From assembly GCF_900109285.1 (NCBI RefSeq), contig NZ_FNZQ01000002.1, positions 248,001-312,000 on the forward strand: a stretch of DNA of 64,000 bases. The letters run 5' to 3'. Positions within the stretch are counted from its first letter, which is position 1. Each line of letters starts with the position of its first letter. The translations under genes were made by a program, and so were the position numbers. This stretch comes from Jannaschia helgolandensis (lineage in GTDB: Bacteria > Pseudomonadota > Alphaproteobacteria > Rhodobacterales > Rhodobacteraceae). This document shows positions 1 to 64,000 of the stretch, piece by piece. Below the pieces are notes generated by a model, which had not been told where the DNA came from, ran no database searches, and worked only from the letters and a program-made list of their open reading frames with translations.

Positions 1-669
1 CAGCTGTCCTGGCTGTATTACGGGGGGGGGCTTGAAGCCGCGCAGAAGCTTTACAATGCCTATGACATGCAGCTGGTCGGCTGGTGGATCTACGGTCAGG
101 AGAGCTTTGCCTCGACCAAGCCGATCGCCCAGATCAGCGACTTGCAGAACTGGAAGTTCCGCTCGCCTCCGGGGATGGAAACCAAGATTTTCGAAAAGCT
201 TGGCGCGACACCGATTGTGATGGATTTCACCGAGATCTTCACCGCGCTGGAAACCGGCATCATCGACGGGGCCGACGCATCCGGTTTGGCCAACAATGTC
301 GGTCTGGGTCTGTATGATATCGCCAAATTCGCAAACTACCCCGGCTTCCACTCGATGCCGTCGGATCACCTGGCGTGCAACAAGTCGGTCTGGGACGGCA
401 TGCCCGAAGCCCATCAGCGGATCATGTCCGTGTCGATGGAAAGCCTTGCGCTTCGGACGGCCCTGACGTTCGAGAAGAAAAACGCCGAGGCCGCAGCGCA
501 ACTGCGCGAAGAAGGTGTCACCCTGTCGGAATGGTCTGCGGCGGACCTGCAGGAATTCCGCAACGCCGCGCAGTCCACCTGGCCCGAGTTCGCAACGACG
601 CCGGAAGCCGAGGCGCTGGTGGAATCGCACCTGGCGTATCTGAAGCAGCTGGGCCTCGTGCAGGAGTGA
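1..669 (+). CDS. TRAP transporter solute-binding protein, DctP family (5' truncated)
   Basis: Periplasmic binding protein of a TRAP importer. Only the C-terminal 222 residues lie in the window; the frame is open from base 1, so the start is outside. Visible DctP features are the block around YGQESFASTKPI, the stretch KFRSPPGMETKIFEKLGATP and the conserved FTEIFTALETGIIDGADAS segment, whose equivalents in DctP proteins lie near the carboxylate-binding site. The protein ends in a helical, acidic tail. It is followed by a strong hairpin and then by the two membrane subunits. The ligand cannot be read from the sequence; an organic or sugar acid is inferred from the enzymes downstream. Confidence 0.92.
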   Translation, partial: QLSWLYYGGGLEAAQKLYNAYDMQLVGWWIYGQESFASTKPIAQISDLQNWKFRSPPGMETKIFEKLGATPIVMDFTEIFTALETGIIDGADASGLANNVGLGLYDIAKFANYPGFHSMPSDHLACNKSVWDGMPEAHQRIMSVSMESLALRTALTFEKKNAEAAAQLREEGVTLSEWSAADLQEFRNAAQSTWPEFATTPEAEALVESHLAYLKQLGLVQE

Positions 670-688
670 TCCGCACCTGACCCGACCC

Positions 689-717
689 GGATGCGGCCCG
701 CTTGCAGGGCCGCATCC
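689..717 (+). other. Intercistronic hairpin after the TRAP binding-protein gene
   Basis: Perfect 11-bp GC-rich stem with a 7-base loop, 20 bases after the stop codon and before the small permease gene. No T-run follows, so it looks more like a 3' mRNA stabiliser or partial terminator than a full terminator. Equivalent hairpins follow the other two binding-protein genes in this window. Confidence 0.7.
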
Positions 718-814
718 CACCCTTGACCATGCACCATTCCCGAAAGAACGGTGCAATCCCTTTTCGACAGCCCAAGGCCCGCGCCCGGCGCGCCGTGCCC
801 GAGGACCGACTCTC

Positions 815-1663
815 ATGGCCACACCACGCAACATCACACCGATCGAAACCAGCGCGGACGCCGGAAGCGTGATCTACAAGCCCCGCGCCATCGAGGTGTT
901 CGTGCCGCTGTTGTTTGTAGGCAGCATGGCCTGGACGATCTGGAATTTCCCCGGCTTCATTATACTCCTGCGTGAACCCGGTCCTGAAGTGGACCGTTTG
1001 GCACGCGAGTGGTCCGTGCTTGGGCCGATAGACTGGGGCATGGCACTGGCCGTGATCGTGTTGTTCGTCATCGGCGTCATGACGGTGCGCCGCGCTCCGA
1101 TGGAATGGCAGGACTGGGGCCTGTTCGACCGAATTTCCTGTTTCCTGGGCCGCGCAACGATGGCGCTGATCGCGATCCTGGTCTGTGTGATGCTATTCGA
1201 GGTTCTGGCGCGATACGTGTTCGAGAAACCGACGCTCTGGGCCAACGAAGTGTCGCTCTGGCTGGCGGGATTCACGTTCCTGCTGTCGGGCCTCTACGCG
1301 ATGCAGCAGCGCAGCCATATCCGCATCTACATCCTGTATGACCTGTTCCCGCGCTGGTTGCAGCGGGTCTGTGACGTTATCTCGACTGTGCTGATCGTAA
1401 CCTTCGCATTCTTTCTGTTCTACGGCGCATACGGCGAAGCCACGCAGAAATTCCTGCGGTGGGAGCTCTATGGCACGGCCTTCAATCCACCGATCCCGGC
1501 GACGATCAAGCCGATGATCATCGTGGTGGTCATTCTGGTCGCGGCTCAGGCCATCGCCAATCTGTTCCGGGACTGGAACATGGTGCCGGTGATCCATACC
1601 GCCGCCGATGACATCGACGAAGACGAGCTGGAGCGGTTGCGCCGCGCGGTTTCCGACGACTGA
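815..1663 (+). CDS. TRAP transporter small permease, DctQ family (extended)
   Basis: Small membrane subunit of the TRAP importer, 282 aa. The C-terminal ~180 residues form the usual four-helix DctQ unit, with the signature around LFEVLARYVFEKPTLWANEV and then the LSGLYAMQQRSHIRI region. About 100 N-terminal residues are extra for the family: two further hydrophobic segments, near residues 28-50 and 70-90. The C-terminus is acidic (DDIDEDELERLRR). It lies between the binding protein and the large permease on the same strand and should be cotranscribed with them. The start chosen is the first ATG after the hairpin region. Confidence 0.9.
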   Translation: MATPRNITPIETSADAGSVIYKPRAIEVFVPLLFVGSMAWTIWNFPGFIILLREPGPEVDRLAREWSVLGPIDWGMALAVIVLFVIGVMTVRRAPMEWQDWGLFDRISCFLGRATMALIAILVCVMLFEVLARYVFEKPTLWANEVSLWLAGFTFLLSGLYAMQQRSHIRIYILYDLFPRWLQRVCDVISTVLIVTFAFFLFYGAYGEATQKFLRWELYGTAFNPPIPATIKPMIIVVVILVAAQAIANLFRDWNMVPVIHTAADDIDEDELERLRRAVSDD

Positions 1664-1720
1664 CGCCCACAGGGGGCTGGTAAATACGGCACCCGAAAAC
1701 GGGGCCACAAGGGGGAAGAC

Positions 1721-3349
1721 ATGGACGTCGGAACGATTTCTCTGGTTCTGTTGATCGGCCTGATGCTGTTGCTGGCTATAGGGATGCCACTGGGCCTCGC
1801 GTCGGCGGTGCTTGCGGTTTTGGTGCTTGTCATGAAGTTCGAGCCTGCGCTGCTGACCGCGCCGTGGGACTTCGGCGAAGGCCTGCTGACGGGCCGGTTC
1901 GGATCGGGGCCGTTGAACATTCTCAGTCAGAAGATCTTCGGATTGCTGACGGATTACGTGCTTATCTCGATCCCGCTGTTCATTTTCATGGCCTCGCTGC
2001 TGGAACGCTCCGGCATCGCCAAGTCGATGTATTCCTCGCTCAATGTCTGGCTGTCGCGCACACGCGGCGGCATTGCCATCGTCACGTCGATCATGGCGGT
2101 TATCATGGCGGCGATGTCGGGCATCATCGGCGGAGAAGTCGTGTTGCTGGGCCTGATCGCGCTGCCGCAGATGTTGCGGCTGGGCTATGACCAGAACCTT
2201 GCCATCGGTACGATCTGCGCGTCCGGCAGCCTGGGCACGATGATCCCGCCGTCGATCGTGCTGATCATTTTCGGCCTGATCACGGAAACGTCCATCAAGG
2301 CGCTGTTCACCGCGGCCTTCCTGCCCGGTTTCATGCTGGCGTCGTTCATTATCATCTACATCATCATCCGCACGCAGATGAACCCGGCGCTGGCCCCCCT
2401 GCCCGCCGATGACCCGAACGATCCGAGAGGCGCCGAAAAAGCCAAGCTCTTCGGCGCATTCCTTGCAATTCTGGCGGCCGGGTTCTCGACCGCGTTGTTC
2501 TTGCGGGCGCTGTTCTTCACCGTTACCGGCCAGAATGCGGTCATCGCAAACGTCGATCCGATCACCATGGGACAGCCGCAACACGTCTGGATCACGGCCA
2601 TCGCGGTCGCCATATCGCTGGCGCTGATCTTCTTCGTTTTCAAGACCCACCGGGCCAAGCGAGGCTGGGCGATGGGCAAGGGACTGGTCGCGCCCATCGT
2701 GGTCATCGGCGTGGTGCTGGGGTCGATCTACGGTGGCATTTCGGGCATTACCGAGGCGGCGGCAATGGGCGTCATCGCGGTGTTCCTGATCTCGCTGTTC
2801 CGGGGTGAGGCCTCGGTCGAGCTGGTCTGGGACAGCCTGATGCGCACCCTGAAATCGACGGGCACGATCATCTGGGTCACCATCGGCGCGGCAACGCTGG
2901 CCGGTGCATACACCATCGCGGGCGGCCCGACCTATGTGGCGAACCTGATCGTGTCCGCAGACCTGCCGACAATGGGCATCTTGCTGGTAATGATGCTGAT
3001 CCTTTTGTTCATGGGTGCTTTCATGGATTGGGTCGGCATCGTCCTGCTGATCATTCCGGTGTTCCTGCCCATCGTTCAGCGTCTGCCCATCGAAGAGATC
3101 GGCCTGTTCGGCACGCTGCAGCCGAAATATCTGTCGGTCTGGTTCGGTGTATTGTTTACCATGAACATGCAGGTCAGTTTCCTGTCGCCACCGTTCGGTC
3201 CCGCCGCGTTCTATCTGAAATCGGTCGCGCCTCCGCACATCAGCCTGACCGACATCTTCAAGGGCTTCCTGCCGTTCATCTGCATTCAGCTTGCGGCGCT
3301 GTCGGTCCTTTTGATCTATCCTCCGATCGTCGAGATCCTGTTGGAGTGA
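1721..3349 (+). CDS. TRAP transporter large permease, DctM family (long form)
   Basis: Large membrane subunit that carries the Na+-coupled transport step of the TRAP system, 542 aa. Typical DctM features are the N-terminal GMPLGLASAVLAVLVL helix, SGIIGGEVVLLGLIALPQM, the GSLGTMIPPSIVLIIFGLIT block, GITEAAAMGVIAVFLIS and the C-terminal NMQVSFLSPPFGPAAFYLKS motif. Most family members have about 430 residues. The extra length sits roughly at residues 215-325, where a hydrophilic loop and about two more hydrophobic segments separate the halves. A GGGGGAAG-like purine stretch precedes the ATG. It is third in the operon after the binding protein and small permease. Confidence 0.93.
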   Translation: MDVGTISLVLLIGLMLLLAIGMPLGLASAVLAVLVLVMKFEPALLTAPWDFGEGLLTGRFGSGPLNILSQKIFGLLTDYVLISIPLFIFMASLLERSGIAKSMYSSLNVWLSRTRGGIAIVTSIMAVIMAAMSGIIGGEVVLLGLIALPQMLRLGYDQNLAIGTICASGSLGTMIPPSIVLIIFGLITETSIKALFTAAFLPGFMLASFIIIYIIIRTQMNPALAPLPADDPNDPRGAEKAKLFGAFLAILAAGFSTALFLRALFFTVTGQNAVIANVDPITMGQPQHVWITAIAVAISLALIFFVFKTHRAKRGWAMGKGLVAPIVVIGVVLGSIYGGISGITEAAAMGVIAVFLISLFRGEASVELVWDSLMRTLKSTGTIIWVTIGAATLAGAYTIAGGPTYVANLIVSADLPTMGILLVMMLILLFMGAFMDWVGIVLLIIPVFLPIVQRLPIEEIGLFGTLQPKYLSVWFGVLFTMNMQVSFLSPPFGPAAFYLKSVAPPHISLTDIFKGFLPFICIQLAALSVLLIYPPIVEILLE

Positions 3350-3359
3350 TCGCCCGACT

Positions 3360-3378
3360 TCGACCCTATCAGGGTCGA
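3360..3378 (+). other. Small hairpin after the large permease gene
   Basis: An 8-bp stem with a 3-base loop, 10 bases after the dctM-like stop codon and about 50 bases before the hydro-lyase gene. There is no clear T-run, so it is a possible attenuation or processing site rather than a proven terminator. Confidence 0.4.
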
Positions 3379-3428
3379 CAGGTCTTCCATCTGGTCGCAT
3401 GGCGCGGCCCAGCCTTTTCGTGAGTCCC

Positions 3429-4931
3429 ATGCATACTACCATCCGCCTGCACACCAGCGACACCGTCGTCACCGCAACCCGCGCGCTGGAGGTCGGCGCC
3501 CCGGTCGAGGAGACAGTGACCGCAGACCTTATCCCTTCGGGTCACAAGATTGCCACCGCCGCGATGGACGTCGGCGAGCCGATTCGCAAATATGGCCAGA
3601 TTATCGGTTATGCCAGCCAAGCCATCGCACCGGGCGATCACGTCCATACCCATAACTGCGCCTTCGCCGCGACCGATCACGCCTATGAATTCGGGACTGA
3701 CCTGCAACCGGTCGCGCCTGCCACCGGCGATACATTCATGGGCTATCGACGCGAAAATGGTGGCATTGGCACCCGGAATTACATTGCCATCGTCACCTCG
3801 GTGAATTGCTCGGCCACGGCGGCACGGCGGATCGCCGATTCTTTCGGGCCGGAGGAACTGGCCGACTATCCGAACGTCGACGGTGTCTGCGCCTTCGTCC
3901 ACGGCACAGGCTGCGGCATGGCGTCAGACGGCGACGGGTTCGAAGCGTTGCAGCGCGTAATGTGGGGATACGCCAAGCATCCGAACCATGCGGGCGTCGT
4001 AATGGTGGGCCTGGGGTGCGAGATGAACCAGATCGACTGGCTGTTGGAAGCCTGGGGGCTGAAGCACACACCGACATTCCAGACGATGAACATTCAGAAT
4101 GTCGCGGGCCTGCGTCGGACGGTCGAACTTGGGGTCGCAAAGGTGCGTGCGATGCTGCCCATCGCGAACCAGGCGCGGCGCACGCCCTGCCCTGCGTCCG
4201 AATTGAAGGTGGCACTGCAATGCGGCGGATCGGACGCATGGTCGGGGATCACGGCGAACCCCGCCTTGGGACATGCCTGCGACTTGCTGGTGGCGCAGGG
4301 CGGCACTGGCGTGCTGGCCGAGACGCCGGAAATCTATGGTGCCGAACACCTTCTGACCCGCCGGGCCGTGACACGGGCGGTGGGTGACCGGCTGGTCGGC
4401 CTGATCGACTGGTGGGAAGATTATACCGCCCGCAACAAGGGTTCGATGGACAACAACCCCAGCCCCGGCAACAAGAAGGGCGGCTTGACGACCATTCTCG
4501 AAAAGTCACTGGGCGCGGCGGCCAAGGGCGGGACGACGCCGCTGACGGGTGTCTACAAATATGCGGAGCAGGTAACGGCCAAGGGGTTCACCTTCATGGA
4601 CAGCCCTGGATACGACCCTGCGTCGGTCACCGGCCAGATCGCGGGTGGATGCCAGTTGGTATGCTTTACCACCGGACGCGGATCGGCCTTCGGGTCGAAA
4701 CCAGCGCCGACGATCAAGGTGGCGACGAACCAGTCGCTGTTCGACCGGATGCCCGAGGACATGGACATCAACGCGGGCGACATTCTGGACGGGCGGTCGT
4801 CGGTCGAAGCCAAGGGGCGCGAGATCTATGAGATGTTCCTGCGCGTGGCCAGCGGAGAGGCCAGCAAATCCGAGACGCAGGGTTTGGGCGATTATGAATT
4901 CGTGCCATGGCAGATCGGGGCGGTGATGTGA
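3429..4931 (+). CDS. UxaA family hydro-lyase (altronate/galactarate dehydratase-like)
   Basis: Predicted Fe-dependent sugar-acid (or related hydroxyacid) dehydratase, 500 aa from the ATG at 3429, matching the ~500 aa of altronate dehydratases. Residues ~1-90 form the SAF domain, ending in the metal-binding-like HVHTHN motif. The catalytic domain starts at GYRRENGGIGTRNYIAI and has conserved cysteines in VNCSAT, HGTGCGM and GLGCEMNQ, then ALQCGGSDAWSGITANP. An in-frame ATG 30 bases upstream (3399) would add residues before the SAF fold and is less likely. The 3' end overlaps the next gene by 4 bases, so the two are translationally coupled. The true substrate is unknown; the neighbours argue against a plain uronate operon (no uxaB, uxaC or kdgK). 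Confidence 0.88.
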   Translation: MHTTIRLHTSDTVVTATRALEVGAPVEETVTADLIPSGHKIATAAMDVGEPIRKYGQIIGYASQAIAPGDHVHTHNCAFAATDHAYEFGTDLQPVAPATGDTFMGYRRENGGIGTRNYIAIVTSVNCSATAARRIADSFGPEELADYPNVDGVCAFVHGTGCGMASDGDGFEALQRVMWGYAKHPNHAGVVMVGLGCEMNQIDWLLEAWGLKHTPTFQTMNIQNVAGLRRTVELGVAKVRAMLPIANQARRTPCPASELKVALQCGGSDAWSGITANPALGHACDLLVAQGGTGVLAETPEIYGAEHLLTRRAVTRAVGDRLVGLIDWWEDYTARNKGSMDNNPSPGNKKGGLTTILEKSLGAAAKGGTTPLTGVYKYAEQVTAKGFTFMDSPGYDPASVTGQIAGGCQLVCFTTGRGSAFGSKPAPTIKVATNQSLFDRMPEDMDINAGDILDGRSSVEAKGREIYEMFLRVASGEASKSETQGLGDYEFVPWQIGAVM

Positions 4932-5917
4932 CCCGACTTCTGCTGGCCGGAACGGGGCTGATAGGCGCACGGCATCTGGCGCATATCGAAGCGCATCCCG
5001 ATCTGATATTAGCAGGCATCATCGACCCTGACGTGGCACGGCGGGCGCATGCCACTGCCCCCGGTTTCGCAAACATCGACGCCGTAGATGTCGCCGCCGA
5101 CGGCATCGTCATTGCGACCCCGACCTGCAGCCATGCGCCCCTGACGATCGCTGCCGTAAAACGAGGCTGGCACGTACTGGTCGAAAAGCCGGTGGCGGAC
5201 ACGCTTGGAAACGCCGACGCCATGATCGCGGCGGCCGATGCCGCAGGTGTCAAGATACTGGTCGGGCATCACCGGCGGCACCATCCTCGCGTTGCCAAGC
5301 TGCACGAGATCATCACGTCAGGCAGGCTGGGCCATCCGGTCGCGGCGAACATGATGTGGCTGATGCGCAAGCCGGACGAATACTTCGACGCAGACTGGCG
5401 CGCAGGAATCGACGGTGCGCCGATCAAGCAGAACCTGATCCACGACGTCGACATCTTGCGGTGGCTCTTCGGTGAGGTCACGGATGTCTTGGGACTTGCA
5501 TCAAATGCGATCCGGGGTGCCAAGCGGCCCGAATCCGGTGGCGCGGTCTTGCGGTTCAACAGCGGCGTGATCGCGACATTGACCTATTCCGACACTACGC
5601 CGACGCCCTGGGGCTTCGAGGCCGGAACCGGCGAAAACCCCCACATTCCCTGTACCGCTCAAGACAGTTTGCGGATCGCCTGCACCGGCGGTGGAGTGGA
5701 GTTCCCCTCCCTACGCGTCTGGTCCGGGTCCACGCATTGGAATGAGAAGCCGCGCCCGTCCGAAACCCCGGTGGACGAAGGCGTTCCCCTGATCCGTCAG
5801 TTGGAGCATTTCGCAAAGGTGATCGCCGGTCGGGTCAAACCTTTGGTCGATGCCGCCTCGGCCCGTGCCACCCTGGATGTCATCTTGCGGATCGAACGGA
5901 CAGCGAGCGTGACATGA
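4928..5917 (+). CDS. Gfo/Idh/MocA family NAD(P)-dependent oxidoreductase
   Basis: Cytoplasmic oxidoreductase of about 329 aa. The N-terminal Rossmann fold shows the GTGLIGARHL dinucleotide motif, and the family's VEKPVADT motif (lysine conserved) follows near residue 90. The C-terminal domain is the usual beta-sheet substrate domain, with HDVDILRWLFGEV. A GTG at 4928 overlaps the upstream stop by 4 bases (GTGA) and puts the Rossmann strand at the very N-terminus; an ATG at 4907 is an alternative that adds seven residues. It also overlaps the next gene by 4 bases. Probable substrates are sugars, inositols, sugar acids or hydroxyacids; the exact one is not visible. Confidence 0.9.
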   Translation: MTRLLLAGTGLIGARHLAHIEAHPDLILAGIIDPDVARRAHATAPGFANIDAVDVAADGIVIATPTCSHAPLTIAAVKRGWHVLVEKPVADTLGNADAMIAAADAAGVKILVGHHRRHHPRVAKLHEIITSGRLGHPVAANMMWLMRKPDEYFDADWRAGIDGAPIKQNLIHDVDILRWLFGEVTDVLGLASNAIRGAKRPESGGAVLRFNSGVIATLTYSDTTPTPWGFEAGTGENPHIPCTAQDSLRIACTGGGVEFPSLRVWSGSTHWNEKPRPSETPVDEGVPLIRQLEHFAKVIAGRVKPLVDAASARATLDVILRIERTASVT

Positions 5918-6735
5918 CCCTGCTCTGTGGCCTGATCGGTGAGAATATCGGCAACTCGCGTCTGTCTAAAGCCCTGGACATCATGGCTGCGGACGTCGGG
6001 ATCGAGGTCGCCTTCACCTCGATAGACACCCTGGAGATCGAGGGTTTCGATTTCGATGACCAGATCGATCTGTTGCGTTCGGATGGCTGGACCGGCGTAA
6101 CCGTGACCCACCCGTGGAAAACCCATGCCGCGACGTGGGCGGACGGCGCGATGGTGCCCGGCACTGCGCACCTCGGCGCGGCAAACACGCTGATTTTCGA
6201 CCCGGTGACAGGGCACAATACCGATTATACCGGCTTTCTGTCAGCCTTTCCCAATGTCCTGAACCGTTCCCCCGGAAGCGTTGCAGTCGCCGGGGCGGGC
6301 GGCGTCGCGCGGGCCGTGGTTCCGGCGCTGATCGCTTTGGGCGCGGGGCCGGTGCATATCTGGGACCTGGACGCCGACATGGCCCACGAACTGGCGGCGC
6401 GCACCGGGGCCATTGCTGTCGACATCGCGGACTCTACGGATGCCATTCGCGATGCAGACGGACTGGCGAATTGCACGCCCTTGGGCATGGCCCCCTATGG
6501 CGGCACGGCCTTCGATCCGTTACTTCTGGGCCACCAGAAATGGGCATTTGACGCAGTCTATACCCCGACCGACACACCGTTCGCATTGGCGGCGAAATCG
6601 GCCGGGCTGGATGTTCTGACCGGGTTCGACCTGTTCCGCTTCATGGCCATGCAGAGCTTCGAAGCCTATACCGGGATCACGCCCGACCCGGTCATGACCC
6701 TGCCGAAACTGGCCGCGCTGAGACCACGGGAGTGA
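5914..6735 (+). CDS. Shikimate/quinate dehydrogenase-like protein (AroE family)
   Basis: AroE-fold dehydrogenase, 273 aa. The N-terminal substrate domain keeps equivalents of the shikimate dehydrogenase signatures: a divergent SRLSKALD segment, GVTVTHPWK (catalytic lysine), GAANTL and HNTDYTGF. The NAD(P) domain starts at VAVAGAGGVARAVVPAL, and NCTPLGMAPYGG follows. It lies inside a catabolic operon (ATGA overlap with the gene before it) and differs from the typical biosynthetic AroE at the substrate-binding serine motif. It is therefore probably a paralogue acting on a shikimate- or quinate-like hydroxyacid or another polyol acid; housekeeping aroE is expected elsewhere. Confidence 0.85.
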   Translation: MTLLCGLIGENIGNSRLSKALDIMAADVGIEVAFTSIDTLEIEGFDFDDQIDLLRSDGWTGVTVTHPWKTHAATWADGAMVPGTAHLGAANTLIFDPVTGHNTDYTGFLSAFPNVLNRSPGSVAVAGAGGVARAVVPALIALGAGPVHIWDLDADMAHELAARTGAIAVDIADSTDAIRDADGLANCTPLGMAPYGGTAFDPLLLGHQKWAFDAVYTPTDTPFALAAKSAGLDVLTGFDLFRFMAMQSFEAYTGITPDPVMTLPKLAALRPRE

Positions 6736-6739
6736 TGCG

Positions 6740-7624
6740 ATGGAAGTCCTGACCCAAGACCAGAAAGCCGCCTATGACCGGGACGGATACCTTGTGCTGG
6801 AACGTCGGCTGACCACGGATCAGCTGTCCATTCTGCATGCCGAGATCGACCGCTACACCGCCAAGGCGCGGGGCCTGACCGAAGGCACAGAGGAACTGGA
6901 CCTGGAGGACAGCCATACGCCGGACGCGCCCCGCCTGCGGCGGATCAAGCTGCCGCACAGGCATTCCGACGTATTCCGCGACCTGATGTTCTCGGACACG
7001 ATTCTGGCCCCGGCCCGCGACCTGATCGGCCCGGACCTGCGGTTGCACACAACCAAGCTGAACATGAAGGAGGCCGGATACGGCGCGGCCGTCGAATGGC
7101 ATCAGGACTTCGCCTTCTACCCGCATACCAACGATGCCGTGCTGGCCGTTGGCGTCATTCTGGACGACATGGGGCCGGAAAACGGGCCGCTGATGGTCTT
7201 TCCCGGCAGCCACAAGGGCCCGATCAACGACCACCATGCGGGCGGATATTTCGTCGGTGCAATGGATCTGGAGCGCGACGGATTCGACATGGCCGATGCG
7301 GTGCCGTTGATGGGACCGGCCGGTTCGATATCGCTGCATCACGGGCGGATCGTGCATGGATCGGCGCTGAACACATCGACCAGATCGCGGCGCATTCTGT
7401 TCTACGAAATGATGGCGGCGGACGCCTGGCCGATCATGGGGTCGATGACGAAGTTCTCGGACCTCGCGGATTATGACGCTCGGATGCTGTGTGGCACATC
7501 GCGGCAGCCCAGATTGGCCGACACACCCGTCCGCATCCCCCTGCCCGCTCCGCCTATCGGCAAAACGATCTACGAGATTCAAAAGGGATTGCAGACGCGA
7601 TCCTTCGCGACAGCAAGGGACTGA
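6740..7624 (+). CDS. Phytanoyl-CoA dioxygenase (PhyH) family protein
   Basis: Fe(II)/2-oxoglutarate-dependent oxygenase of 294 aa. The HxD metal motif is in VEWHQDFAFYP, the distal histidine in GRIVHGSALN, and the 2-oxoglutarate-binding arginine in TRSRRILFYE, so the active site appears intact. It starts 4 bases after the AroE-like gene. PhyH proteins hydroxylate many small molecules (acyl-CoAs, ectoine, mugineic-type acids and others). Its place in this operon suggests that it hydroxylates the imported compound or an intermediate, an unusual chemistry next to a UxaA-type dehydratase. Confidence 0.88.
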   Translation: MEVLTQDQKAAYDRDGYLVLERRLTTDQLSILHAEIDRYTAKARGLTEGTEELDLEDSHTPDAPRLRRIKLPHRHSDVFRDLMFSDTILAPARDLIGPDLRLHTTKLNMKEAGYGAAVEWHQDFAFYPHTNDAVLAVGVILDDMGPENGPLMVFPGSHKGPINDHHAGGYFVGAMDLERDGFDMADAVPLMGPAGSISLHHGRIVHGSALNTSTRSRRILFYEMMAADAWPIMGSMTKFSDLADYDARMLCGTSRQPRLADTPVRIPLPAPPIGKTIYEIQKGLQTRSFATARD

Positions 7625-7629
7625 CTGAC

Positions 7630-8511
7630 ATGGCAAAAATCGGATTTATCGGGCTTGGCCTCATGGGCTCCGCAATGGTGCAGCGGCTTTTGGACCAGGG
7701 TCACGACCTGATTGTGCTGGGAAACCGAGACCGCACAGGCCTTGATGCGGCGACTTCTCGCGGCGCTCAGGAGGCCAGAACGGCCCGCGCTGTGGCCGAA
7801 GAATCCGATATCGTGATGCTCTGCATGGGCACGTCGGATCACGTCGAAGGCCGGATGCGCGGCGACGACGGTGTGATCGCCGGGTTGACCAAGGGCGCGG
7901 TGGTTATCGATTTCGGCACATCGCTGCCCGGCTCAACCAAGACGCTGGGCGCGGAGGTCGCGGCGGCGGGCGGAACCTATCTGGATGCCCCCATCGGGCG
8001 GACCCCCAGCCACGGCCGCGACGGCAAACTGAACCTGATGTGTTCGGGCGACAAGGCAGCCTTCGACAAAGTGCGCCCGGTGCTGGACGATCTGGGCGAG
8101 AATGTCTTTCACCTGGGCGATCTGGGCAACGGACATACGATCAAGCTGATCAACAACTTCTTCGCCATGACCACCGCCAACGCAATGGCCGAAGCCTTTG
8201 CCATGGCCGATCGCGCCGGGGTAGCGCGCAAGGATGTCTACGACGTCATGGCGGCAGGCCCGTTACGGTCGGGAATGATGGATTTCATCAAGGCTTACGC
8301 AGTGGACGACAATGCTGAAATGCTGGCCTTTTCGGTGCGCAATGCGGCCAAGGACGTCGGATACTACAAGCAGATGGCGGACGATCTGGGTGCGGCCACA
8401 GTGATGTCGAACTGCGCCCGCGAAGCGCTGACCATGGCGGTCGAGCAGGGGCGCGGCGAAGACCTGGTGCCGCAGATGGTCGATTTCTACGTTGACCGGT
8501 TCAGGGGCTAG
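7630..8511 (+). CDS. 3-hydroxyisobutyrate dehydrogenase-type NAD(P)-dependent oxidoreductase
   Basis: Beta-hydroxyacid dehydrogenase of 293 aa. The N-terminal GFIGLGLMGSAM motif binds the nucleotide, the substrate block is TYLDAPIGRTPSHGRDGKL, and the catalytic lysine is in GHTIKLINNFF. The family includes 3-hydroxyisobutyrate, tartronate-semialdehyde and 2-hydroxy-3-oxopropionate reductases. The ATG at 7630 puts the Rossmann motif at residue ~5. A longer in-frame reading from 7489 runs through the end of the PhyH gene and is rejected. It lies 5 bases after PhyH and so belongs to the same operon. Confidence 0.92.
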   Translation: MAKIGFIGLGLMGSAMVQRLLDQGHDLIVLGNRDRTGLDAATSRGAQEARTARAVAEESDIVMLCMGTSDHVEGRMRGDDGVIAGLTKGAVVIDFGTSLPGSTKTLGAEVAAAGGTYLDAPIGRTPSHGRDGKLNLMCSGDKAAFDKVRPVLDDLGENVFHLGDLGNGHTIKLINNFFAMTTANAMAEAFAMADRAGVARKDVYDVMAAGPLRSGMMDFIKAYAVDDNAEMLAFSVRNAAKDVGYYKQMADDLGAATVMSNCAREALTMAVEQGRGEDLVPQMVDFYVDRFRG

Positions 8512-8517
8512 ACCTGC

Positions 8518-9429
8518 GTGGCTTCGCCCGCCCCGGTCTCGCATCTGGCCCGCGCCCGGCAAGACGATCCGGGTCGTGGCATCGCATTGATGTTGCTGGC
8601 GTATGTTTTGTTCGCCTTCACCGACACCTCGGTCAAATGGCTGTCGCTGGCGAGTATCCCGGCGATGCAATTGGCATTCATGCGGTTCGGGGTGCATCTG
8701 GCCTTGTCGACTGGTCCGATGCTGGGGGCGGATCATTCCGGCTGGACCGCGCCGCGCGCACAGGCCCTGGCCATGCTGGCGCGTGGCGGGCTGTTGCTGA
8801 TATCGACGACAACGAACTTCGTTGCACTCCGTTATCTGGATCTGACGGTGTCGGCGGCAATCATGTTCTCCTCCCCTATACTGGTATCGGCATTGTCGGT
8901 ACCGCTTCTGGGTGAAAGGGTCGGGCCATGGCGGTGGGGCGCGATCCTGCTGGGGTTTGTGGGCGTGCTGATCGTTGTGCGCCCCTGGTCTGCGGAGTTT
9001 CACTGGGCCGTCATATTCAGCCTGATCTCGGCGACGTCGCTGGCGTTGTTCTCGATCCTGACCCGCAGGCTGGCGGGAGTTGCAGCGCCCCGAACGATGC
9101 AGCTGTATGCCGGACTGGTCGGCACGGTCGTCCTGCTACCGGTCGCGATCTGGGTCTGGAGCAGCCCGACAACCCCGCTTGACTGGATACTACTGTTCGC
9201 CATTGGCGGCTTTGCCTGGACCGGGCATCATTTTTTCAGCCAGGCGCACGGTTATGCCCCCGCCAGCGTGTTGATGCCGTTCAGCTATTCCTTTCTGATC
9301 TACCTCGCGATCAGCGGATATATCGTCTTCGGCACGGTGCCCGACGTGATGACCATGTCGGGGGCAGCGGTCATCGCCGTTGCCGGATTGGTCATCTGGT
9401 GGCGCGAACGCGTGGCGCGGGGTGAATGA
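8518..9429 (+). CDS. DMT superfamily (EamA) transporter
   Basis: Drug/metabolite-type integral membrane exporter, 303 aa, with ten hydrophobic segments in two EamA repeats (first about residues 20-150, second about 165-300). A GTG at 8518, 6 bases after the preceding stop, is the only start that fits the cytoplasmic N-terminal region. It closes the catabolic gene run together with the LysE-type gene. The substrate is unknown; export of an overflow metabolite is an inference. Confidence 0.9.
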   Translation: MASPAPVSHLARARQDDPGRGIALMLLAYVLFAFTDTSVKWLSLASIPAMQLAFMRFGVHLALSTGPMLGADHSGWTAPRAQALAMLARGGLLLISTTTNFVALRYLDLTVSAAIMFSSPILVSALSVPLLGERVGPWRWGAILLGFVGVLIVVRPWSAEFHWAVIFSLISATSLALFSILTRRLAGVAAPRTMQLYAGLVGTVVLLPVAIWVWSSPTTPLDWILLFAIGGFAWTGHHFFSQAHGYAPASVLMPFSYSFLIYLAISGYIVFGTVPDVMTMSGAAVIAVAGLVIWWRERVARGE

Positions 9430-10021
9430 CTTGCTGACCTACGCCCTGGCCGTCTTCTTCCTGATAGTAACGCCTGGACCTGGCGTTCTGTCGACGGCCG
9501 GTGTCGGATCGGCTTTCGGCGCGCGCGCGGGCCTGCGCTACGTGACGGGCCTTTTTATCGGAACCAACCTTGTGTCGTTCGCAGTGATTTCGGGCGTTGC
9601 GGCGACGCTGCTGGCGTGGCCGCCGTTGCGTGTCATGCTGTTTCTGGCGTCAACAGGATATCTTCTGTATCTGGCGTTCCGCATCGCCACCGCCGGCTCG
9701 AAAATCGCCATCATCCCTGCAATACGCCAACCGGGCATCCGCGACGGCCTCGCCCTGCAAGCCATCAATCCCAAGGCATACGCGGTCAACACGGCGCTGT
9801 TTTCAGGTTTCGCTTTCCTGCCTGACTCGCCGCTGGTCGAGGTCACGGCAAAACTGCTGATAATGAACGCCATCTGGCTGCCGCTGCATTTCGCCTGGCT
9901 GGGTCTGGGGGTCTGGCTGCGACGTCTGGATCTGAGCGGCCCGGCCCAACGCGCCATCAACATTGCGATGGCAGCATCCATGCTGCTGGTCGTCGGTCTG
10001 GCCTTGCTGAGCCTGCGCTAG
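9422..10021 (+). CDS. LysE family translocator
   Basis: Amino-acid (RhtB/LysE-type) exporter, 199 aa, six predicted membrane helices. The family signature near the N-terminus is FFLIVTPGPGVLSTAGVGSAFG. Start chosen: GTG at 9422, overlapping the DMT gene by 8 bases. An ATG at 9380 would add an unrelated hydrophilic leader read from the DMT gene. It ends 4 bases before the tRNA-Cys 3' end; the two genes converge. Confidence 0.88.
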   Translation: MNDLLTYALAVFFLIVTPGPGVLSTAGVGSAFGARAGLRYVTGLFIGTNLVSFAVISGVAATLLAWPPLRVMLFLASTGYLLYLAFRIATAGSKIAIIPAIRQPGIRDGLALQAINPKAYAVNTALFSGFAFLPDSPLVEVTAKLLIMNAIWLPLHFAWLGLGVWLRRLDLSGPAQRAINIAMAASMLLVVGLALLSLR

Positions 10022-10025
10022 ATCT

Positions 10026-10099
10026 TGGAGGCGAGTACCGGAATCGAACCGGTGTACACGGATTTGCAATCCGCTGCGTAACCACTCCGCCAACTCGCC
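10026..10099 (-). tRNA. tRNA-Cys (anticodon GCA)
   Basis: 74-nt cloverleaf on the minus strand with encoded CCA. The anticodon loop reads TTGCAAA, giving GCA. The acceptor stem pairs GGCGAGT with the 3' ACTCGCC, and the T arm has GGTTCGATTCC. The 5' half (10057-10099) is part of a 47-bp repeat found again at 17723-17769, so the mature gene is a hybrid of host 3' half and island-supplied 5' half. Confidence 0.97.
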
Positions 10100-10103
10100 G
10101 CAG
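10057..10103. repeat. Island attachment repeat, left copy
   Basis: 47 bp identical to 17723-17769. It covers the acceptor 5' strand, D arm and anticodon arm of tRNA-Cys plus 4 bases upstream. Identity stops abruptly on both sides (a versus c on the left, t versus g on the right), as expected for an att core duplicated by site-specific integration. Confidence 0.93.
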
Positions 10104-10112
10104 TGCCTTGTT

Positions 10113-10141
10113 TCCTTACGTCTGCCGATGCAGGGCCGCAA
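10113..10141 (-). promoter_or_regulatory. Replacement promoter for tRNA-Cys supplied by the island
   Basis: Reading the minus strand: TTGCGG, a 17-base spacer, then TAAGGA, with the -10 box 13 bases before the first tRNA base. The sequence lies outside the 47-bp repeat and so came with the island. The native copy at 17779-17807 has the same spacer length and the same distance to the tRNA. Confidence 0.6.
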
Positions 10142-10509
10142 GCCTTGATCAGCTTTTTACACATCGTTTTACAGGTTTTCTGTTCGTTCATGGTCCGTCT
10201 CGCTGAGACAAAGCCCCGTGGATGAGACCACGATTTTCGTGTTCTTCAGTCTCACAACTGTCCACACACCGTTCGGCTTGAAAAGCAGAAAACGGAAGTA
10301 TCGACTCCAATCTTTCAGCTTTTCTCGATGTTGAAATATCCCCGTCTTTGTCGCGAAACGCCAACGTGGCCCTCCCTAGTGACAGTTCGACAACTCCTTG
10401 GTTCCAAAGCTGAAAGTTGCGGCTCGTACAGCGGAGTAGTCGCTGGCTGACAAGACCTAGGCCAAAAACGGTCGTTTTTGACCTTAACGATGTTGACCGC
10501 ACTTTGAGA
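10142..10509. other. Island left end, no convincing gene
   Basis: A 104-codon minus-strand frame (10188-10502) exists but has no ribosome-binding site, recognisable family or coding-like composition. I see no other gene here. The stretch separates the tRNA promoter from the DUF397 terminator. Confidence 0.5.
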
Positions 10510-10541
10510 GCGAAAGAGAAAGGGCAGCCAAAAGCCGCCCT
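10510..10541 (-). terminator. Rho-independent terminator after the DUF397 genes
   Basis: On the minus strand the stem GGGCGGC/GCTGCCC (one G-U pair, closed by an A-T pair) has a TTTTG loop, followed by TTTCTCTTTCG. The G-U pair would be an A-C mismatch on the other strand, so it works for minus-strand transcripts, downstream of the DUF397 genes. Confidence 0.75.
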
Positions 10542-10573
10542 AACTCACTTGGTCTAACCCTGATGCATGCGCA

Positions 10574-10780
10574 TCAGGTGAGGTCGAACTCACCGTCTTT
10601 AGCGCCAATCAGAAAGGCACCCCATTCGCTGTGCGTGAAGCTCAGCGTGGGGCCGCCCTTGTCTTTGGAATCGCGAACAAGGATGCCGTTAGGGGCCCGC
10701 TTGATCTCGACGCAGGCGGTGGTGTTCAAGAGGCTGGATGCCGAGGACTTCAAGAAGTCCTGGTCAGTCTTTGTCTTCAT
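10574..10780 (-). CDS. DUF397 domain protein, copy 1
   Basis: Small cytoplasmic protein of 68 aa. Most of it is a DUF397 domain: a cysteine-containing strand (ACVEIKRAPNGILVRD), then the diagnostic RDSKDKGGPTLSF and HSEWGAFL, ending in DGEFD. In actinobacteria such proteins are very common beside XRE-type regulators (WhiJ/BldB-related loci), where the pairs have been viewed as regulatory or toxin-antitoxin-like; they are unexpected in Rhodobacterales. The ATG at 10780 has an AAAGGA ribosome-binding site 6-8 bases upstream; a longer frame to 10807 is not needed. It is about 72% identical by eye to copy 2, just upstream, and probably shares its transcript. Confidence 0.85.
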   Translation of the reverse strand: MKTKTDQDFLKSSASSLLNTTACVEIKRAPNGILVRDSKDKGGPTLSFTHSEWGAFLIGAKDGEFDLT

Positions 10781-10834
10781 ATTTTTAGTCCTTTCGGGAT
10801 TTGCCACAGACAGCTTGGCATTGAGCCATACGGA

Positions 10835-11038
10835 TCAGGTGAGGTCGAACTCACCGCCCTTGGCGGCAGCTAGGAAGGCACCCCATTCGCTGTGCGTGAA
10901 GCTCAGCGTCGGGCCGCCCTTATCTTTGGAATCGCGAACAAAGATGCCTTCAGGGCCTCGCTTGATCTCAACGCACCAAGGTGAGTCAGCCGGGGACAGC
11001 GACGACTTGAAGAAGTCTTGATCGATCTTTAAACTCAT
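10835..11038 (-). CDS. DUF397 domain protein, copy 2
   Basis: Tandem paralogue of the downstream gene, 67 aa. The DUF397 core RDSKDKGGPTLSFTHSEWGAF is essentially unchanged; the N-terminal segment (SPADSPWCVEIKRGPEGIFV) varies. The ATG at 11038 follows an AAAGGA site by about 7 bases; an in-frame ATG at 11101 would add an unrelated leader. The two copies are separated by 54 bases, which are also partly similar, so the duplication looks recent. Function unknown; a partner role with the divergent XRE-GNAT-like protein is inferred from the actinobacterial pairing. Confidence 0.85.
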   Translation of the reverse strand: MSLKIDQDFFKSSLSPADSPWCVEIKRGPEGIFVRDSKDKGGPTLSFTHSEWGAFLAAAKGGEFDLT

Positions 11039-11221
11039 GTTTTCATTCCTTTTTCCATCGTTTTCAAGTAGGGGCAGATTTTGACGAGCGGGACATCTCA
11101 TGACACCCCGATCCAGAATGTTTGAACCGTTCTTACTTGCTACGCTCGGTACGCGTGATCTGGCTGTGTGGCGCAGACTGACGTAGCCTGCACCACACGA
11201 TTGCTTACTTAGGATTGTTAC

Positions 11222-11395
11222 TTACTTCTGGCTGTTCGCGTGATCGCGCCCAAACTGATAGTCACTGAGCTTTTCATTGACCTCTTTGAGGCCGTCTGAG
11301 GTCCACGTGAAAGCTTCTTCAGTGTGGCTGACAGGTCGATTGTGCTCGCCATTCGACGCATCCGTCTGGCCGTTGTTATGGTCTTTCTGGCTCAT
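11222..11395 (-). CDS. Unrecognised 57-aa hydrophilic protein
   Basis: Short frame upstream of and in line with the DUF397 genes. It encodes 57 residues rich in N, Q, H, D and E, with no hydrophobic segment and one tryptophan (HTEEAFTWTSDGLKEVNEKL). The ATG at 11395 has an AAGGGAGAG ribosome-binding site about 5-10 bases upstream, and the frame ends in TAA. No family is recognised. The third member of a minus-strand group facing the XRE-GNAT-like gene, it could be an antitoxin, a partner or an unrelated cargo gene. Confidence 0.6.
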   Translation of the reverse strand: MSQKDHNNGQTDASNGEHNRPVSHTEEAFTWTSDGLKEVNEKLSDYQFGRDHANSQK

Positions 11396-11471
11396 CGTAC
11401 TCTCCCTTTGTGCATATGAGCTACACTGACCTGATTTATTTCAAGTCTTCGAATAGCTCCTGTTTAAGTTC

Positions 11472-11495
11472 ATCACCACAAGCGGTGACATCACC
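11472..11495. promoter_or_regulatory. Candidate operator between the 57-aa gene and the XRE-GNAT-like gene
   Basis: TCACC and GGTGA form an inverted repeat with a 6-base spacer, and a second ATCACC half-site follows directly, in the 229-bp divergent intergenic region. It would suit binding by the XRE domain of the adjacent regulator; this is an inference. Confidence 0.35.
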
Positions 11496-11624
11496 TTTAT
11501 ACACGGCACATTTCCACAAAGCATCGAAGCCGGATCGAGACGTTCATTCATACAAGCGATTTACAAGTTGATTTTACGGCAACACCTGCGATGCTGAAAG
11601 CCAACAGTACATCGAGAGGGCGCC

Positions 11625-12503
11625 ATGAATTCAAGGTTTTCTGCAGCAATAAGGGGAGGGCTTTCTTTCCGGAGTGTCTCTCAGGCTACTTTCGCTGAAG
11701 ATATTGACGTCTCAAATAATACAGTAACATCTTGGGTTACGGACAAGACACTTCCCAATAAAAGATCTATGCCCTTGGTCCAAACATACTTTGAGTGGTC
11801 AGATGCAAAACTTCTCATGTTGTTAGAAGACTGGCATCTTAACGTCCGCAGTGAGAAGGCCTGCCACATTGCTGGAACAGATTTCGTTACGTGGAAATAT
11901 GGGGGGGATTATGTCCGCTTCTTAGAAGAACTGATTGCTCTTGATCAAGAGACTATCGATGGTGCCGTTGGAGAGCATGAAGGAACGCCTGATCAATGGG
12001 CACCTATATTCAAAAACAACCCTGACACTTGGAAATTACTTGTAAAAGGGGATAAGGTTGTCGGTTACTGGCAGTTCCATTGTCTCAAAAGAGAAGCTTA
12101 TGACTTAGTTGTCAATGGTGATATTACCGATGCCGATATCACTTTAGACATGGTAACTTACCCAGAAATAGCGGGGAACTATTTTGCACATTTGCCAGTT
12201 ATTACCACCCGCAAAGAAATACGAGGTATCAGAACAATCAAACTTATTATAGATTCACTCTGCGCAAGCATAAGGCAGTTCGCATCGGATGATGTCTATT
12301 TTGAGTCGTTTGCAGCAGTTGCATTCACAGACCAAGGCAAGCAATTATGTGAGCGACTTGGCTTAAGGTATAAAATTGACCACCCGAGAACGAACATAAG
12401 CGGGATTTCAAAGATCTACGAAATAAACGGTATTGATGTGCCTGCATCATATTTTGGTAGAGACCCACTAATCAGGGAAAAGTATATCAAAGCCTTCCAA
12501 TGA
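11625..12503 (+). CDS. XRE-type HTH protein with GNAT-like C-terminal domain
   Basis: Protein of 292 aa. Residues ~18-50 resemble an XRE helix-turn-helix (QATFAEDIDVSNNTVTSWVT). Residues ~135-255 look like a GNAT acyltransferase fold: a strand pair with DKVVGYWQF, a central strand YFAHLPVITT, a long helix at ~200-220, then VAFTDQGKQLCERLGLRY, which resembles the last strand-helix of GNAT enzymes. The acetyl-CoA loop is not a clear Q/RxxGxG/A, so activity is uncertain. The gene is much richer in A and T than its neighbours, a sign of transfer. The ATG at 11625 follows GAGAGGG. It is divergent from the DUF397 group. Confidence 0.65.
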   Translation: MNSRFSAAIRGGLSFRSVSQATFAEDIDVSNNTVTSWVTDKTLPNKRSMPLVQTYFEWSDAKLLMLLEDWHLNVRSEKACHIAGTDFVTWKYGGDYVRFLEELIALDQETIDGAVGEHEGTPDQWAPIFKNNPDTWKLLVKGDKVVGYWQFHCLKREAYDLVVNGDITDADITLDMVTYPEIAGNYFAHLPVITTRKEIRGIRTIKLIIDSLCASIRQFASDDVYFESFAAVAFTDQGKQLCERLGLRYKIDHPRTNISGISKIYEINGIDVPASYFGRDPLIREKYIKAFQ

Positions 12504-12667
12504 CATGGAATGAATTACAGTTCATATATACTGACCTAAAAGTTGATCAGATCTTCTCTGCATTTCCTTGCCAGTGTTAGGTTCTGCCCAGGGTTTGTGG
12601 CCAAGACACAAGCGGCCGTTATCGCCGTCCCGCCCTGCCCCACACCAGATCAATCGCTTAGGTTGGA

Positions 12668-12710
12668 CAAAAACCTACGGCAAAACCTTTGCGGTTTTGG
12701 CAGGTTTTTG
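12668..12710. repeat. 43-bp imperfect palindrome upstream of the resolvase gene
   Basis: Outer arms AAAAACCT (12669-12676) and AGGTTTTT (12702-12709) are perfect, and the inner arms GCAAAACC and GGTTTTGG are nearly so. It lies 13 bases before the resolvase ATG. It could be part of a res-type recombination site or a terminator for the gene before it. Confidence 0.5.
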
Positions 12711-12722
12711 GCACAGTGAGGC

Positions 12723-13262
12723 ATGATCATTGGATATGCTCGCGTCAGCACTGACGACCAGAACCTTGACGCACAGACTGACGCGCTGACAGCGGCTGGA
12801 GCTGGCAGACTCTTTGCCGACAAGATCAGTGGGTCGAAGCGCGAGCGGCCCGAGCTGGACAGGATGCTGGACCAGCTCCGCGACGGCGACGTTGTAATCG
12901 TCACCAAGTACGACCGCCTCGCCCGATCACTGAAAGACCTCCTAGAAATCGTGGAGGCGATCCGTGAGCGCGGTGCCGGGTTCCGGTCCCTGGCCGAGGA
13001 CATCGACACAACCACGCCAGCTGGCCGGCTTGTGTTTCACGTCTTTGCATCCATCGCACAGTTCGAGCGGGAGCGGATTTCCGAGCGGACAAAAGAAGGG
13101 CTCGCATCAGCGCGCAAACGCGGGCGCATCGGAGGCAGGCCCCCTGCCCTGTCAACCGCCCAGAAGGACGAAGTGCGGCGTATGAGGGACCAGGAACTTC
13201 GCGCGATCCCAGAGATCGCGCGCCTGTTTAAAGTCAGTGAGCGGACGGTTCGCAGAGCGTAA
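12723..13262 (+). CDS. Serine recombinase, resolvase/invertase family
   Basis: Small serine recombinase of 179 aa. The catalytic serine is residue 9 in YARVSTDDQNLDAQ. The resolvase core includes TKYDRLARSLKDLLEIVEAI, GAGFRSLAEDIDTTTPAGRL and the helix-E region FERERISERTKEGL; a C-terminal helix-turn-helix follows (RAIPEIARLFKVSERTVRR). It is full length for Tn3-type resolvases and Hin/Gin-type invertases. No transposase accompanies it, so it is either a transposon relic or the only recombinase left in the island. Enzymes of this size are not known to integrate into tRNA genes. Confidence 0.92.
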   Translation: MIIGYARVSTDDQNLDAQTDALTAAGAGRLFADKISGSKRERPELDRMLDQLRDGDVVIVTKYDRLARSLKDLLEIVEAIRERGAGFRSLAEDIDTTTPAGRLVFHVFASIAQFERERISERTKEGLASARKRGRIGGRPPALSTAQKDEVRRMRDQELRAIPEIARLFKVSERTVRRA

Positions 13263-13329
13263 CATATAGCTTATACTTGACACATTCAATATATGTTACT
13301 ACCTGATGCGAAATATTTGGCGGAATGTG

Positions 13330-13551
13330 ATGCGGGACAAACATGCGAAATTCAAGAAGCTGGCGGAATCGCGTGTAAATCGCGCGATCAAGGACCTGCG
13401 TCTGATCGGCAATCTCTCCAACAAGAGTGCCTATGCCTTTGAGGATGACGACATCCGAAAGATTTTCAGAGTGCTTCACAAAGAGCTTGAAGACGCCAAA
13501 GGCCGTTTCGGTGGTGCCCGTAACGCCAAAGAAGAGGATTTTCGTCTGTGA
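13330..13551 (+). CDS. Small basic helical protein of unknown function
   Basis: 73 aa from the ATG at 13330 (GGCGGA about 7 bases upstream; another ATG at 13306). Mostly charged helix: KFKKLAESRVNRAIKDLRLI, GNLSNKSAYAFEDDDIRKIF, then LHKELEDAKGRF. I do not recognise a named family. It overlaps the start of the truncated GHKL gene (TGATG), so the two were probably an operon whose second gene is now broken. Confidence 0.6.
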   Translation: MRDKHAKFKKLAESRVNRAIKDLRLIGNLSNKSAYAFEDDDIRKIFRVLHKELEDAKGRFGGARNAKEEDFRL

Positions 13552-13991
13552 TGAATATTGCAAGCGCTCAAACCTGGAACTGGATTTGGCCACACGTTGG
13601 GGCCACGCCGATCAATCAGGGGCTGGATTCGGAGATGTTCGACCGAACAGACTATCCGTATTCCGAGACCTTTGTCCGGGAAGCCATACAAAATAGTCTT
13701 GATGCACGGCTGGACCCTACAAAGCCGGTGGTAATGAACTTTACCTTTCATTCTACGGGGATAGGGCCGAGACGAGCTTTTCTTGAACCGGTCATGACCC
13801 ATCGTAAGAAGGCAGAGCTGGAGGTTCCCGAAGAATGGGCAAATGGCCATGTCAGGTGGCTTGTTGTGGAGGACTTCAACACTAAAGGCCTCAGTGGAAG
13901 CCTTACCAGCCGCACGAGTGATTTCTGGAACTATTGGCTCAGCCTGACCGTCAGATTGGCTTTGACAATTCCTTCGTCGTCGTCTCGCTGA
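13551..13991 (+). pseudogene. Truncated GHKL (HSP90/histidine-kinase-like) ATPase gene
   Basis: Remnant of a larger ATP-binding protein. Residues ~37-52 contain the N-box-like YSETFVREAIQNSLDAR, and RWLVVEDFNTKGLSG matches the following Bergerat-fold DxGxG-type region. After FWNYW (about 13937) the frame loses family character and ends in a low-complexity SSSSR stop. Relatives continue with a glycine-rich ATP lid and several hundred more residues, so only the N-terminal ~130 residues survive. The break lies between a resolvase and an R-M operon, typical of reshuffled defence islands. Confidence 0.6.
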
Positions 13992-14215
13992 AGTCCTACA
14001 CCGATGTTCTCCAGAGCCTTTGGAAGGCTTTGTAATTGGCGAACTTGTTCAGGTGACTTCAGCTTTCCCGCCAGGGTTCTGAGACCCATTATCTGATCCG
14101 GCGCTAACTTGATGTTAGAACAAAAAGCGAACAATTGCCATAAACAGGGTTCCCAAAACTTCTGTGACGGATTATGACATGTTGTCAATAATCAACACAG
14201 AGCAGGGGCAGGTAC
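13992..14215. other. Junction between the broken GHKL gene and the R-M operon
   Basis: A minus-strand frame of 85 codons (13931-14188) crosses this junction; it has no recognisable domain and no clear ribosome-binding site. AT-rich sequence with TTATGACATGTTGTCAATAATC before 14216 may hold the promoter of the methyltransferase gene. Confidence 0.4.
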
Positions 14216-15481
14216 ATGAACGCGCATCCACGGACGGAATTTGCGGAACTGATGGAGCGTGCCGGTCTCGACATCGACACCGCAGCCGAGCTTCTGGGGG
14301 TCAGTGACCGCACGGTCCGACGCAACATGAAGGGCGAGGGCAAGCGGATCGACCGGCTGCGGCTGGAGAAGCTGCGCCATACAGCGGATGCGCGCTGCAC
14401 GGGCGAGCGACCCGAGGGCTTCCGGTTCATTGACCTCTTCGCGGGGATCGGCGGATTGCGCCTGCCCTTCGAGGCCATCGGCGGACGTTGCGTTTTCACT
14501 GCGGAGTGGGACCGGTTCAGCCGGGAGACCTACAGTGCCAATTTCCCCGAGCCTGCCGACAGCGAACATATCTTTGCCGAGGACGTGCGCCCCTATGCGA
14601 ACGCACCGGAGACAATCCCGGCCCATGACGTGCTTCTGGCCGGGTTTCCCTGTCAGCCGTTCTCGATCGCGGGTGTGAGCAAGAAGAACGCCCTTGGCCG
14701 TCCGCATGGTTTCCTCTGCGACACGCAGGGAACGCTTTTCTACGATCTGGCCAAAATCATCGACCATCACAAACCGCCCGCGTTCCTTCTGGAGAACGTG
14801 AAAAACCTTGAGCGCCATGACGGTGGCAAGACCTTCGCCACGATCATCCACGTGCTGGAGAAGGAGCTTGGCTATCGCGTCTTTCACAGGGTCATCAGCT
14901 CGACTCCGTGGGTGCCGCAGAAGCGCGAGCGTATCTTCATCGTCGGTTTCAAGGATCACAGCGTGGAGTTCGACTTCGACCGGCTCGCCGTGCCGGAAGG
15001 CGACGGGCCAAAGCTGGGCTCGATCCTCGATAAGGACGTCGATTCGAAATACACGCTTACGGAACACATGTGGAATTACCTTCAGGGCTACAAGGAGAAG
15101 CACCGCAGCGCCGGTAACGGGTTCGGGTTTTCCCTTTTCGGCCCGAAGGACGTGGCCCGCACCCTGTCCGCCCGCTACTACAAGGACGGCTCCGAAATCC
15201 TGATCGAGCAGAAAGGCGACCGCCCGCGCCGCCTGACACCGCGTGAGTGCGCGCGCCTGATGGGGTTCGAGAAGCCCGGAAGGACGGACTGGAAGATCCC
15301 CGTGTCCGACACGCAGGGCTATCGCCAGTTCGGCAACGCGGTTGTCGTGCCGGTTGTGAACGCGGTCGCGCAGCTCATGCAGCCGCGCATCATCGAGGCG
15401 ATGGAGCTGGACGGGCGGCAGGTGCCTGCCACTGTGCAGGTCCAGCTTCCCCTGCCCGAGCCCGGTATCGCAGCGGAGTAA
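14216..15481 (+). CDS. DNA (cytosine-5) methyltransferase of an EcoRII/Dcm-type system
   Basis: C5-cytosine methyltransferase of 421 aa. Motif I FIDLFAGIGGLRLPF (residues 71-85), motif IV GFPCQPFS with catalytic Cys146, motif VI LLENVKNL, motif VIII PQKRERIFIVGF and motif X QFGNAVVVPV are all present. The ~60 N-terminal residues contain a helix-turn-helix-like segment (DTAAELLGVSDRTVRRNMKG), as in M.EcoRII, which represses its own gene. The linked EcoRII-like endonuclease and Vsr imply CCWGG as target, with the inner C methylated. The ATG at 14216 has an upstream GCAGGGGCAGG. It overlaps vsr by one base (TAATG). Confidence 0.95.
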   Translation: MNAHPRTEFAELMERAGLDIDTAAELLGVSDRTVRRNMKGEGKRIDRLRLEKLRHTADARCTGERPEGFRFIDLFAGIGGLRLPFEAIGGRCVFTAEWDRFSRETYSANFPEPADSEHIFAEDVRPYANAPETIPAHDVLLAGFPCQPFSIAGVSKKNALGRPHGFLCDTQGTLFYDLAKIIDHHKPPAFLLENVKNLERHDGGKTFATIIHVLEKELGYRVFHRVISSTPWVPQKRERIFIVGFKDHSVEFDFDRLAVPEGDGPKLGSILDKDVDSKYTLTEHMWNYLQGYKEKHRSAGNGFGFSLFGPKDVARTLSARYYKDGSEILIEQKGDRPRRLTPRECARLMGFEKPGRTDWKIPVSDTQGYRQFGNAVVVPVVNAVAQLMQPRIIEAMELDGRQVPATVQVQLPLPEPGIAAE

Positions 15482-15954
15482 TGCCTGCGGATACCGTCAC
15501 GCCCGCAACCCGAAGCCGGATGATGGCAGGCATCAAGGGCAAGAACACCAGACCGGAGCTGATAATCAGGTCAGCGCTGCACAGGCGCGGTTTCCGGTTT
15601 CGACTGCACCGCAAGGACCTGCCCGGCAAACCCGACCTTGTGTTCGCGGGACGGGGCGCGGTGATCTTCGTTCATGGCTGTTTCTGGCACGGGCACGACT
15701 GCCATCTATTTCGCTGGCCGAAGAGCCGCGAGGAGTTCTGGCGCGACAAGATCGGCAGGAACATCGAGCGCGACCGGCAGCAGTATCAGGCCCTGACCGA
15801 GGCGGGCTGGCGCATCGGAACGGTCCGGGAGTGCGCCCTGAAGGGCAAGACCCGCCTGCCCTTCGACAGCGTTGTCGATCAATGCGCCATATGGTTGAAA
15901 TCCGATACAAAAACGCTGGAGGTGAGCGGTGATACAACGCGGGCAACTGTCTGA
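15481..15954 (+). CDS. vsr: Very short patch repair endonuclease (Vsr)
   Basis: T:G mismatch nicking endonuclease, 157 aa. It repairs deamination of 5-methylcytosine at Dcm-type sites. Family markers: RSRMMAGIKGKNTRPEL near the N-terminus, the catalytic aspartate in GKPDLVF, and the zinc-site and catalytic histidines in VHGCFWHGHDCH. The ATG at 15481 shares one base with the methyltransferase stop. A longer in-frame reading from 15247 merely runs through the methyltransferase gene. Its presence protects the host from mutation at methylated CCWGG, matching the specificity inferred for the operon. Confidence 0.95.
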   Translation: MPADTVTPATRSRMMAGIKGKNTRPELIIRSALHRRGFRFRLHRKDLPGKPDLVFAGRGAVIFVHGCFWHGHDCHLFRWPKSREEFWRDKIGRNIERDRQQYQALTEAGWRIGTVRECALKGKTRLPFDSVVDQCAIWLKSDTKTLEVSGDTTRATV

Positions 15955-17152
15955 CTATTTCGAGGGTGTCGGGGTCAAGCGCCTGTCCGCCGTCGATGCC
16001 GAGCCTAAACGGTCCAACCAGCACGAAGTGAATACGACGCCCCAAATGCGGGACGAATTTCTGGGGGACACACAGCACCAGAAGTTTCCCGCAATCTACA
16101 TCTGGCTTGGCGGCGATCAGGAGGGTTTCACCGAGGAGAGCTGGGCCACGCACTACGACACCCGCCTCAATAATCCGGATCGCTCGCCTGAATGGCGGCT
16201 CTACTACCCCTCCAACCCCGTCACGGAGGCCATGAAGGCCGGGGACACCCTGTTCCTCGCCAAGGACCAGGGCGGCGTCCTGTGGTTTATCGTTGCCCCC
16301 GAGGGGTCCACCAGTGAGCAGCAGCTCTTCTGGCTGTTCGGTCTGCGCCCCGAAGGCAAATCCTTCGTGTCGCGCGAGTTCTCCGACGAGGAACCGGAGC
16401 TGGACTTCGCCGCGCGCTTCATCCTGGACGAGATCGGCGTTGAGTTCGAGGAACCCGAAGCCGACAAGCTGGACAGCATCATCGAGAGGTTCGGCACCAC
16501 GTTCCCGAAGACGGCCGAGTTCTCCCATCTGGCCCGTCTCACGCTGCCCGAGGTCCGCGCCGAGGACGACCCGGACGCGGCGCTCATTGCTTGGCTGGAT
16601 CACGAAGAGGCCCTGTTCCGGCGGCTGGAGCGCAAGGTCGTATCGTCGCGGATCGAGGCCGGGTTCGTGGACGACAGCGGCACGGACGTTGACGGCTTCA
16701 TCAGCTTTTCGCTGAGCGTCCAGAACCGGCGCAAGTCCCGCATGGGGCATTCGCTGGAAAACCACCTTGCCGCCGTTCTCGGGGCGCATGACATCCGGCA
16801 TGTCCGGGGCGCGGTTACGGAACACAACCACAAGCCCGACTTCCTCTTTCCCGATCTGGAGACCTACCAGGCTGCCCCGGCCGGGGGAGACCCCCGCCTG
16901 ACAATGCTGGGGGCCAAGTCCACCTGCAAGGATCGCTGGCGACAGGTTCTGGCCGAGGCCGAGAAGATCAGCCGCAAGCACCTGCTGACGCTGGAGCCGG
17001 GGATTTCCGAGCCGCAGACCAACCAGATGGAGGCGTCCAGTCTTCAGCTCGTCGTCCCTGCCCCGGTTCACGGCAGCTACACCGATGCGCAGCGCGGCTG
17101 GCTCTGGTCGGTCGGTGATTTTATTAAGAAAGTTCGTGCGCGCCAAGCCTGA
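15929..17152 (+). CDS. EcoRII-type restriction endonuclease
   Basis: Type IIE endonuclease of 407 aa, essentially the length of EcoRII (~404). Residues ~15-175 correspond to the EcoRII N-terminal effector-DNA domain. The catalytic domain shows MGHSLENHL, the PD motif KPDFLFPD (Asp304) and GAKSTCKDRWRQV (Lys330, Lys334), spaced as in the EcoRII active site, then KHLLTLEPGIS. A GTG at 15929 follows a strong GGAGGTG ribosome-binding site, and the gene overlaps vsr by 26 bases. With methyltransferase and Vsr it forms one operon; cleavage at CCWGG is predicted. Confidence 0.93.
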   Translation: MIQRGQLSDYFEGVGVKRLSAVDAEPKRSNQHEVNTTPQMRDEFLGDTQHQKFPAIYIWLGGDQEGFTEESWATHYDTRLNNPDRSPEWRLYYPSNPVTEAMKAGDTLFLAKDQGGVLWFIVAPEGSTSEQQLFWLFGLRPEGKSFVSREFSDEEPELDFAARFILDEIGVEFEEPEADKLDSIIERFGTTFPKTAEFSHLARLTLPEVRAEDDPDAALIAWLDHEEALFRRLERKVVSSRIEAGFVDDSGTDVDGFISFSLSVQNRRKSRMGHSLENHLAAVLGAHDIRHVRGAVTEHNHKPDFLFPDLETYQAAPAGGDPRLTMLGAKSTCKDRWRQVLAEAEKISRKHLLTLEPGISEPQTNQMEASSLQLVVPAPVHGSYTDAQRGWLWSVGDFIKKVRARQA

Positions 17153-17722
17153 AGCACTTTCTAATGACGCAAAACTATCCGAGAGTTTGACGAAGTGACC
17201 GTCAAGCTAGCGGATTATTTTCCGCCCTGTCGATGCTTTTACGACTCAGTATCGACTGCGGCAGATACCTCGTGGATGGACGATAGAACATGTGTTGCCT
17301 ACCCTAGCTAGGGACGCGCAGATCCTGCTGCACAAAATTAGCTCTGGTGCTGATAAACGCGCGGGGAACCTTCCTGCGGGTCGGCGGTGACGAGGTTATT
17401 GGGGGTGGCCCCTCCCAGTCAACGTCGATGCCGCAGCGCAAGCCGAATTCTAAATGACTAACGCCTATATCAAGCACCCGCCGTCCGGGCAGAGAGAAGC
17501 CGTAGCGGGAACGTGACACAAGGGTATTCAAGAAAGCGCCACGTTGACGAGGATCATGATCGAAGCAATGGTCTGCCAAAGCGAAATGCAGTCAGCAATG
17601 GCCACATCACGCGGCCCGAAATCAAACACGCCCGCAAGATCCCATTTTACAGATTCACCCCCTGTTCCGGGTCTGTCCGGTAAAATATTTGGGGTTATGC
17701 GATTGACTACAAACGCGAAATC
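17153..17722. other. Island right end, no convincing gene
   Basis: 570 bp after the endonuclease gene. Minus-strand frames of 91 codons (17304-17579) and 110 codons (17528-17860, running through the tRNA fragment) lack ribosome-binding sites and recognisable domains. The area may contain transposase or integrase debris, but I could not identify any. Confidence 0.5.
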
Positions 17723-17769
17723 CACGGATTTGCAATCCGCTGCGTAACCACTCCGCCAACTCGCCGCAG
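17723..17769. repeat. Island attachment repeat, right copy (orphan tRNA-Cys 5' half)
   Basis: 47 bp identical to 10057-10103. It holds tRNA-Cys from its first base (17765, minus strand) through the anticodon arm. It then stops, so no functional tRNA can be made here. It marks the right boundary of the island. Confidence 0.93.
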
Positions 17770-17778
17770 GGTGCGCCT

Positions 17779-17807
17779 GCATTAGCGCTCCTGATCCCGG
17801 CCTGCAA
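17779..17807 (-). promoter_or_regulatory. Displaced native tRNA-Cys promoter
   Basis: On the minus strand: TTGCAG, 17 bases, TAATGC, with the -10 box 13 bases before the first base of the orphan tRNA half. It lies on the host side of the repeat, divergent from the pcm gene at 17904. It now points into the island. Confidence 0.65.
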
Positions 17808-17903
17808 GCGCCTGTGGCGAACCCAAAGGGGCTTTCACGTTGCAGCGAACTGGAAGACATGCTTTTTGGGCGTGAGACGAAATCATACCCGTGGGCTTAG
17901 ATT

Positions 17904-18560
17904 ATGATTGCCGCAACGCAGACACTCCGAACGATCATGGTTGATACGCAGGTTCGCCCGTCGGATGTGACCAAGTTTCCGATCATCTCCGCCATGCTCG
18001 ACGTCGAACGCGAGGCCTTCGTTCCACAAGCTGCGCAGCCCGTCGCCTATATGGACGGCCCCGTGCAGCTGGCCGACGGGCGCGAGATGCCGGAAGCCCG
18101 CGTCTTTGCCAAGATGCTGGATGCGCTGGACATTCAGGCGTCCGATCAGGTTCTGATCATTGGCGGAGGCCTGGGTTATTCCGCCGCCGTTCTGGCCCGG
18201 ATGGCCGAGTCGGTTGTCATGGTCGAAGAGGATGTCCAGCTTGCGACGGATGCCGAAGCCGCATTGGCCCAGGCCGAAGTCGACAACGCTGTCGTGCTCC
18301 AGGGCGCGCTGTCCGAAGGGGCCGCAAAACCCGGTCCTTTCGACGTCATTCTGATCGAAGGCGCAGTTCAGAAAATCCCCGACGCCATACTGGGGCAATT
18401 GGGCGAAGGCGGACGGATTGCTGCCATCTTCATGGACGGGGCCAATGGCGAAGTCCGCGTCGGACGCTTGGTGGACGGTCATCTGGGGTGGCGGTTCGCC
18501 TTTAATGCGGGGGGCCCGATCCTGCCTGGCTTCGCAGAAGCCGCGGAGTTCGTTCTGTGA
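17904..18560 (+). CDS. Protein-L-isoaspartate O-methyltransferase family protein
   Basis: SAM-dependent methyltransferase of 218 aa related to Pcm. N-terminal MVDTQVRPSDVTKFPII and VEREAFVP are typical of the alphaproteobacterial branch, and the SAM site follows in VLIIGGGLGYSAAVLARM (DxGxG-like in classical Pcm). Residues that bind isoaspartate are less well conserved than in E. coli Pcm, so the substrate may differ. The ATG at 17904 keeps 11 residues before the conserved MVDTQ; 17937 is an alternative. Its stop overlaps the tolC-like start (TGATG), so the two are coupled, as is usual in Rhodobacterales. Confidence 0.88.
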   Translation: MIAATQTLRTIMVDTQVRPSDVTKFPIISAMLDVEREAFVPQAAQPVAYMDGPVQLADGREMPEARVFAKMLDALDIQASDQVLIIGGGLGYSAAVLARMAESVVMVEEDVQLATDAEAALAQAEVDNAVVLQGALSEGAAKPGPFDVILIEGAVQKIPDAILGQLGEGGRIAAIFMDGANGEVRVGRLVDGHLGWRFAFNAGGPILPGFAEAAEFVL

Positions 18561-19960
18561 TGCTGCGACGCCCGGATCGGGCGTTTCGCGGGGCGGTAGC
18601 CACGGCGCTGGCGATTCTTCTGACGCTTCCTGCCGCTGCCGATACGTTGAGCGATGCCCTGATTGAAGCCTATCGCAACTCGCCCCTGCTGGAGCAGCAG
18701 CGCTACCTGTTGCGCGCCACCGACGAGGATGTTGCAATTGCCGTTTCGGCCCTTCGCCCGGTTGTGAATTTTCAGGCAAGTTACGGGAAAACTGCGACAT
18801 TTTCTGATTTCGGTGGTCAACTGACGTCGACGAGCGGATCGTTGTCGCTGGTCCTTGAATATACGCTCGCCGATGGCGGGCAGCGGAACCTGCGGATCGG
18901 GGCGGCCAAGGAAGCTGTTCTGAGTGCGCGCTATGGTCTGATCCAGACAGAACAGGGCGTTTTGCTGGATGCCATCAATGCCTATCTGAACCTTCGACTG
19001 GCTGCGCGGATTGTCGACGTTCGTGAAAGCAACGTCGGCTTGATCACGCAGCAGTTGCGCGCAGCACAGGACCGGTTCGAGGTCGGTGAAGTGACACGGA
19101 CTGACGTGGCCATCGCGCAATCGCGCCTCGCGGCATCGCAATCTCAGCTGGCTGCATCCCGGGGCCAGGTCGACGTTGCGCGGGAACAATATCGCCTGAC
19201 GGTCGGGCGCCTGCCTGTCGGTGCCCTGCAATCCCCGCCGACGCCCCCGACCCTGCCCCCCTCGGTCGAGCGTGCGCAGGCTCTGGCGCTGCAGGTCCAT
19301 CCTCTGATCGCCGCCGCTCAGTATGACATCACGGCCCTGACTCTCCTGGCGGACGCACGGGCAGCGGACCGTCGTCCGTCCGTCGGCCTTCAGGCCAGCG
19401 CCGGGCGGACACGTCTGAACACTGACAGTGTAAGCATAGGTGTGACAGGCAATATCCCGATCTATACCGGTGGTCGCCTGCCCGCGCTGCAACGGCAGGC
19501 TATAGCACAGGCGCAGGCTTCACGGTCCAATCTTGGTCAGGTTAGCCGCACGATCGTCGACGGGGTGGGTCAGGCATGGGCCGGGCTAGAGGTCGCACGG
19601 GCGCAGATCACGGCAAGCCGGCAAGGCGTACGATCGGCGCAACTGGCCTTCGACGGCTTCCGCGAGGAGGCTCAACTGGGTGCGCGAACGACGCTGGACG
19701 TTCTGAACTCCGAGCAGGAACTCCTCGACGCCCGCACCTCACTGATCACGGCAGAGACGGATGCGCAATTCGCCGTCTACAACGTGCTGGCCGCGATTGG
19801 TCTTTTGACGACCGAGCATCTGGGCCTGTCTGTCGAACGCTATGACCCGACGGATTATTACAACACAGTGTCCAACGCGCCGCGCGCGGTCCCGGGCGCG
19901 CGCCCATCGACACAAGGCAATCGACTGGATTCGGTGTTGCGGCGTTTCGGTCGCAACTGA
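18560..19960 (+). CDS. tolC: TolC family outer membrane efflux protein
   Basis: Outer-membrane channel of type I secretion and RND efflux, 466 aa. A signal sequence (AVATALAILLTLPAAADT) is followed by two OEP repeats: the first begins LSDALIEAYRNSPLLEQQR and carries RFEVGEVTRTDVAIAQSRLA, and the second has REEAQLGARTTLDVLNSEQELLDAR. The length and the repeat pair are normal for TolC. The ATG at 18560 overlaps the upstream stop; a GTG one codon earlier is less likely. The disordered C-terminal 40 residues are usual for the family. Confidence 0.93.
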   Translation: MLRRPDRAFRGAVATALAILLTLPAAADTLSDALIEAYRNSPLLEQQRYLLRATDEDVAIAVSALRPVVNFQASYGKTATFSDFGGQLTSTSGSLSLVLEYTLADGGQRNLRIGAAKEAVLSARYGLIQTEQGVLLDAINAYLNLRLAARIVDVRESNVGLITQQLRAAQDRFEVGEVTRTDVAIAQSRLAASQSQLAASRGQVDVAREQYRLTVGRLPVGALQSPPTPPTLPPSVERAQALALQVHPLIAAAQYDITALTLLADARAADRRPSVGLQASAGRTRLNTDSVSIGVTGNIPIYTGGRLPALQRQAIAQAQASRSNLGQVSRTIVDGVGQAWAGLEVARAQITASRQGVRSAQLAFDGFREEAQLGARTTLDVLNSEQELLDARTSLITAETDAQFAVYNVLAAIGLLTTEHLGLSVERYDPTDYYNTVSNAPRAVPGARPSTQGNRLDSVLRRFGRN

Positions 19961-20052
19961 CGGCGCAATTAACACTTTAAGGCAGTTGTTCGTGGACGGC
20001 CCCCCTGCGGCGCGTGCTACGATTGCCGGACCAGCAGAACGGGACGAGGGCA

Positions 20053-20763
20053 ATGGCACAGACACATGATATCGAAGACGTGTTGTCGTCCATTCGGCGA
20101 CTGGTCGCGAATGAACCAGGCGCTGCACGAACATCGGCACCCGATGGCCCGACCCTCGTCCTGGACGCCTCGCAACGTGTAACGGAACCCGAAGACCCGT
20201 TTCAGATGATCCGCACACTCGCACAGGAAGAACGGGACGGGCGAGACGCGGAACATCTGACGGACGCGCTGCCGGATGATGTGGCGGCGATCACCGGCGA
20301 TCTGGTGAATGTGCCCGACGACGATGCCCAGACGCCCGACGCGGGTCGGACCGTGATCTGGGCCGACGACGAAACCCCGCCGGAAGCGGTAGACCCCATT
20401 GCATTTGTTCACACCAAATCCGCCGTCGAAGCGCAGGTTGAGGATGGTTCCGCAACAGTGGATCTGTCTGATGACTATGCCGAAGACACGGATTACGAGG
20501 TCGAAATGCCGACCGATGCGAGCCCTGTCGAGCGGGACATGGACATCGCATCCCCCGAGACGGAGGCGAATACCGCCCCTGATCGGGACGCGCTAGCCGA
20601 TCTGTCATCGGCGTTGAACGGGGACGATGCCCTGCGTGACCTGATTTCCGAGATCGTCCGGCAGGAATTATCCGGCGAACTGGGCGAGCGCATCACCCGC
20701 AACGTTCGCAAGCTGGTCCGTCGCGAAATACGACAGTTGCTGGCGTCCGAAGAATTCGATTGA
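20053..20763 (+). CDS. DUF2497 (PopZ-like) domain protein
   Basis: 236 aa. The N-terminal helix DIEDVLSSIRRLVANEPG and the C-terminal helical segment LRDLISEIVRQELSGELGERITRNVRKLVRREI are the two conserved ends of the DUF2497 family, to which Caulobacter PopZ belongs. The ~150 residues between are acidic and disordered (D/E/P/T rich), as in PopZ. A role in polar organisation is therefore possible but unproven in this lineage. The ATG at 20053 has a GGACGAGGG ribosome-binding site; an earlier in-frame start at 20014 lies in the intergenic region. The gene ends just before a bidirectional terminator. Confidence 0.83.
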   Translation: MAQTHDIEDVLSSIRRLVANEPGAARTSAPDGPTLVLDASQRVTEPEDPFQMIRTLAQEERDGRDAEHLTDALPDDVAAITGDLVNVPDDDAQTPDAGRTVIWADDETPPEAVDPIAFVHTKSAVEAQVEDGSATVDLSDDYAEDTDYEVEMPTDASPVERDMDIASPETEANTAPDRDALADLSSALNGDDALRDLISEIVRQELSGELGERITRNVRKLVRREIRQLLASEEFD

Positions 20764-20794
20764 ATGTCGTCTCGTAACAGGCTGGCAAACAACA

Positions 20795-20824
20795 AAAAGA
20801 CGTCGGATATATCCGACGTCTTTT
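20795..20824. terminator. Bidirectional terminator
   Basis: Perfect 30-bp palindrome: 15-bp arms beginning with AAAA and ending with TTTT around GACGTCGGAT. It lies between the convergent DUF2497 gene and the minus-strand gene at 20845 and gives a U-tract in both directions. Confidence 0.93.
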
Positions 20825-20844
20825 CCAATTTCAGACGGTGATTT

Positions 20845-21174
20845 TCAGGCGGCTTCGGCGGCCTCGGCCAGTTCGGCGGCCTGACGACGTTCGCTTTCTT
20901 CGCGCGAGAGGGCGACGGACGTACGAACACCCCGGCTGACAAATTCCATCAGACCCGAAACCACACGCTCGTTCGGGTCTATGCCAGCGCAGGACAGCAC
21001 TTCGCGACCATCGCGGGAGCGGGCCCAGCGAGCAATCTGCTCAGGGCCGTTGCCGAATTTCTTGTCGTCGGAGATGGCGTCATCCAACGCGGCCAGCACC
21101 ACCGCGGCAAACAACTTGCGTGCCCGTTGTCCCTGTTCGAAATTGAACGCTGTCGCGTCGACAAAGTCAGTCAT
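20845..21174 (-). CDS. Conserved Rhodobacterales protein (DUF6280-like)
   Basis: 109 aa from the ATG at 21174, preceded by GGAGAGAGCGGG. Soluble and mostly helical: AFNFEQGQRARKLFAAVVLAALDDAI, then GNGPEQIARWARSRDGREVLSCAGIDP and an alanine/glutamate-rich C-terminus. It matches a family that I remember only from Rhodobacterales genomes, without known function. A reading from 21201 adds nine residues and loses the ribosome-binding site. Confidence 0.75.
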   Translation of the reverse strand: MTDFVDATAFNFEQGQRARKLFAAVVLAALDDAISDDKKFGNGPEQIARWARSRDGREVLSCAGIDPNERVVSGLMEFVSRGVRTSVALSREESERRQAAELAEAAEAA

Positions 21175-21531
21175 CCCGCTCTCTCCATATTGTTCTTGCA
21201 TCTTCCCCGGTGCGTCGTCCTAGCACAGCAACTTGATTCGAGCTATGCGATATCAGAATACCTCGCATGCGAAATACTCATGGCAATCGCGGCCCGATAC
21301 CAAGTTTTGGTCCTGCACATGGTGTATTCGAACAATATATGGCCCTTGCCGTTAATCAATCAAGGTTTTGTCACTTTTCTGACGCATTCGACTGAGGCAT
21401 CGGGATTCGTCCCTCTCGACATTTCGAAACTACCGTGTGACCGGCACTGCAGGCCCACGCCGTCGCTTGTCTGCACCCGCTCCGGCGGATAAGGACGCCG
21501 GTGACACAAGGTCCAACCGAAAGCGCGTCCC
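21175..21531. other. Intergenic region upstream of efp
   Basis: 357 bp, AT-richer than its surroundings, between divergent genes. It should hold both promoters. I see no small gene, repeat or riboswitch-like structure in it. Confidence 0.5.
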
Positions 21532-22095
21532 ATGCCCAAGATCAACGGCAACGAAATCCGTCCCGGCAACATTCTCGAACATGACGGACACCTGTGGTCG
21601 GCGGTCAAGGTCGATCATGTAAAGCCCGGCAAGGGCGGCGCCTTCGCGCAGGTCGAGATGCGTAATTTGCGCAACGGGTCCAAGCTGAATGAACGGTTTC
21701 GCAGCGCCGACAAGGTGGAGCGGGTGCGGCTGGAGCAGAAGGACCAGCAGTTTCTGTACGAGACCGATGGTCGCCTCGTCTTCATGGATACCACGACCTA
21801 CGATCAGGTCGAAATCGATGCCGATATTCTGGGCGAACGCCGCCCGTTCCTGCAGGATGGCATGATGGTGAAGGTCGAATACTACGACGATGAGCCGCTG
21901 TCCGCCGAAGTGCCGCAAAAAGTGACATGCAAGATCGTCGAGACCGAGCCTGTGGTCAAAGGTCAGACCGCCGCCAATAGCTTCAAGCCCGCGCTTCTGG
22001 ACAATGGCGTCCGCGTCATGGTTCCGCCCTTCGTCGGCCAGGACGAGGACATCATCGTGAACACAGAGACGATGGAATATTCGGAACGCGCCTGA
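21532..22095 (+). CDS. efp: Translation elongation factor P
   Basis: EF-P, 187 aa (normal length), which relieves ribosome stalling at polyproline. Three OB-like domains are recognisable: N-terminal KOW-like [15 protein letters not shown], the loop [19 protein letters not shown] carrying the lysine equivalent to the modified Lys34, a middle domain with [20 protein letters not shown], and the C-terminal [21 protein letters not shown]. No modification enzyme gene (epmA or epmB) is nearby. The ATG at 21532 is the only sensible start. It converges with the TetR gene, 5 bp away. Confidence 0.97.
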
Positions 22096-22100
22096 GGCGA

Positions 22101-22691
22101 TCAGCCAACGCCGACCATGCCGCGCGCCATATTGGCATAGATTTCCTCGACGGCGGTGCGGTCCAAACGCCCGCCGTCGCGATACCATGTATTCACGCCG
22201 GTCAGCATCGCAATCAACGCCATTGCGCCCAGCTTGACGTCACCGACCTGCATTCTGCCAGCTGCAACACCATCGCGCAAAATCCCTTCGGGAACGGCTT
22301 CATATCTGCGACGCAGAGTTTCCACTGCGGCGAAAGATCCGGGCTCCAGCGACCGCAACTCCATATAGGCGATGAAAACGGCATCCGGGCGGTCCAGGTG
22401 AAATCGGATATGAAACCGCGCGAAGGCCTCCAACCGCGCGACAGTGTCGCCGCCGGGGTCCACCGCGTCCCATGCATCTAAAAGCTCCTCCAGGTGATCG
22501 CGCATCAGGCGGCTCAGCAGGGTCTGCTTGTCGGGCGTATAATGATACAGCGCGCCGGCCCCGATCCCGACGTCGGCGGCGATCTGGCGCATAGACACGG
22601 CGGCATATCCGAACTTTGCGAACAATCGTTCCGCCGCCGCGCGCACGCGGGGTCCGGTCACGCCTGCATCTGATCCGCTGGGTCTGGCCAT
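22101..22691 (-). CDS. TetR/AcrR family transcriptional regulator
   Basis: 196 aa from the ATG at 22691. The N-terminal helix-turn-helix is clear: AERLFAKFGYAAVSMRQIAADVGIGAGALYHYTPDKQTLLSRL. The C-terminal ligand domain resembles TetR regulators of fatty-acid or amine metabolism but gives no ligand. It is divergent from the small lipoprotein gene at 22769, so the 77-bp region between may hold its operator. An in-frame ATG at 22745 would run into that region. Confidence 0.9.
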   Translation of the reverse strand: MARPSGSDAGVTGPRVRAAAERLFAKFGYAAVSMRQIAADVGIGAGALYHYTPDKQTLLSRLMRDHLEELLDAWDAVDPGGDTVARLEAFARFHIRFHLDRPDAVFIAYMELRSLEPGSFAAVETLRRRYEAVPEGILRDGVAAGRMQVGDVKLGAMALIAMLTGVNTWYRDGGRLDRTAVEEIYANMARGMVGVG

Positions 22692-22768
22692 GCCAAGGAA
22701 TAAACCGAACGGGCGTTCAATTCCAAGCCATCTTGTCGCTTCCATCCGACCGTCCTAGGGTCGCGGCG

Positions 22769-23068
22769 ATGATACGCACCCTGCCCCTGATGCTGCTGCT
22801 GGCGGCCTGCGACCCGAACCTGCCGCCCGTTGACGCCGCCATCTCGGCCAAGGCGCGGGCGCAGACCTTTCCGGTTCTCGTGCCGCTGGACGCGATTCTG
22901 GCCGAGGGCAGCCGCGCTTCGCGAGCCGCCGCGGCACAGTCTGAATTGCAGGGCCGCGCTGCCGCTCTGTCGCGTACCACGATTGCATCGCCCGGCACCG
23001 GAGATCTGGCCGCCCGCGGCAGGCGCCTGCGGGAACGGGCCGAGAGGTTGCGCGCAATTCCCCTCTGA
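22769..23068 (+). CDS. Small predicted lipoprotein
   Basis: 99 aa. MIRTLPLMLLLAAC gives a short signal peptide with an LAAC lipobox (Cys14), followed by DPNLPPVDAAI. The mature part is alanine- and arginine-rich with a helical, probably coiled segment (ELQGRAAALSRTTIA, LAARGRRLRERAERLRA). No domain recognised. It is divergent from the TetR gene; anchoring in the envelope is inferred from the lipobox only. Confidence 0.65.
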   Translation: MIRTLPLMLLLAACDPNLPPVDAAISAKARAQTFPVLVPLDAILAEGSRASRAAAAQSELQGRAAALSRTTIASPGTGDLAARGRRLRERAERLRAIPL

Positions 23069-23169
23069 CCTCGGAGCCGATCCGGTCAGACCTCCTCCGG
23101 TCGCCGGACCGTTGCACCCCCTGCCCTCAGCCGCTACCCAAAGCGAATTCTACACATTTTCCCGGAGCA

Positions 23170-24465
23170 ATGCGCATGACGATCCAACCCCTTCGCCTCG
23201 GCATAGCAGGGCTCGGCACCGTAGGCGTGGGCGTCGTACGGATCGTACAGGAACATGCAGCTTTGCTGACCGCACGCACGGGACGCGCTGTTTCGATCAC
23301 CGCGGTATCGGCCCGGTCACGCAACAGGGATCGTGGCGTCGATCTGTCGGGATATGGCTGGGAAGACGACCCCGTGACGTTGGCTCGGCGCGAAGATGTG
23401 GACCTGTTTGTCGAATTGATGGGCGGATCGGATGGTCCGGCGAAAGCCGCGACCGAGGCGGCGCTGGCAGCAGGCAAACCGGTCGTCACGGCCAACAAGG
23501 CGATGCTGGCACTGCACGGTCAGGCGCTGGCTGAACTGGCCGAGGCGAATGACGCCGCCCTGCGGTTCGAAGCCGCGGTCGCAGGCGGCATTCCGGTCGT
23601 GAAGACGCTTGTCGAAGGACTGGCGGGCAATGCAATCACCCGCGTGTCGGGCGTGATGAACGGCACCTGCAATTATATCCTGACGCGCATGGAATCGTCC
23701 GGCCTTCCCTATGCCGACGTGTTCAAGGAAGCGGACGCCCTGGGCTATCTGGAAGCCGACCCGAACCTCGATGTCGGCGGTATCGACGCCGGGCACAAGC
23801 TGGCGATCCTGTCGGCCATTGCCTTCGGCACACAGGTCGATTTCGACGGCGTGCAGTTGCAGGGGATCGAACGGGTCAGCATCGACGACATCCACCGTGC
23901 CCGCGACATGGGTTATCGCATCAAGCTGCTGGGCGAGGCGAGGATCACCGCCGCCGGGGTCGAACAGTCGATGCGACCGACACTGGTGCCCGCCGATAGT
24001 CCATTAGGTCAGTTAGAGGGCGGTACAAACATGGTCGTCATAGAAGGCGACGCCGTGGGGCAGATTGTCCTGCGTGGCGCGGGCGCGGGCGAGGGCCCAA
24101 CGGCAAGCGCGGTGATGGGCGACGTCTGCGACATTGCGCGTGGATTCACCCTGCCCCCTTTCGGGCAGCCCGCCGCCACGCTGACCAAGCCCGTCCGTGC
24201 CAATGCCGCAACCGAATGTGCGCATTACCTGCGCATGTCGCTGCGGGACGAGCCCGGAGCACTCGCCCGTGTTGCGACAGTGTTGGGCCAATCCGGCATT
24301 TCCATCGACCGGATGCGCCAATACGATCATCCCGGCGACGACGCCCCTGTCCTGATCGTCACGCATCCCTGCGCGCCGTCGGACCTGAGTGCGGCGTTGC
24401 AAGGCGTCGTGGCCACGGGCGTCGTGAATGGCGACCCCATCGCCCTGCAAATCCAGATCCCCTGA
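23170..24465 (+). CDS. hom: Homoserine dehydrogenase
   Basis: Converts aspartate semialdehyde to homoserine in threonine and methionine synthesis, 431 aa. NAD(P) motif GIAGLGTVGVGVV at the N-terminus; catalytic domain with VSGVMNGTCNYILTRM and EADPNLDVGGIDAGHKLAILS; C-terminal ACT domain from about residue 350 (LRDEPGALARVATVLGQSGISIDRM) for feedback control. ATG at 23170 with GGAG just upstream; 23176 is a close alternative. In many Rhodobacterales it is followed directly by glpX and recJ; here an aldo/keto reductase gene sits between. Confidence 0.96.
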   Translation: MRMTIQPLRLGIAGLGTVGVGVVRIVQEHAALLTARTGRAVSITAVSARSRNRDRGVDLSGYGWEDDPVTLARREDVDLFVELMGGSDGPAKAATEAALAAGKPVVTANKAMLALHGQALAELAEANDAALRFEAAVAGGIPVVKTLVEGLAGNAITRVSGVMNGTCNYILTRMESSGLPYADVFKEADALGYLEADPNLDVGGIDAGHKLAILSAIAFGTQVDFDGVQLQGIERVSIDDIHRARDMGYRIKLLGEARITAAGVEQSMRPTLVPADSPLGQLEGGTNMVVIEGDAVGQIVLRGAGAGEGPTASAVMGDVCDIARGFTLPPFGQPAATLTKPVRANAATECAHYLRMSLRDEPGALARVATVLGQSGISIDRMRQYDHPGDDAPVLIVTHPCAPSDLSAALQGVVATGVVNGDPIALQIQIP

Positions 24466-24475
24466 GGTATCCGAC

Positions 24476-25495
24476 ATGACTTATACACCCTCCGACACAC
24501 GTTACGATACGATGTCCTATCGCCGCTGCGGCAAGTCCGGGCTGAAGCTGCCTGCCGTATCGCTGGGCCTGTGGCACAACTTCGGCGACGACACACCGCA
24601 TCAGGTCAAGCGCGACATCTGCCGTACGGCCTTCGACCAGGGCATCACGCACTTCGATCTTGCAAATAACTACGGCCCGATGCCCGGCAGCGCGGAACTG
24701 GCCTTCGGTCAGATCCTACGGGAAGATTTCACGGGCTATCGGGACGAGTTGATTATTTCCTCCAAGGCCGGATACCTGATGTGGCCTGGCCCCTATGGAC
24801 AGTGGGGTAGCCGCAAGTACCTGATTGCCTCCTGCGACCAATCGCTGAAGCGGCTGGGCTTGGATTACGTCGATATTTTCTATTCGCATCGTTTCGACCC
24901 CGACACTCCGATGGAAGAAACCATGGGCGCACTGGATCACATCGTCCGCTCGGGTCGCGCGCTTTATGCCGGGATCAGCAGCTATAACTCAGAGCGCACG
25001 CGCGAGGCGGCAGCGATCCTGCGCGACCTCGGCACACCCTGCCTGATTCACCAGCCCAGCTATAACATGTTGAACCGCTGGGTCGAACGCGACGGGTTGC
25101 TTGAGACGCTGGACGAGGAAGGCATCGCCTTCACGCCGCTGGCGCAGGGCCTGCTGACGCGCAAGTACCTGTCCGGCGTCCCCGAAGGCAGCCGTGCGAC
25201 ACAAGGCAAATCGCTGAACCCCGATGCCGTTACACCCGAAATGGTGAAGGCGCTGAACGGTCTGAACGACATCGCGCAATCACGCGGTCAGACCCTGGCG
25301 CAAATGGCCATCGCCTGGGTGCTGCGCGGTGGCGTAACGACGGCCCTGATCGGCGCGTCAAAGCCGGAGCAGGTGGTCGACTGCGCGGGTGCCGTGGACA
25401 ATCTGGCGTTCACCGACGACGAACTCTCGCGCATCGATGAGCTGTCAGGCGAAAAGGGGCTGAACCTCTGGGCCGCGTCTTCCGAGGGTGTCTGA
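24476..25495 (+). CDS. Aldo/keto reductase, YghZ/GprA-type
   Basis: NADPH-dependent reductase of 339 aa. The TIM-barrel motifs are THFDLANNYG (catalytic Asp and Tyr), IISSKAGYLMWPGPYG (catalytic Lys), YSHRFD and IGASKPEQV. The sequence matches the YghZ subgroup (L-glyceraldehyde-3-phosphate and methylglyoxal reductases, related to potassium-channel beta subunits), particularly RRCGKSGLKLPAVSLGLWHNFG. The ATG at 24476 is 10 bases after hom; a longer reading from 24428 overlaps hom. Cotranscription with hom is likely; a detoxification role is inferred. Confidence 0.93.
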   Translation: MTYTPSDTRYDTMSYRRCGKSGLKLPAVSLGLWHNFGDDTPHQVKRDICRTAFDQGITHFDLANNYGPMPGSAELAFGQILREDFTGYRDELIISSKAGYLMWPGPYGQWGSRKYLIASCDQSLKRLGLDYVDIFYSHRFDPDTPMEETMGALDHIVRSGRALYAGISSYNSERTREAAAILRDLGTPCLIHQPSYNMLNRWVERDGLLETLDEEGIAFTPLAQGLLTRKYLSGVPEGSRATQGKSLNPDAVTPEMVKALNGLNDIAQSRGQTLAQMAIAWVLRGGVTTALIGASKPEQVVDCAGAVDNLAFTDDELSRIDELSGEKGLNLWAASSEGV

Positions 25496-25598
25496 CGCGC
25501 GTTTCCGCATGTTAGCGCCCACAGTCCAGTCCGCTTGCCTTGCCCCGGTGAACAAGGCGACCTAAGCCGGTCGCGACATCAAATTCAGGATATTTCCC

Positions 25599-26558
25599 AT
25601 GGCCCAGCCCGATTTCAACGACCGGATGCTCTCCCTCGGGCTTGCCCGTGTGTCCGAGGCGGCAGCTCTTGCTTCGGCGCGCCTGATCGGGCGCGGCGAT
25701 GAAAAGGCCGCCGATCAGGCCGCCGTCAATGCCATGCGCGATCAGCTGAACCTGCTTGATATCGCTGGCACCGTCGTCATCGGCGAAGGTGAGCGGGATG
25801 AAGCACCCATGCTCTATATCGGGGAAGAGGTGGGCACCGGCAAAGGGCCCGAAGTGGATATCGCCCTGGATCCGTTGGAAGGCACCACGCTGACCGCCAA
25901 GGACATGCCCAACGCCCTGACAGTCATTGCGATGGGCCCGCGCGGGTCGATGCTACACGCACCCGACGTCTATATGGACAAGCTGGCGATCGGTCCAGGC
26001 TACCGCACCGGCGTCGTGACGATGGATATGTCACCTGCCGAACGCGTCAATGCGCTGGCCGCCGCCAAGGGGTGTTCGACCGAGGATATCACCGTCTGCG
26101 TTCTGGAACGTCCCCGGCACGAAGACATGATCGCGGAACTGCGTTCGACCGGTTGCGCCATCAGTCTGATCACCGATGGCGACGTTGCTGGCATCATCCA
26201 CTGCGCCGAAGCCGACAAGACCGGCATCGACATGTATATGGGATCGGGGGGCGCGCCCGAGGGCGTTCTGGCGGCAGCCGCCCTGAAATGCATGGGCGGG
26301 CAGATGTTCGGCCGCCTGACCTTCCGCAACGACGACGAACGGGCGCGCGCGGCGAAGGCCGGCATCACCAACCTCGACCGGGTCTATACACGCGACGATC
26401 TGGTGACCAAGGACGTTATCTTCGCCGCGACCGGCGTCACCGACGGATCGATCGTCGCAGGCATCAAGCGGGAGGTCGGGTATCTTACCGCCGAGACGAT
26501 CCTGATGCGGTCCAAAACCGGCTCGGTCCGGCGCATGATCTATCGGAACCCGGTCTGA
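25599..26558 (+). CDS. glpX: Class II fructose-1,6-bisphosphatase
   Basis: Metal-dependent FBPase of gluconeogenesis and of the Calvin cycle where present, 319 aa. Motifs: VVIGEGERDEAPMLYIGE (metal site), DIALDPLEGTTLTAKD (the phosphatase signature) and GSGGAPEGVLAAAALKCMGGQM. Normal length. The ATG at 25599 follows an AT-rich leader with a GGA element. recJ starts 13 bases after its stop, so the pair is probably one transcript. Confidence 0.97.
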   Translation: MAQPDFNDRMLSLGLARVSEAAALASARLIGRGDEKAADQAAVNAMRDQLNLLDIAGTVVIGEGERDEAPMLYIGEEVGTGKGPEVDIALDPLEGTTLTAKDMPNALTVIAMGPRGSMLHAPDVYMDKLAIGPGYRTGVVTMDMSPAERVNALAAAKGCSTEDITVCVLERPRHEDMIAELRSTGCAISLITDGDVAGIIHCAEADKTGIDMYMGSGGAPEGVLAAAALKCMGGQMFGRLTFRNDDERARAAKAGITNLDRVYTRDDLVTKDVIFAATGVTDGSIVAGIKREVGYLTAETILMRSKTGSVRRMIYRNPV

Positions 26559-26571
26559 CCGGCCATTTCAC

Positions 26572-28332
26572 GTGGGCTGGCTTGGCGTCACCTCCTCGGC
26601 CACAGGCCGTCGCTGGGTCGGCCTGACGCCCGAACAGGAGCGTTTTGCCGAAGCCATAGCCCAGACCGGCCAGCCCCTTGCCCTGTCGCGCCATCTTGCG
26701 CGGCGCGGTGTGCCGCCCGATGAGGTCGCCAGCTTTCTTGAACCACGGCTGCGCGACCTGCTGCCCGACCCGCTGACATTGCGCGATATGGGAACCGCTG
26801 CCGACCGCATACTGGTTGCCGTTGAAAATCGTCAGCGGATTGCGATTTTCGCCGACTACGATGTAGACGGTGGGACATCTGCGGCCCTTCTGGTCTGGTG
26901 GTTGCGCGGCCTGGGGCGGGTGGCCACAACCTATGTCCCTGACCGCATCGACGAAGGATATGGCCCCAACGCACCCGCCATCGCCGCCTTGGCCCGTGAC
27001 CACGATCTGATCATATGCGTCGATTGCGGCACCCTGTCCCACGAGGCGCTGGCCGCCGCCGACGGCCTGGCCGACGTTATCGTCCTGGACCACCATCTGG
27101 GCGGCGAGACCCTGCCCCCCGCAGTGGCCGTTGTGAACCCGAACCGGCAGGACGAGGATGGCACGCTTGCCCATCTCTGTGCTGCCGCCGTCGTTTTTCT
27201 GTGCCTGGTCGAGGCGAACCGACGCCTGAAAGCCGACGGCACAACCGGGCCGGACCTGATGGCTATGCTCGATCTCGTAGGCCTTGCCACCGTGGCCGAT
27301 GTCGCGCCGCTGGTCGGGGTGAATCGCGCCTTGGTGCAGCAGGGGCTGAAGGTGCTGCGCGACCGCCGTCGACCCGGCCTGCGTGCCTTGGCCGACGTCG
27401 CCCGCATGGACGGCCCGCCGACGCCCTACCACCTTGGCTATCTGCTGGGGCCGCGTATCAACGCGGGCGGGCGTGTCGGCGCGTCGGATCTGGGCGCGCG
27501 CCTTCTGTCGACCGACGACGATGCCGAGGCGGCAGCTCTGGCCGAACGGCTGGACGCTTTGAATGGCGAACGCCGCGCGATCGAGGCGCGGGTGACCGAG
27601 ACCGCGCTGGAACAGGCGCTGGACCGACTGGCCGATGGCGGCGCGCTGGCCTGGGCCTCGGGCGACGGCTGGCATCCCGGCGTTGTGGGCATTGTGGCGT
27701 CTCGTCTGAAGGAGGCGAGCAACCGCCCCTCTGTCGTGATCGGCATCCGCGAGGACGGCTTCGGTCAAGGTTCGGCCCGGTCCATCGCGGGCGTCGACAT
27801 CGGTGCAGCCGTGCAGCGACTGGCCGCCGAGGGCCTGTTGGTGAAAGGCGGGGGCCACCGCATGGCGGCCGGGTTGACGGTGGCTGGCGACAAGATCGAC
27901 GCAGCGATGGCCCGCCTGTCGGACCTGCTGGCGCGTCAGGGGGCCGACCGCACCGGCCCCCGTGACCTGATCATCGACGCGACCCTGATGCCCGGAGCCG
28001 CGACCCGCGATCTGATCGCGAAGCTGGAACAGGCCGGGCCATTCGGCCAGGGCGCATCGGCACCACGTTTCGCCTTCCCGGACCTGCGCGTGGCCCACGC
28101 CCGACCTGTGGGTGACGGGCATCTAAAGATTACCTTCACCGGTGGCGGACCGGGCCGTCTGGACGCCATCGCCTTCCGTGCCAGTGCCAGTGGAATCGCC
28201 GCCGCAATCGACCGCGCCGCCGGTGCGCCGCTTCATGTCGCCGGTCGATTGGAAGTGAACCGTTGGCAGGGCCGCGAGGACGTGCAGCTGAAGCTGGAGG
28301 ATGTGGCTTTGGTCGCGGAAACAGACCGTTGA
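26572..28332 (+). CDS. recJ: Single-stranded-DNA-specific exonuclease RecJ
   Basis: 5'-3' ssDNA exonuclease for recombination and repair, 586 aa. DHH phosphoesterase motifs: FADYDVDGGTSAALL (motif I), CVDCGTLSHEA, VLDHHLGGE (DHH), and VDLVGLATVADVAPL-type motif IV. The DHHA1 domain carries HPGVVGIVASRLKEASNRP and KGGGHRMAAGLTV. The C-terminal OB fold ends in WQGREDVQLKLEDV. Start GTG at 26572, with the first conserved residues soon after; no better ATG exists. It ends 99 bases before tRNA-Glu. Confidence 0.95.
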   Translation: MGWLGVTSSATGRRWVGLTPEQERFAEAIAQTGQPLALSRHLARRGVPPDEVASFLEPRLRDLLPDPLTLRDMGTAADRILVAVENRQRIAIFADYDVDGGTSAALLVWWLRGLGRVATTYVPDRIDEGYGPNAPAIAALARDHDLIICVDCGTLSHEALAAADGLADVIVLDHHLGGETLPPAVAVVNPNRQDEDGTLAHLCAAAVVFLCLVEANRRLKADGTTGPDLMAMLDLVGLATVADVAPLVGVNRALVQQGLKVLRDRRRPGLRALADVARMDGPPTPYHLGYLLGPRINAGGRVGASDLGARLLSTDDDAEAAALAERLDALNGERRAIEARVTETALEQALDRLADGGALAWASGDGWHPGVVGIVASRLKEASNRPSVVIGIREDGFGQGSARSIAGVDIGAAVQRLAAEGLLVKGGGHRMAAGLTVAGDKIDAAMARLSDLLARQGADRTGPRDLIIDATLMPGAATRDLIAKLEQAGPFGQGASAPRFAFPDLRVAHARPVGDGHLKITFTGGGPGRLDAIAFRASASGIAAAIDRAAGAPLHVAGRLEVNRWQGREDVQLKLEDVALVAETDR

Positions 28333-28431
28333 AGACACCCGTACCTCGGACGCAAATTCCGTCGACCAGACTGCCAAAAACCGCTTGCAGGCTCAGGACC
28401 CCTCGCCTAAGAACCCCTCACGCCAGAGAAT

Positions 28432-28506
28432 GGCCCGTTCGTCTATCGGTTAGGACGCCAGGTTTTCAACCTGGAAAGAGGGGTTCGATTCCCCTACGGG
28501 CTGCCA
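28432..28506 (+). tRNA. tRNA-Glu (anticodon TTC)
   Basis: 75-nt cloverleaf with encoded CCA. Anticodon stem CCAGG/CCTGG with loop TTTTCAA gives TTC. The acceptor stem GGCCCGT pairs with ACGGGCT (first pair G-U), and the T arm is GGGGTTCGATTCCCC. No flanking repeat was seen, so this tRNA does not appear to be an occupied integration site. Confidence 0.96.
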
Positions 28507-29028
28507 CTTATTCTTACAGGTAATTGATTTTACTTCGGACCGGCGTTTTTTCACAACTTTGACTTTGGACGCTTCATGTCGTGAATTCATGCGGGTGCAT
28601 GAACAATTATGACCAGAGCCTCGTCCGCAGAAAGCGCGGACCGACCCGGCCCAGCCATAGCGCAGCGTTGCGTTAACGCGGCGTACGGCTGAACTGGGTG
28701 GACAATGGAAGGACATGGCACGCACCGCATCAAGGTCGTCCCGACCTCCGCCGGTCCTCTCGGATGCTGCCCCTTCAGGTCCGCCTATCGCTCAAAGTGC
28801 TATCCTGAGCTTTCTTGTGGCAGATTGCTTCGACTGGAAGGCTGCACCACAGAACAGGTTGGCGTGATGATGTCTCCTTGCCGAGCCCGCCTCATACAAA
28901 CAATTGAAATAAAGTAATTATTTCAAAATCTCTTTGATATCAGGTCGTGACTGCGGTGGCTTGTTGTTGTCAGGTCGCACGACACCTGTTTAAGTCGATG
29001 CAGTCACTGGGGGGGTGCTCGCAAAGAT
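28507..29028. other. Intergenic region before the Pot-type operon
   Basis: 522 bp. A 70-codon frame at 28705-28917 has no domain, is cysteine-rich in an unpatterned way and lacks a good ribosome-binding site. Near 28951-28993, CAGGTCG occurs twice and CAGGT/ACCTG can pair, but the pattern is too weak to call an operator. The promoter of the ABC operon should lie here. Confidence 0.4.
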
Positions 29029-30123
29029 ATGAAAGACACTGGACCGGAAACCTTCCTGCGTTTCGACAACGTCAAGAAAAGCTATGACCAGAAAAACCTC
29101 GTGGTTAAGGGCTTTGACATGGACGTACGAGATGGTGAGTTTATCACGCTTCTCGGGCCGTCGGGGTCAGGCAAAACCACCGTATTGATGATGCTTGCCG
29201 GGTTCGAAAGCGTCACTTCGGGCGATATCGCCATTGCCGGCAAGTCGATCAACAAGACAGCGCCGAACAAGCGCAACATCGGCATGGTCTTTCAGAACTA
29301 TGCCTTGTTTCCACATATGACAGTGGCCGAAAACCTGGCCTATCCGCTGAAGGTGCGCAAATTGCCCAAGGCCCAGGTTAGGGACAGGGTGGCGGAATAC
29401 CTCGATCTGGTTGAGTTATCGGAGTTTGGAGACCGGCGTCCGGGGCAACTGTCGGGGGGGCAACGGCAGCGCGTGGCCCTGGCGCGGGCGATGATATTCG
29501 AGCCGACGTTGATCCTGATGGACGAACCGCTTGGCGCGCTGGACAAGAACCTGCGTGAACAGATGCAGTTCGAGATTACCCGTCTGCACAAACAAATGGG
29601 ATTCACTGTAATCTACGTGACCCACGATCAGACCGAGGCTCTGTCGATGTCCAGTCGGATCGCTGTCTTCAACGATGGGATTGTACAACAATGCGCCCCA
29701 CCGGCCGAGCTTTACGAGCATCCGGCGAACGCTTTTGTTGCGGAATTTATCGGTGAGAACAATTTTATCCCCGGCACGGTCATTACGCGCGATGCAACGA
29801 GCGCGAAGGTCCAGACTGACGGCGGCACGATTGTCGCGCAGGCAGCGGAAGGCTTGACCGAGGGCAGCGCATGCCGGGTGTCGATCCGGCCTGAAAAGCT
29901 GTTCATCCCGCCCACAAACCACGACTATGACAACGCCCTGACTGTACGGTTCAATACCCGAATCTACGTCGGCGATTTCATACGTTATTACTTCAAGCTG
30001 ACTGACGGCACAGATATTATCGTCAAGGTTTTGAATGACTTATCCGCGCCAGATTTCGACAATGGCGCAGAGGCCCAGCTGCTTTGGCTGGCATCCGATT
30101 GCATCGCCTTCCCTGCCGGGTAG
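29029..30123 (+). CDS. ABC transporter ATP-binding protein, PotA-type
   Basis: Nucleotide-binding subunit of a Pot-type importer, 364 aa. Walker A GPSGSGKTTVLMM, Q-loop VFQNYALFPHMTV, signature LSGGQRQRVALARAM, Walker B LILMDEPLGALD and H-loop YVTHDQTEAL are all intact. The C-terminal ~120 residues form a TOBE domain (ENNFIPGTVITRDAT, then VSIRPEKLFI). First gene of an operon with binding protein and two permeases. The substrate class (polyamine or similar cation) is inferred from family only. Confidence 0.94.
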   Translation: MKDTGPETFLRFDNVKKSYDQKNLVVKGFDMDVRDGEFITLLGPSGSGKTTVLMMLAGFESVTSGDIAIAGKSINKTAPNKRNIGMVFQNYALFPHMTVAENLAYPLKVRKLPKAQVRDRVAEYLDLVELSEFGDRRPGQLSGGQRQRVALARAMIFEPTLILMDEPLGALDKNLREQMQFEITRLHKQMGFTVIYVTHDQTEALSMSSRIAVFNDGIVQQCAPPAELYEHPANAFVAEFIGENNFIPGTVITRDATSAKVQTDGGTIVAQAAEGLTEGSACRVSIRPEKLFIPPTNHDYDNALTVRFNTRIYVGDFIRYYFKLTDGTDIIVKVLNDLSAPDFDNGAEAQLLWLASDCIAFPAG

Positions 30124-30179
30124 GTGACACAGGACAAACCGGGGTCCTGCAAAACGCCCGGACTGACAAGGAGAAACCG

Positions 30180-31223
30180 ATGAAAAAACATCTAACGTTA
30201 CTTGCCACCTTGGCGCTGACTGCCAGCCCCGTCGTGGCACAGGATCTGACAGTGACCTCCTTCGGCGGGGCCTATGGCGCCGCACAGAAGGAGCATATGA
30301 TCGATCCTTTCGTGGCCGAGACCGGCACGAATATCCTGTTTGAAGATTATGGCGGCGGCATCGCCGAGATGAAGGCGCAGGTCGAAGCCGGCAATATCCA
30401 ATGGGACGTCGTTGATATCGAGGTGATCGACCTCGAACGTGCGTGCGCCGAGGGATATCTCGAGGTCATCGATCAAAGCACCCTGCCCGACGGTGACGAC
30501 GGCACCCCTGCGGCGGACGATTTCATTGAAGACGCTTTGGCCAATGAATGCGGCGTCGGTAATATCGTCTGGTCGGTCGTCTTTGCGGTGAACACCGAAA
30601 ACGGTCCCGGTCCGCAAACCATTGCAGAGTTCTTTGACACCGAAGCCTTCCCCGGCAAGCGAGGCCTGCGCAAGCGTCCGCAGGTCAACATGGAATGGGC
30701 CCTGATCGCCGATGGCGTCGCTCGCGAAGATGTCTATGATCTGCTGTCGACCGAAGAAGGGCAGGCTCGGGCCTTCGAAAAGCTGGATACGATCAAGGAA
30801 GACATCGTCTGGTACGATAGCTGGTCGCAGGCTCCCGTTCTGCTGAACGATGGCGGTGCGCAGATGGTGCAATCCGCCAACGGTCGCATCTTCGCGGCCA
30901 TTCAGGACGACGGCGCGCCGTTCAGCATCGTCTGGGACAGCCACGTCTACGACCTTGACGTCTGGGCGATCATGAAGGGCACACCCAACAAGGACAAGGC
31001 GATGGAGTTCATCCAGTTCGCCACCCGGACTGTGCCGCTGTCGGGGATGCAGGATGTTGCCTATGGCCCCACACGTCGCTCGGCCCAGGCGCTCCTGCCC
31101 GAAAGCGTAAAGCAGGATTTGCCGACGGCCCACCTTGAGGAAGGTCTGAAAGCCGACGGTATCTTCTGGGCCGACTTCGGCGAAAGCCTTGGCGAGAAGT
31201 TCAACGAATGGCTGCTGCAATGA
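30180..31223 (+). CDS. ABC transporter substrate-binding protein, PotD/PotF-type
   Basis: Periplasmic binding protein of 347 aa. Signal peptide MKKHLTLLATLALTASPVVAQ (cleavage after AQ), then DLTVTSFGGAYGAAQKEHM, the usual start of this family. Other landmarks: GGIAEMKAQVEAGNIQWDVV, FPGKRGLRKRP and MEFIQFATRTVPLSGMQDVAYGPTRRSA. ATG at 30180, with AAGGAG 8 bases upstream. It lies between the ATPase and permease genes and is followed by a hairpin. Acidic pocket residues suggest a cationic ligand, but polyamine binding is not proven. Confidence 0.92.
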   Translation: MKKHLTLLATLALTASPVVAQDLTVTSFGGAYGAAQKEHMIDPFVAETGTNILFEDYGGGIAEMKAQVEAGNIQWDVVDIEVIDLERACAEGYLEVIDQSTLPDGDDGTPAADDFIEDALANECGVGNIVWSVVFAVNTENGPGPQTIAEFFDTEAFPGKRGLRKRPQVNMEWALIADGVAREDVYDLLSTEEGQARAFEKLDTIKEDIVWYDSWSQAPVLLNDGGAQMVQSANGRIFAAIQDDGAPFSIVWDSHVYDLDVWAIMKGTPNKDKAMEFIQFATRTVPLSGMQDVAYGPTRRSAQALLPESVKQDLPTAHLEEGLKADGIFWADFGESLGEKFNEWLLQ

Positions 31224-31229
31224 GCCGCT

Positions 31230-31260
31230 GCCCCCTGCGCCGTCCTGAGGTGCGGGGGGC
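31230..31260 (+). other. Intercistronic hairpin after the Pot-type binding-protein gene
   Basis: 12-bp stem (GCCCCCTGCGCC with GGTGCGGGGGGC, two G-U pairs) with a 7-base loop, starting 7 bases after the stop codon. No T-run follows, and the first permease gene starts 15 bases later. Probably protects or attenuates the mRNA rather than ending it. Confidence 0.7.
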
Positions 31261-31275
31261 GTCAGAAATTATATC

Positions 31276-32517
31276 ATGACCACAGCACCACACCGATTGG
31301 ATCCCGCCGACGCCCGCAATGCGGCGCGCGAAGTGCGCAAGCGCAGGCTACAGGCGTTCCTGTTCGTGGTGCCTTTGCTGATTTTTATCGTCTTTGCCTT
31401 TGTGGCCCCGATCACGACGATGCTGTTCCGCAGTGTGCACAATCCGACCGTCGCAAATCTCGTGCCCGACACATTGGCCGCACTTGACGACTGGTCTGGC
31501 GAAACCACACCGGACGAGACTGTTCTGATCCAGTTCGCGTCAGACATGAAACGGATGGCGAACGATCGCACGTCCGGTCAGCTTGCAGATGAAATCAACC
31601 GGGCGCTGCCTGGTATGTCGAGCGTCGTCAAATCCACAGCGCGAAGTCTGCGCCGGGTGGAGGATACCGAGATCGCCGCAAACGGTGCATCCCTTCTGCT
31701 GGAGGCCAACGACCGCTGGGCAGATCCGGCCACATGGCATGCCTTGAGATCCGCAGGGCAGGTCTATTCCTCAAGCTATTACCTGACATCTGTCGACCTT
31801 GAACGAAAGGCTGACGGCAGCATCGCCCAACGCGATACGCAGATTTACGTGAAACTCTATATCAAGACTTTGCGTATGGCCCTCATCATCACGGTCCTGA
31901 CAATTGTGCTGGGCTATCCGCTTGCCTTCTTCATGGCGCAGGCGTCGGACGGGCTGGCTAATTTCCTGATGGTCTTTGTACTTCTTCCATTCTGGACCTC
32001 GCTATTGGTACGGACCACGGCATGGATCGCACTGCTGCAAACAAACGGCGTCGTGAACTCCACATTGATGGCTATAGGGGTCATCGATCAACCGCTCGAA
32101 TTACTTTACACCGAATTTTCGACCATCATTGCAATGACGCATATCCTTCTGCCGTTCATGGTCCTCCCGCTTTATGCGGTCATGCGCGGGATTGATCAGA
32201 GTTTCATGCGGGCTGCCATTTCGATGGGAAGCCGACCGCTTGGAGCCTGGTATCGGATCTTTCTGCCCATGAGCCTGCCAGGCTTATCGGCAGGGGCGCT
32301 TTTGGTGTTCATCATATCGGTGGGCTACTACATCACGCCTGCTTTGGTTGGCGGGACCGACGGGCAGATGATTTCCAACATTATTGCATTCCATATGCAG
32401 CAATCCAACAATTGGGAGCTGGCCGCCGCACTGGGGTCGCTCCTGCTGGTGCTCATCTTGTTGCTCTACTGGTTGTTTGATCGCCTTGTCGGTGCCGATA
32501 ACATCAAACTGGGATAG
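31276..32517 (+). CDS. ABC transporter permease, PotB-type with long periplasmic insertion
   Basis: Integral membrane subunit of 413 aa; PotB-type permeases usually have about 290-310. The first membrane segment is at residues ~23-45. It is followed by ~140 mostly hydrophilic residues (about 50-190) before the transport core, which begins YIKTLRMALIITVLTIVLGYPLAFFMA. The EAA-type loop is in AAISMGSRPLGAWYRIFLPMSLPGL. The insertion is presumably periplasmic and may contact the binding protein. The next permease starts 3 bases after its stop. Confidence 0.93.
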   Translation: MTTAPHRLDPADARNAAREVRKRRLQAFLFVVPLLIFIVFAFVAPITTMLFRSVHNPTVANLVPDTLAALDDWSGETTPDETVLIQFASDMKRMANDRTSGQLADEINRALPGMSSVVKSTARSLRRVEDTEIAANGASLLLEANDRWADPATWHALRSAGQVYSSSYYLTSVDLERKADGSIAQRDTQIYVKLYIKTLRMALIITVLTIVLGYPLAFFMAQASDGLANFLMVFVLLPFWTSLLVRTTAWIALLQTNGVVNSTLMAIGVIDQPLELLYTEFSTIIAMTHILLPFMVLPLYAVMRGIDQSFMRAAISMGSRPLGAWYRIFLPMSLPGLSAGALLVFIISVGYYITPALVGGTDGQMISNIIAFHMQQSNNWELAAALGSLLLVLILLLYWLFDRLVGADNIKLG

Positions 32518-32520
32518 ATA

Positions 32521-33369
32521 ATGAAACGGTTTCCCGAATATTACTCTTTCTGGCATTATTCAGGCCACTACGCGTTGCGGGTGGTCGCGTTTCTGGTGCT
32601 GGTCTTCCTGATGCTGCCGATCCTCGTGATCATGCCACTGTCTTTCAACTCCGAGCCATTCTTCACCTTCACCGAAGGCATGTTGTCGCTGGACCCCGAT
32701 GCCTATTCGCTGCGCTGGTATCAGGAGATCCTGGACGATCAGAAATGGCAGTTGGCGATCCGGAACAGCTTTGCGGTCGGGATCGCGGCGGCGTTGATCG
32801 CCACGACCCTTGGAACACTGGCCGCAGTCGGCTTGTCCTCGCCCTGGATGCCATACAAGCGCTTGATCACAGCGCTTTTGCTGTCCCCTATGATCGTGCC
32901 TCTGATCATCATCGCAGCGGGCATGTTCTTTTTCTATACCAGGTTCAATCTGGTCGGCACCTTTACGGGCTTGATCATCGCCCATGCCGCCCTGGGGGTC
33001 CCTTTTGTCATCATCACTGTCACGGCCACGCTGAGCGGGTTTGACAGGTCCCTGTTCAGTGCGGGCCTGAGCCTTGGTGCACAACCGGTCAAGGTATTCT
33101 GGGACATCGTCATCCCGTTGATCCGGCCCGGCGTCATCGCGGGCGGACTGTTTGCCTTTGTGACGTCATTCGATGAGGTCGTACTGGTGCTGTTTCTGGC
33201 AGGACCAGAACAGCGCACAATTCCAAGGCAGATGTTTTCGGGTCTGCGAGAACAGATCAATCCGACAATTCTTGCCGTGGCGACCCTGCTTGTCGTCCTG
33301 TCCGCTACATTGCTTTTCACGCTTGAAGCCCTGCGCAGGCGATCGGCGCGTCTGAGCGGGTCAGCCTGA
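32521..33369 (+). CDS. ABC transporter permease, PotC-type
   Basis: Second membrane subunit, 282 aa, six predicted helices. Landmarks: LPILVIMPLSFNSEPFFTF, LLSPMIVPLIIIAAGMFFFY and the EAA loop FSAGLSLGAQPVKVFWDIVIPLIRPGV. Normal length for PotC. It ends the operon; the region after it contains the IS-type remnant, so the transposon footprint lies immediately downstream. Confidence 0.94.
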   Translation: MKRFPEYYSFWHYSGHYALRVVAFLVLVFLMLPILVIMPLSFNSEPFFTFTEGMLSLDPDAYSLRWYQEILDDQKWQLAIRNSFAVGIAAALIATTLGTLAAVGLSSPWMPYKRLITALLLSPMIVPLIIIAAGMFFFYTRFNLVGTFTGLIIAHAALGVPFVIITVTATLSGFDRSLFSAGLSLGAQPVKVFWDIVIPLIRPGVIAGGLFAFVTSFDEVVLVLFLAGPEQRTIPRQMFSGLREQINPTILAVATLLVVLSATLLFTLEALRRRSARLSGSA

Positions 33370-33400
33370 CCTTCAGGCCCATCCATTTCGGATTTTGCAG

Positions 33401-33545
33401 TCTAGGGTCAGGACCCATTGATACTGGCTCGAACTTCTGACTCACTGCTCCGAAAAAGGAGTGGTGACATGAGTGATCTCTATTGGCTTACCAACGCGCA
33501 GATGGCGCGGCTTGAGACCTTCTTTCCGAAGTCACACGGCAAGGA
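33401..33545 (+). pseudogene. IS5-type insertion sequence remnant (left end and transposase N-terminus)
   Basis: The ATG at 33469 begins 26 residues (SDLYWLTNAQMARLETFFPK) that match the conserved start of IS5-group transposases; the similarity then stops abruptly after SHGK. The leader contains GGGTCAGGACCC near 33406, which looks like the outer end of such an element. No second half or right end is visible, so this is a decayed fragment between the ABC operon and the LysR gene. Confidence 0.7.
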
Positions 33546-33738
33546 GCGGCATCAAATCGCGACAGTTCCAGATCCCCTTCTTGCGAGATGCGACGATCTT
33601 GTCGTGGATGCGCCCGCCGATGCCCGAGATTCGAACCGGCCTCTTCCACATGACGCGATCAGGTAGAGTGTGGCGGTTCGGGTTCGGGGTTTCCTCATTC
33701 GTCGGCGGCATCGATTGACAGCTCCCGCTTGCGCCGCG

Positions 33739-33763
33739 ATGGTTCCGATATTGATGGAACCAT
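33739..33763. promoter_or_regulatory. Candidate LysR operator
   Basis: Inverted repeat ATGGTTCC, 9 bases, GGAACCAT, just upstream of the LysR start at 33775. The arm and spacer lengths suit a LysR-type (T-N11-A-like) site for self-regulation. An alternative LysR start at 33754 would lie inside it. Confidence 0.45.
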
Positions 33764-33774
33764 GGATCGTCGCC

Positions 33775-34746
33775 ATGCCGCTCCCCCGAACTCCCCTGCA
33801 AGCGCTGGAGGCCTTCGAGAAGGTCGCCCTGTCAGGGTCGATGCGACAGGCGGCGCTCGAAATGAAGCTGTCGATATCCTCGGTATCGCATCACGTCGCG
33901 CGGCTGGAGGAGCAGCTCGGCACGGCTCTGCTCGATCGCTCGTCACGGCCGCTCGTCCTCACCCGCGAGGGCCGGGAAGTCCTCCACCACCTGTCCCAGG
34001 GCTTGGGCCATCTCCGACGGGCGACGAGCGCCACGGCCATCGGCGGGTTGCTGGGCGCGCGCGCCCTTCGCATCGGCATCATCGAGGATTTCGAGGCCCG
34101 CGTGACCCCAGGACTGGCCACGGCGCTCGCGGGCCAAATGCCGAACGCGAAGCTCTCGATCCGGAGTATCCTGAGCCATGACGTGCCTGGCCTTCTGAAC
34201 CAAGACGAACTGGACGTCGCCATCGCATCCGAACCGGAGAGCCGGGCCGAGAGTCTTATCTGCGATCCGCTGCTGCGCGATCCGTTCGTTCTGGTTATGC
34301 AAAAGAACGCCGGTTTCGATCCGGTCGCCCTGCTCGATGGCAGCGATGCGCTACCGTTCCTGCGGTTCAATCGCGAACACCTGATCGGGATGCAGGTCGA
34401 GGCCCATCTCGCCCGCAACCGGATCACGTTGCCCGACCGCTATGCATTCGACAGCGTGCAGTCGATCCTGGCGATCGTCGCGGACGGGAACGGTTGGTCC
34501 ATCATCACACCCCTCGGATTCGCGCGCGCGCAGCGCTTCGCCGAGCGCGTTGCCCTGCATCCGCTTCCGCTCCCCGTCTTCGCGCGGCGGATCTCGCTGA
34601 TGTCGCGGAGCGATTCCGATCGGCCCGTCGCACATGCGATCGCCGCACTTCTACGCAGCATCGTCGCCCAGAGCGAGGTCGGCCCCATCATCGCCGCGTA
34701 TCCCTGGCTCGCTGGCGTGTTCGCAACACTCGACCCGTCGGACTGA
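33775..34746 (+). CDS. LysR family transcriptional regulator
   Basis: 323 aa. The N-terminal winged helix-turn-helix is PLQALEAFEKVALSGSMRQAALEMKLSISSVSHHVARLEEQLG, followed by LLDRSSRPLVLTREG. The LysR substrate-binding domain starts at about residue 90. The GcvA-like N-terminal spelling fits regulators of amino-acid or one-carbon genes. ATG at 33775 chosen because the HTH then begins in the usual place; 33754 is possible. It is followed, 142 bases on, by the flavoprotein gene on the same strand, the likely target. Confidence 0.9.
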   Translation: MPLPRTPLQALEAFEKVALSGSMRQAALEMKLSISSVSHHVARLEEQLGTALLDRSSRPLVLTREGREVLHHLSQGLGHLRRATSATAIGGLLGARALRIGIIEDFEARVTPGLATALAGQMPNAKLSIRSILSHDVPGLLNQDELDVAIASEPESRAESLICDPLLRDPFVLVMQKNAGFDPVALLDGSDALPFLRFNREHLIGMQVEAHLARNRITLPDRYAFDSVQSILAIVADGNGWSIITPLGFARAQRFAERVALHPLPLPVFARRISLMSRSDSDRPVAHAIAALLRSIVAQSEVGPIIAAYPWLAGVFATLDPSD

Positions 34747-34888
34747 GACAGCACCGCTCCGGCAGGCAGTCGGTCTCGGAACAGAGTTCGCATCATTTCG
34801 AAACTGTCCGTTGGGACTTGCCTCGATTGAATTCCGGTCCTTGATGGATCTGAGACGGGGTCGTGGCCAATCGAGGAGCAAGGTACGC

Positions 34889-37324
34889 ATGCGGGATCAA
34901 GCTAGGGTTGTGGTCATCGGTGGCGGGATCGCGGGGTGTTCGACGCTCTATCACCTCACTCAGGAAGGCTGGACGGACGTCATGCTGATCGAGCGCGACG
35001 AGCTGACCTCCGGGACAACCTGGCACTCGGCGGCGCAGGTCACGAACTTTGGCATGACGCAGACGATGGTGGGGCTGAAGAGTCATTCCATCGCGCTCTA
35101 CAAGGAGTTGCGCGACGATCCGGATTATCCCGTCGGCTATAATCACGGCGATGGCGGTATCCGGCTTGCAAACACGCAGACGCAGATGGACGGGTATCGG
35201 CATTTCGCGTCGATGGCCGCCGGGATGGGTGTGGAACTCGAGGTCATCGACGCTATCGAGTGCGGCCGCCGCCACCCGCTGATCTCGACCGACAACCTGC
35301 TGGGCGGCCTCTGGGATCCGACCGACGGCCATATCGACCCGGCGCAACTCTGCCAGGCACTGGCCCGTCGCGCGCGTCTGGCCGGTGCCGAGGTCAACCG
35401 CCATACACCCGTCACCGGCCTGACGCAGCATCCCGACCACAGCTGGACCGTCCATACCGCCAAGGGCGATGTCCGGGCGGAAATCGTGGTGAACGCCGGC
35501 GGCTATCGCTGCAACGAGATTGGCGCGATGATGGGCGTGAGCCACCCGGTCGCCTCGATGGAGCACCAGTACTTCCTGACCGAGGACATCCCGGCCATCA
35601 CCGACGCCCGCCATCGGATGCCGCTGCTGCGCTGCCCGATCAGCGACTATTATTGCCGCCAAGAGAAGGGCGGCCTGCTCATCGGCTTCTACGAGCAGGA
35701 GTGCCGGACCTGGGGCATGGACGGGATCGACCCGCATTTCTCGAACGCGCTCTGCCCCGACGACCTCGACCGTGTGACCGACGTGTTGGAAGGTGCCTTC
35801 GCGCGGATGCCCGCGCTAATGGAGACGGGGATCCGCGAGGTGGTCAACGGCCCGATCACCTACACGATCGACGGCGCGCCGCTGGTCGGGCCGATCCCCG
35901 GCAAGCGCAACGCGTTCTGCATCGTCGGCCTTCGTGCCGGATTGGGCGAGGGCGGCGGTCACGGCTGGCTCCTCGCGCAGCAGATCGTTCACGGCGAGGC
36001 GGAGTACGACACCTGGGTCATCGACCCACGCCGTTTCACCGGCCACGCAACGGTTGAACTGACGGCGCTGAAGGCGGTCGAGGATTACCAGAACGAATTC
36101 CGTTTCCACCTGCCCCACGAGCACCGCCCGGCGGGGCGTCCCATGAAGACGACGTCCCTGACGACCTTTCTGGCATCCGAGGGGGCGGAATTCGGCACTG
36201 TCAACGGGTGGGAACGCATCGACTACATCAAGCCATCGCCGGATTTCGAAGAAACGTTGAGCTTCCGGTTCAACGAGGTCCATGCCGTCGTCGCGAAAGA
36301 GGTGGAGGCCGTCGCGACAGGCGTCGGTCTCACCGAAGTGTCCGGCTTCAACCGGTTCGAGCTGACCGGTGCCGACACCCACGCCTTTCTCGACCGGATG
36401 GTCTGCGGCGCGGTCCCGCGCAAGCCGGGCCGCGTCGGGCTGGGCTATCTGCTGAACCACCACGGCCTGCTGAAGGCCGAGGCGACGCTGGCCAACATCC
36501 CCGCGTCCGACCGCGGGCCGGACCGGGTCTGGTACGGCTCGGCTGCGGCGTCGGAATATCACGACATGGACTGGCTGGTCTCGCACCTGCGTCCGGACGA
36601 CGACGTCCGCATACGCTCCCTGACCAACGCTCAGACGATCCTTGTACTGGCCGGGCCGCGGGCGCGGGACGTCCTTTCCGCGGCTGCGCGCGGAGACTGG
36701 ACGCGGGAGGCGTTTCCGTGGCTGTCCATAAGGGAAGCATATGTCGGCATCGCTCCGGCGACGGTCCTCGGCGTCAGCTTCTCGGGCGAACTCGCCTACG
36801 AGATCCATGTGCCCAACGAAAGCCTGCACGCGGCCTTTGCCGCGCTGCGCCGCGCCGGCGAGCCGCACGGCCTGCGCCTTTTCGGATCGCGCGCCATCGA
36901 ATCTATGCGCCTTGAGAAGGGGTTTCTGCACTGGAAGGCCGATATCCTGACGGAGTTCGACCCGTTCGAGACGGGGCTGGATCGGTTCGTCCGGCTCCAG
37001 AAGCCCGATTTCGTCGGCAAACCGGCCTTGCTCGCGCGCTCCGAGACCGGACCGCGGCGGAAGCTCATCACGCTCGTCGTCGATACCAACGACGCCCCGG
37101 CACATGCAGGAACGTCGGTCCGGGCGGGCGCGGACATCGTCGGCACGGTGACATCCGGGGACTGGGGCCACCGGACCGGGCTCAACCTCGCCTACGCCTT
37201 CATCGAGCCGACCCTGGCCGCGACCGGCACATCCCTTGCCGTCGACATCCTCGGTCGAAGCGTGGCCGCAACGGTCATCGACTCCGGCCCTTACGATCCC
37301 TCCTTCGCGCGGATGCGATCGTGA
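34889..37324 (+). CDS. Dimethylglycine/sarcosine dehydrogenase-like flavoprotein with GcvT domains
   Basis: 811 aa, the usual length for the family. The FAD-binding DAO domain opens with VVVIGGGIAGCSTLYHLTQ. TTWHSAAQV carries the histidine that covalently holds FAD in relatives. The C-terminal half, from about residue 430, is the GcvT/aminomethyltransferase part (folate binding: GLTEVSGFNRFELTGADTHAF, SFSGELAYEIHVP, ESMRLEKGFLHWKADIL). Predicted to oxidise an N-methyl glycine-type amine and pass the C1 unit to tetrahydrofolate. The ATG at 34889 has GAGGAGCAAGG upstream; frames from 34634 or 34844 are open but lack support. Confidence 0.9.
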   Translation: MRDQARVVVIGGGIAGCSTLYHLTQEGWTDVMLIERDELTSGTTWHSAAQVTNFGMTQTMVGLKSHSIALYKELRDDPDYPVGYNHGDGGIRLANTQTQMDGYRHFASMAAGMGVELEVIDAIECGRRHPLISTDNLLGGLWDPTDGHIDPAQLCQALARRARLAGAEVNRHTPVTGLTQHPDHSWTVHTAKGDVRAEIVVNAGGYRCNEIGAMMGVSHPVASMEHQYFLTEDIPAITDARHRMPLLRCPISDYYCRQEKGGLLIGFYEQECRTWGMDGIDPHFSNALCPDDLDRVTDVLEGAFARMPALMETGIREVVNGPITYTIDGAPLVGPIPGKRNAFCIVGLRAGLGEGGGHGWLLAQQIVHGEAEYDTWVIDPRRFTGHATVELTALKAVEDYQNEFRFHLPHEHRPAGRPMKTTSLTTFLASEGAEFGTVNGWERIDYIKPSPDFEETLSFRFNEVHAVVAKEVEAVATGVGLTEVSGFNRFELTGADTHAFLDRMVCGAVPRKPGRVGLGYLLNHHGLLKAEATLANIPASDRGPDRVWYGSAAASEYHDMDWLVSHLRPDDDVRIRSLTNAQTILVLAGPRARDVLSAAARGDWTREAFPWLSIREAYVGIAPATVLGVSFSGELAYEIHVPNESLHAAFAALRRAGEPHGLRLFGSRAIESMRLEKGFLHWKADILTEFDPFETGLDRFVRLQKPDFVGKPALLARSETGPRRKLITLVVDTNDAPAHAGTSVRAGADIVGTVTSGDWGHRTGLNLAYAFIEPTLAATGTSLAVDILGRSVAATVIDSGPYDPSFARMRS

Positions 37325-37645
37325 GCCGTAGCGGTGTCGTGCCGCCGGCCTCAGATTGACGATATGCGTCGCGGTCGTCTTCACCCCTCGTTCGATGGGT
37401 AAAGATTGTCCGGCGGGCAAAGACGGTGCGGTAAATTGGCCCTGCAGCGGGCCAGTTCAGTGCACGCGGAACGGAACCGACGTTCCATTCAGACGGAAGC
37501 GAAGGCAATACGTATCTTCATGCGCTTCGATACGGCACCGAAGATAAGTTCATGACGGCCTTCAAGGTTTATCAGATGGTCAGCACCGTCGACCTTTTCG
37601 TGTCGAACCTATTCGACCCCGGAAAGTTACCACTGTCCGATTTAA
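37325..37645. other. Intergenic region between the flavoprotein gene and tcuA
   Basis: 321 bp between convergent genes. No terminator-like hairpin or credible small gene was seen; frames at 37356-37547 and 37552-37836 look random. Confidence 0.4.
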
Positions 37646-39115
37646 TCAGGCCGAAGCAGCCCCATAACCTGCGCGCCGCCCGAATACGGCGCCGGATGTC
37701 AGACCGGAGCCGCCCGGATAACCTGCGAAAAAGACACCGCCCACAATCTCACCACAAGCGAAGAGTCCGTCTATCGGATGCCCGGTCTCAGCAAGGACAT
37801 TCCCAGAGTCGTCCACTTTCAACCCGCCATAGGTGAAGGTGATCCCCCCCGTGACAGGAAACGCGCGAAACGGGCCATGGTCGATGCGCTGTGCCCAGTG
37901 TGATTTGGCAAGCGAAAGCCCCTTCGTGCTTTTGCCATCGAGAATTGTCGGGTCGAAAGGCACGGCGTCGTCCACAGCGGCATTGTAGGCATGGAGTGTT
38001 TCGAGCGCGGCGGCCGCATCCACTCCTTTCAATTGTGTGACCAGTTGCTCCAGCGTATCGGCCTGAACGAAATGCGCATCGTGGAACCGGTATTCCGCAT
38101 AAAGCAGATCGAAAACCTTGCTGTCGAAGACCTGCCACGCGAATTGTCCAGGCTCATTCAGAATTGCGGCACCGTATTGCGCATAGGTATAATTGCGAAA
38201 ATTTGCGCCCTCGTCCACGAAGCGTTTGCCGTTCGCGTTCAGCATCACACCCAGGAAATACGAAATCTTGCGGTAATTCTTGCGCTCGCCCGGCGGCAAA
38301 TCCAAACCTCCGAAATCCGCCATGTAAAGGTCCATCGGTGTGGCGTGGCATCCTGCATACAGACCGTATTCAGCCGCGCCCGCCGCGACGGCCATGCTCA
38401 GCCCATCGCCGGTATTGTGCGGGGTGCCGCGCACTTTCGCAGCCTTCCAGTTCGGTCCCATGTGCTTGACGCGTAACGCTTCATCAGCTTCGAAACCGCC
38501 GGATGCCAGGATCACCGCATCGGCGCGTATCTCTTCCTTACCCACTTTCACGCCTGTCACACGGTTCCCATCCTGGATCAGCCCTGTGACTGCGCTGTTG
38601 TAGCGCACGGTACCCCCCATTCGCCTGACCGCCGCCAATTCCATGTCGAACAGGCCAACCCCTTCATTCTGTGCAGCCAGCGTCAGCCCTCCCCAGAATA
38701 TGTGACGCCCGTCCTTCTCGAAGCTTTGCCGGGTATAGATCGGTTCAAACCGAACGTCGTGCGACGCCAGCCATTGCATCGTTTCACCTGACAGGCACAC
38801 AAGGCTTTGCTGCTCGGGCGAGAGCGGGCGACCGTCATTGAACCCCAAAAGGTCCTCCGAGAATTTGTCGACCGTATAGCTGCCGAAATCGGTTTGCGGC
38901 AGGCGCGGGTCATCCATGTCGCGCAACAGCGGCATGAGGTCGGCTTTGCCGTCATATGCAAAGCGCATGGCCCCCGCGGTATATTTCGTGTTGCCGCCAG
39001 CCAGCGCCTCATCGGCTTTTTCCAAAAGCAAAACCTCTGCCCCCTTTTCCAAAGCTGCGATGGCGGCGCACAGGGCGGCGTTTCCGGTTCCGACAACAAT
39101 CACAGATCTGGGCAT
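37646..39115 (-). CDS. tcuA: FAD-dependent tricarballylate dehydrogenase TcuA-like
   Basis: 489-aa flavoprotein of the fumarate reductase/succinate dehydrogenase family. FAD motif SVIVVGTGNAALCAAIAALEKGAEVLLLEKAD; substrate/FAD region GGNTKYTAGAMRF; YGLYAGCHATPMDLY; C-terminal GGVFFAGYPGGSGLTSGAVFG. In Salmonella TcuA oxidises tricarballylate to cis-aconitate, with TcuB re-oxidising the flavin; no tcuB is in the window. ATG at 39115, with AAGGA 7 bases upstream; an ATG at 39121 lies too close to that site. Divergent from gntR across a perfect operator palindrome. Confidence 0.85.
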   Translation of the reverse strand: MPRSVIVVGTGNAALCAAIAALEKGAEVLLLEKADEALAGGNTKYTAGAMRFAYDGKADLMPLLRDMDDPRLPQTDFGSYTVDKFSEDLLGFNDGRPLSPEQQSLVCLSGETMQWLASHDVRFEPIYTRQSFEKDGRHIFWGGLTLAAQNEGVGLFDMELAAVRRMGGTVRYNSAVTGLIQDGNRVTGVKVGKEEIRADAVILASGGFEADEALRVKHMGPNWKAAKVRGTPHNTGDGLSMAVAAGAAEYGLYAGCHATPMDLYMADFGGLDLPPGERKNYRKISYFLGVMLNANGKRFVDEGANFRNYTYAQYGAAILNEPGQFAWQVFDSKVFDLLYAEYRFHDAHFVQADTLEQLVTQLKGVDAAAALETLHAYNAAVDDAVPFDPTILDGKSTKGLSLAKSHWAQRIDHGPFRAFPVTGGITFTYGGLKVDDSGNVLAETGHPIDGLFACGEIVGGVFFAGYPGGSGLTSGAVFGRRAGYGAASA

Positions 39116-39136
39116 TGGCATTCCTTCATTTCGAAC

Positions 39137-39162
39137 GTATTGTATCCGAGTGGATACAATAC
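39137..39162. promoter_or_regulatory. Perfect palindromic operator between tcuA and the GntR gene
   Basis: GTATTGTATCC and GGATACAATAC, 11-bp perfect arms around GAGT, in the 60-bp region between the two divergent starts (39115 and 39176). Ends GTATTG..CAATAC are typical of FadR/FCD-type GntR sites. It should let the GntR protein control tcuA and its own operon together. Confidence 0.8.
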
Positions 39163-39175
39163 TTGGACTATTAGA

Positions 39176-39826
39176 ATGACCAGCCTGGACCCGCAAGACC
39201 TTTCACAGGGAGAAGCCGCTTATCGGAGCCTGCACGCAGCCATCCGAAAAGGTCTCTACCAGCCCGGCGACCGGTTGAGAGAAGTGGAGGTGGCCGACCG
39301 ATTGACGCTGTCGCGGACCCCCATCCGAGAGGCGCTGCGCAAATTGGAAAGCGACGGTATCGTCGAACATCGCGCCCGGATCGGCGCTGTCGTCCGGACC
39401 TTGTCCCAGACCGAAGTCGTCGAACTATACGAGATGCGCGTCGTTCTGGAACGCACAGCGGCCGAAATGGCCGCCAAGCATGCCAGCGACGCGGAAATCG
39501 ATGCTTTGGAAGAGGTAAACCAGCAGATCAAAGCCGCCGGGGATGACGCGTTGGTAGCATCGGCCTTCAATCAGGATTTTCACCGCTGCGTCTATCTGGC
39601 GACGCGCAATCGCTTCTTGCTGGAATCCGCCCGCGCATTGAACAACGCGCTCATCTTGTTGGGCCCGACGACTTTGGCGGACGAGGCGCGGATCAAAGTC
39701 GTCTGCCAGCAGCACAATGACATCATCACAGCCATCCGCGCGGGTGAACCGGAAGCGGCCGGCGCCGCCGCCGAGACACATCTACAGACTTCGCTGCGCC
39801 AAAGGCTGAAGGTCATGCGCGCGTGA
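39176..39826 (+). CDS. GntR family (FCD domain) transcriptional regulator
   Basis: 216 aa. N-terminal wHTH: AAYRSLHAAIRKGLYQPGDRLREVEVADRLTLSRTPIREALRKLE, then the FCD ligand domain with metal-site-type D/H residues (NQDFHRCVYLAT, HNDIITAIRAGE). The ATG at 39176 lies 13 bases after the palindrome, so binding there would block translation initiation or transcription. Frames further upstream read through tcuA and are excluded. It overlaps the AbrB-type gene by 4 bases. The ligand is probably a tricarboxylate or aconitate-like acid, inferred from context. Confidence 0.92.
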   Translation: MTSLDPQDLSQGEAAYRSLHAAIRKGLYQPGDRLREVEVADRLTLSRTPIREALRKLESDGIVEHRARIGAVVRTLSQTEVVELYEMRVVLERTAAEMAAKHASDAEIDALEEVNQQIKAAGDDALVASAFNQDFHRCVYLATRNRFLLESARALNNALILLGPTTLADEARIKVVCQQHNDIITAIRAGEPEAAGAAAETHLQTSLRQRLKVMRA

Positions 39827-40857
39827 TCGGATACGCATCGTCTCTTGCCATAGCGGCCCTGGGAGTGACTGCATTCAAGCTTTTGCAACTCCCCCTGCCC
39901 TTTCTGCTGGGCCCCATCGTGGCCTGTCTTGTGGCCGCGCTGATTGGAATGCCGATGCGGGGCAACAAGCTGATCGGGGACGCGATGCGAACCATCTTGG
40001 GGGTAGCGGTCGGTGCGACTTTCACGATCCCCCTTCTGATCTCGATGACCTCAATGTGGCCCACGCTGCTGATGATCCCCGTTATGGTCATCGTCATCGG
40101 AGCGATTGGTGTGCCGTATTTTCAACGCCTCTGGGGTTTTGACTTTCAAACCAGTTACTATGCATCCATGCCCGGCGGATTTCAGGACATGGTTTTGTTC
40201 GGGGAAGAGGCCGGTGCCAATCTGCGGATATTGTCGCTGGTCCATGCGACCCGGATCATGGTGGTGGTCGTGGTGCTGCCCTTTCTGCTGAGTTGGGTCT
40301 GGAACGCCGATCTCAGCAATGCACCCGGCGCGCCTGCGTCTACTATCGGCCTGCCCCAGTTGGCGCTGATGGCGTTCTGCGGGATCGCCGGTTGGCAGGT
40401 TGCACTGCGGCTGGGAATGTTCGGTGCCTCGATCCTGGGTCCCCTTCTGCTGGCTGCGATCTTCAGCCTTGCCGGCATTCTTCAGTATCGCCCCCCCGCC
40501 GAGGCGATCTGGGCCGCACAATTCTTCATCGGGATGAGTGTCGGCATCAAATACGCGGGCGTCACGATGTCCGAAATTCGCACATGCATTACCGCAGCCC
40601 TGGGATTTTGCGTCATCCTGTTGCTGCTTACAGTTGTGTTTGCCGAAGTGATCTTTTGGTTCGGGCTTGCCCCGGCAATGGAAACCATACTGGCATTCGC
40701 CCCCGGAGGTCAGGCGGAATTGACAGTATTGGCGCTGATCGTCGGGGCGGATATGGCGTTCGTCGTTGCCCATCATGTGCTAAGAATTTTCGTGGTCATT
40801 CTTGGTGCGCCGCTGTTTGCGCGGTTTTTCCGGAACCGGGCCGCAAAACGGCCCTGA
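39823..40857 (+). CDS. AbrB family (AbrB-duplication) membrane protein
   Basis: 344 aa, about ten hydrophobic segments in two repeats, each with a GPIVACLVAALIG- or GPLLLAAIFSLAG-type motif, and YASMPGGFQDMVLFGEEAGAN, typical of the AbrB family (once annotated as ammonia monooxygenase regulators). Start GTG at 39823 overlaps gntR (GTGA). The family is often found beside TTT and tricarboxylate genes, so it may be a transporter for the same acid or its product; its direction is unknown. Confidence 0.88.
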   Translation: MIGYASSLAIAALGVTAFKLLQLPLPFLLGPIVACLVAALIGMPMRGNKLIGDAMRTILGVAVGATFTIPLLISMTSMWPTLLMIPVMVIVIGAIGVPYFQRLWGFDFQTSYYASMPGGFQDMVLFGEEAGANLRILSLVHATRIMVVVVVLPFLLSWVWNADLSNAPGAPASTIGLPQLALMAFCGIAGWQVALRLGMFGASILGPLLLAAIFSLAGILQYRPPAEAIWAAQFFIGMSVGIKYAGVTMSEIRTCITAALGFCVILLLLTVVFAEVIFWFGLAPAMETILAFAPGGQAELTVLALIVGADMAFVVAHHVLRIFVVILGAPLFARFFRNRAAKRP

Positions 40858-40907
40858 AATGGAAATCGCGGCAGTCCAGAGCATCAGGGAAAGTGAGGCA
40901 GAAAGAC

Positions 40908-41594
40908 ATGGAATTGAAAGCACTGGCGCATGATGGCGTGCTGCGCACCGCCATCAATACCGGAAACCGCGCGCTGGTTCAGGGCGATGCGAACACTCTT
41001 GCGGGGATCAGCCCGGCGCTGGCGAGGAGACTGGCCGATGAGATCGGCGCAACGATGATGCCGGTCGTTTATCCAGGCGCGGGGCGGGTTTTCGCAGATG
41101 CGCAGCAAGATAAATGGGACGTCGGCTTTCTGGCGATCGACCCGCAACGCGCCCGCGCCATAGCCTTTACCCGCCCTTATCTGACAATCGAGGCGACATA
41201 TGCCGTGCGGGCGGATTCAGACTTTCATGATGTGGACGACGTGGACCGTTCTGGTGTGCAGGTTCTGACCTCGGCCGGATCGGCGTATGACATGCACCTG
41301 ACGTCTAGCCTGCAACACGCGAGGCTCCAGCGGTCGGGCACCCCGCCAGAAAGTTTCGCGGCGTTTCGCGATGGCCAATGCGACGCCGTGGCCGGTGTGA
41401 GGGCTTCGCTTGTCGAGGACTTCGAAAATGACCCCGCTATTCGCATCCTGCCGGGCGTCCTGACCTCGGTCAGACAAGCGATGGTCCTGCCGGATCCACA
41501 GGCTCCTCTGATCGCGGCCCTGGACGATTTTGTCGCAAGGGCGATCGGCGACGGATTCGTCGCGTCCATCATGGCTGAAACTGGGCACGACTGA
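40908..41594 (+). CDS. Solute-binding-like protein (SBP_bac_3 fold) without signal peptide
   Basis: 228 aa from the ATG at 40908 (AGTGAGG upstream). The sequence follows the family-3 amino-acid-binding fold (LRTAINTGNRALVQGD, ARRLADEIGATMMPVVYPGAGRVFADAQ, WDVGFLAIDPQRARAIAFTRPY). There is no hydrophobic leader or lipobox, so the protein is expected to stay in the cytoplasm. It could be a cytosolic sensor or an enzyme such as a cyclohexadienyl-dehydratase relative. It follows the AbrB-type gene by 50 bases and converges with the 2-hydroxyacid dehydrogenase gene. Confidence 0.8.
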   Translation: MELKALAHDGVLRTAINTGNRALVQGDANTLAGISPALARRLADEIGATMMPVVYPGAGRVFADAQQDKWDVGFLAIDPQRARAIAFTRPYLTIEATYAVRADSDFHDVDDVDRSGVQVLTSAGSAYDMHLTSSLQHARLQRSGTPPESFAAFRDGQCDAVAGVRASLVEDFENDPAIRILPGVLTSVRQAMVLPDPQAPLIAALDDFVARAIGDGFVASIMAETGHD

Positions 41595-41611
41595 ATCACT
41601 ACCCACAGTGT

Positions 41612-42598
41612 TCAGGCATCACCCTCTGCCCTGCTCCAGACGGATGGATTGATCATGTGGATCGGCTTGCCCTCAGAATAGGCATTGATCTGGTCGAAGA
41701 TGTCAGAGAACTGCAGGTCGAATTCATCTTCCGTCACATATCCGATGTGCGGCGTCGCCAATACGTTCGGATGGGTCAGCAAGGGGTTCCGAATGTCGGT
41801 CAGGGGTTCCTGATCGAAAACATCGACCGCCGCATGGATACGTCCCCTAGCGATTTCGGCTTCCAAAGCACCTGGCTCGACCAGTCCCGAACGTGACGTG
41901 TTCACGAACAATGCGCGTGATTGCATCGCAGCCAGATCTTTCGCCGTAATGAGACCACGGGTTGCAGGCTTGAGACGCACATGAAGGCTGATGATATCCG
42001 AGGTCGCAAAGAACGCCTCGCGCGAGGGTGCAACGGTTTCGCCTGCCGCTTCGGCCCGCGCACGCCCGTCCGGCGACAACCACCATTGCACCTTCATCCC
42101 TATGGCCCTGGCGTAATCTGCCACGGCTCCGGCGATCCGACCATAACCATAAAGCCCCAATGTCCTGCCGCGCAATGTGCGCCCGACGCCAGACTGCCAG
42201 CTGCCCGCCTGCAACGACGCCGTCTGTTGCGGGATCTGGCGATAGCTGGCCAGTATCAGCGCAAGCGTATGCTCGGCCGCCGCATAGGATGGCGCATCGG
42301 AATGCATGTTCGAACAGAGCAACACGCCGTTGGCCGTGCAGGCTTCAACGTCGACATGCGGATAAACGCTGCGTTGCGAGATCAGTCTGAGGCTCGGCAA
42401 GCGCTCCAGAAGTTCCGCGCCGATCCTGGTGCGTTCGCGAAACAGAACGAGCGCTTCGGCGGTCTGCACCCGCGTGGCCAAGGCGGTGGGGTCGGGTTGG
42501 TGATCCGTCCAGACGGTGACATCGTGATCCGCAAGTTTGCCAAAACAGGGCAGACTGCGAAGCGTATCGAACCAGTCGTCGAGAATATGGACCTTCAT
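41612..42598 (-). CDS. D-2-hydroxyacid dehydrogenase family protein
   Basis: NAD-dependent dehydrogenase of 328 aa. Rossmann motif TLGLYGYGRIAGAVADYARAIG; catalytic Arg in NTSRSGLV, Glu in DVFDQEPL and His in ATPHIGYVT, the full R-E-H triad. The ATG at 42598 is chosen because the family's N-terminal strand starts there (MKVHILDDW); an in-frame reading to 42754 overlaps prpF. Last gene of the tctC-tctAB-prpF-dehydrogenase unit. It probably reduces or oxidises a 2-oxoacid made from the tricarboxylate. Confidence 0.92.
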   Translation of the reverse strand: MKVHILDDWFDTLRSLPCFGKLADHDVTVWTDHQPDPTALATRVQTAEALVLFRERTRIGAELLERLPSLRLISQRSVYPHVDVEACTANGVLLCSNMHSDAPSYAAAEHTLALILASYRQIPQQTASLQAGSWQSGVGRTLRGRTLGLYGYGRIAGAVADYARAIGMKVQWWLSPDGRARAEAAGETVAPSREAFFATSDIISLHVRLKPATRGLITAKDLAAMQSRALFVNTSRSGLVEPGALEAEIARGRIHAAVDVFDQEPLTDIRNPLLTHPNVLATPHIGYVTEDEFDLQFSDIFDQINAYSEGKPIHMINPSVWSRAEGDA

Positions 42599-42602
42599 GC
42601 AT

Positions 42603-43694
42603 TCATTTCCCGGCCCAGACAGACCTCGGCACGAAGACATCACCCGCCGCCAATTTACGCGACGTGCGAACCAAACCGGCCGATTTGATGTCGAGGCCCT
42701 TTGCCGTTTTGTCGAAATCGACGACGACGTCGATTGTTCCGGAAGGATGTTCAAGCGTGATCCGGGCTGGCGATTTTTCCGGCTGCGAGGCCAAACCCTC
42801 GGCGACCGTTCCCGGTGTCAGCAGGCAGGACGACAGGCATTGCGCCCCTGTGACCGCCATCGTGGGGTGGCATTTCCACGGCATGAAATATCGAGCTGCG
42901 GCCGTGCCGCCTTGCGATGACGGGGCAAACAGTCCGAATTTTGGCATCACCGATTTGGAAACATCACCCATACCCATCAGTTCTCCGGCTTTCAGGCGGA
43001 CAGCTTCCAGTCTGGCGAAAAACGCAGCATTATCGTCCAGTTCGGCGGCCGTCTCGTATCCCGTCAGACCGAAACTGTCTGCCCGCGCAATCACCATGGG
43101 CATGGCGACGTCCATGCAGGTCACCTCGATACCGTCAATGACGTCCTTCGCATTTCCCGTCGGAAGCAGCGATCCGGTCGCCCCGCCGATCGTATCCATG
43201 AATTTCAGGGCCACAGGGGCGGACGTGCCCGGCACGCCATCAATCTGCGTCCCGCCATCGTAACTGACCACCTTATCCGGTGTCTGAACCACGGCGGAGA
43301 TCTTCGCCCCGGTGTTGACGGCGAGAATGTTGACAGTCGTCACGCCGTCATGCGGGTCGACCAGACCCATCTCGATGGCGGCAGGCCCCACACCAGACAG
43401 GATGTTTCCGCAGGTCGGTTTGAAGTCGACCAACCGGTCTTCAACGCTGACTTGCGCAAAGAAATAATCCACGTCGGCCCAAGCGTCATCCGAGCGTGAC
43501 AGCATGGCAACCTTGGTGGTAACCGCCACGCCGCCCCCAATTCCATCGATATTCAGCGGATGGCCTGACCCGACAATGGCAATCAGCACATTCGCCAATG
43601 TTTCAAGGTCATCCGGCAGATCGGCGCGGTTCATATAGGGACCGCGTGAACTGCCCCCGCGCATAAAAAGAAATGGTATAGCCGTTTGGGTCAT
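42603..43694 (-). CDS. PrpF family isomerase (methylaconitate/oxalomesaconate type)
   Basis: 363 aa. PrpF landmarks: FLFMRGGSSRGPYMNRADLP, NIDGIGGGVAVTTKVAML, and the active-site cysteine motif KPTCGNILSGVGPAAIEMGLV. The second half has a matching lobe of the DapF-type fold with YFMPWKCHPTMAVTGAQCL. The family contains 2-methylaconitate isomerases and 4-oxalomesaconate tautomerases; here, next to tcuA and tricarboxylate transport, an aconitate-type cis/trans or double-bond isomerisation is likely. It starts 10 bases after tctAB and ends 4 bases before the dehydrogenase gene. Confidence 0.85.
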   Translation of the reverse strand: MTQTAIPFLFMRGGSSRGPYMNRADLPDDLETLANVLIAIVGSGHPLNIDGIGGGVAVTTKVAMLSRSDDAWADVDYFFAQVSVEDRLVDFKPTCGNILSGVGPAAIEMGLVDPHDGVTTVNILAVNTGAKISAVVQTPDKVVSYDGGTQIDGVPGTSAPVALKFMDTIGGATGSLLPTGNAKDVIDGIEVTCMDVAMPMVIARADSFGLTGYETAAELDDNAAFFARLEAVRLKAGELMGMGDVSKSVMPKFGLFAPSSQGGTAAARYFMPWKCHPTMAVTGAQCLSSCLLTPGTVAEGLASQPEKSPARITLEHPSGTIDVVVDFDKTAKGLDIKSAGLVRTSRKLAAGDVFVPRSVWAGK

Positions 43695-43704
43695 GTCGAA
43701 TTCC

Positions 43705-45732
43705 TCAATTGAACGGCCAGGGCAGCTGGGTATATTCCTGCAACAGGCCAGGCGGGAAATCCCGGTTCAAAAGCCATGCCATCGTGCTCATGAAGGCGAT
43801 GCCAAAACCAGTATAGACCAGTGCATAGACCGCGCTGATCCGGGCGCGCAGCTTCATGAAACTGAACAGGAACAGTCCCAGGGCCAGGATGAAGCCAAGC
43901 AATGCGGTCAGCCCAAGAAGTGCTGCGAACCATGCCAATGTGGGCCACAATCCATGAGTGGCGTCGGCGTCTTCGCCAACCAGCTCGCGGTCGGCAAAAA
44001 TCGTATCCGTTTCCGGTTTGAGCATCATGCGGACAATCAGGGCGAGGCAGCCAAGTAGGCTCACCCCTGCGACGAACATCGGAAAATCTCGATCGCGGCT
44101 GAACGCGGGGATCGAGGCCGCGTCGTAAAATGCATAGGCGATGTAGCCGGTGATGATGAGTAGAAAAACGAAGGGCGCGCGTTTCGATCCCGATTTCACG
44201 TCGCCCTCGGCAAGTATGTTCTTGGCTTGCCGCAGCCCCACCACCACCGAGATGACAGTGATGACAAGCAGGATGATGACGATCGGAGTGAAGATGTAGT
44301 CGATCCCCTCGCCGACTCCCTTGCGGAACCGCGACTGCGCGATCTGCAGCGCTTGGTTCGCGTAAGTCTCGGCCGGATTAGACAGCACGAAACCAATCAG
44401 GAATGCGGGACGGGACCAGTCGAACCTGCGCATCATGATGCCCAAGAAGCCGATCCCGAGCAGAGCCGCAAGGTCCATCAGGTTCTGACCCGACTGGAAG
44501 GCCGCGAAACTGATGATCATGAAAAGAAATGGGGCCAGCAATGCGAACCGGATCGTGGTCAGCTTGGCGATCCCCCCAGACGCGGCGATGCAGATGATCG
44601 TTCCGACTACATTCGCAAGCGCCAGAAGCCAGACGATGGAATATGTGATGTCGAGGTTGTTTTTCAGCATTGCCGGTCCAACCTCGATCTGTCCGGACCC
44701 CAGAAGCGCGATTGCACCGATGAAAATCGCCATGGACCCCGAGCCGGGAATGCCGAACAGGAGGGTCGGAACAAGTCCCCCCCCTTCCTTGGCATTGTTC
44801 GAGCTTTCCGGCCCGATCACGCCGCGCACTTCACCCTTGCCGAAATTGGACTTGTCCCTGGTGGTCTGCACGGCGTGGCCGTAGGCAATCCAGTCGACGA
44901 CCGATCCACCGAGACCGGGAATGACACCGACGATCACCCCGATGATGGAGCAGCGGACCGAAAGCCAGATATTGTCGAACCAGTCCTTGACGCCTTCCAG
45001 CCACCCCCCGCCGATCTGCGGCTCGGCCGAGATGGCGCGGTCCTGTCGCAGAAGAGAAATGATCTCGGGGATGGCGAATATGCCAAGTCCGACAATGACC
45101 AGTTTCAGTCCATCCGTAAGGTAGGGAAAATCATAGGACGACATGCGCAGATCGCCCGAAGACGCGCCTTCGCCGATCGTCCCGACCAGCATGCCCAGAC
45201 CAGCGGCGACAACACCCTTTATGGCGATACGCCCCGCAAGAATGCCAACCATGGACAGACCGAAGATGGTAATCATCAGCAGTTCTGGCGTGCGGAATTC
45301 CAGAACAATTGGCCTGGCAACCAGAATGAACACGGTCAGAAAGCTGGCGCCGACAAGCCCACCGAACAGGGAAGAGGCGAAGGCCGCCGAAAGTGCGCGT
45401 GCGGCCTGACCCTTCTTGGCCATGGGGAAGCCGTCCAGCACGGTAGCCTGGCTGGCCGAAGACCCAGGTATTCCCATCAAGACCGATGCAAAGGTGTCTG
45501 ATGTAGGAACAACCGCGACCATGCCTACCATAAGCGCAAGCCCGAGGATCGGGTCCATGCCGAACATGAATGGCAGAAGCAGAGATAGTCCCGCGATGCC
45601 ACCCAGGCCCGGAAACACTCCGATACATAGACCCATCAGGACGCCCAGGACGAGATAGCCCAGGACGACAGGCTGCAATATCAAGCCCCACGCGCTGCCC
45701 AGTGCCGGCAGTGCCTCCATGATCACATCCAT
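43705..45732 (-). CDS. Tripartite tricarboxylate transporter membrane protein, TctA-TctB fusion
   Basis: 675 aa. Residues 1 to ~495 are a complete TctA: GLCIGVFPGLGGIAGLSLLLPFMF, GIPGSSASQATVLDGFPMAKKG, LGMLVGTIGEG, VIPGLGGSVVDWIAYGHAVQ and GVIGPESSNNAKEGGGLVPTLLFGIPGS. A polar linker then leads into ~170 residues with four more membrane segments (FVFLLIITGYIAYAFYD, MFVAGVSLLGCLALIVRMML, ALLGLTALLGFILALGLFLFSF, YALVYTGFGIAFMSTMAWLL) typical of TctB. No separate tctB is present. The ATG at 45732 follows a GGGGGAAG site. Confidence 0.93.
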   Translation of the reverse strand: MDVIMEALPALGSAWGLILQPVVLGYLVLGVLMGLCIGVFPGLGGIAGLSLLLPFMFGMDPILGLALMVGMVAVVPTSDTFASVLMGIPGSSASQATVLDGFPMAKKGQAARALSAAFASSLFGGLVGASFLTVFILVARPIVLEFRTPELLMITIFGLSMVGILAGRIAIKGVVAAGLGMLVGTIGEGASSGDLRMSSYDFPYLTDGLKLVIVGLGIFAIPEIISLLRQDRAISAEPQIGGGWLEGVKDWFDNIWLSVRCSIIGVIVGVIPGLGGSVVDWIAYGHAVQTTRDKSNFGKGEVRGVIGPESSNNAKEGGGLVPTLLFGIPGSGSMAIFIGAIALLGSGQIEVGPAMLKNNLDITYSIVWLLALANVVGTIICIAASGGIAKLTTIRFALLAPFLFMIISFAAFQSGQNLMDLAALLGIGFLGIMMRRFDWSRPAFLIGFVLSNPAETYANQALQIAQSRFRKGVGEGIDYIFTPIVIILLVITVISVVVGLRQAKNILAEGDVKSGSKRAPFVFLLIITGYIAYAFYDAASIPAFSRDRDFPMFVAGVSLLGCLALIVRMMLKPETDTIFADRELVGEDADATHGLWPTLAWFAALLGLTALLGFILALGLFLFSFMKLRARISAVYALVYTGFGIAFMSTMAWLLNRDFPPGLLQEYTQLPWPFN

Positions 45733-45756
45733 GAACTTCCCCCGCCTTGCTTGACG

Positions 45757-45785
45757 GAACGCCCCGCCACGATGGCGGGGCGTTC
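45757..45785 (-). other. Intercistronic hairpin between tctC and tctAB
   Basis: Perfect 12-bp stem (GAACGCCCCGCC with its complement) with a 5-base loop, 12 bases after the tctC stop (minus strand) and 24 bases before the tctAB start. No T-run follows. The same arrangement occurs at the TRAP and Pot loci. Confidence 0.75.
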
Positions 45786-45797
45786 AAAAAGCAAGGC

Positions 45798-46904
45798 TCA
45801 GTTCAGCGACACGCCGTACTTTTCCTGCAGCCAGTTCACCACGAATTCCTTAGCTTCGGGCGAAACGCTGGTACCGCTTTCAAGCGCTTTTTGCGCCGCG
45901 GGCCCGGTCATTTGCGGATATTTCCCCAGACGGTTTTCGGAGATCTCCACAAAGTCGGGGCGCGCCTTGATGGCCTCGAAGGCATCCGTGAAGGTGGCGA
46001 TTGCCGCATCGGATGCACCGTTGGGCAGGAACACCATCTTCTGGGCCGGGAATCCTGCGATGAAGAAGGCTTTCCATGCGTCCCACTTTTCGCCCGACGT
46101 CTCGCAGCCTTCGGTGGCTTCGCAGACTTCCTTGAAGGTCGGAATATCCGGGAATGTCGGATCGCGTACGATGTTGCCATCATCGTCAAGCGCACCCCAG
46201 GTCATCATCGGTACGGCAGTGCCCGCTTCGACCAGAGGCGTGACGCCCGACAGGTAGGATGATGACGTCTGATAATCGATATTCGCCTCGCCCCGCTCGA
46301 ACATCAGCCGTCCGTCGCCGCGGCCCTTGATGCCCATGACGCTTTCGACGTTCAGGCCCAGCATTTCCCATGCCAGCGTAGGAACCAGATCAAGCCGGGT
46401 TGCGCCCTGATTACCGTAAATGAAATCGACGTCCTGCAAGGCGCTGGCGTCCATTCCATCCATTTGCGCAGCCAGTTCGGGCGGCAAATAGGCGACGCCA
46501 CCTGTGCCGGACGCCAGAACCACATTCCAGTCGGCATAATCGTACTTTACCCGGGGATCACCCAGCAAAAACGGAAACTGGGTAGAGCCGCTGGACCCGA
46601 AAATCGTGGTGCCGTCCTCGAATTGCTGATCCTGGAAGAAATTCGCCCCCTTGGTCGATCCTGCACCGGGCATGAATTTCACGACGACCGTTGGCTGACC
46701 CGGCAAGGCTTCGGACAGAAGCGGAGCGTAAAAATTCGCCCATTTGGCCGAACCGCCGGTTTCCGAGAACGGAATGATCCATTCGACGGTCTTGCCTGCC
46801 ATGTCCATGGCATGGCTTTCGGCCTGCGCCTGAAGCGAGAACGTCGCTGCGGCTGCGGCCACAAGGCCGACGGCCACGCGACGCGTGGTTTTCAAAGTGG
46901 ACAT
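45798..46904 (-). CDS. tctC: TctC family tricarboxylate-binding protein
   Basis: Periplasmic binding protein of the TTT system, 368 aa. Signal peptide with an AVGLVAAAAATFSLQAQAES cleavage region. Core: GKTVEWIIPFSETGGSAKWANFYAPLLSEALPGQPTVVVKFMPGAGSTKGANFF, the TctC equivalent of the PGGSxD ligand loop. The C-terminus carries the usual WLQEKYGVSLN-type ending. A cysteine pair (CEATEGC) near residue 265 may form a disulfide. ATG at 46904, preceded by AGGGAGGAA; an ORF extension to 47084 enters the divergent tctD region. First gene of its operon. Confidence 0.92.
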   Translation of the reverse strand: MSTLKTTRRVAVGLVAAAAATFSLQAQAESHAMDMAGKTVEWIIPFSETGGSAKWANFYAPLLSEALPGQPTVVVKFMPGAGSTKGANFFQDQQFEDGTTIFGSSGSTQFPFLLGDPRVKYDYADWNVVLASGTGGVAYLPPELAAQMDGMDASALQDVDFIYGNQGATRLDLVPTLAWEMLGLNVESVMGIKGRGDGRLMFERGEANIDYQTSSSYLSGVTPLVEAGTAVPMMTWGALDDDGNIVRDPTFPDIPTFKEVCEATEGCETSGEKWDAWKAFFIAGFPAQKMVFLPNGASDAAIATFTDAFEAIKARPDFVEISENRLGKYPQMTGPAAQKALESGTSVSPEAKEFVVNWLQEKYGVSLN

Positions 46905-47037
46905 ATATTCCTCCCTAAAGCTCGGCCCTGACGTTAAGGGCCAAAATCGAATCGCCGGGGGGTGTCCGCCCCCTGTTGATGTCGCTTGTCTGACCTGCGA
47001 ACCTTGCGTGAAACTTGCATGTCCGAGAAATCCTGCC

Positions 47038-47712
47038 GTGCGTATTACTCTGGTCGAAGACAATATCAGCCTCGCCAAGGGCATCTGCTATCGTCTGGAA
47101 GACGCAGGTCACGCTGTGACTGTACTTGGAAACGGAAGCGATGCGGAAAGCCATCTGACGGGCGACGGCGCGGACCTTATCATTCTGGACGTCAACCTGC
47201 CCGGAACGGACGGGCTGACGCTTCTCAAACGGATGCGCAAGCGTGGCGACACCCGCCCCGTGATCCTGTTGACGGCGCGCGCCCAAACCGAAGATCGCGT
47301 TCTGGGTTTGGACGCGGGCGCAGACGATTATTTGATCAAGCCCTTCGAAATGGCCGAGCTTGAGGCACGCGTCAGGGCGTTGTTGCGTCGGCGCGCGACA
47401 CCGCAGCAGCAGATTCTCCGGATCGGTGCGCTCAACTATGATGCAGTCTCCCGGCAGTTATTTGCGGACGGGGTCGAAATTGACATTCCCCGCCGGGAGT
47501 TTTCCGTATTCGAATGCCTGTTCGCCGCGGCTGGTCGCCTGGTGTCGAAAAGCGTGGTCCTCGACCATGTCTACGGGGTGGGTGCGGATGTCGAAGACAC
47601 TGTCGTAGAAGTCTATGTCTCGCGTTTGCGCCGCCGTCTCAGCCCCTACGGCTTGCAAATCAAGTCGCAGCGCGGTCTTGGCTACCAATTGCTGGCCGAT
47701 GCATCGCAATGA
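47038..47712 (+). CDS. tctD: Response regulator, TctD-like (OmpR/PhoB family)
   Basis: 224 aa. Receiver domain RITLVEDNISLAKGICYRL with phosphoacceptor Asp51 (LIILDVNLPG), Thr in LLTARAQ and Lys in YLIKPFE. The C-terminal winged helix (DIPRREFSVFECLFAAAGRLVSK, EVYVSRLRRRLSPYG, SQRGLGYQLLAD) is of OmpR type. Start GTG at 47038, where the receiver strand begins; a reading from 46885 runs into tctC upstream DNA. It is divergent from tctC and coupled to the kinase gene by an ATGA overlap, the arrangement known for tctDE that control tctCBA. Confidence 0.93.
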   Translation: MRITLVEDNISLAKGICYRLEDAGHAVTVLGNGSDAESHLTGDGADLIILDVNLPGTDGLTLLKRMRKRGDTRPVILLTARAQTEDRVLGLDAGADDYLIKPFEMAELEARVRALLRRRATPQQQILRIGALNYDAVSRQLFADGVEIDIPRREFSVFECLFAAAGRLVSKSVVLDHVYGVGADVEDTVVEVYVSRLRRRLSPYGLQIKSQRGLGYQLLADASQ

Positions 47713-49076
47713 GGTCCCATTCGCTCAGATCCCGGTTGATCCTGATTATCCTCGCACCCCTGCTGGTCATCTCGCTCGTGGCTGGCGCATGGCAATTTCG
47801 AACCACAACCCTTCGCGCGGAAAGCATATTTGATCGCGGCCTTCTGTCTGCGGCGTTGGCCATCTCGCGCGACATTGCGGTTTCTGACGGCGACGCACTA
47901 AGTCCCGCGACGCGGCGATTGATCAACGACACCTCGGGCGGGGAACTGTTCTACCATGTCTTCGCCCCGGACGGAGTTTTCGTGACCGGTTATTCGACCC
48001 CGCCCATATTGCCGAAAGCTGCACCCCTGCGACAGACAGAGCCTTACTACTTCAATGCACGGTATCAGGGTCAGGATGTTCGCGTGCTGCGCTTTCAGGA
48101 TGGCACTACCGTCAGCGGCATTGCCGGCATCTTCAACATTACCGTCTGGCAGAACGCCGATGTCCGCAGCAGTTTCGTCCGCGAAGTGGTTTCACGATCG
48201 TTCGCGGTGATTGCCCTTCTGATCCTATCGGTTGCCTTGGTTGTGTGGTTCGGTGTGGGACTGGGTTTGCGGCCCCTGCTTGATCTGGAAAAGGCGATCG
48301 CGAAAAGATCTCCGACCGAGTTGGAACCTATTCGCCGTGCCGTCCCTATCGAGGCGCGGGGACTGGTCGACACGTTGAACCGGCTTCTTGATCGGATTTC
48401 GCGGCGGATCAGTTCCAAGGACGAATTCATATCGAACGCCGCGCATCAGCTCAGGAATCCTGTGGCGGGCGTCCTTGCCCTTGCCGAGGCGGTTCACAAC
48501 GCGCCGAATGTCCAAGCCGCCAAACAACGCAGTGCTGAACTGGTACAAGCGGCGCGGCAGACCAGTATTTTGACCAACCAGCTGCTTTCCTTCGAGAGGG
48601 CTGGAGGAAAGGAACTCGATCAATCCGGTGAGCCACTGGACCTGAAAGCTTTGGTCGAGCAGGTCGTCGACAGCTTTCGCCAACAGAACTCCGATACGAA
48701 GATCGAGATTTTTTTGGGTCTGCCAGAGGCGGATGTGCGCATTCAGGGCGATGCCGTCATGCTACAGGAAGCAATCCTGAATATTCTGACCAATTCGGTC
48801 GTTCACGGCGGATCGCGTGTGTCAAAGATCAGCCTCGACCTGTCTTGCGCCCGCGGACAAGCTGTTCTTTCAATTCGGGATGATGGCGTCGGTATCCCCG
48901 CCAAGGATCATGTTGAAGCTGTAAGCCGCTTTGGACAGACGCGAGGCGGACCTGGCAGCGGGTTGGGTCTGCCGATTGCTGCCCGTGTCATGAAAAACCA
49001 TGGTGGCGCGCTACGGATTGAAGACGTTTCCAGCGGTACGATGATTGTCCTTATATTTCCGATAGAAGGTGATTGA
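47709..49076 (+). CDS. tctE: Sensor histidine kinase, TctE-like
   Basis: 455 aa. Membrane segment at residues 10-27, a periplasmic sensor part of about 130 residues (2CSK_N type, with FYHVFAPDGVFVTGY), a second membrane segment near 160-185, HAMP-like GLRPLLDLEKAI, and H-box ISNAAHQLRNPVAG with His246. ATP-binding boxes: LQEAILNILTNSVVHG (N), IRDDGVGIPAKD (G1) and GSGLGLPIA (G2). All catalytic elements are present. It starts 4 bases inside the tctD stop. Senses the tricarboxylate or its periplasmic form, by analogy. Confidence 0.93.
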   Translation: MRSHSLRSRLILIILAPLLVISLVAGAWQFRTTTLRAESIFDRGLLSAALAISRDIAVSDGDALSPATRRLINDTSGGELFYHVFAPDGVFVTGYSTPPILPKAAPLRQTEPYYFNARYQGQDVRVLRFQDGTTVSGIAGIFNITVWQNADVRSSFVREVVSRSFAVIALLILSVALVVWFGVGLGLRPLLDLEKAIAKRSPTELEPIRRAVPIEARGLVDTLNRLLDRISRRISSKDEFISNAAHQLRNPVAGVLALAEAVHNAPNVQAAKQRSAELVQAARQTSILTNQLLSFERAGGKELDQSGEPLDLKALVEQVVDSFRQQNSDTKIEIFLGLPEADVRIQGDAVMLQEAILNILTNSVVHGGSRVSKISLDLSCARGQAVLSIRDDGVGIPAKDHVEAVSRFGQTRGGPGSGLGLPIAARVMKNHGGALRIEDVSSGTMIVLIFPIEGD

Positions 49077-49384
49077 TCACCCGTTGAATTGATTGCACCT
49101 GATAGCGTGGGCCGTCCCTACTGGCCTTTCAGACAGCCATCATCGACGTTGGTTCTCCTATGCCCACGGGCTTCGAGAGGTTGCCTGAGGCTCAGTGGCC
49201 CTTTTTTGAATGTTAATTGCTTCAATCGCCACTGTTGGGCGCAGCAGCAACGACTTCCGCTACATTTTGTATGTAAATCCACTTAACTTTTTCGCCCCAA
49301 GCCCTTGCAGTACGTGTTTCGCCTCCCCATTTCTGATCATGTGAAAGACATTCACATCGTAATGATCCACAAGGAGTGACCCTG
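49077..49384. other. Intergenic region after tctE
   Basis: 308 bp, AT-richer than average. No hairpin terminator, repeat or credible gene was seen; a 65-codon frame at 49089 has no ribosome-binding site. It should carry the promoter for the gene at 49385. Confidence 0.45.
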
Positions 49385-49816
49385 ATGAATACCGCTGCCG
49401 CATATGCCACCTCCGCCGCACAGGGCGGCTGGTTCACCCGAACGACCGATTGGCTCGATGCCCGCGGCAAGGGTGCCTGGATCGCATTGATGATCCTGGG
49501 TTTCATCTTATTCTGGCCCGTTGGCCTTGCCATTCTGGCCTACACGATCTGGAGCAAACGCATGTTCAACGGCAACAAATCCATCTCATCCTGCAAGTCT
49601 CGCCGTATGGCACCGACCCGCTTCCGCAACACCGGAAACCAGGCCTTCGACAGCTATAAGGCCGATATGCTGCGCCGTCTCGAGGACGAACAGGAAGCGT
49701 TCGAGACCTTCCTTCAGCGTCTGCGTGAAGCCAAGGACAAGGCCGAGTTCGACCAGTTCATGGAAGATCGCGCCAAGCCCTCGACCGCCGACAATGGTGA
49801 TACCGCAGAGGCCTGA
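49385..49816 (+). CDS. DUF2852 domain membrane-associated protein
   Basis: 143 aa. One strong membrane segment at residues ~28-52 (WIALMILGFILFWPVGLAILAYTIW), then a basic linker and a long amphipathic helix (SYKADMLRRLEDEQEAFETFLQRLREAKDKAEFDQFM), probably coiled. This layout is typical of alphaproteobacterial DUF2852 proteins of unknown function. The ATG at 49385 has AAGGAG 8 bases upstream; a GTG at 49376 lies inside that site and is not used. Confidence 0.8.
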   Translation: MNTAAAYATSAAQGGWFTRTTDWLDARGKGAWIALMILGFILFWPVGLAILAYTIWSKRMFNGNKSISSCKSRRMAPTRFRNTGNQAFDSYKADMLRRLEDEQEAFETFLQRLREAKDKAEFDQFMEDRAKPSTADNGDTAEA

Positions 49817-49884
49817 TCTCCCCTTCCCTGCGCCTCCTCCCGGCGCGGGGATTGTCCATTCCCATCCAAGCGGAGCCCCATAAA

Positions 49885-50349
49885 GTGACCCATTGGACCG
49901 ATATGACCAATCGAGACAACAGCGGCTTGCCCGACCCGGACCAAACGCCGGAATTCTATGAAGGCGTACTGACCAAACGCGCTCTGGCGTGGGTTGTCGA
50001 CATGGCGGTCATTACCGCGCTGACCCTTGTCGCAGCCATCGTCACATTGACCGTAGGCTTTTTTCTCTGGCCGCTGTTCTTCCTCGCCATCGGTGCCCTC
50101 TACCGCGTGACGACACTGGCGCGCGGCTCGGCGACATGGGGCATGCGACTGATGGGAGTCGAACTGCGCAGCCACGGCGGCGACCGTTTCGATACACCGC
50201 AGGCCATTTTGCATGTCTCGGGTTACTATGTTTCGATGATGTTCGTACTGCCTGCGCTGGTGTCGATCGGTGCCATGCTGCTCACCGACCGGCGACAGGG
50301 TCTGACCGATCTGATCCTGGGATCGGCTGCGATCAATCGTCCGTCCTGA
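49885..50349 (+). CDS. RDD family membrane protein
   Basis: 154 aa from GTG at 49885, preceded by GGAG at a 9-base spacing; an ATG at 49903 is possible. RDD features: [15 protein letters not shown] in the first helix, [18 protein letters not shown] in the middle, and [13 protein letters not shown] near the end. Three to four membrane segments. The family's role is uncertain (proposed transport or ion exchange). Confidence 0.85.
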
Positions 50350-50468
50350 TCAAATCGCAGCGTCCCCAACCTTGCCGGCAGGTCTTTTTAATTGACCTGC
50401 CGGGTCTTGCGTCTAGGCTGCGCCATGGAACCAACGCCTTACTTGCATTATCGGGAAACCCTGTCTTC

Positions 50469-51302
50469 ATGCGCCACAGCCTACCGCTGACGCCGCAGTT
50501 CTATGTGACGGCACCGCAGTCCTGCCCCTATATCGATGGGCGCCGGGAGCGGAAGCTCTTCACTGCACTACAGGGCTCCGGCGCGGCCGAGCTGAACGAC
50601 AAGCTGTCCAAACAGGGTTTCCGGCGGTCGCAAAACGTCCTCTACCGGCCCAGTTGCGCCGATTGCACGGCCTGTCTTTCGGCGCGCATCCGCATCGCCG
50701 ATTTCAAGGCATCCCGGTCCCAACGCAGGACCATGGCCCGCAATGCCCACCTGCGACGCGAGGTAACGTCGCCTTGGGCCACCGAAGAACAATATACCTT
50801 GTTCCGCCGTTATCTGACCGCGCGCCACGCCGACGGTGGCATGGCCGATATGGATATCTTCGAGTTTGCCGCGATGATCGAGGAAACCCCGATCCGCACC
50901 CGCGTCATCGAATATTGGGACGATCGGCCCAAAGCCTGCGGAGGGCAGCCCGCCTTGCGCGCTGTCTGCCTTACGGATGTCCTCGATGACGGGCTGTCGA
51001 TGGTCTATTCCTTCTACGACCCCGATTGCCCGCAGGATTCGCTGGGCACACAGATCATCCTCGACCACATCGACATCGCCCATGACGGCAAACTGCCTTA
51101 TGTCTATCTCGGATATTGGGTGCCTGGTTCACCCAAGATGGGCTACAAAGCACATTTCTCGGCTCTGGAAATCTTCAAGAACCGCGAATGGCAGGCCATC
51201 GGCGATGCCCTTGATCACGCTGACGAAACACATCCGCTGTCGGTCGAACCCATCGCGGAACAGGTGGCGCAGATCGACCTGCCGGGGGCGGCCTTCGGCT
51301 GA
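50469..51302 (+). CDS. bpt: Arginyl/leucyl-tRNA-protein transferase (Ate/Bpt family)
   Basis: Transfers an amino acid from tRNA to N-terminal destabilising residues for the N-end rule pathway, 277 aa. Domain landmarks: [16 protein letters not shown], the cysteine cluster [13 protein letters not shown], then FRRYLTARH and [23 protein letters not shown] with [20 protein letters not shown]. Bacterial Bpt uses leucine; arginine is possible and cannot be decided here. The ATG at 50469 is preferred because the conserved block starts at residue ~18; upstream frame reads from the RDD gene. Normal length. Confidence 0.9.
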
Positions 51303-51331
51303 CCACCATTCCCGGTCGGATCGGATGCAGC

Positions 51332-52927
51332 TCAATTTGCCGGAACAGTCAGCAACAGCACGGCCGACAAAGGCGCTGGCAGGATCTGGTCCGACCGATT
51401 GCCTGATCGCCATGAATACAATGCCGCAATGGTCTCGGGCGATGTCCGGCCGACCACCACGGCCATCCCTGTGGACGCCGCCTCAAAGGTCGCGCGGTCC
51501 AGATATCGGCTTATAACGGCGGCACGTTCGCCCTCTGCGTCCAGCACACGATACAGCGTCGCCGCCGGAATCCCGCCGCGCAAGGCCGCACTCACGCCAC
51601 TGTTCAACCCGCCGGGATAGGCGACGAAACCCATGCCGGCCTCGGACAATGCGGGCAGCAGCGCCTCCAATGCGGTGCGATTGTCGGCAAATCCATTATC
51701 GGACAGATCCAGTACACCAATGGCCTGGGGTACTGCCATTCGCGCTCCGGTCATTGCCACCTCGATATCCTGCGGGGTCCCGTTCGGGGACAGGGCATCC
51801 GCCAGCCAGATGACTTCATGACCGGCCTGGCGATAGGCTGTGGCGGCTTCAGCCGATCCAGCGCGCGAGGGGTCAACGGCAAATGTGACCGGAAAGTCTA
51901 TGCCGATCAGGCTTTCGCGATCAACGCCCGCATCCGGATCGTCGATCAGGACGACAGACAAAAGCGGCAATTCTTCCGGGTTCCGGAACCTCGCCGCGTT
52001 CGCCAGCAGCGCGCCACGGGCGGGAGATTCGACGACAGCGTCCTCCCCTGTCTCGTCGGCGCGTTCGCTGTCCAGAACCAGACGACGCGGCATGACGACG
52101 GGGGTATCCTCCTCCGGTTCCGGTTCCACGCGTTCGGGAACGATCGGGTCCAGCACTTCGGTAATGGGAGACGACGGGGCCTGCACCACATCGACGTCCC
52201 GCCCATCAACGGCGGCCTGTTCGGCTGCCGCATTCGTTGGATCGGTTGCCACCGTATCGCTGTCGGATGGCGCGGGCGTCTGGATGATGGCGGTCTGGGT
52301 CCCCTCGGGCATAGCGGTTTCATTCACGGGTTCGACGATCTCCACCGACCCGAACGTCTGCGGCGCGTTTTCGACCGGAACATTCGGTAAATTCGGCGCA
52401 TCCCCGGCTTCGGGCGCGGCGGACAGACCAGCGATCGTTGTCGGTTGCGGCTGTGCGGCACTTTCGGTTCGCAAGTCCGGTGCGTCGACCCGAACCGCGC
52501 CGGCGTCGGGCCGGGTCGCAGAAATGACAGCACGCGTTGCGATATCCGCCTGCGGCGTGATCGCATCGCCGTCTTCGGGCGGACGGTTGAACTGGCTGCC
52601 CGCTGGCAGATCGACCGCAGGCCGGACGGTGGTCGTGACCGTCGCAGTCTGCGTCGTGGTTCGCGTGACACTTTGGGGCGTGCCCGTTTCGGCCGGAGAG
52701 GGCTGCGGCGTGATCTCCGCCGGGATGATCGGCACCGTGTCGACCGGCGGCTCGGGCACGCGGACGGCGACTTCTGATTGGTCGCGCAGGACAGGCGCGT
52801 CGGGACGCACCGCGACAGGACGGTCGGACACGAGCGAAGGCGGCGGCACCAGCAACGACACCGAAGCCACGAACAACGCCGCCAACGCCAGCGCACTTGC
52901 CCCCCCGAGCAACAGACCCTTGATCAT
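51332..52927 (-). CDS. Divergent polysaccharide deacetylase (YibQ/DUF610) family protein
   Basis: 531 aa. An N-terminal membrane anchor or signal (IKGLLLGGASALALAALFVASVSLLVPPP) is followed by ~280 low-complexity residues rich in P, T, V, A, E and D (for example VRPDAPVLRDQSEVAVRVPE). The C-terminal ~220 residues form the deacetylase-like fold (LLSVVLIDDPDAG, FPVTFAVDPSRAG, VPQAIGVLDLSDNGFADNRTALEALL), a family in YibQ-type periplasmic proteins. ATG at 52927 with AGGA upstream. Divergent from trpG, with only 132 bases between. Confidence 0.85.
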   Translation of the reverse strand: MIKGLLLGGASALALAALFVASVSLLVPPPSLVSDRPVAVRPDAPVLRDQSEVAVRVPEPPVDTVPIIPAEITPQPSPAETGTPQSVTRTTTQTATVTTTVRPAVDLPAGSQFNRPPEDGDAITPQADIATRAVISATRPDAGAVRVDAPDLRTESAAQPQPTTIAGLSAAPEAGDAPNLPNVPVENAPQTFGSVEIVEPVNETAMPEGTQTAIIQTPAPSDSDTVATDPTNAAAEQAAVDGRDVDVVQAPSSPITEVLDPIVPERVEPEPEEDTPVVMPRRLVLDSERADETGEDAVVESPARGALLANAARFRNPEELPLLSVVLIDDPDAGVDRESLIGIDFPVTFAVDPSRAGSAEAATAYRQAGHEVIWLADALSPNGTPQDIEVAMTGARMAVPQAIGVLDLSDNGFADNRTALEALLPALSEAGMGFVAYPGGLNSGVSAALRGGIPAATLYRVLDAEGERAAVISRYLDRATFEAASTGMAVVVGRTSPETIAALYSWRSGNRSDQILPAPLSAVLLLTVPAN

Positions 52928-53059
52928 ATCCTGAAATACCCCTTGCCCAAAATGGACCCTCAACAACACCCTGCTAGGCCTTTCGCCGGGCCTTTCCTCC
53001 TGTATAACCCGAAGGCCGGACATTCACACCCCGCGCGATACCCGACAGGAGGGATTGGC

Positions 53060-53659
53060 TTGCTTCTGCTGATCGACAACTACGACAGCTTCACCTGGAA
53101 CCTGGTGCACTATGTGGCCGAACAGGGTGCCGAAGTGAAAGTGGTGCGCAACGACGCCATGGACGTTCAGGCCGCTATGGCATTGAACCCGACCGGCGTG
53201 CTTTTGTCGCCTGGCCCCTGCGCCCCCGATCAGGCCGGGATCTGCCTTGCAATGGTCGCCGCCTGCGCCGAGACGCGCACCCCCCTTCTGGGCGTCTGTC
53301 TTGGCCATCAGGCGATCGGTCAGGCATTCGGCGGCAAGGTCGTCCGAGCGGGCGAAATCGTGCATGGCAAGCTGGGGCGGATGCTGAACGACGGCAGCGG
53401 AGTGTTCGCCGGGTTGCCCGATGCGTTCGATGCGACACGTTATCATTCGCTGACGGTCGATCGTGACAGCCTGCCCGACGATCTGATCGTCAATGCCGCT
53501 TTGGACAGCGGTATGATCATGGGCCTTCGACACCGCACGTTGCCGATCCACGGCGTGCAGTTCCATCCCGAAAGCATCGCCTCGGAACACGGTCATGCGC
53601 TGATCCGCAATTTCATCGAGATGATGCCCCCTCTCAACACCCGGACGGCTGCTGCATGA
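53060..53659 (+). CDS. trpG: Anthranilate synthase component II (glutamine amidotransferase)
   Basis: 199 aa. Class I amidotransferase: [17 protein letters not shown] at the N-terminus, nucleophile Cys in [15 protein letters not shown] and His/Glu in [10 protein letters not shown]. It supplies ammonia to TrpE, whose gene is not in the window. The start is TTG at 53060, six bases after AGGAGG at 53048-53053; no ATG or GTG fits the family N-terminus. It overlaps trpD by 4 bases (ATGA) and leads the trpG-trpD-trpC-moaC-moeA string. Confidence 0.93.
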
Positions 53660-54675
53660 TCGACATCAAGGCAATCCTGAACGTGGCTCCCGACCGTCCC
53701 CTGACCGATGCAGAGGCCGAAGCCGCCTTTGCTGCCTTCTTCGACGGCGATGCCACGCCCTCGCAGATCGCCGGGTTGCTGATGGCACTGCGCACACGGG
53801 GTGAAACGACCGGCGAAATCGCGGCTGCCGTCGCCGCCATGCGCGCCCGGATGAACCGTGTTTCGGCCCCCGATGGCGCGATGGACATCGTCGGCACCGG
53901 AGGCGACGGCAAAGGCACGCTGAATATCTCGACCGCCACGGCTTTCGTGGTGGCGGGTGCGGGCGTGCCGGTCGCCAAACACGGCAACCGCAACCTGTCG
54001 TCGAAATCCGGAGCGGCGGATGTGCTGACCCAGATGGGAATCGACGTGAACCACGGCGCGGAAATGGCTGAAAAGGCGCTGAAAGAGGTGGGCATCTGCT
54101 TCATGATGGCGCCAATGCACCACCCCGCAATACGCCATGTCATGCCCGTTCGCGGCGAACTGGGGACGCGGACGGTATTCAACATTCTCGGCCCTCTGAC
54201 CAATCCGGCAGGCGTCAAGCGACAACTCACTGGCGCGTATTCTTCCTCCCTGATCCGTCCGATGGCCGAAGTTCTGGGCGCGCTCGGGTCCGAGGTAGCA
54301 TGGCTGGTTCATGGCGAGGACGGCACCGACGAGGTTTCAATTGCCGGTCCTACTTCCGTTGCCGTTCTGGAGAATGGCGATGTCACAGAGCGTATCGTCA
54401 CCCCCGACGATGCAGGTTTGCCGACCCATCCGTTCGAGGCGATCATGGGCGGCGATCCGGCCGAGAACGGTCGCGCCTTTCGCAAACTGCTCGATGGCGC
54501 GCCCAGTGCCTATCGAGATGCCGTCCTGCTGAACGCCGCAGCCGCGCTTATCGTGGCCGGTCGTGTGAAAACCTTATCGGATGGCGTTGAAATCGCCTCG
54601 AAATCAATCGATTCAGGCGCGGCTATGGCAAAGGTCGACGGGCTGGCAAAATTCACAACGGAGACCGCAGCATGA
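53656..54675 (+). CDS. trpD: Anthranilate phosphoribosyltransferase
   Basis: Joins anthranilate to PRPP in tryptophan synthesis, 339 aa (normal). Signature: [45 protein letters not shown], with PRPP and metal-binding residues intact; also [32 protein letters not shown]. It overlaps trpG and trpC by 4 bases each, so translation of the group is coupled. Confidence 0.97.
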
Positions 54676-55484
54676 GCACGCCCACGATCCTCGAGAAGAT
54701 CAAGGCCTACAAGCTGGAGGAGGTGGCTGCCCGCAAGGCCGAGCGTGATCAGGCGACGATCGAGGATGCCGCCCGCAACGCTCCGAAAGTTCGGCCTTTC
54801 GCGGATGCACTGCAAAAGGTGATCCTGGAAGGTTACGGGCTGATCGCAGAAATAAAGAAGGCCAGTCCGTCCAAAGGCTTGATCCGCCCCGATTTCGACC
54901 CGCCCGCGCTGGCCGAAGCCTATGAGGCGGGCGGCGCCACATGCCTGTCGGTCTTGACCGACGGTCCTTCGTTTCAGGGCGATGACAGCTATCTCGTCTC
55001 CGCGCGCGCGGCCGTCGACCTGCCGGTGCTGCGCAAGGATTTCCTGTATGACCCGTGGCAGGTCGCCGAAAGCCGCAGCCTGGGCGCGGATTGTATCCTG
55101 ATCATCATGGCCAGCGTATCCGACGCACAGGCCGCTGAATTGGAGTCTGCGGCCACCGACTGGGGCATGGATTGTCTGGTCGAGGTCCACAACCGCGAGG
55201 AGCTTGAGCGGGCCGAAAATCTGTCCTCGCGTCTGTTGGGCATCAACAATCGCGACCTGAACACATTCGTCACCGATCTTGCCGTCAGCCGGGACCTTTC
55301 GCGCCACGTCCCCGTGAATCGCATCCTGGTGTCTGAATCGGGCCTGAACACCGCCGAAGACCTGGCGGATCTGGCCCGTTATGGCATGCGCTGTTTCCTG
55401 ATCGGGGAAAGCCTGATGCGTCAGGACGATGTTGCCGCCGCAACCGCCCGGATCCTGACCGATCCGTTGGTGCCCGGACGATGA
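54672..55484 (+). CDS. trpC: Indole-3-glycerol phosphate synthase
   Basis: Closes the indole ring of tryptophan, 270 aa TIM barrel. Active-site motifs: [13 protein letters not shown] (catalytic Lys), [52 protein letters not shown] and FLIGESLMR. Normal length, overlaps with both neighbours. Confidence 0.97.
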
Positions 55485-55963
55485 GCCGTCTGACACATTT
55501 CGACGATGCAGGGGCCGCCCATATGGTCGACGTGTCGGGCAAGGCCGAAACCGACCGGGTCGCCGTGGCCGAAGGTTGGGTGAAGATGTCAGCGGAAACA
55601 CTTGATATCATTAAATCAGGCACGTCAAAAAAAGGCGATGTTATCGGTATCGCGCGGTTGGCCGGGATCATGGGGGCCAAACGCACCTCCGACCTGATCC
55701 CTCTCTGCCATCCTCTTCCGATCGCGCGTGTGGCGGTCGACCTGACCGTCGACGACGCGCTGCCGGGTCTTCGGGTCACGGCGACAGTCGGGACCGCCGG
55801 GCGCACAGGGGTGGAGATGGAGGCGCTTGTCGCCGTCAGCACAGCCTGCCTGACGGTCTATGACATGGCCAAGGCGGTGCAGAAGGACATGCAGATCGGA
55901 GGCATTCGCCTGCTATCCAAGACCGGCGGCAAGTCGGGCGACTGGAAAGCGTCACCGCCGTGA
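55481..55963 (+). CDS. moaC: Cyclic pyranopterin monophosphate synthase
   Basis: Second step of molybdenum cofactor synthesis, 160 aa. Landmarks: [45 protein letters not shown] and [27 protein letters not shown], which include the catalytic Lys and His-Asp pairs. It overlaps trpC and moeA by 4 bases, as in other Rhodobacterales. Confidence 0.97.
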
Positions 55964-57132
55964 TTTCGGTCGCCGAGGCTACGGCGCGACTGCTGTTGCT
56001 AGTCGATGTCCTGCCCTCCGAACAGGTTCCGCTGCGCGCCGCCTCCGGGCGGATCATGGCCGGGCCGCTGACGGCGCAGCACGATCAGCCGCCTTTCCCT
56101 GCCTCTGCCATGGACGGATATGCCATTGCGGGCAACGCAACCGCCGGAGACATGTTTCGTGTGATCGGCACCTCCGCCGCAGGCCACCCGTTCGGCAGGC
56201 CTGTCGCGGCAGGCGAGGCCGTGCGCATCTTCACCGGCGCGCCATTGCCCGACGGTGCGACCCGCGTCGTCATTCAGGAAGATATCGCGCGCAACGGCGA
56301 CGAGATCCGCATCACGACTGACCCCGGACCGGCAACTCACATCAGGCCCGAAGCGGGAGATTTCGCCAAGGGTATGTCGTGGCATTCGAAGACCCCTCTG
56401 GGCAGCCGAGATGTGACACTTCTGGCCGCGATGGGCCACAATGCCGTGCCGGTCGTGCGTAAACCCGTCGTCGCGTTCATTATGACCGGGGATGAACTGC
56501 GGATGCCGGGCGAGACGCTGAACCCCGGACAGATCACTGCCTCCAACGGCTTCGGATTGGCGGCAATGGTCGAAGGGGCCGGGGCCGATGCCCGGCTTTT
56601 GCCCATCGCCCGCGACACAGTCGATAGCCTGGAGCAGGCCTTTGCACTGGCCCGCGATGCAGACCTGATTGTTACCATCGGCGGCGCGTCGGTCGGAGAT
56701 CACGATCTTGTCGCAGGGTCGGCCAGGGATGCCGGTCTCGATATGGCATTCCACAAGGTTGCAATGCGCCCCGGAAAGCCATTGCTGGCAGGACGGATCG
56801 GATCTTCCACACTGATTGGCTTGCCCGGTAATCCTGTTTCATCAATGGTTTGTGGTGTAATCTTCATATTACCACTGATTCGGCGCATGCTTGGCCTTCC
56901 GCCCGAACTGACCGAGACGTCCCACGTGCTTGCCACATCTGTTCCAGCCAATGGCCCTCGTCAGCACTATATGCGGGGGCGTCTTTCGCCGGAAGGCGTG
57001 GTCGTGGAACCCCGTCAGGACAGCAGTTTGCTAAGCGTACTGGCGCGGGCCGATCTGCTTGTGGTGCGCCCGCCCGACGATCCTGCACTGCCGATCGGGC
57101 ATCGCGTCCGCACCGTCATGCTGCCAAGTTGA
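55960..57132 (+). CDS. moeA: Molybdopterin molybdenumtransferase (MoeA/Glp type)
   Basis: Inserts molybdate into molybdopterin, 390 aa. MoeA motifs: [67 protein letters not shown], and [12 protein letters not shown]-type in [15 protein letters not shown]. Start GTG at 55960 overlaps moaC by 4 bases; the first residues ([14 protein letters not shown]) match the family. Last gene of the coupled trp-mo string. Confidence 0.96.
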
Positions 57133-57195
57133 AGCGTTCGTATCATGTCCGCAGAATTGCCAATCGTTCGAAAGCCACCAGTTGACACAAAACGG

Positions 57196-57210
57196 GAACC
57201 TTTCTAGAAC
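57196..57210 (-). promoter_or_regulatory. LexA box upstream of lexA
   Basis: GAAC, 7 bases, GAAC on the plus strand, i.e. GTTC-N7-GTTC on the other strand, the direct-repeat SOS box of alphaproteobacteria. It lies 50 bases before the lexA ATG, next to a TTGACA-like element at 57182, so autorepression is expected. Confidence 0.85.
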
Positions 57211-57260
57211 ATAAGGCGATTGCCCGATATTCCGGGCCGGATTTCAAGGGGAAACTAACC

Positions 57261-57956
57261 ATGCTGACCCGCAAACAACGCGATCTTCTCGCTTTCATTC
57301 ACAAGCGGGTGCAGCGCGATGGCGTGCCGCCGTCGTTCGACGAAATGAAAGACGCGTTGGACTTGCGATCGAAATCCGGCATCCATCGCCTGATAACAGC
57401 GCTGGAAGAACGTGGCTTCATCCGTCGGCTGGCCCATCGCGCCCGTGCCATCGAGATCACGCGCCTGCCGGAAGATCTTGGCGGGGCATCGACCTTCGTG
57501 CCGACCGTGATCGAAGGCAATGCCCGGCCGGCCAATTCGCACCCTGCCCGCGCCCTGCCGGTTCAGATCGACGCGACCGAATTGCCGGTGATGGGCCGCA
57601 TCGCCGCCGGCGTTCCGATTGAGGCGATCAGCGAAGTCTCGCATCACGTCGCCGTGCCGGGTCAGATGCTTGATCGGGGCGGCGATCATTATGCCTTGGA
57701 GGTCAAGGGCGACTCGATGATCGACGCTGGAATCAACGACGGCGATGTCGTGGTCATCCGTGAACAGAACACTGCCGACAACGGCGATATCGTCGTGGCG
57801 CTTGTCGAAGGCCACGAGGCGACGTTGAAACGCTATCGCAGGGTCAAGGGTATGATCGCGCTGGAGGCGGCCAACCCCGCCTATGAGACGCGCCTGCTGA
57901 GGGATGACCAGGTCGAGGTTCAGGGGCGTCTGGTCGGTCTGATCCGAAGCTATTGA
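57261..57956 (+). CDS. lexA: SOS repressor LexA
   Basis: 231 aa. N-terminal wHTH ([53 protein letters not shown]). The peptidase domain contains the cleavage site in [13 protein letters not shown] (Ala-Gly), the catalytic serine in [18 protein letters not shown] and the lysine in [10 protein letters not shown]. Length is normal for alphaproteobacteria. The ATG at 57261 has AAGGGGAAAC upstream. Autoregulated through the adjacent box. Confidence 0.97.
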
Positions 57957-58018
57957 TCGATGCGGATGCGCCGGTATCGGTGCAACCGCCCTTCTCATGT
58001 CGATCCTTAGACGCGCCG

Positions 58019-60088
58019 CTATCGGGTGTCAGTCGACCAGGGTCGGTCGCCTTGCAGAGTGCGGGCGGTTCTGACCTCGACGAGACCGTCATTCCCCTGA
58101 AACAATGCAATTGCCCCGGTCTTCCGCAAACGCTCCGGTTCCAGCAAATCGCAGCCGGGGGGGATAGTCTCGACCGTTTCTGGCAGGATCAGCCATCCGG
58201 GCCGAGCGGCACAGGCCGCGACCGCCTCGGGAATATCGCGCTTGCCCCGCGCATGATACAGTATGATGCCGCGCGCGCGCAGGTCGGGCCGGGCACGGCT
58301 GGCAGCTGCGATCTGATCCGCGATATCACCATCGTTTTCTAGCCATGACGCCGCGACGAACCCGGCGCCGCTCTCGCGGTTCAACCAGCGTCCGTCGCCC
58401 GACATGATGCCAATCAGACGCGCATCGTCCGAAATCAGAACGTCCGGGCGGGGGCTTTGCAGCCAGAGCGCGGCGGCAAGGATCAGGGCCGCCACGCCTC
58501 CGCCTCGCGATACACGTCCCCGTCCTGCCCCGAGCAAGCCGTATCCGATGCCGAGGATCGGCAGGACCGTCCAGTCTGGCGCGGACATGGCCCCGATGGC
58601 GCCGGGCAAGGCCGCAACCCGGTCGGCCACGAACAATATCCACTCGATTCCCCAACCCGCAACGCGCAACGGCACCATTTCCAGTCCGATGGGCCATAGG
58701 ATCAGACCAATGAAAAGCAGCGGCATGACCGCCAACCCCATCATCGGCACTGCCAACATGTTGGCCAGCACACCGTATTGGCCGATCCGGTTGAAATGCA
58801 AAGCCGCGAATGGTCCTGTTGCCAGGCCGGCCACGACCGACGACAGCAGGAGTGAAATCACTGCGCCCCGCCAGCCCCGCATCCAGTCGGGCCGGTCGCT
58901 CCGCGCGAATGCACCGAAGGCCAGAACCAGGGCACCGGTCGCAGCAAAGGACATCTGAAATCCGGGGCCGGTCAGGCTTTCGGGTCGCCAGATCAACACG
59001 AGGATTGCGGCGATCGCCACGCTTCGGATCGACAGTGCGCGGCGGCCCAGTAAGATTGCACCCAACATTACGGCGGCCATGACGAAGGCACGCTGTGTCG
59101 CTACGCTGCCGCCCGAAAGAAACAGATAGGCGAGCGCGAAGGGCAAGGCTGCCGCCGCCGCCCAGGCCCGGGTCGGATGGCGTAACGCGATCGAGGGGAT
59201 CAGGGCCAGACCGCCGCGAACGGCCCAAAAGACAAATCCGACAAGCAATCCCATGTGCAGTCCGGAAATCGCCAGAAGGTGGGCCAGATTCGAAGCGCGC
59301 AGGTCGGCGGTCACCGCGTCCGACAAACCCGCGCGGTCGCCGGTGGTGATCGCCGCCGCTACTTGCCCCGCCTGCCCGGGCATGCGGGCACGGAAACCGT
59401 CGCCTACGGCCGCGCGGATGCGTGCAACGACAAGGGACGCGCCACCTTTCGACGGCTGGGCCAAAAGCAGCGGCACCTGCGTATAGCCGACACCGCCCAG
59501 TTGCAGGAACCAGGCGTGACGCTGGAAATCGAAGCCCCCCGGTTCGGTCGGGCCCGAGGGGGCGAGCAGATGGCCAGTCGTCATGACGCGCAAGCCGGGC
59601 TGAGGGGTGACGCCGGTATCGTCCTGCAGCGAAATGCGGACGCGGCGCGGAGTGGCCGATGGCGCCATCCGGTCCAGCCGGACCCGATCCAGAGTCAGGC
59701 GCGTTGCACCCGAGGCGGAGCGGTCGATAAGGATTATCCGCCCCTCGACCGCACCGTAATAGCGATAGCCCAGGACAGGACCGGCTACCAACTGCGTGCG
59801 AGCCTGGGCGATGAGGACGCCCAGCACGGCACATGCCAACAGGAGTGGGATGAGGCCAAGGCCGCCGCGCCAGAGAAAGGCGGTGAACAGCAGGCAAGCT
59901 GCAACGAGGCCCATTATGATGGCAACGGTGTCCGATGGCTCCACCGGGAGAGCGAAATAAATGCCGACCCCGGCGCCAAAGGCCAGAGCCAGCCACGGAA
60001 GTCGGTGCCCGCGCAGTGACTGACACGCGCCGATAGCCCGCGCCAGCAGGCCGGGCGCGACAGGTGGCGCGACGTCGACGGGGTGCAT
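58019..60088 (-). CDS. comEC: ComEC/Rec2 family competence/DNA uptake membrane protein
   Basis: 689 aa, about ten membrane segments. An N-terminal OB-like DUF4131 region (residues ~30-190) precedes the competence domain, with the marker AHLLAISGLHMGLLVGFVFW and GSVATQRAFVMAAVML. The C-terminal metallo-beta-lactamase-like region present in some ComEC proteins is not complete here: only ~110 residues follow the last helix, with no HxHxDH motif. Expected role is transport of DNA across the inner membrane. ATG at 60088. Confidence 0.92.
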   Translation of the reverse strand: MHPVDVAPPVAPGLLARAIGACQSLRGHRLPWLALAFGAGVGIYFALPVEPSDTVAIIMGLVAACLLFTAFLWRGGLGLIPLLLACAVLGVLIAQARTQLVAGPVLGYRYYGAVEGRIILIDRSASGATRLTLDRVRLDRMAPSATPRRVRISLQDDTGVTPQPGLRVMTTGHLLAPSGPTEPGGFDFQRHAWFLQLGGVGYTQVPLLLAQPSKGGASLVVARIRAAVGDGFRARMPGQAGQVAAAITTGDRAGLSDAVTADLRASNLAHLLAISGLHMGLLVGFVFWAVRGGLALIPSIALRHPTRAWAAAAALPFALAYLFLSGGSVATQRAFVMAAVMLGAILLGRRALSIRSVAIAAILVLIWRPESLTGPGFQMSFAATGALVLAFGAFARSDRPDWMRGWRGAVISLLLSSVVAGLATGPFAALHFNRIGQYGVLANMLAVPMMGLAVMPLLFIGLILWPIGLEMVPLRVAGWGIEWILFVADRVAALPGAIGAMSAPDWTVLPILGIGYGLLGAGRGRVSRGGGVAALILAAALWLQSPRPDVLISDDARLIGIMSGDGRWLNRESGAGFVAASWLENDGDIADQIAAASRARPDLRARGIILYHARGKRDIPEAVAACAARPGWLILPETVETIPPGCDLLEPERLRKTGAIALFQGNDGLVEVRTARTLQGDRPWSTDTR

Positions 60089-60201
60089 CCTTGCCCTATC
60101 CCTCGGGGGTGCCTATCACCCACCCGATCATGCGCGCCGCCGGGTTTACAAATCGTTAACCATGCGCAGTCACACAGCCGTCAGACGAGGAACCCCACGC
60201 C

Positions 60202-61629
60202 ATGTCCGAACCCCAGATCGCCCCCGTGGTGACCCGTATCGCCCCGTCCCCCACCGGCACGATGCACATCGGTACGGCGCGGACGGCGCTGTTCAACTGG
60301 CTGTTCGCGCGGCGTCATGGCGGGCAATTCCTGTTGCGGATCGAGGACACCGATCGCGAACGCTCTACCCCTGAAGCGACCGATACGATCTTTCAGGGTC
60401 TGAAATGGCTTGGTCTTGACCACGATGGCGAGGCCGTCAGCCAATTCGATCAGGTCCCGCGTCATGCCGAGGTGGCGCATGCGATGCTGGCCTCGGGCCA
60501 TGCCTATCGCTGTTTCTCGACCCAGGAAGAGATCGAGACATTTCGGGAGGCCGCGCGCCAAGCCGGCACCACGACCCTGTTCCAGTCGCCCTGGCGCGAT
60601 TCCGATCCATCCGATCATCCGGACACGCCATCGGTCATTCGTCTGAAAGCCCCGCGCGACGGCACGACCATAATCGCCGATGCTGTTCAGGGTAAGGTAA
60701 CCTTCCGCAACGATCAGCTGGACGACATGGTGCTGCTGCGCTCCGATGGCACTCCGACCTATATGCTGGCGGTTGTGGTGGACGATCATGACATGGGTGT
60801 CACGCATGTGATCCGGGGCGACGATCATCTGAACAATGCCGCGCGTCAGGCGCAAATCTACGATGCGATGGGTTGGGCACAGCCGGTATGGGCGCATATT
60901 CCCCTGATCCACGGCGCCGATGGCAAGAAGCTGTCCAAACGGCATGGCGCGACTGGCGTCGAGGAATATGCCGCAATGGGATACCCGGCGCAGGCGCTGC
61001 GGAATTACCTTGCGCGGTTGGGGTGGAGCCATGGTGACGACGAGTTTTTTACCGACGAACAGGCCCGTGCCTGGTTCGATCTGGAAGGCATCGGTCGCGC
61101 TCCTGCCCGGCTGGACCTGAAAAAACTGGAAAACCTGTCCGGACAGCATCTCAGCGCGATGCCAGACAGCGATATTTTGGCTGCCGTACAAGATTGGATA
61201 GCCCGCGCAGACGTGCCCTCCGTTGACATCGACCGGCTTGCCCCTGCGATCCCAATCGTGAAGGACGCCAGCCGCACCCTGCCCCAGATTGTCGAGCGCG
61301 CGCATTTCGCATTGGTCGATCGTCCGGTAACGCCCGATGAAAAGGCCGCGAAAGCGCTTGATCCGGTATCCCGTGGCATACTGTCGGAATTGACGCCGCA
61401 CCTGCAAACTGCTAGCTGGACACGCGATGTGCTGGAGGGTGTCGTGGGTGATCTGGCACAGTCCAGGGGACTGGGTCTGGGCAAGCTGGCTGCGCCACTC
61501 CGCGCAGCGCTTGCCGGTCGAACCGCCACCCCCAGCGTTTTCGATATGATGCTTGTTCTCGGACAGGACGAAACGCTTCTGCGGCTTCAGGATGCCGTTG
61601 GCGAACCGGAGTCCGGAGAGCATATTTGA
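60202..61629 (+). CDS. gltX: Glutamate-tRNA ligase
   Basis: Class I aminoacyl-tRNA synthetase, 475 aa. HIGH-type motif [26 protein letters not shown], zinc-independent middle, [14 protein letters not shown], and KMSKS-type [13 protein letters not shown]-terminal helical anticodon-binding region ends at residue 475, normal length. ATG at 60202, with GGAACCCC ahead of it. Alphaproteobacteria often have two GluRS genes; which one this is cannot be decided without the other. Confidence 0.96.
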
Positions 61630-61732
61630 GCCATTCGGGCGCGCTCAAATTCGCGCTCAACCGAACTAATGGTTCGGCAATACAACAGGATGCATCATGA
61701 TCTTCATGTTGCATCATCTCGAAAGGACGGAC

Positions 61733-63028
61733 ATGGCTGACACTCGGAAAACTGCGACGCTGACGCTGGATGGAAAAACCTACGATTTGCCCATCCATTC
61801 CCCGACAGTCGGTCCCGACGTGGTCGATATCCGCAAGCTCTACGCACAGGCCGGGGTATTTACCTATGATCCGGGCTTCACGTCCACAGCGGCCTGCGAC
61901 AGCGCGATCACCTTCATCGACGGCGAAGAGGGCGTTCTGCTGCACCGCGGCTATCCCATTGGCCAACTCGCCGCCGACTCTCACTATCTGGAAGTGTGCT
62001 ACCTGTTACTCTATGGTGAGTTGCCGTCCGCCGAGCAGCTTGAGCTGTTCGAAACCACGGTGACCAAGCACACCATGATCCACGAGCAGATGCACAATTT
62101 TTTCCGCGGATTCCGCCGCGACGCGCATCCGATGGCAACGATGGTGGGCGTGGTGGGCGCGATGTCCGCTTTCTATCACGACAGCACCGATATCAACGAC
62201 ACATGGCAGCGCGAGGTCGCATCCTTTCGCCTGATCGCGAAGATGCCGACCATCGCGGCAATGGCCTATAAATATTCCATCGGACAGCCTTTCGTCTATC
62301 CAAGGAACGATCTGGATTACGCGTCGAACTTCCTGAACATGTGTTTCAGCGTGCCAGCCGAGGATTACGTCGTCGATCCGATCCTTGCCCGCGCCATGGA
62401 CCGTATCTTCACCCTGCATGCCGACCACGAACAGAATGCCTCGACTTCGACCGTTCGCTTGGCCTCGTCATCCGGGGCGAACCCGTTTGCCTGCATCGCA
62501 GCTGGCATCGCCTGTCTTTGGGGCCCGGCGCATGGGGGTGCCAACCAGGCCTGTCTGGAAATGCTAAACGAGATCGGAACTGTGGACCGCATCCCGGAAT
62601 TCATCGCGCGCGCCAAGGACAAGGACGATCCGTTTCGCCTGATGGGCTTCGGACACCGGGTCTACAAGAATTTCGACCCCCGTGCGACCGTAATGAAGCA
62701 AAGCGCCGACGAAGTGCTGGAACTTCTGGGCATTCACAACAATCCGATCCTTCAGGTCGCCAAGGAACTTGAGCGAGAGGCGTTGGAAGATCCGTATTTT
62801 GCAGAGAAGAAGCTGTTTCCGAATGTCGACTTCTATTCGGGCATAATCCTCGAAGCCATGGGCTTTCCGACCTCGATGTTTACGCCGATCTTCGCGCTGT
62901 CACGTACCGTCGGCTGGATCTCGCAGTGGAAGGAACAGTTGTCGGACCCGGACCTCAAGATCGGTCGTCCGCGCCAACTTTATACCGGCGCGACGGCCCG
63001 AGATTACGTGGAAGTCGAAGACCGCTGA
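61733..63028 (+). CDS. gltA: Citrate synthase (type II)
   Basis: First TCA-cycle enzyme, 431 aa from the ATG at 61733 (GAAAGGACGG upstream); an in-frame ATG at 61697 adds 12 residues. Motifs: [27 protein letters not shown]-type [13 protein letters not shown], the active-site His in [12 protein letters not shown] and [14 protein letters not shown], and the Asp in [14 protein letters not shown]. Length and sequence fit the hexameric type II enzyme with NADH regulation. Confidence 0.97.
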
Positions 63029-63043
63029 CTCTGAAATTGTCCT

Positions 63044-63073
63044 AACACGCCGCCTTGTGCCGGGCGGCGTGTT
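63044..63073 (+). terminator. Rho-independent terminator after gltA
   Basis: AACACGCCGCC pairs perfectly with GGCGGCGTGTT around a loop of about 8 bases, starting 16 bases after the gltA stop; CATTTTCC follows. It also lies before the convergent gene end at 63097. Confidence 0.85.
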
Positions 63074-63096
63074 CATTTTCCGGCGAGCATGATGAT

Positions 63097-63933
63097 CTAA
63101 CGGTGCAGGCTGTCGTAGTGTCCGGCCAGTCGCTGCAATGCGATCCGCAGGACGATTTTGCCGGACCGCGCGGCCCATCCCATACGCTTTTCAGCTGTTT
63201 CCAGACCTTCCAGAAAACAGCACACCCGCAGCACCACATCAGCCAGACCTGGACCCAGGGCACGCAATGCCTGACTGACCCGTTCGCGTGCATCCCTGGG
63301 GCCTGAACAATTGCTGCCGGGGCCCATCTGTCCGCGCCCCCCCGCGGTTAGGAACCTCTCCCAGTTCTGGCCGACGCGCGGACCCATCTGCGCCCGTTCG
63401 AAATCTTCGCGCAGACGTTCGCCCGCAATGACCAGATCCATGCTCAGGAACGGTTTGCCATCGCGATCCTTCTTGCGGGCCAGGGCCCCCAGCGGAGATT
63501 CCGCCAGATTGATACGCATGACTTCATCGCCGCGCGGGCCAGGAACCGCCCGTTCGCCCATTTCCATATGCTGAGTCAGGAAAGGGCTGGGTGACTCGGC
63601 CATGCCCCGCGCTTCCTGTCGCGCGTTCAGCGTGTCGTTCAGAAGACGCTTCAAAGCGGCGCGCCCGGCCTCGGTGATGCGATAGCGGGTGACGCGACCA
63701 GCCTTGAAACAGCTTACCCAGTCTTTCAGCACGAAGGCCTGGGCCACGGATTTTTGCACCGTCGCGGTGCGAGTCGGCGTCTCGCCATTTTCGCGCAGGA
63801 CGACGGCTTGCGGCATGCCCTGCCCGACCGCAAGGAAGGCATCGCCTTCACACAGGCGTCGCAGGACGCGCCGGGCCTCGCGGTTGAGGGTTTCGTCGTC
63901 GATCAGGGTTGCGCGTTGGGGAATGGCGGACAT
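63097..63933 (-). CDS. DUF6456 domain protein (possible wHTH regulator)
   Basis: 278 aa from the ATG at 63933 (AAAGGA upstream). N-terminal part DDETLNREARRVLRRLCEGDAFLAVG and KDWVSCFKAGRVTRYRITEAGRAALKRLL looks like a winged helix; the C-terminal part has SPLGALARKKDRDGKPFLSMDLVIAGERLREDFERAQ, the conserved alphaproteobacterial DUF6456 block, ending in IALQRLAGHYDSLHR. Function unknown. The same frame stays open to the window edge (64000), so the N-terminus may be longer. Confidence 0.8.
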   Translation of the reverse strand: MSAIPQRATLIDDETLNREARRVLRRLCEGDAFLAVGQGMPQAVVLRENGETPTRTATVQKSVAQAFVLKDWVSCFKAGRVTRYRITEAGRAALKRLLNDTLNARQEARGMAESPSPFLTQHMEMGERAVPGPRGDEVMRINLAESPLGALARKKDRDGKPFLSMDLVIAGERLREDFERAQMGPRVGQNWERFLTAGGRGQMGPGSNCSGPRDARERVSQALRALGPGLADVVLRVCCFLEGLETAEKRMGWAARSGKIVLRIALQRLAGHYDSLHR

Positions 63934-64000
63934 GGGGGATATATCCTTTGCTGCTGTGGAATCCGTACCGTCAATGGCGGCTTCTGCGAGCCGTTCGATA

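Follow-up and report, generated by a model that had tools for sequence, protein, structure and literature searches.

Jannaschia helgolandensis carries a pair of DUF397 genes that is real, out of place in its host and horizontally acquired, located in an island inserted into a tRNA-Cys gene. The features are listed in Table 1 by their coordinates in the window, the whole 64,000-nucleotide stretch of DNA analysed. In the best explanation, to which we assign a probability of roughly 0.4, the foreign left half of the island contributed an acquired DUF397 (BldB-type) pair with a regulatory accessory role, for which the neighbouring XRE-like gene is the best local partner candidate.

Table 1. Features of the tRNA-Cys island in window coordinates.
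Feature	Coordinates	Strand	Details
Direct repeat, island end within complete tRNA-Cys (10026-10099, minus)	10057..10103		exact 47 bp
Terminator-like hairpin with T-rich tail	10521..10541	minus	pattern scan; 32 bases after the copy 2 stop
DUF397 copy 2	10574..10780	minus	68 aa, MKTKTDQDFLKSS...; CVE and RDS motifs; PF04149 E 3.7e-15, 56.3 bits
DUF397 copy 1	10835..11038	minus	67 aa, MSLKIDQDFFKSS...; PF04149 E 5.5e-16, 58.9 bits
Small ORF, 57 aa	11222..11395	minus	GGGAGAG before ATG; separates the DUF397 pair from the XRE-like gene
Divergent intergenic region, 229 bp	11396..11624		expected place of a shared operator
XRE-like protein, 292 aa, C-terminal domain GNAT-like by eye only	11625..12503	plus	weak HTH matches
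Start of plasmid-like half: 101-bp stretch, then small serine recombinase gene (12723-13262)	12610..13262	plus	Pfam Resolvase 6.6e-49
EcoRII-like set: cytosine methyltransferase, Vsr, EcoRII-C endonuclease	14216..17152	plus	Pfam/NCBIfam, PADLOC
Direct repeat, other island end	17723..17769		displaced part of the original tRNA-Cys

Both DUF397 copies scored far above the Pfam gathering cut-off for PF04149 (24 bits), and copy 2 also matched PHROG 10815 (E = 4e-15). The first start codons gave products of 77 and 88 amino acids; AAAGGA sites favoured starts at 10780 (68 amino acids) and 11038 (67 amino acids), and the start of copy 2 was supported by AAAGGACTAAAAATATG. The CxE motif (as CVE) and the RDS motif, reported for the DUF397 domain (PMC7159879), were present in both copies. 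The preliminary description of this DNA had spoken of two near-identical DUF397 genes; two adjacent PF04149 genes are indeed present, but near-identity is confined to the C-terminal two thirds of the products, which are 74% identical overall. The pair is a tandem duplicate, and tandem copies have been reported to be common (PMC7159879). Codon comparison of the two copies, with copy 2 taken without its start codon and the first few aligned codons out of register, gave a dN of 0.18 against a dS of 0.55 (dN/dS ~0.32), and because of this difference the DUF397 reading frame looks constrained, on a small sample of 66 codons. AF2 modelling with the two window copies as the only input predicted a strand-strand-strand-helix core at residues 21-60 of copy 1 (mean pLDDT 75-80) and placed both ends below pLDDT 50, giving three strands and a helix compared with the four strands and terminal helix by which the family is characterised. 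No PDB fold matched at E up to 0.001, and the two-sequence profile found no sequence relative in PDB. The terminator-like hairpin after copy 2 is weak, as three such sites occurred in the region with 2.7 expected by chance.

Overlapping samples at four ranks, with 20 genomes for the genus, 390 for the order, 385 for the class and 398 for the phylum (an estimated 1,115 or so distinct genomes), were searched for PF04149, which was found only in J. helgolandensis, whose own two genes served as the positive control and were the only DUF397 copies found in that genome. The DUF397 domain (PMC7159879) and BldB (PMC10294661) have each been called Actinobacteria-only, and the weaker wording 'most abundant in' Actinobacteria is used elsewhere (PMC2701414, PMC6262351); within the partial coverage available, no proteobacterial DUF397 was found in the DUF397 literature. 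Three overlapping searches of 72,556 plasmid records yielded 33, 56 and 59 DUF397 matches, all from actinobacterial genera by name, and the five matches among 50,697 phage records were all phages of actinobacterial genera by name. The best plasmid-borne relatives, all actinobacterial, reached at most 53% identity over 65% of the query, or 52% over 87%; therefore, no recent donor is visible. The scan of viral contigs detected no DUF397. A scan of genome contigs, which relied on two narrow patterns and so cannot show absence, returned a sole locus in an Acidobacteria MAG (L019), which was judged by eye to be a chance match of 23 residues right after a stop, with no DUF397 sequence following. Contamination is unlikely because the DUF397 genes lie on a 396-kb contig beside a gene common to congeners. 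The occurrence of DUF397 outside the actinobacteria, as first proposed, was supported by the flanking DNA and a TolC-like protein, both most like those of Rhodobacterales plasmids.

The island is a 7.67-kb insertion in tRNA-Cys, bounded by exact 47-bp repeats 7,666 bp apart that comprise the anticodon-to-5′ part of tRNA-Cys and adjoining bases. Of 19 congeners, 17 have a whole tRNA-Cys next to the PCMT-family gene that in J. helgolandensis comes after the second repeat; for the other two (L027 and L033), tRNA-Cys was not found in the stretch examined. The LysE-like gene on the other island flank was matched in one of the 19 congeners, and the empty site is thus shown from one side. The repeat and the whole tRNA-Cys at that place in the 17 congeners substantiate the island, and its structure substantiates the horizontal transfer, both of which had been suggested from the sequence alone. 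Pfam assigned none of the 16 island ORFs, one of which straddles the end, to an integrase family, and detected only the small serine recombinase.

The 101-bp stretch and the serine recombinase region aligned with two parts of the Paracoccus plasmid pBM153 at DNA identities of 76% and 81% (a match broken at the start of the circular record), the recombinase gene being 81% identical to the Paracoccus plasmid gene, and the EcoRII-like set matched three Rhodobacterales plasmids at DNA identities of 85-88%. A truncated ORF (13548-13991) matched only positions 32-132 of the 627-position model of PDC-M33A, a defence candidate. Because plasmid similarity to the island begins at 12610 or later among the 20 matches listed from 3,254 plasmid records, the DUF397/XRE segment (10104-12609; GC 47.8% against 60.6% for the window) looks like a separate module within a composite island. 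Composition had also been taken to point to transfer, which applies to the XRE-like gene, clearly foreign with a GC of 42% and a GC3 of 40%, but not to the DUF397 genes, whose GC (56-57%) and GC3 (68-77%) are near those of the host genes measured. Outside the island, the plasmids most like the first 7.9 kb of the window were from the Rhodobacterales genera Thalassococcus and Loktanella, and those most similar in the TolC-like protein were from Sulfitobacter (Rhodobacterales).

The product of the XRE-like gene had been described as an XRE-like HTH joined to a GNAT-like domain. An XRE-like N-terminus is indicated by a PHROG transcriptional repressor (E = 0.0022) and, with a family profile of 12 members, by the P22 c2 repressor in PDB (E = 0.0021), but the Pfam match to HTH_3 (E = 0.063, 13.8 bits) fell below the cut-off of 23. 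HTH_3 was matched by 11 of the 12 family members at E up to 0.5, and no other gene in the left half of the island had an HTH match. The protein was matched in 13 of the 390 order genomes, its own included. Among the 12 other matches, ten orphan proteins (L004-L012 and L014) are like the window protein in length and in having an HTH and a homologous C-terminal domain, and differ from it in sequence (17-23% identity over the alignment), in neighbours and in that their genomes have no DUF397. Of the remaining two, L013 had no HTH match and was kept in the alignment (A1), in which 11 of these 12 matches were aligned with the window protein. The doubtful L015 (genome G188), which matched over only 58 residues of an aminotransferase protein, was left out. 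No close relative was found; the genome-contig scan, and tblastn in plasmids and phages, returned no relative at all, and three scans of viral contigs gave one locus (L040) with similarity over the HTH region. The XRE-like profile matched 12 of 190 class genomes and 5 of 200 phylum genomes, own genome included, and all matches other than the window protein itself were weak, with E values from 1e-3 to 2e-6, and fell mostly in the HTH region. With the C-terminal profile, the 11625-12503 protein was the only one found in its own genome.

By eye, the C-terminal domain consists of a hairpin, strand, long helix, strand, helix and G-L/F ending, and gives the impression of a GNAT domain. The claimed GNAT domain was not recovered: none of the 12 family members matched a Pfam GNAT family at an E of 0.5 or below, a single member matched PF19576 'Acyltransferase' below the cut-off (E = 0.12), and the four PDB sequences retrieved with the C-terminal profile up to E 10 included no GNAT chain. 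The acetyl-CoA loop consensus of GNAT proteins, Q/R-x-x-G-x-G/A, was absent from the C-terminal domain in 12 of 12 members; nine had no match anywhere, and three had one at residue 81, before the C-terminal domain. Single-sequence AF2 modelling of the protein gave an unusable model (pLDDT 31). Given the order of its elements, the C-terminal domain may still have a degenerate GNAT fold, in which case it would probably not work as a standard acetyltransferase. GNAT toxins are known, such as TacT and AtaT; the likeness of the domain to them is an impression of strand-helix order only, whereas it differs from them in having no family match and no acetyl-CoA loop consensus. XRE-GNAT fusions were not found in a narrow literature search.

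The ORF list confirmed that the DUF397 pair is divergent from the XRE-like gene, the two being 586 bp apart with one ORF between them. This 57-aa ORF is possibly a third gene of the DUF397 unit; it had no match in Pfam or NCBIfam, only PHROG matches at E 0.04 and 0.08, and plasmid records gave no match at an E of 1 or lower. No sigma-70-like promoter was found in the 229-bp divergent region (2.6 expected by chance), and its repeats were weak, with no clear operator repeat.

For comparison, three actinobacterial pairs were fetched from the 38 matching plasmid and phage records. In all three, the XRE and DUF397 genes had the same orientation and overlapped by 4 bp, and DUF5753 was present in the XRE protein. 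The DUF5753 model, which matched all three control records, found no such domain in the XRE-like protein or in the J. helgolandensis genome, and profile comparison of the window XRE family with the actinobacterial XRE family aligned the HTH alone (62.5% probability). The XRE-like protein resembles those of WhiJ-BldB and Scr1-Scr2 in its size (~290 aa), its XRE-like N-terminus and its C-terminal domain of ~180-200 aa, located beside DUF397, but differs in lacking DUF5753, in its divergent arrangement with an ORF between and in its weak HTH score. The window locus thus fails two features of the WhiJ-BldB type because it has neither DUF5753 nor the same-strand overlap, but it may still work like that type. 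The DUF397 proteins share with BldB, Scr2 and SCO4542 a domain above the cut-off, the CxE and RDS motifs, a length of 67-68 aa and tandem copies, and are set apart by a host outside the Actinobacteria, plasmid relatives of at most 53% identity and a GC near that of host genes.

The combined module of DUF397 and XRE-like protein that had been suggested found no support in co-occurrence, as DUF397 was absent from all 12 other genomes matching the XRE-like protein in the same 390 order genomes, a weak test given relatives of only 17-23% identity. In this sample, the outcome is one that the preliminary description had named as refuting the module. Wider flanks were available for ten of the 12 relatives; under crude gene calling, the neighbours mostly differed from one relative to the next, many looked by eye like housekeeping genes, and the relatives shared no small gene that could be a partner. 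Neighbour families were common only to L044 and L046, which are from the same genus, and, in two cases, to L045 and L050. The transporter family common to L044 and L046 has a relative in the window as well, outside the island.

In published work, no DNA binding by Streptomyces venezuelae BldB was seen, BldB interacted with its paralogues in two-hybrid assays, and WhiJ9 was required for the strong activation of iosA upon BldB loss in a bldB mutant (PMC10294661). Earlier work reported in PMC4239341 described BldB as a DNA-binding repressor. Scr1 depends on Scr2, and contact between them could not be demonstrated as Scr2 was insoluble (PMC6262351); the accessible parts of the literature contained no demonstration of direct DUF397-XRE contact in Streptomyces.

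Under the accessory-regulator explanation favoured here, the DUF397 pair, perhaps with the 57-aa ORF, would form one transcription unit divergent from the XRE-like gene. Most likely, its products would be small accessory proteins that associate with themselves and, by binding a DNA-binding regulator, adjust its activity, a role proposed for BldB-type proteins towards WhiJ-type regulators in Streptomyces. The 11625-12503 protein, which may be their partner, would be the regulator candidate, acting within the 229-bp divergent region. This explanation is favoured by the adjacency of the genes, their divergence across 229 bp, the common 2.5-kb foreign segment, the sole HTH of the left half and the regulatory role published for the family, and the missing co-occurrence, the GC difference (42% against 56-57%), the lack of DUF5753 and of the 4-bp overlap, and the lack of a recognisable promoter or operator argue against it. 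Given the GC difference, the XRE-like and DUF397 genes may therefore have met by chance. Almost as likely, the DUF397 genes travel alone as passengers in an island that also carries defence genes; their partner would be either missing or a protein of the host, and the XRE-like protein would be an orphan regulator unrelated to them. The DUF397-free genomes of the 12 relatives, the different neighbours of ten of them and the strong differences in GC and GC3 between the DUF397 and XRE-like genes are all consistent with a passenger, as is the report of DUF397 independent of an HTH gene in VMAP-ternary conflict systems (PMC7159879). However, the genes are adjacent and divergent in one 2.5-kb foreign segment, and the dN/dS between the copies indicates that something has maintained them. 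We consider it unlikely that a BldB/WhiJ-like switch moved into Alphaproteobacteria on an island with defence genes and was rewired there, such that the duplicated DUF397 pair would control an XRE protein with a degenerate, non-catalytic acyltransferase-like sensor in place of DUF5753.

Decay is also unlikely; in this reading, the left half would be what is left of a longer stretch of acquired DNA, its genes intact but no longer important. The truncated PDC-M33A-like ORF and the lack of an integrase family among the island ORFs point that way, but both DUF397 copies are intact with a dN/dS of ~0.32, and the 292-codon frame of the XRE-like gene is intact despite its low GC. A toxin-antitoxin system, in which a GNAT-type toxin would be joined to an XRE antitoxin or encoded close to it and DUF397 would be toxin or modulator, is improbable. 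The existence of GNAT toxins counts for it, but the XRE-like family has neither a GNAT match nor the acetyl-CoA motif, and the window genes are not a same-strand overlapping pair. DUF397-XRE pairs were predicted as toxin-antitoxin systems from genomics (PMC2701414), and their co-evolution was taken as support (PMC4239341). Experiments on Streptomyces speak against the toxin-antitoxin-like pair to which the preliminary description had referred, all 15 pairs being negative: none of 14 S. coelicolor DUF397-XRE pairs was a type II system and overexpressed DUF397 was not clearly toxic for any of the 14 (PMC10364602), and Scr1/Scr2 was likewise not a type II system, with no clear toxicity of overexpressed Scr2 (PMC6262351). 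By analogy, the DUF397 pair of the window is probably regulatory rather than toxic.

What is new here is DUF397 in an alphaproteobacterial host and in an island context, without its usual DUF5753 partner. An intact, constrained and duplicated DUF397 pair in a Rhodobacterales-like island, in a genome where no further copies were found, would allow the biochemical role of these proteins to be studied away from the many interacting paralogues of Streptomyces.

The island attaches at the 5′ part of the tRNA-Cys gene, the displaced part of which now lies at the far end of the insertion (table). A Pfam scan of 16 island ORFs found no integrase family. Among the congeners compared at this site, a tRNA-Cys beside the PCMT-family gene was absent from the stretch examined in two (loci L027 and L033), so these may carry another insertion or a rearrangement there.

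Features of the island and of the second lower-GC stretch (window positions)
Feature	Position	Length	Remarks
tRNA-Cys insertion	10057-17769	7.67 kb	47-bp direct repeats
Displaced part of tRNA-Cys	17723-17769		
Small ORF	11222-11395	57 aa	good ribosome-binding-like site upstream
Stretch before serine recombinase gene	12610-12710	101 bp	
Truncated gene	13548-13991		PDC-M33A (defence candidate), model positions 32-132, E 4.4e-9
Cytosine methyltransferase	14216-15481		EcoRII-Vsr set
Second lower-GC stretch	28000-34000		GC about 57-58%; begins near tRNA-Glu at 28432

The stretch preceding the serine recombinase gene shows 76% identity to a stretch of the Paracoccus plasmid pBM153, in which two genes separate it from the recombinase gene; a Roseinatronobacter plasmid carries 65 bp similar to part of it, directly upstream of its own recombinase gene. 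It is possibly a res-like recombination site.

The small ORF had no clear relatives in the Pfam, NCBIfam and PHROG libraries or in the plasmid records searched. The methyltransferase carries an N-terminal Xre-like HTH domain (PF20432), scoring barely above the cut-off. Outside the island, the second lower-GC stretch is possibly a further island.

A relative of the C-terminal domain of the XRE-like protein is encoded in another genome of the order (L013:1084-2040). As this protein lacks an HTH match and its N-terminus appears hydrophobic by eye, it suggests that the domain is also present in other architectures.
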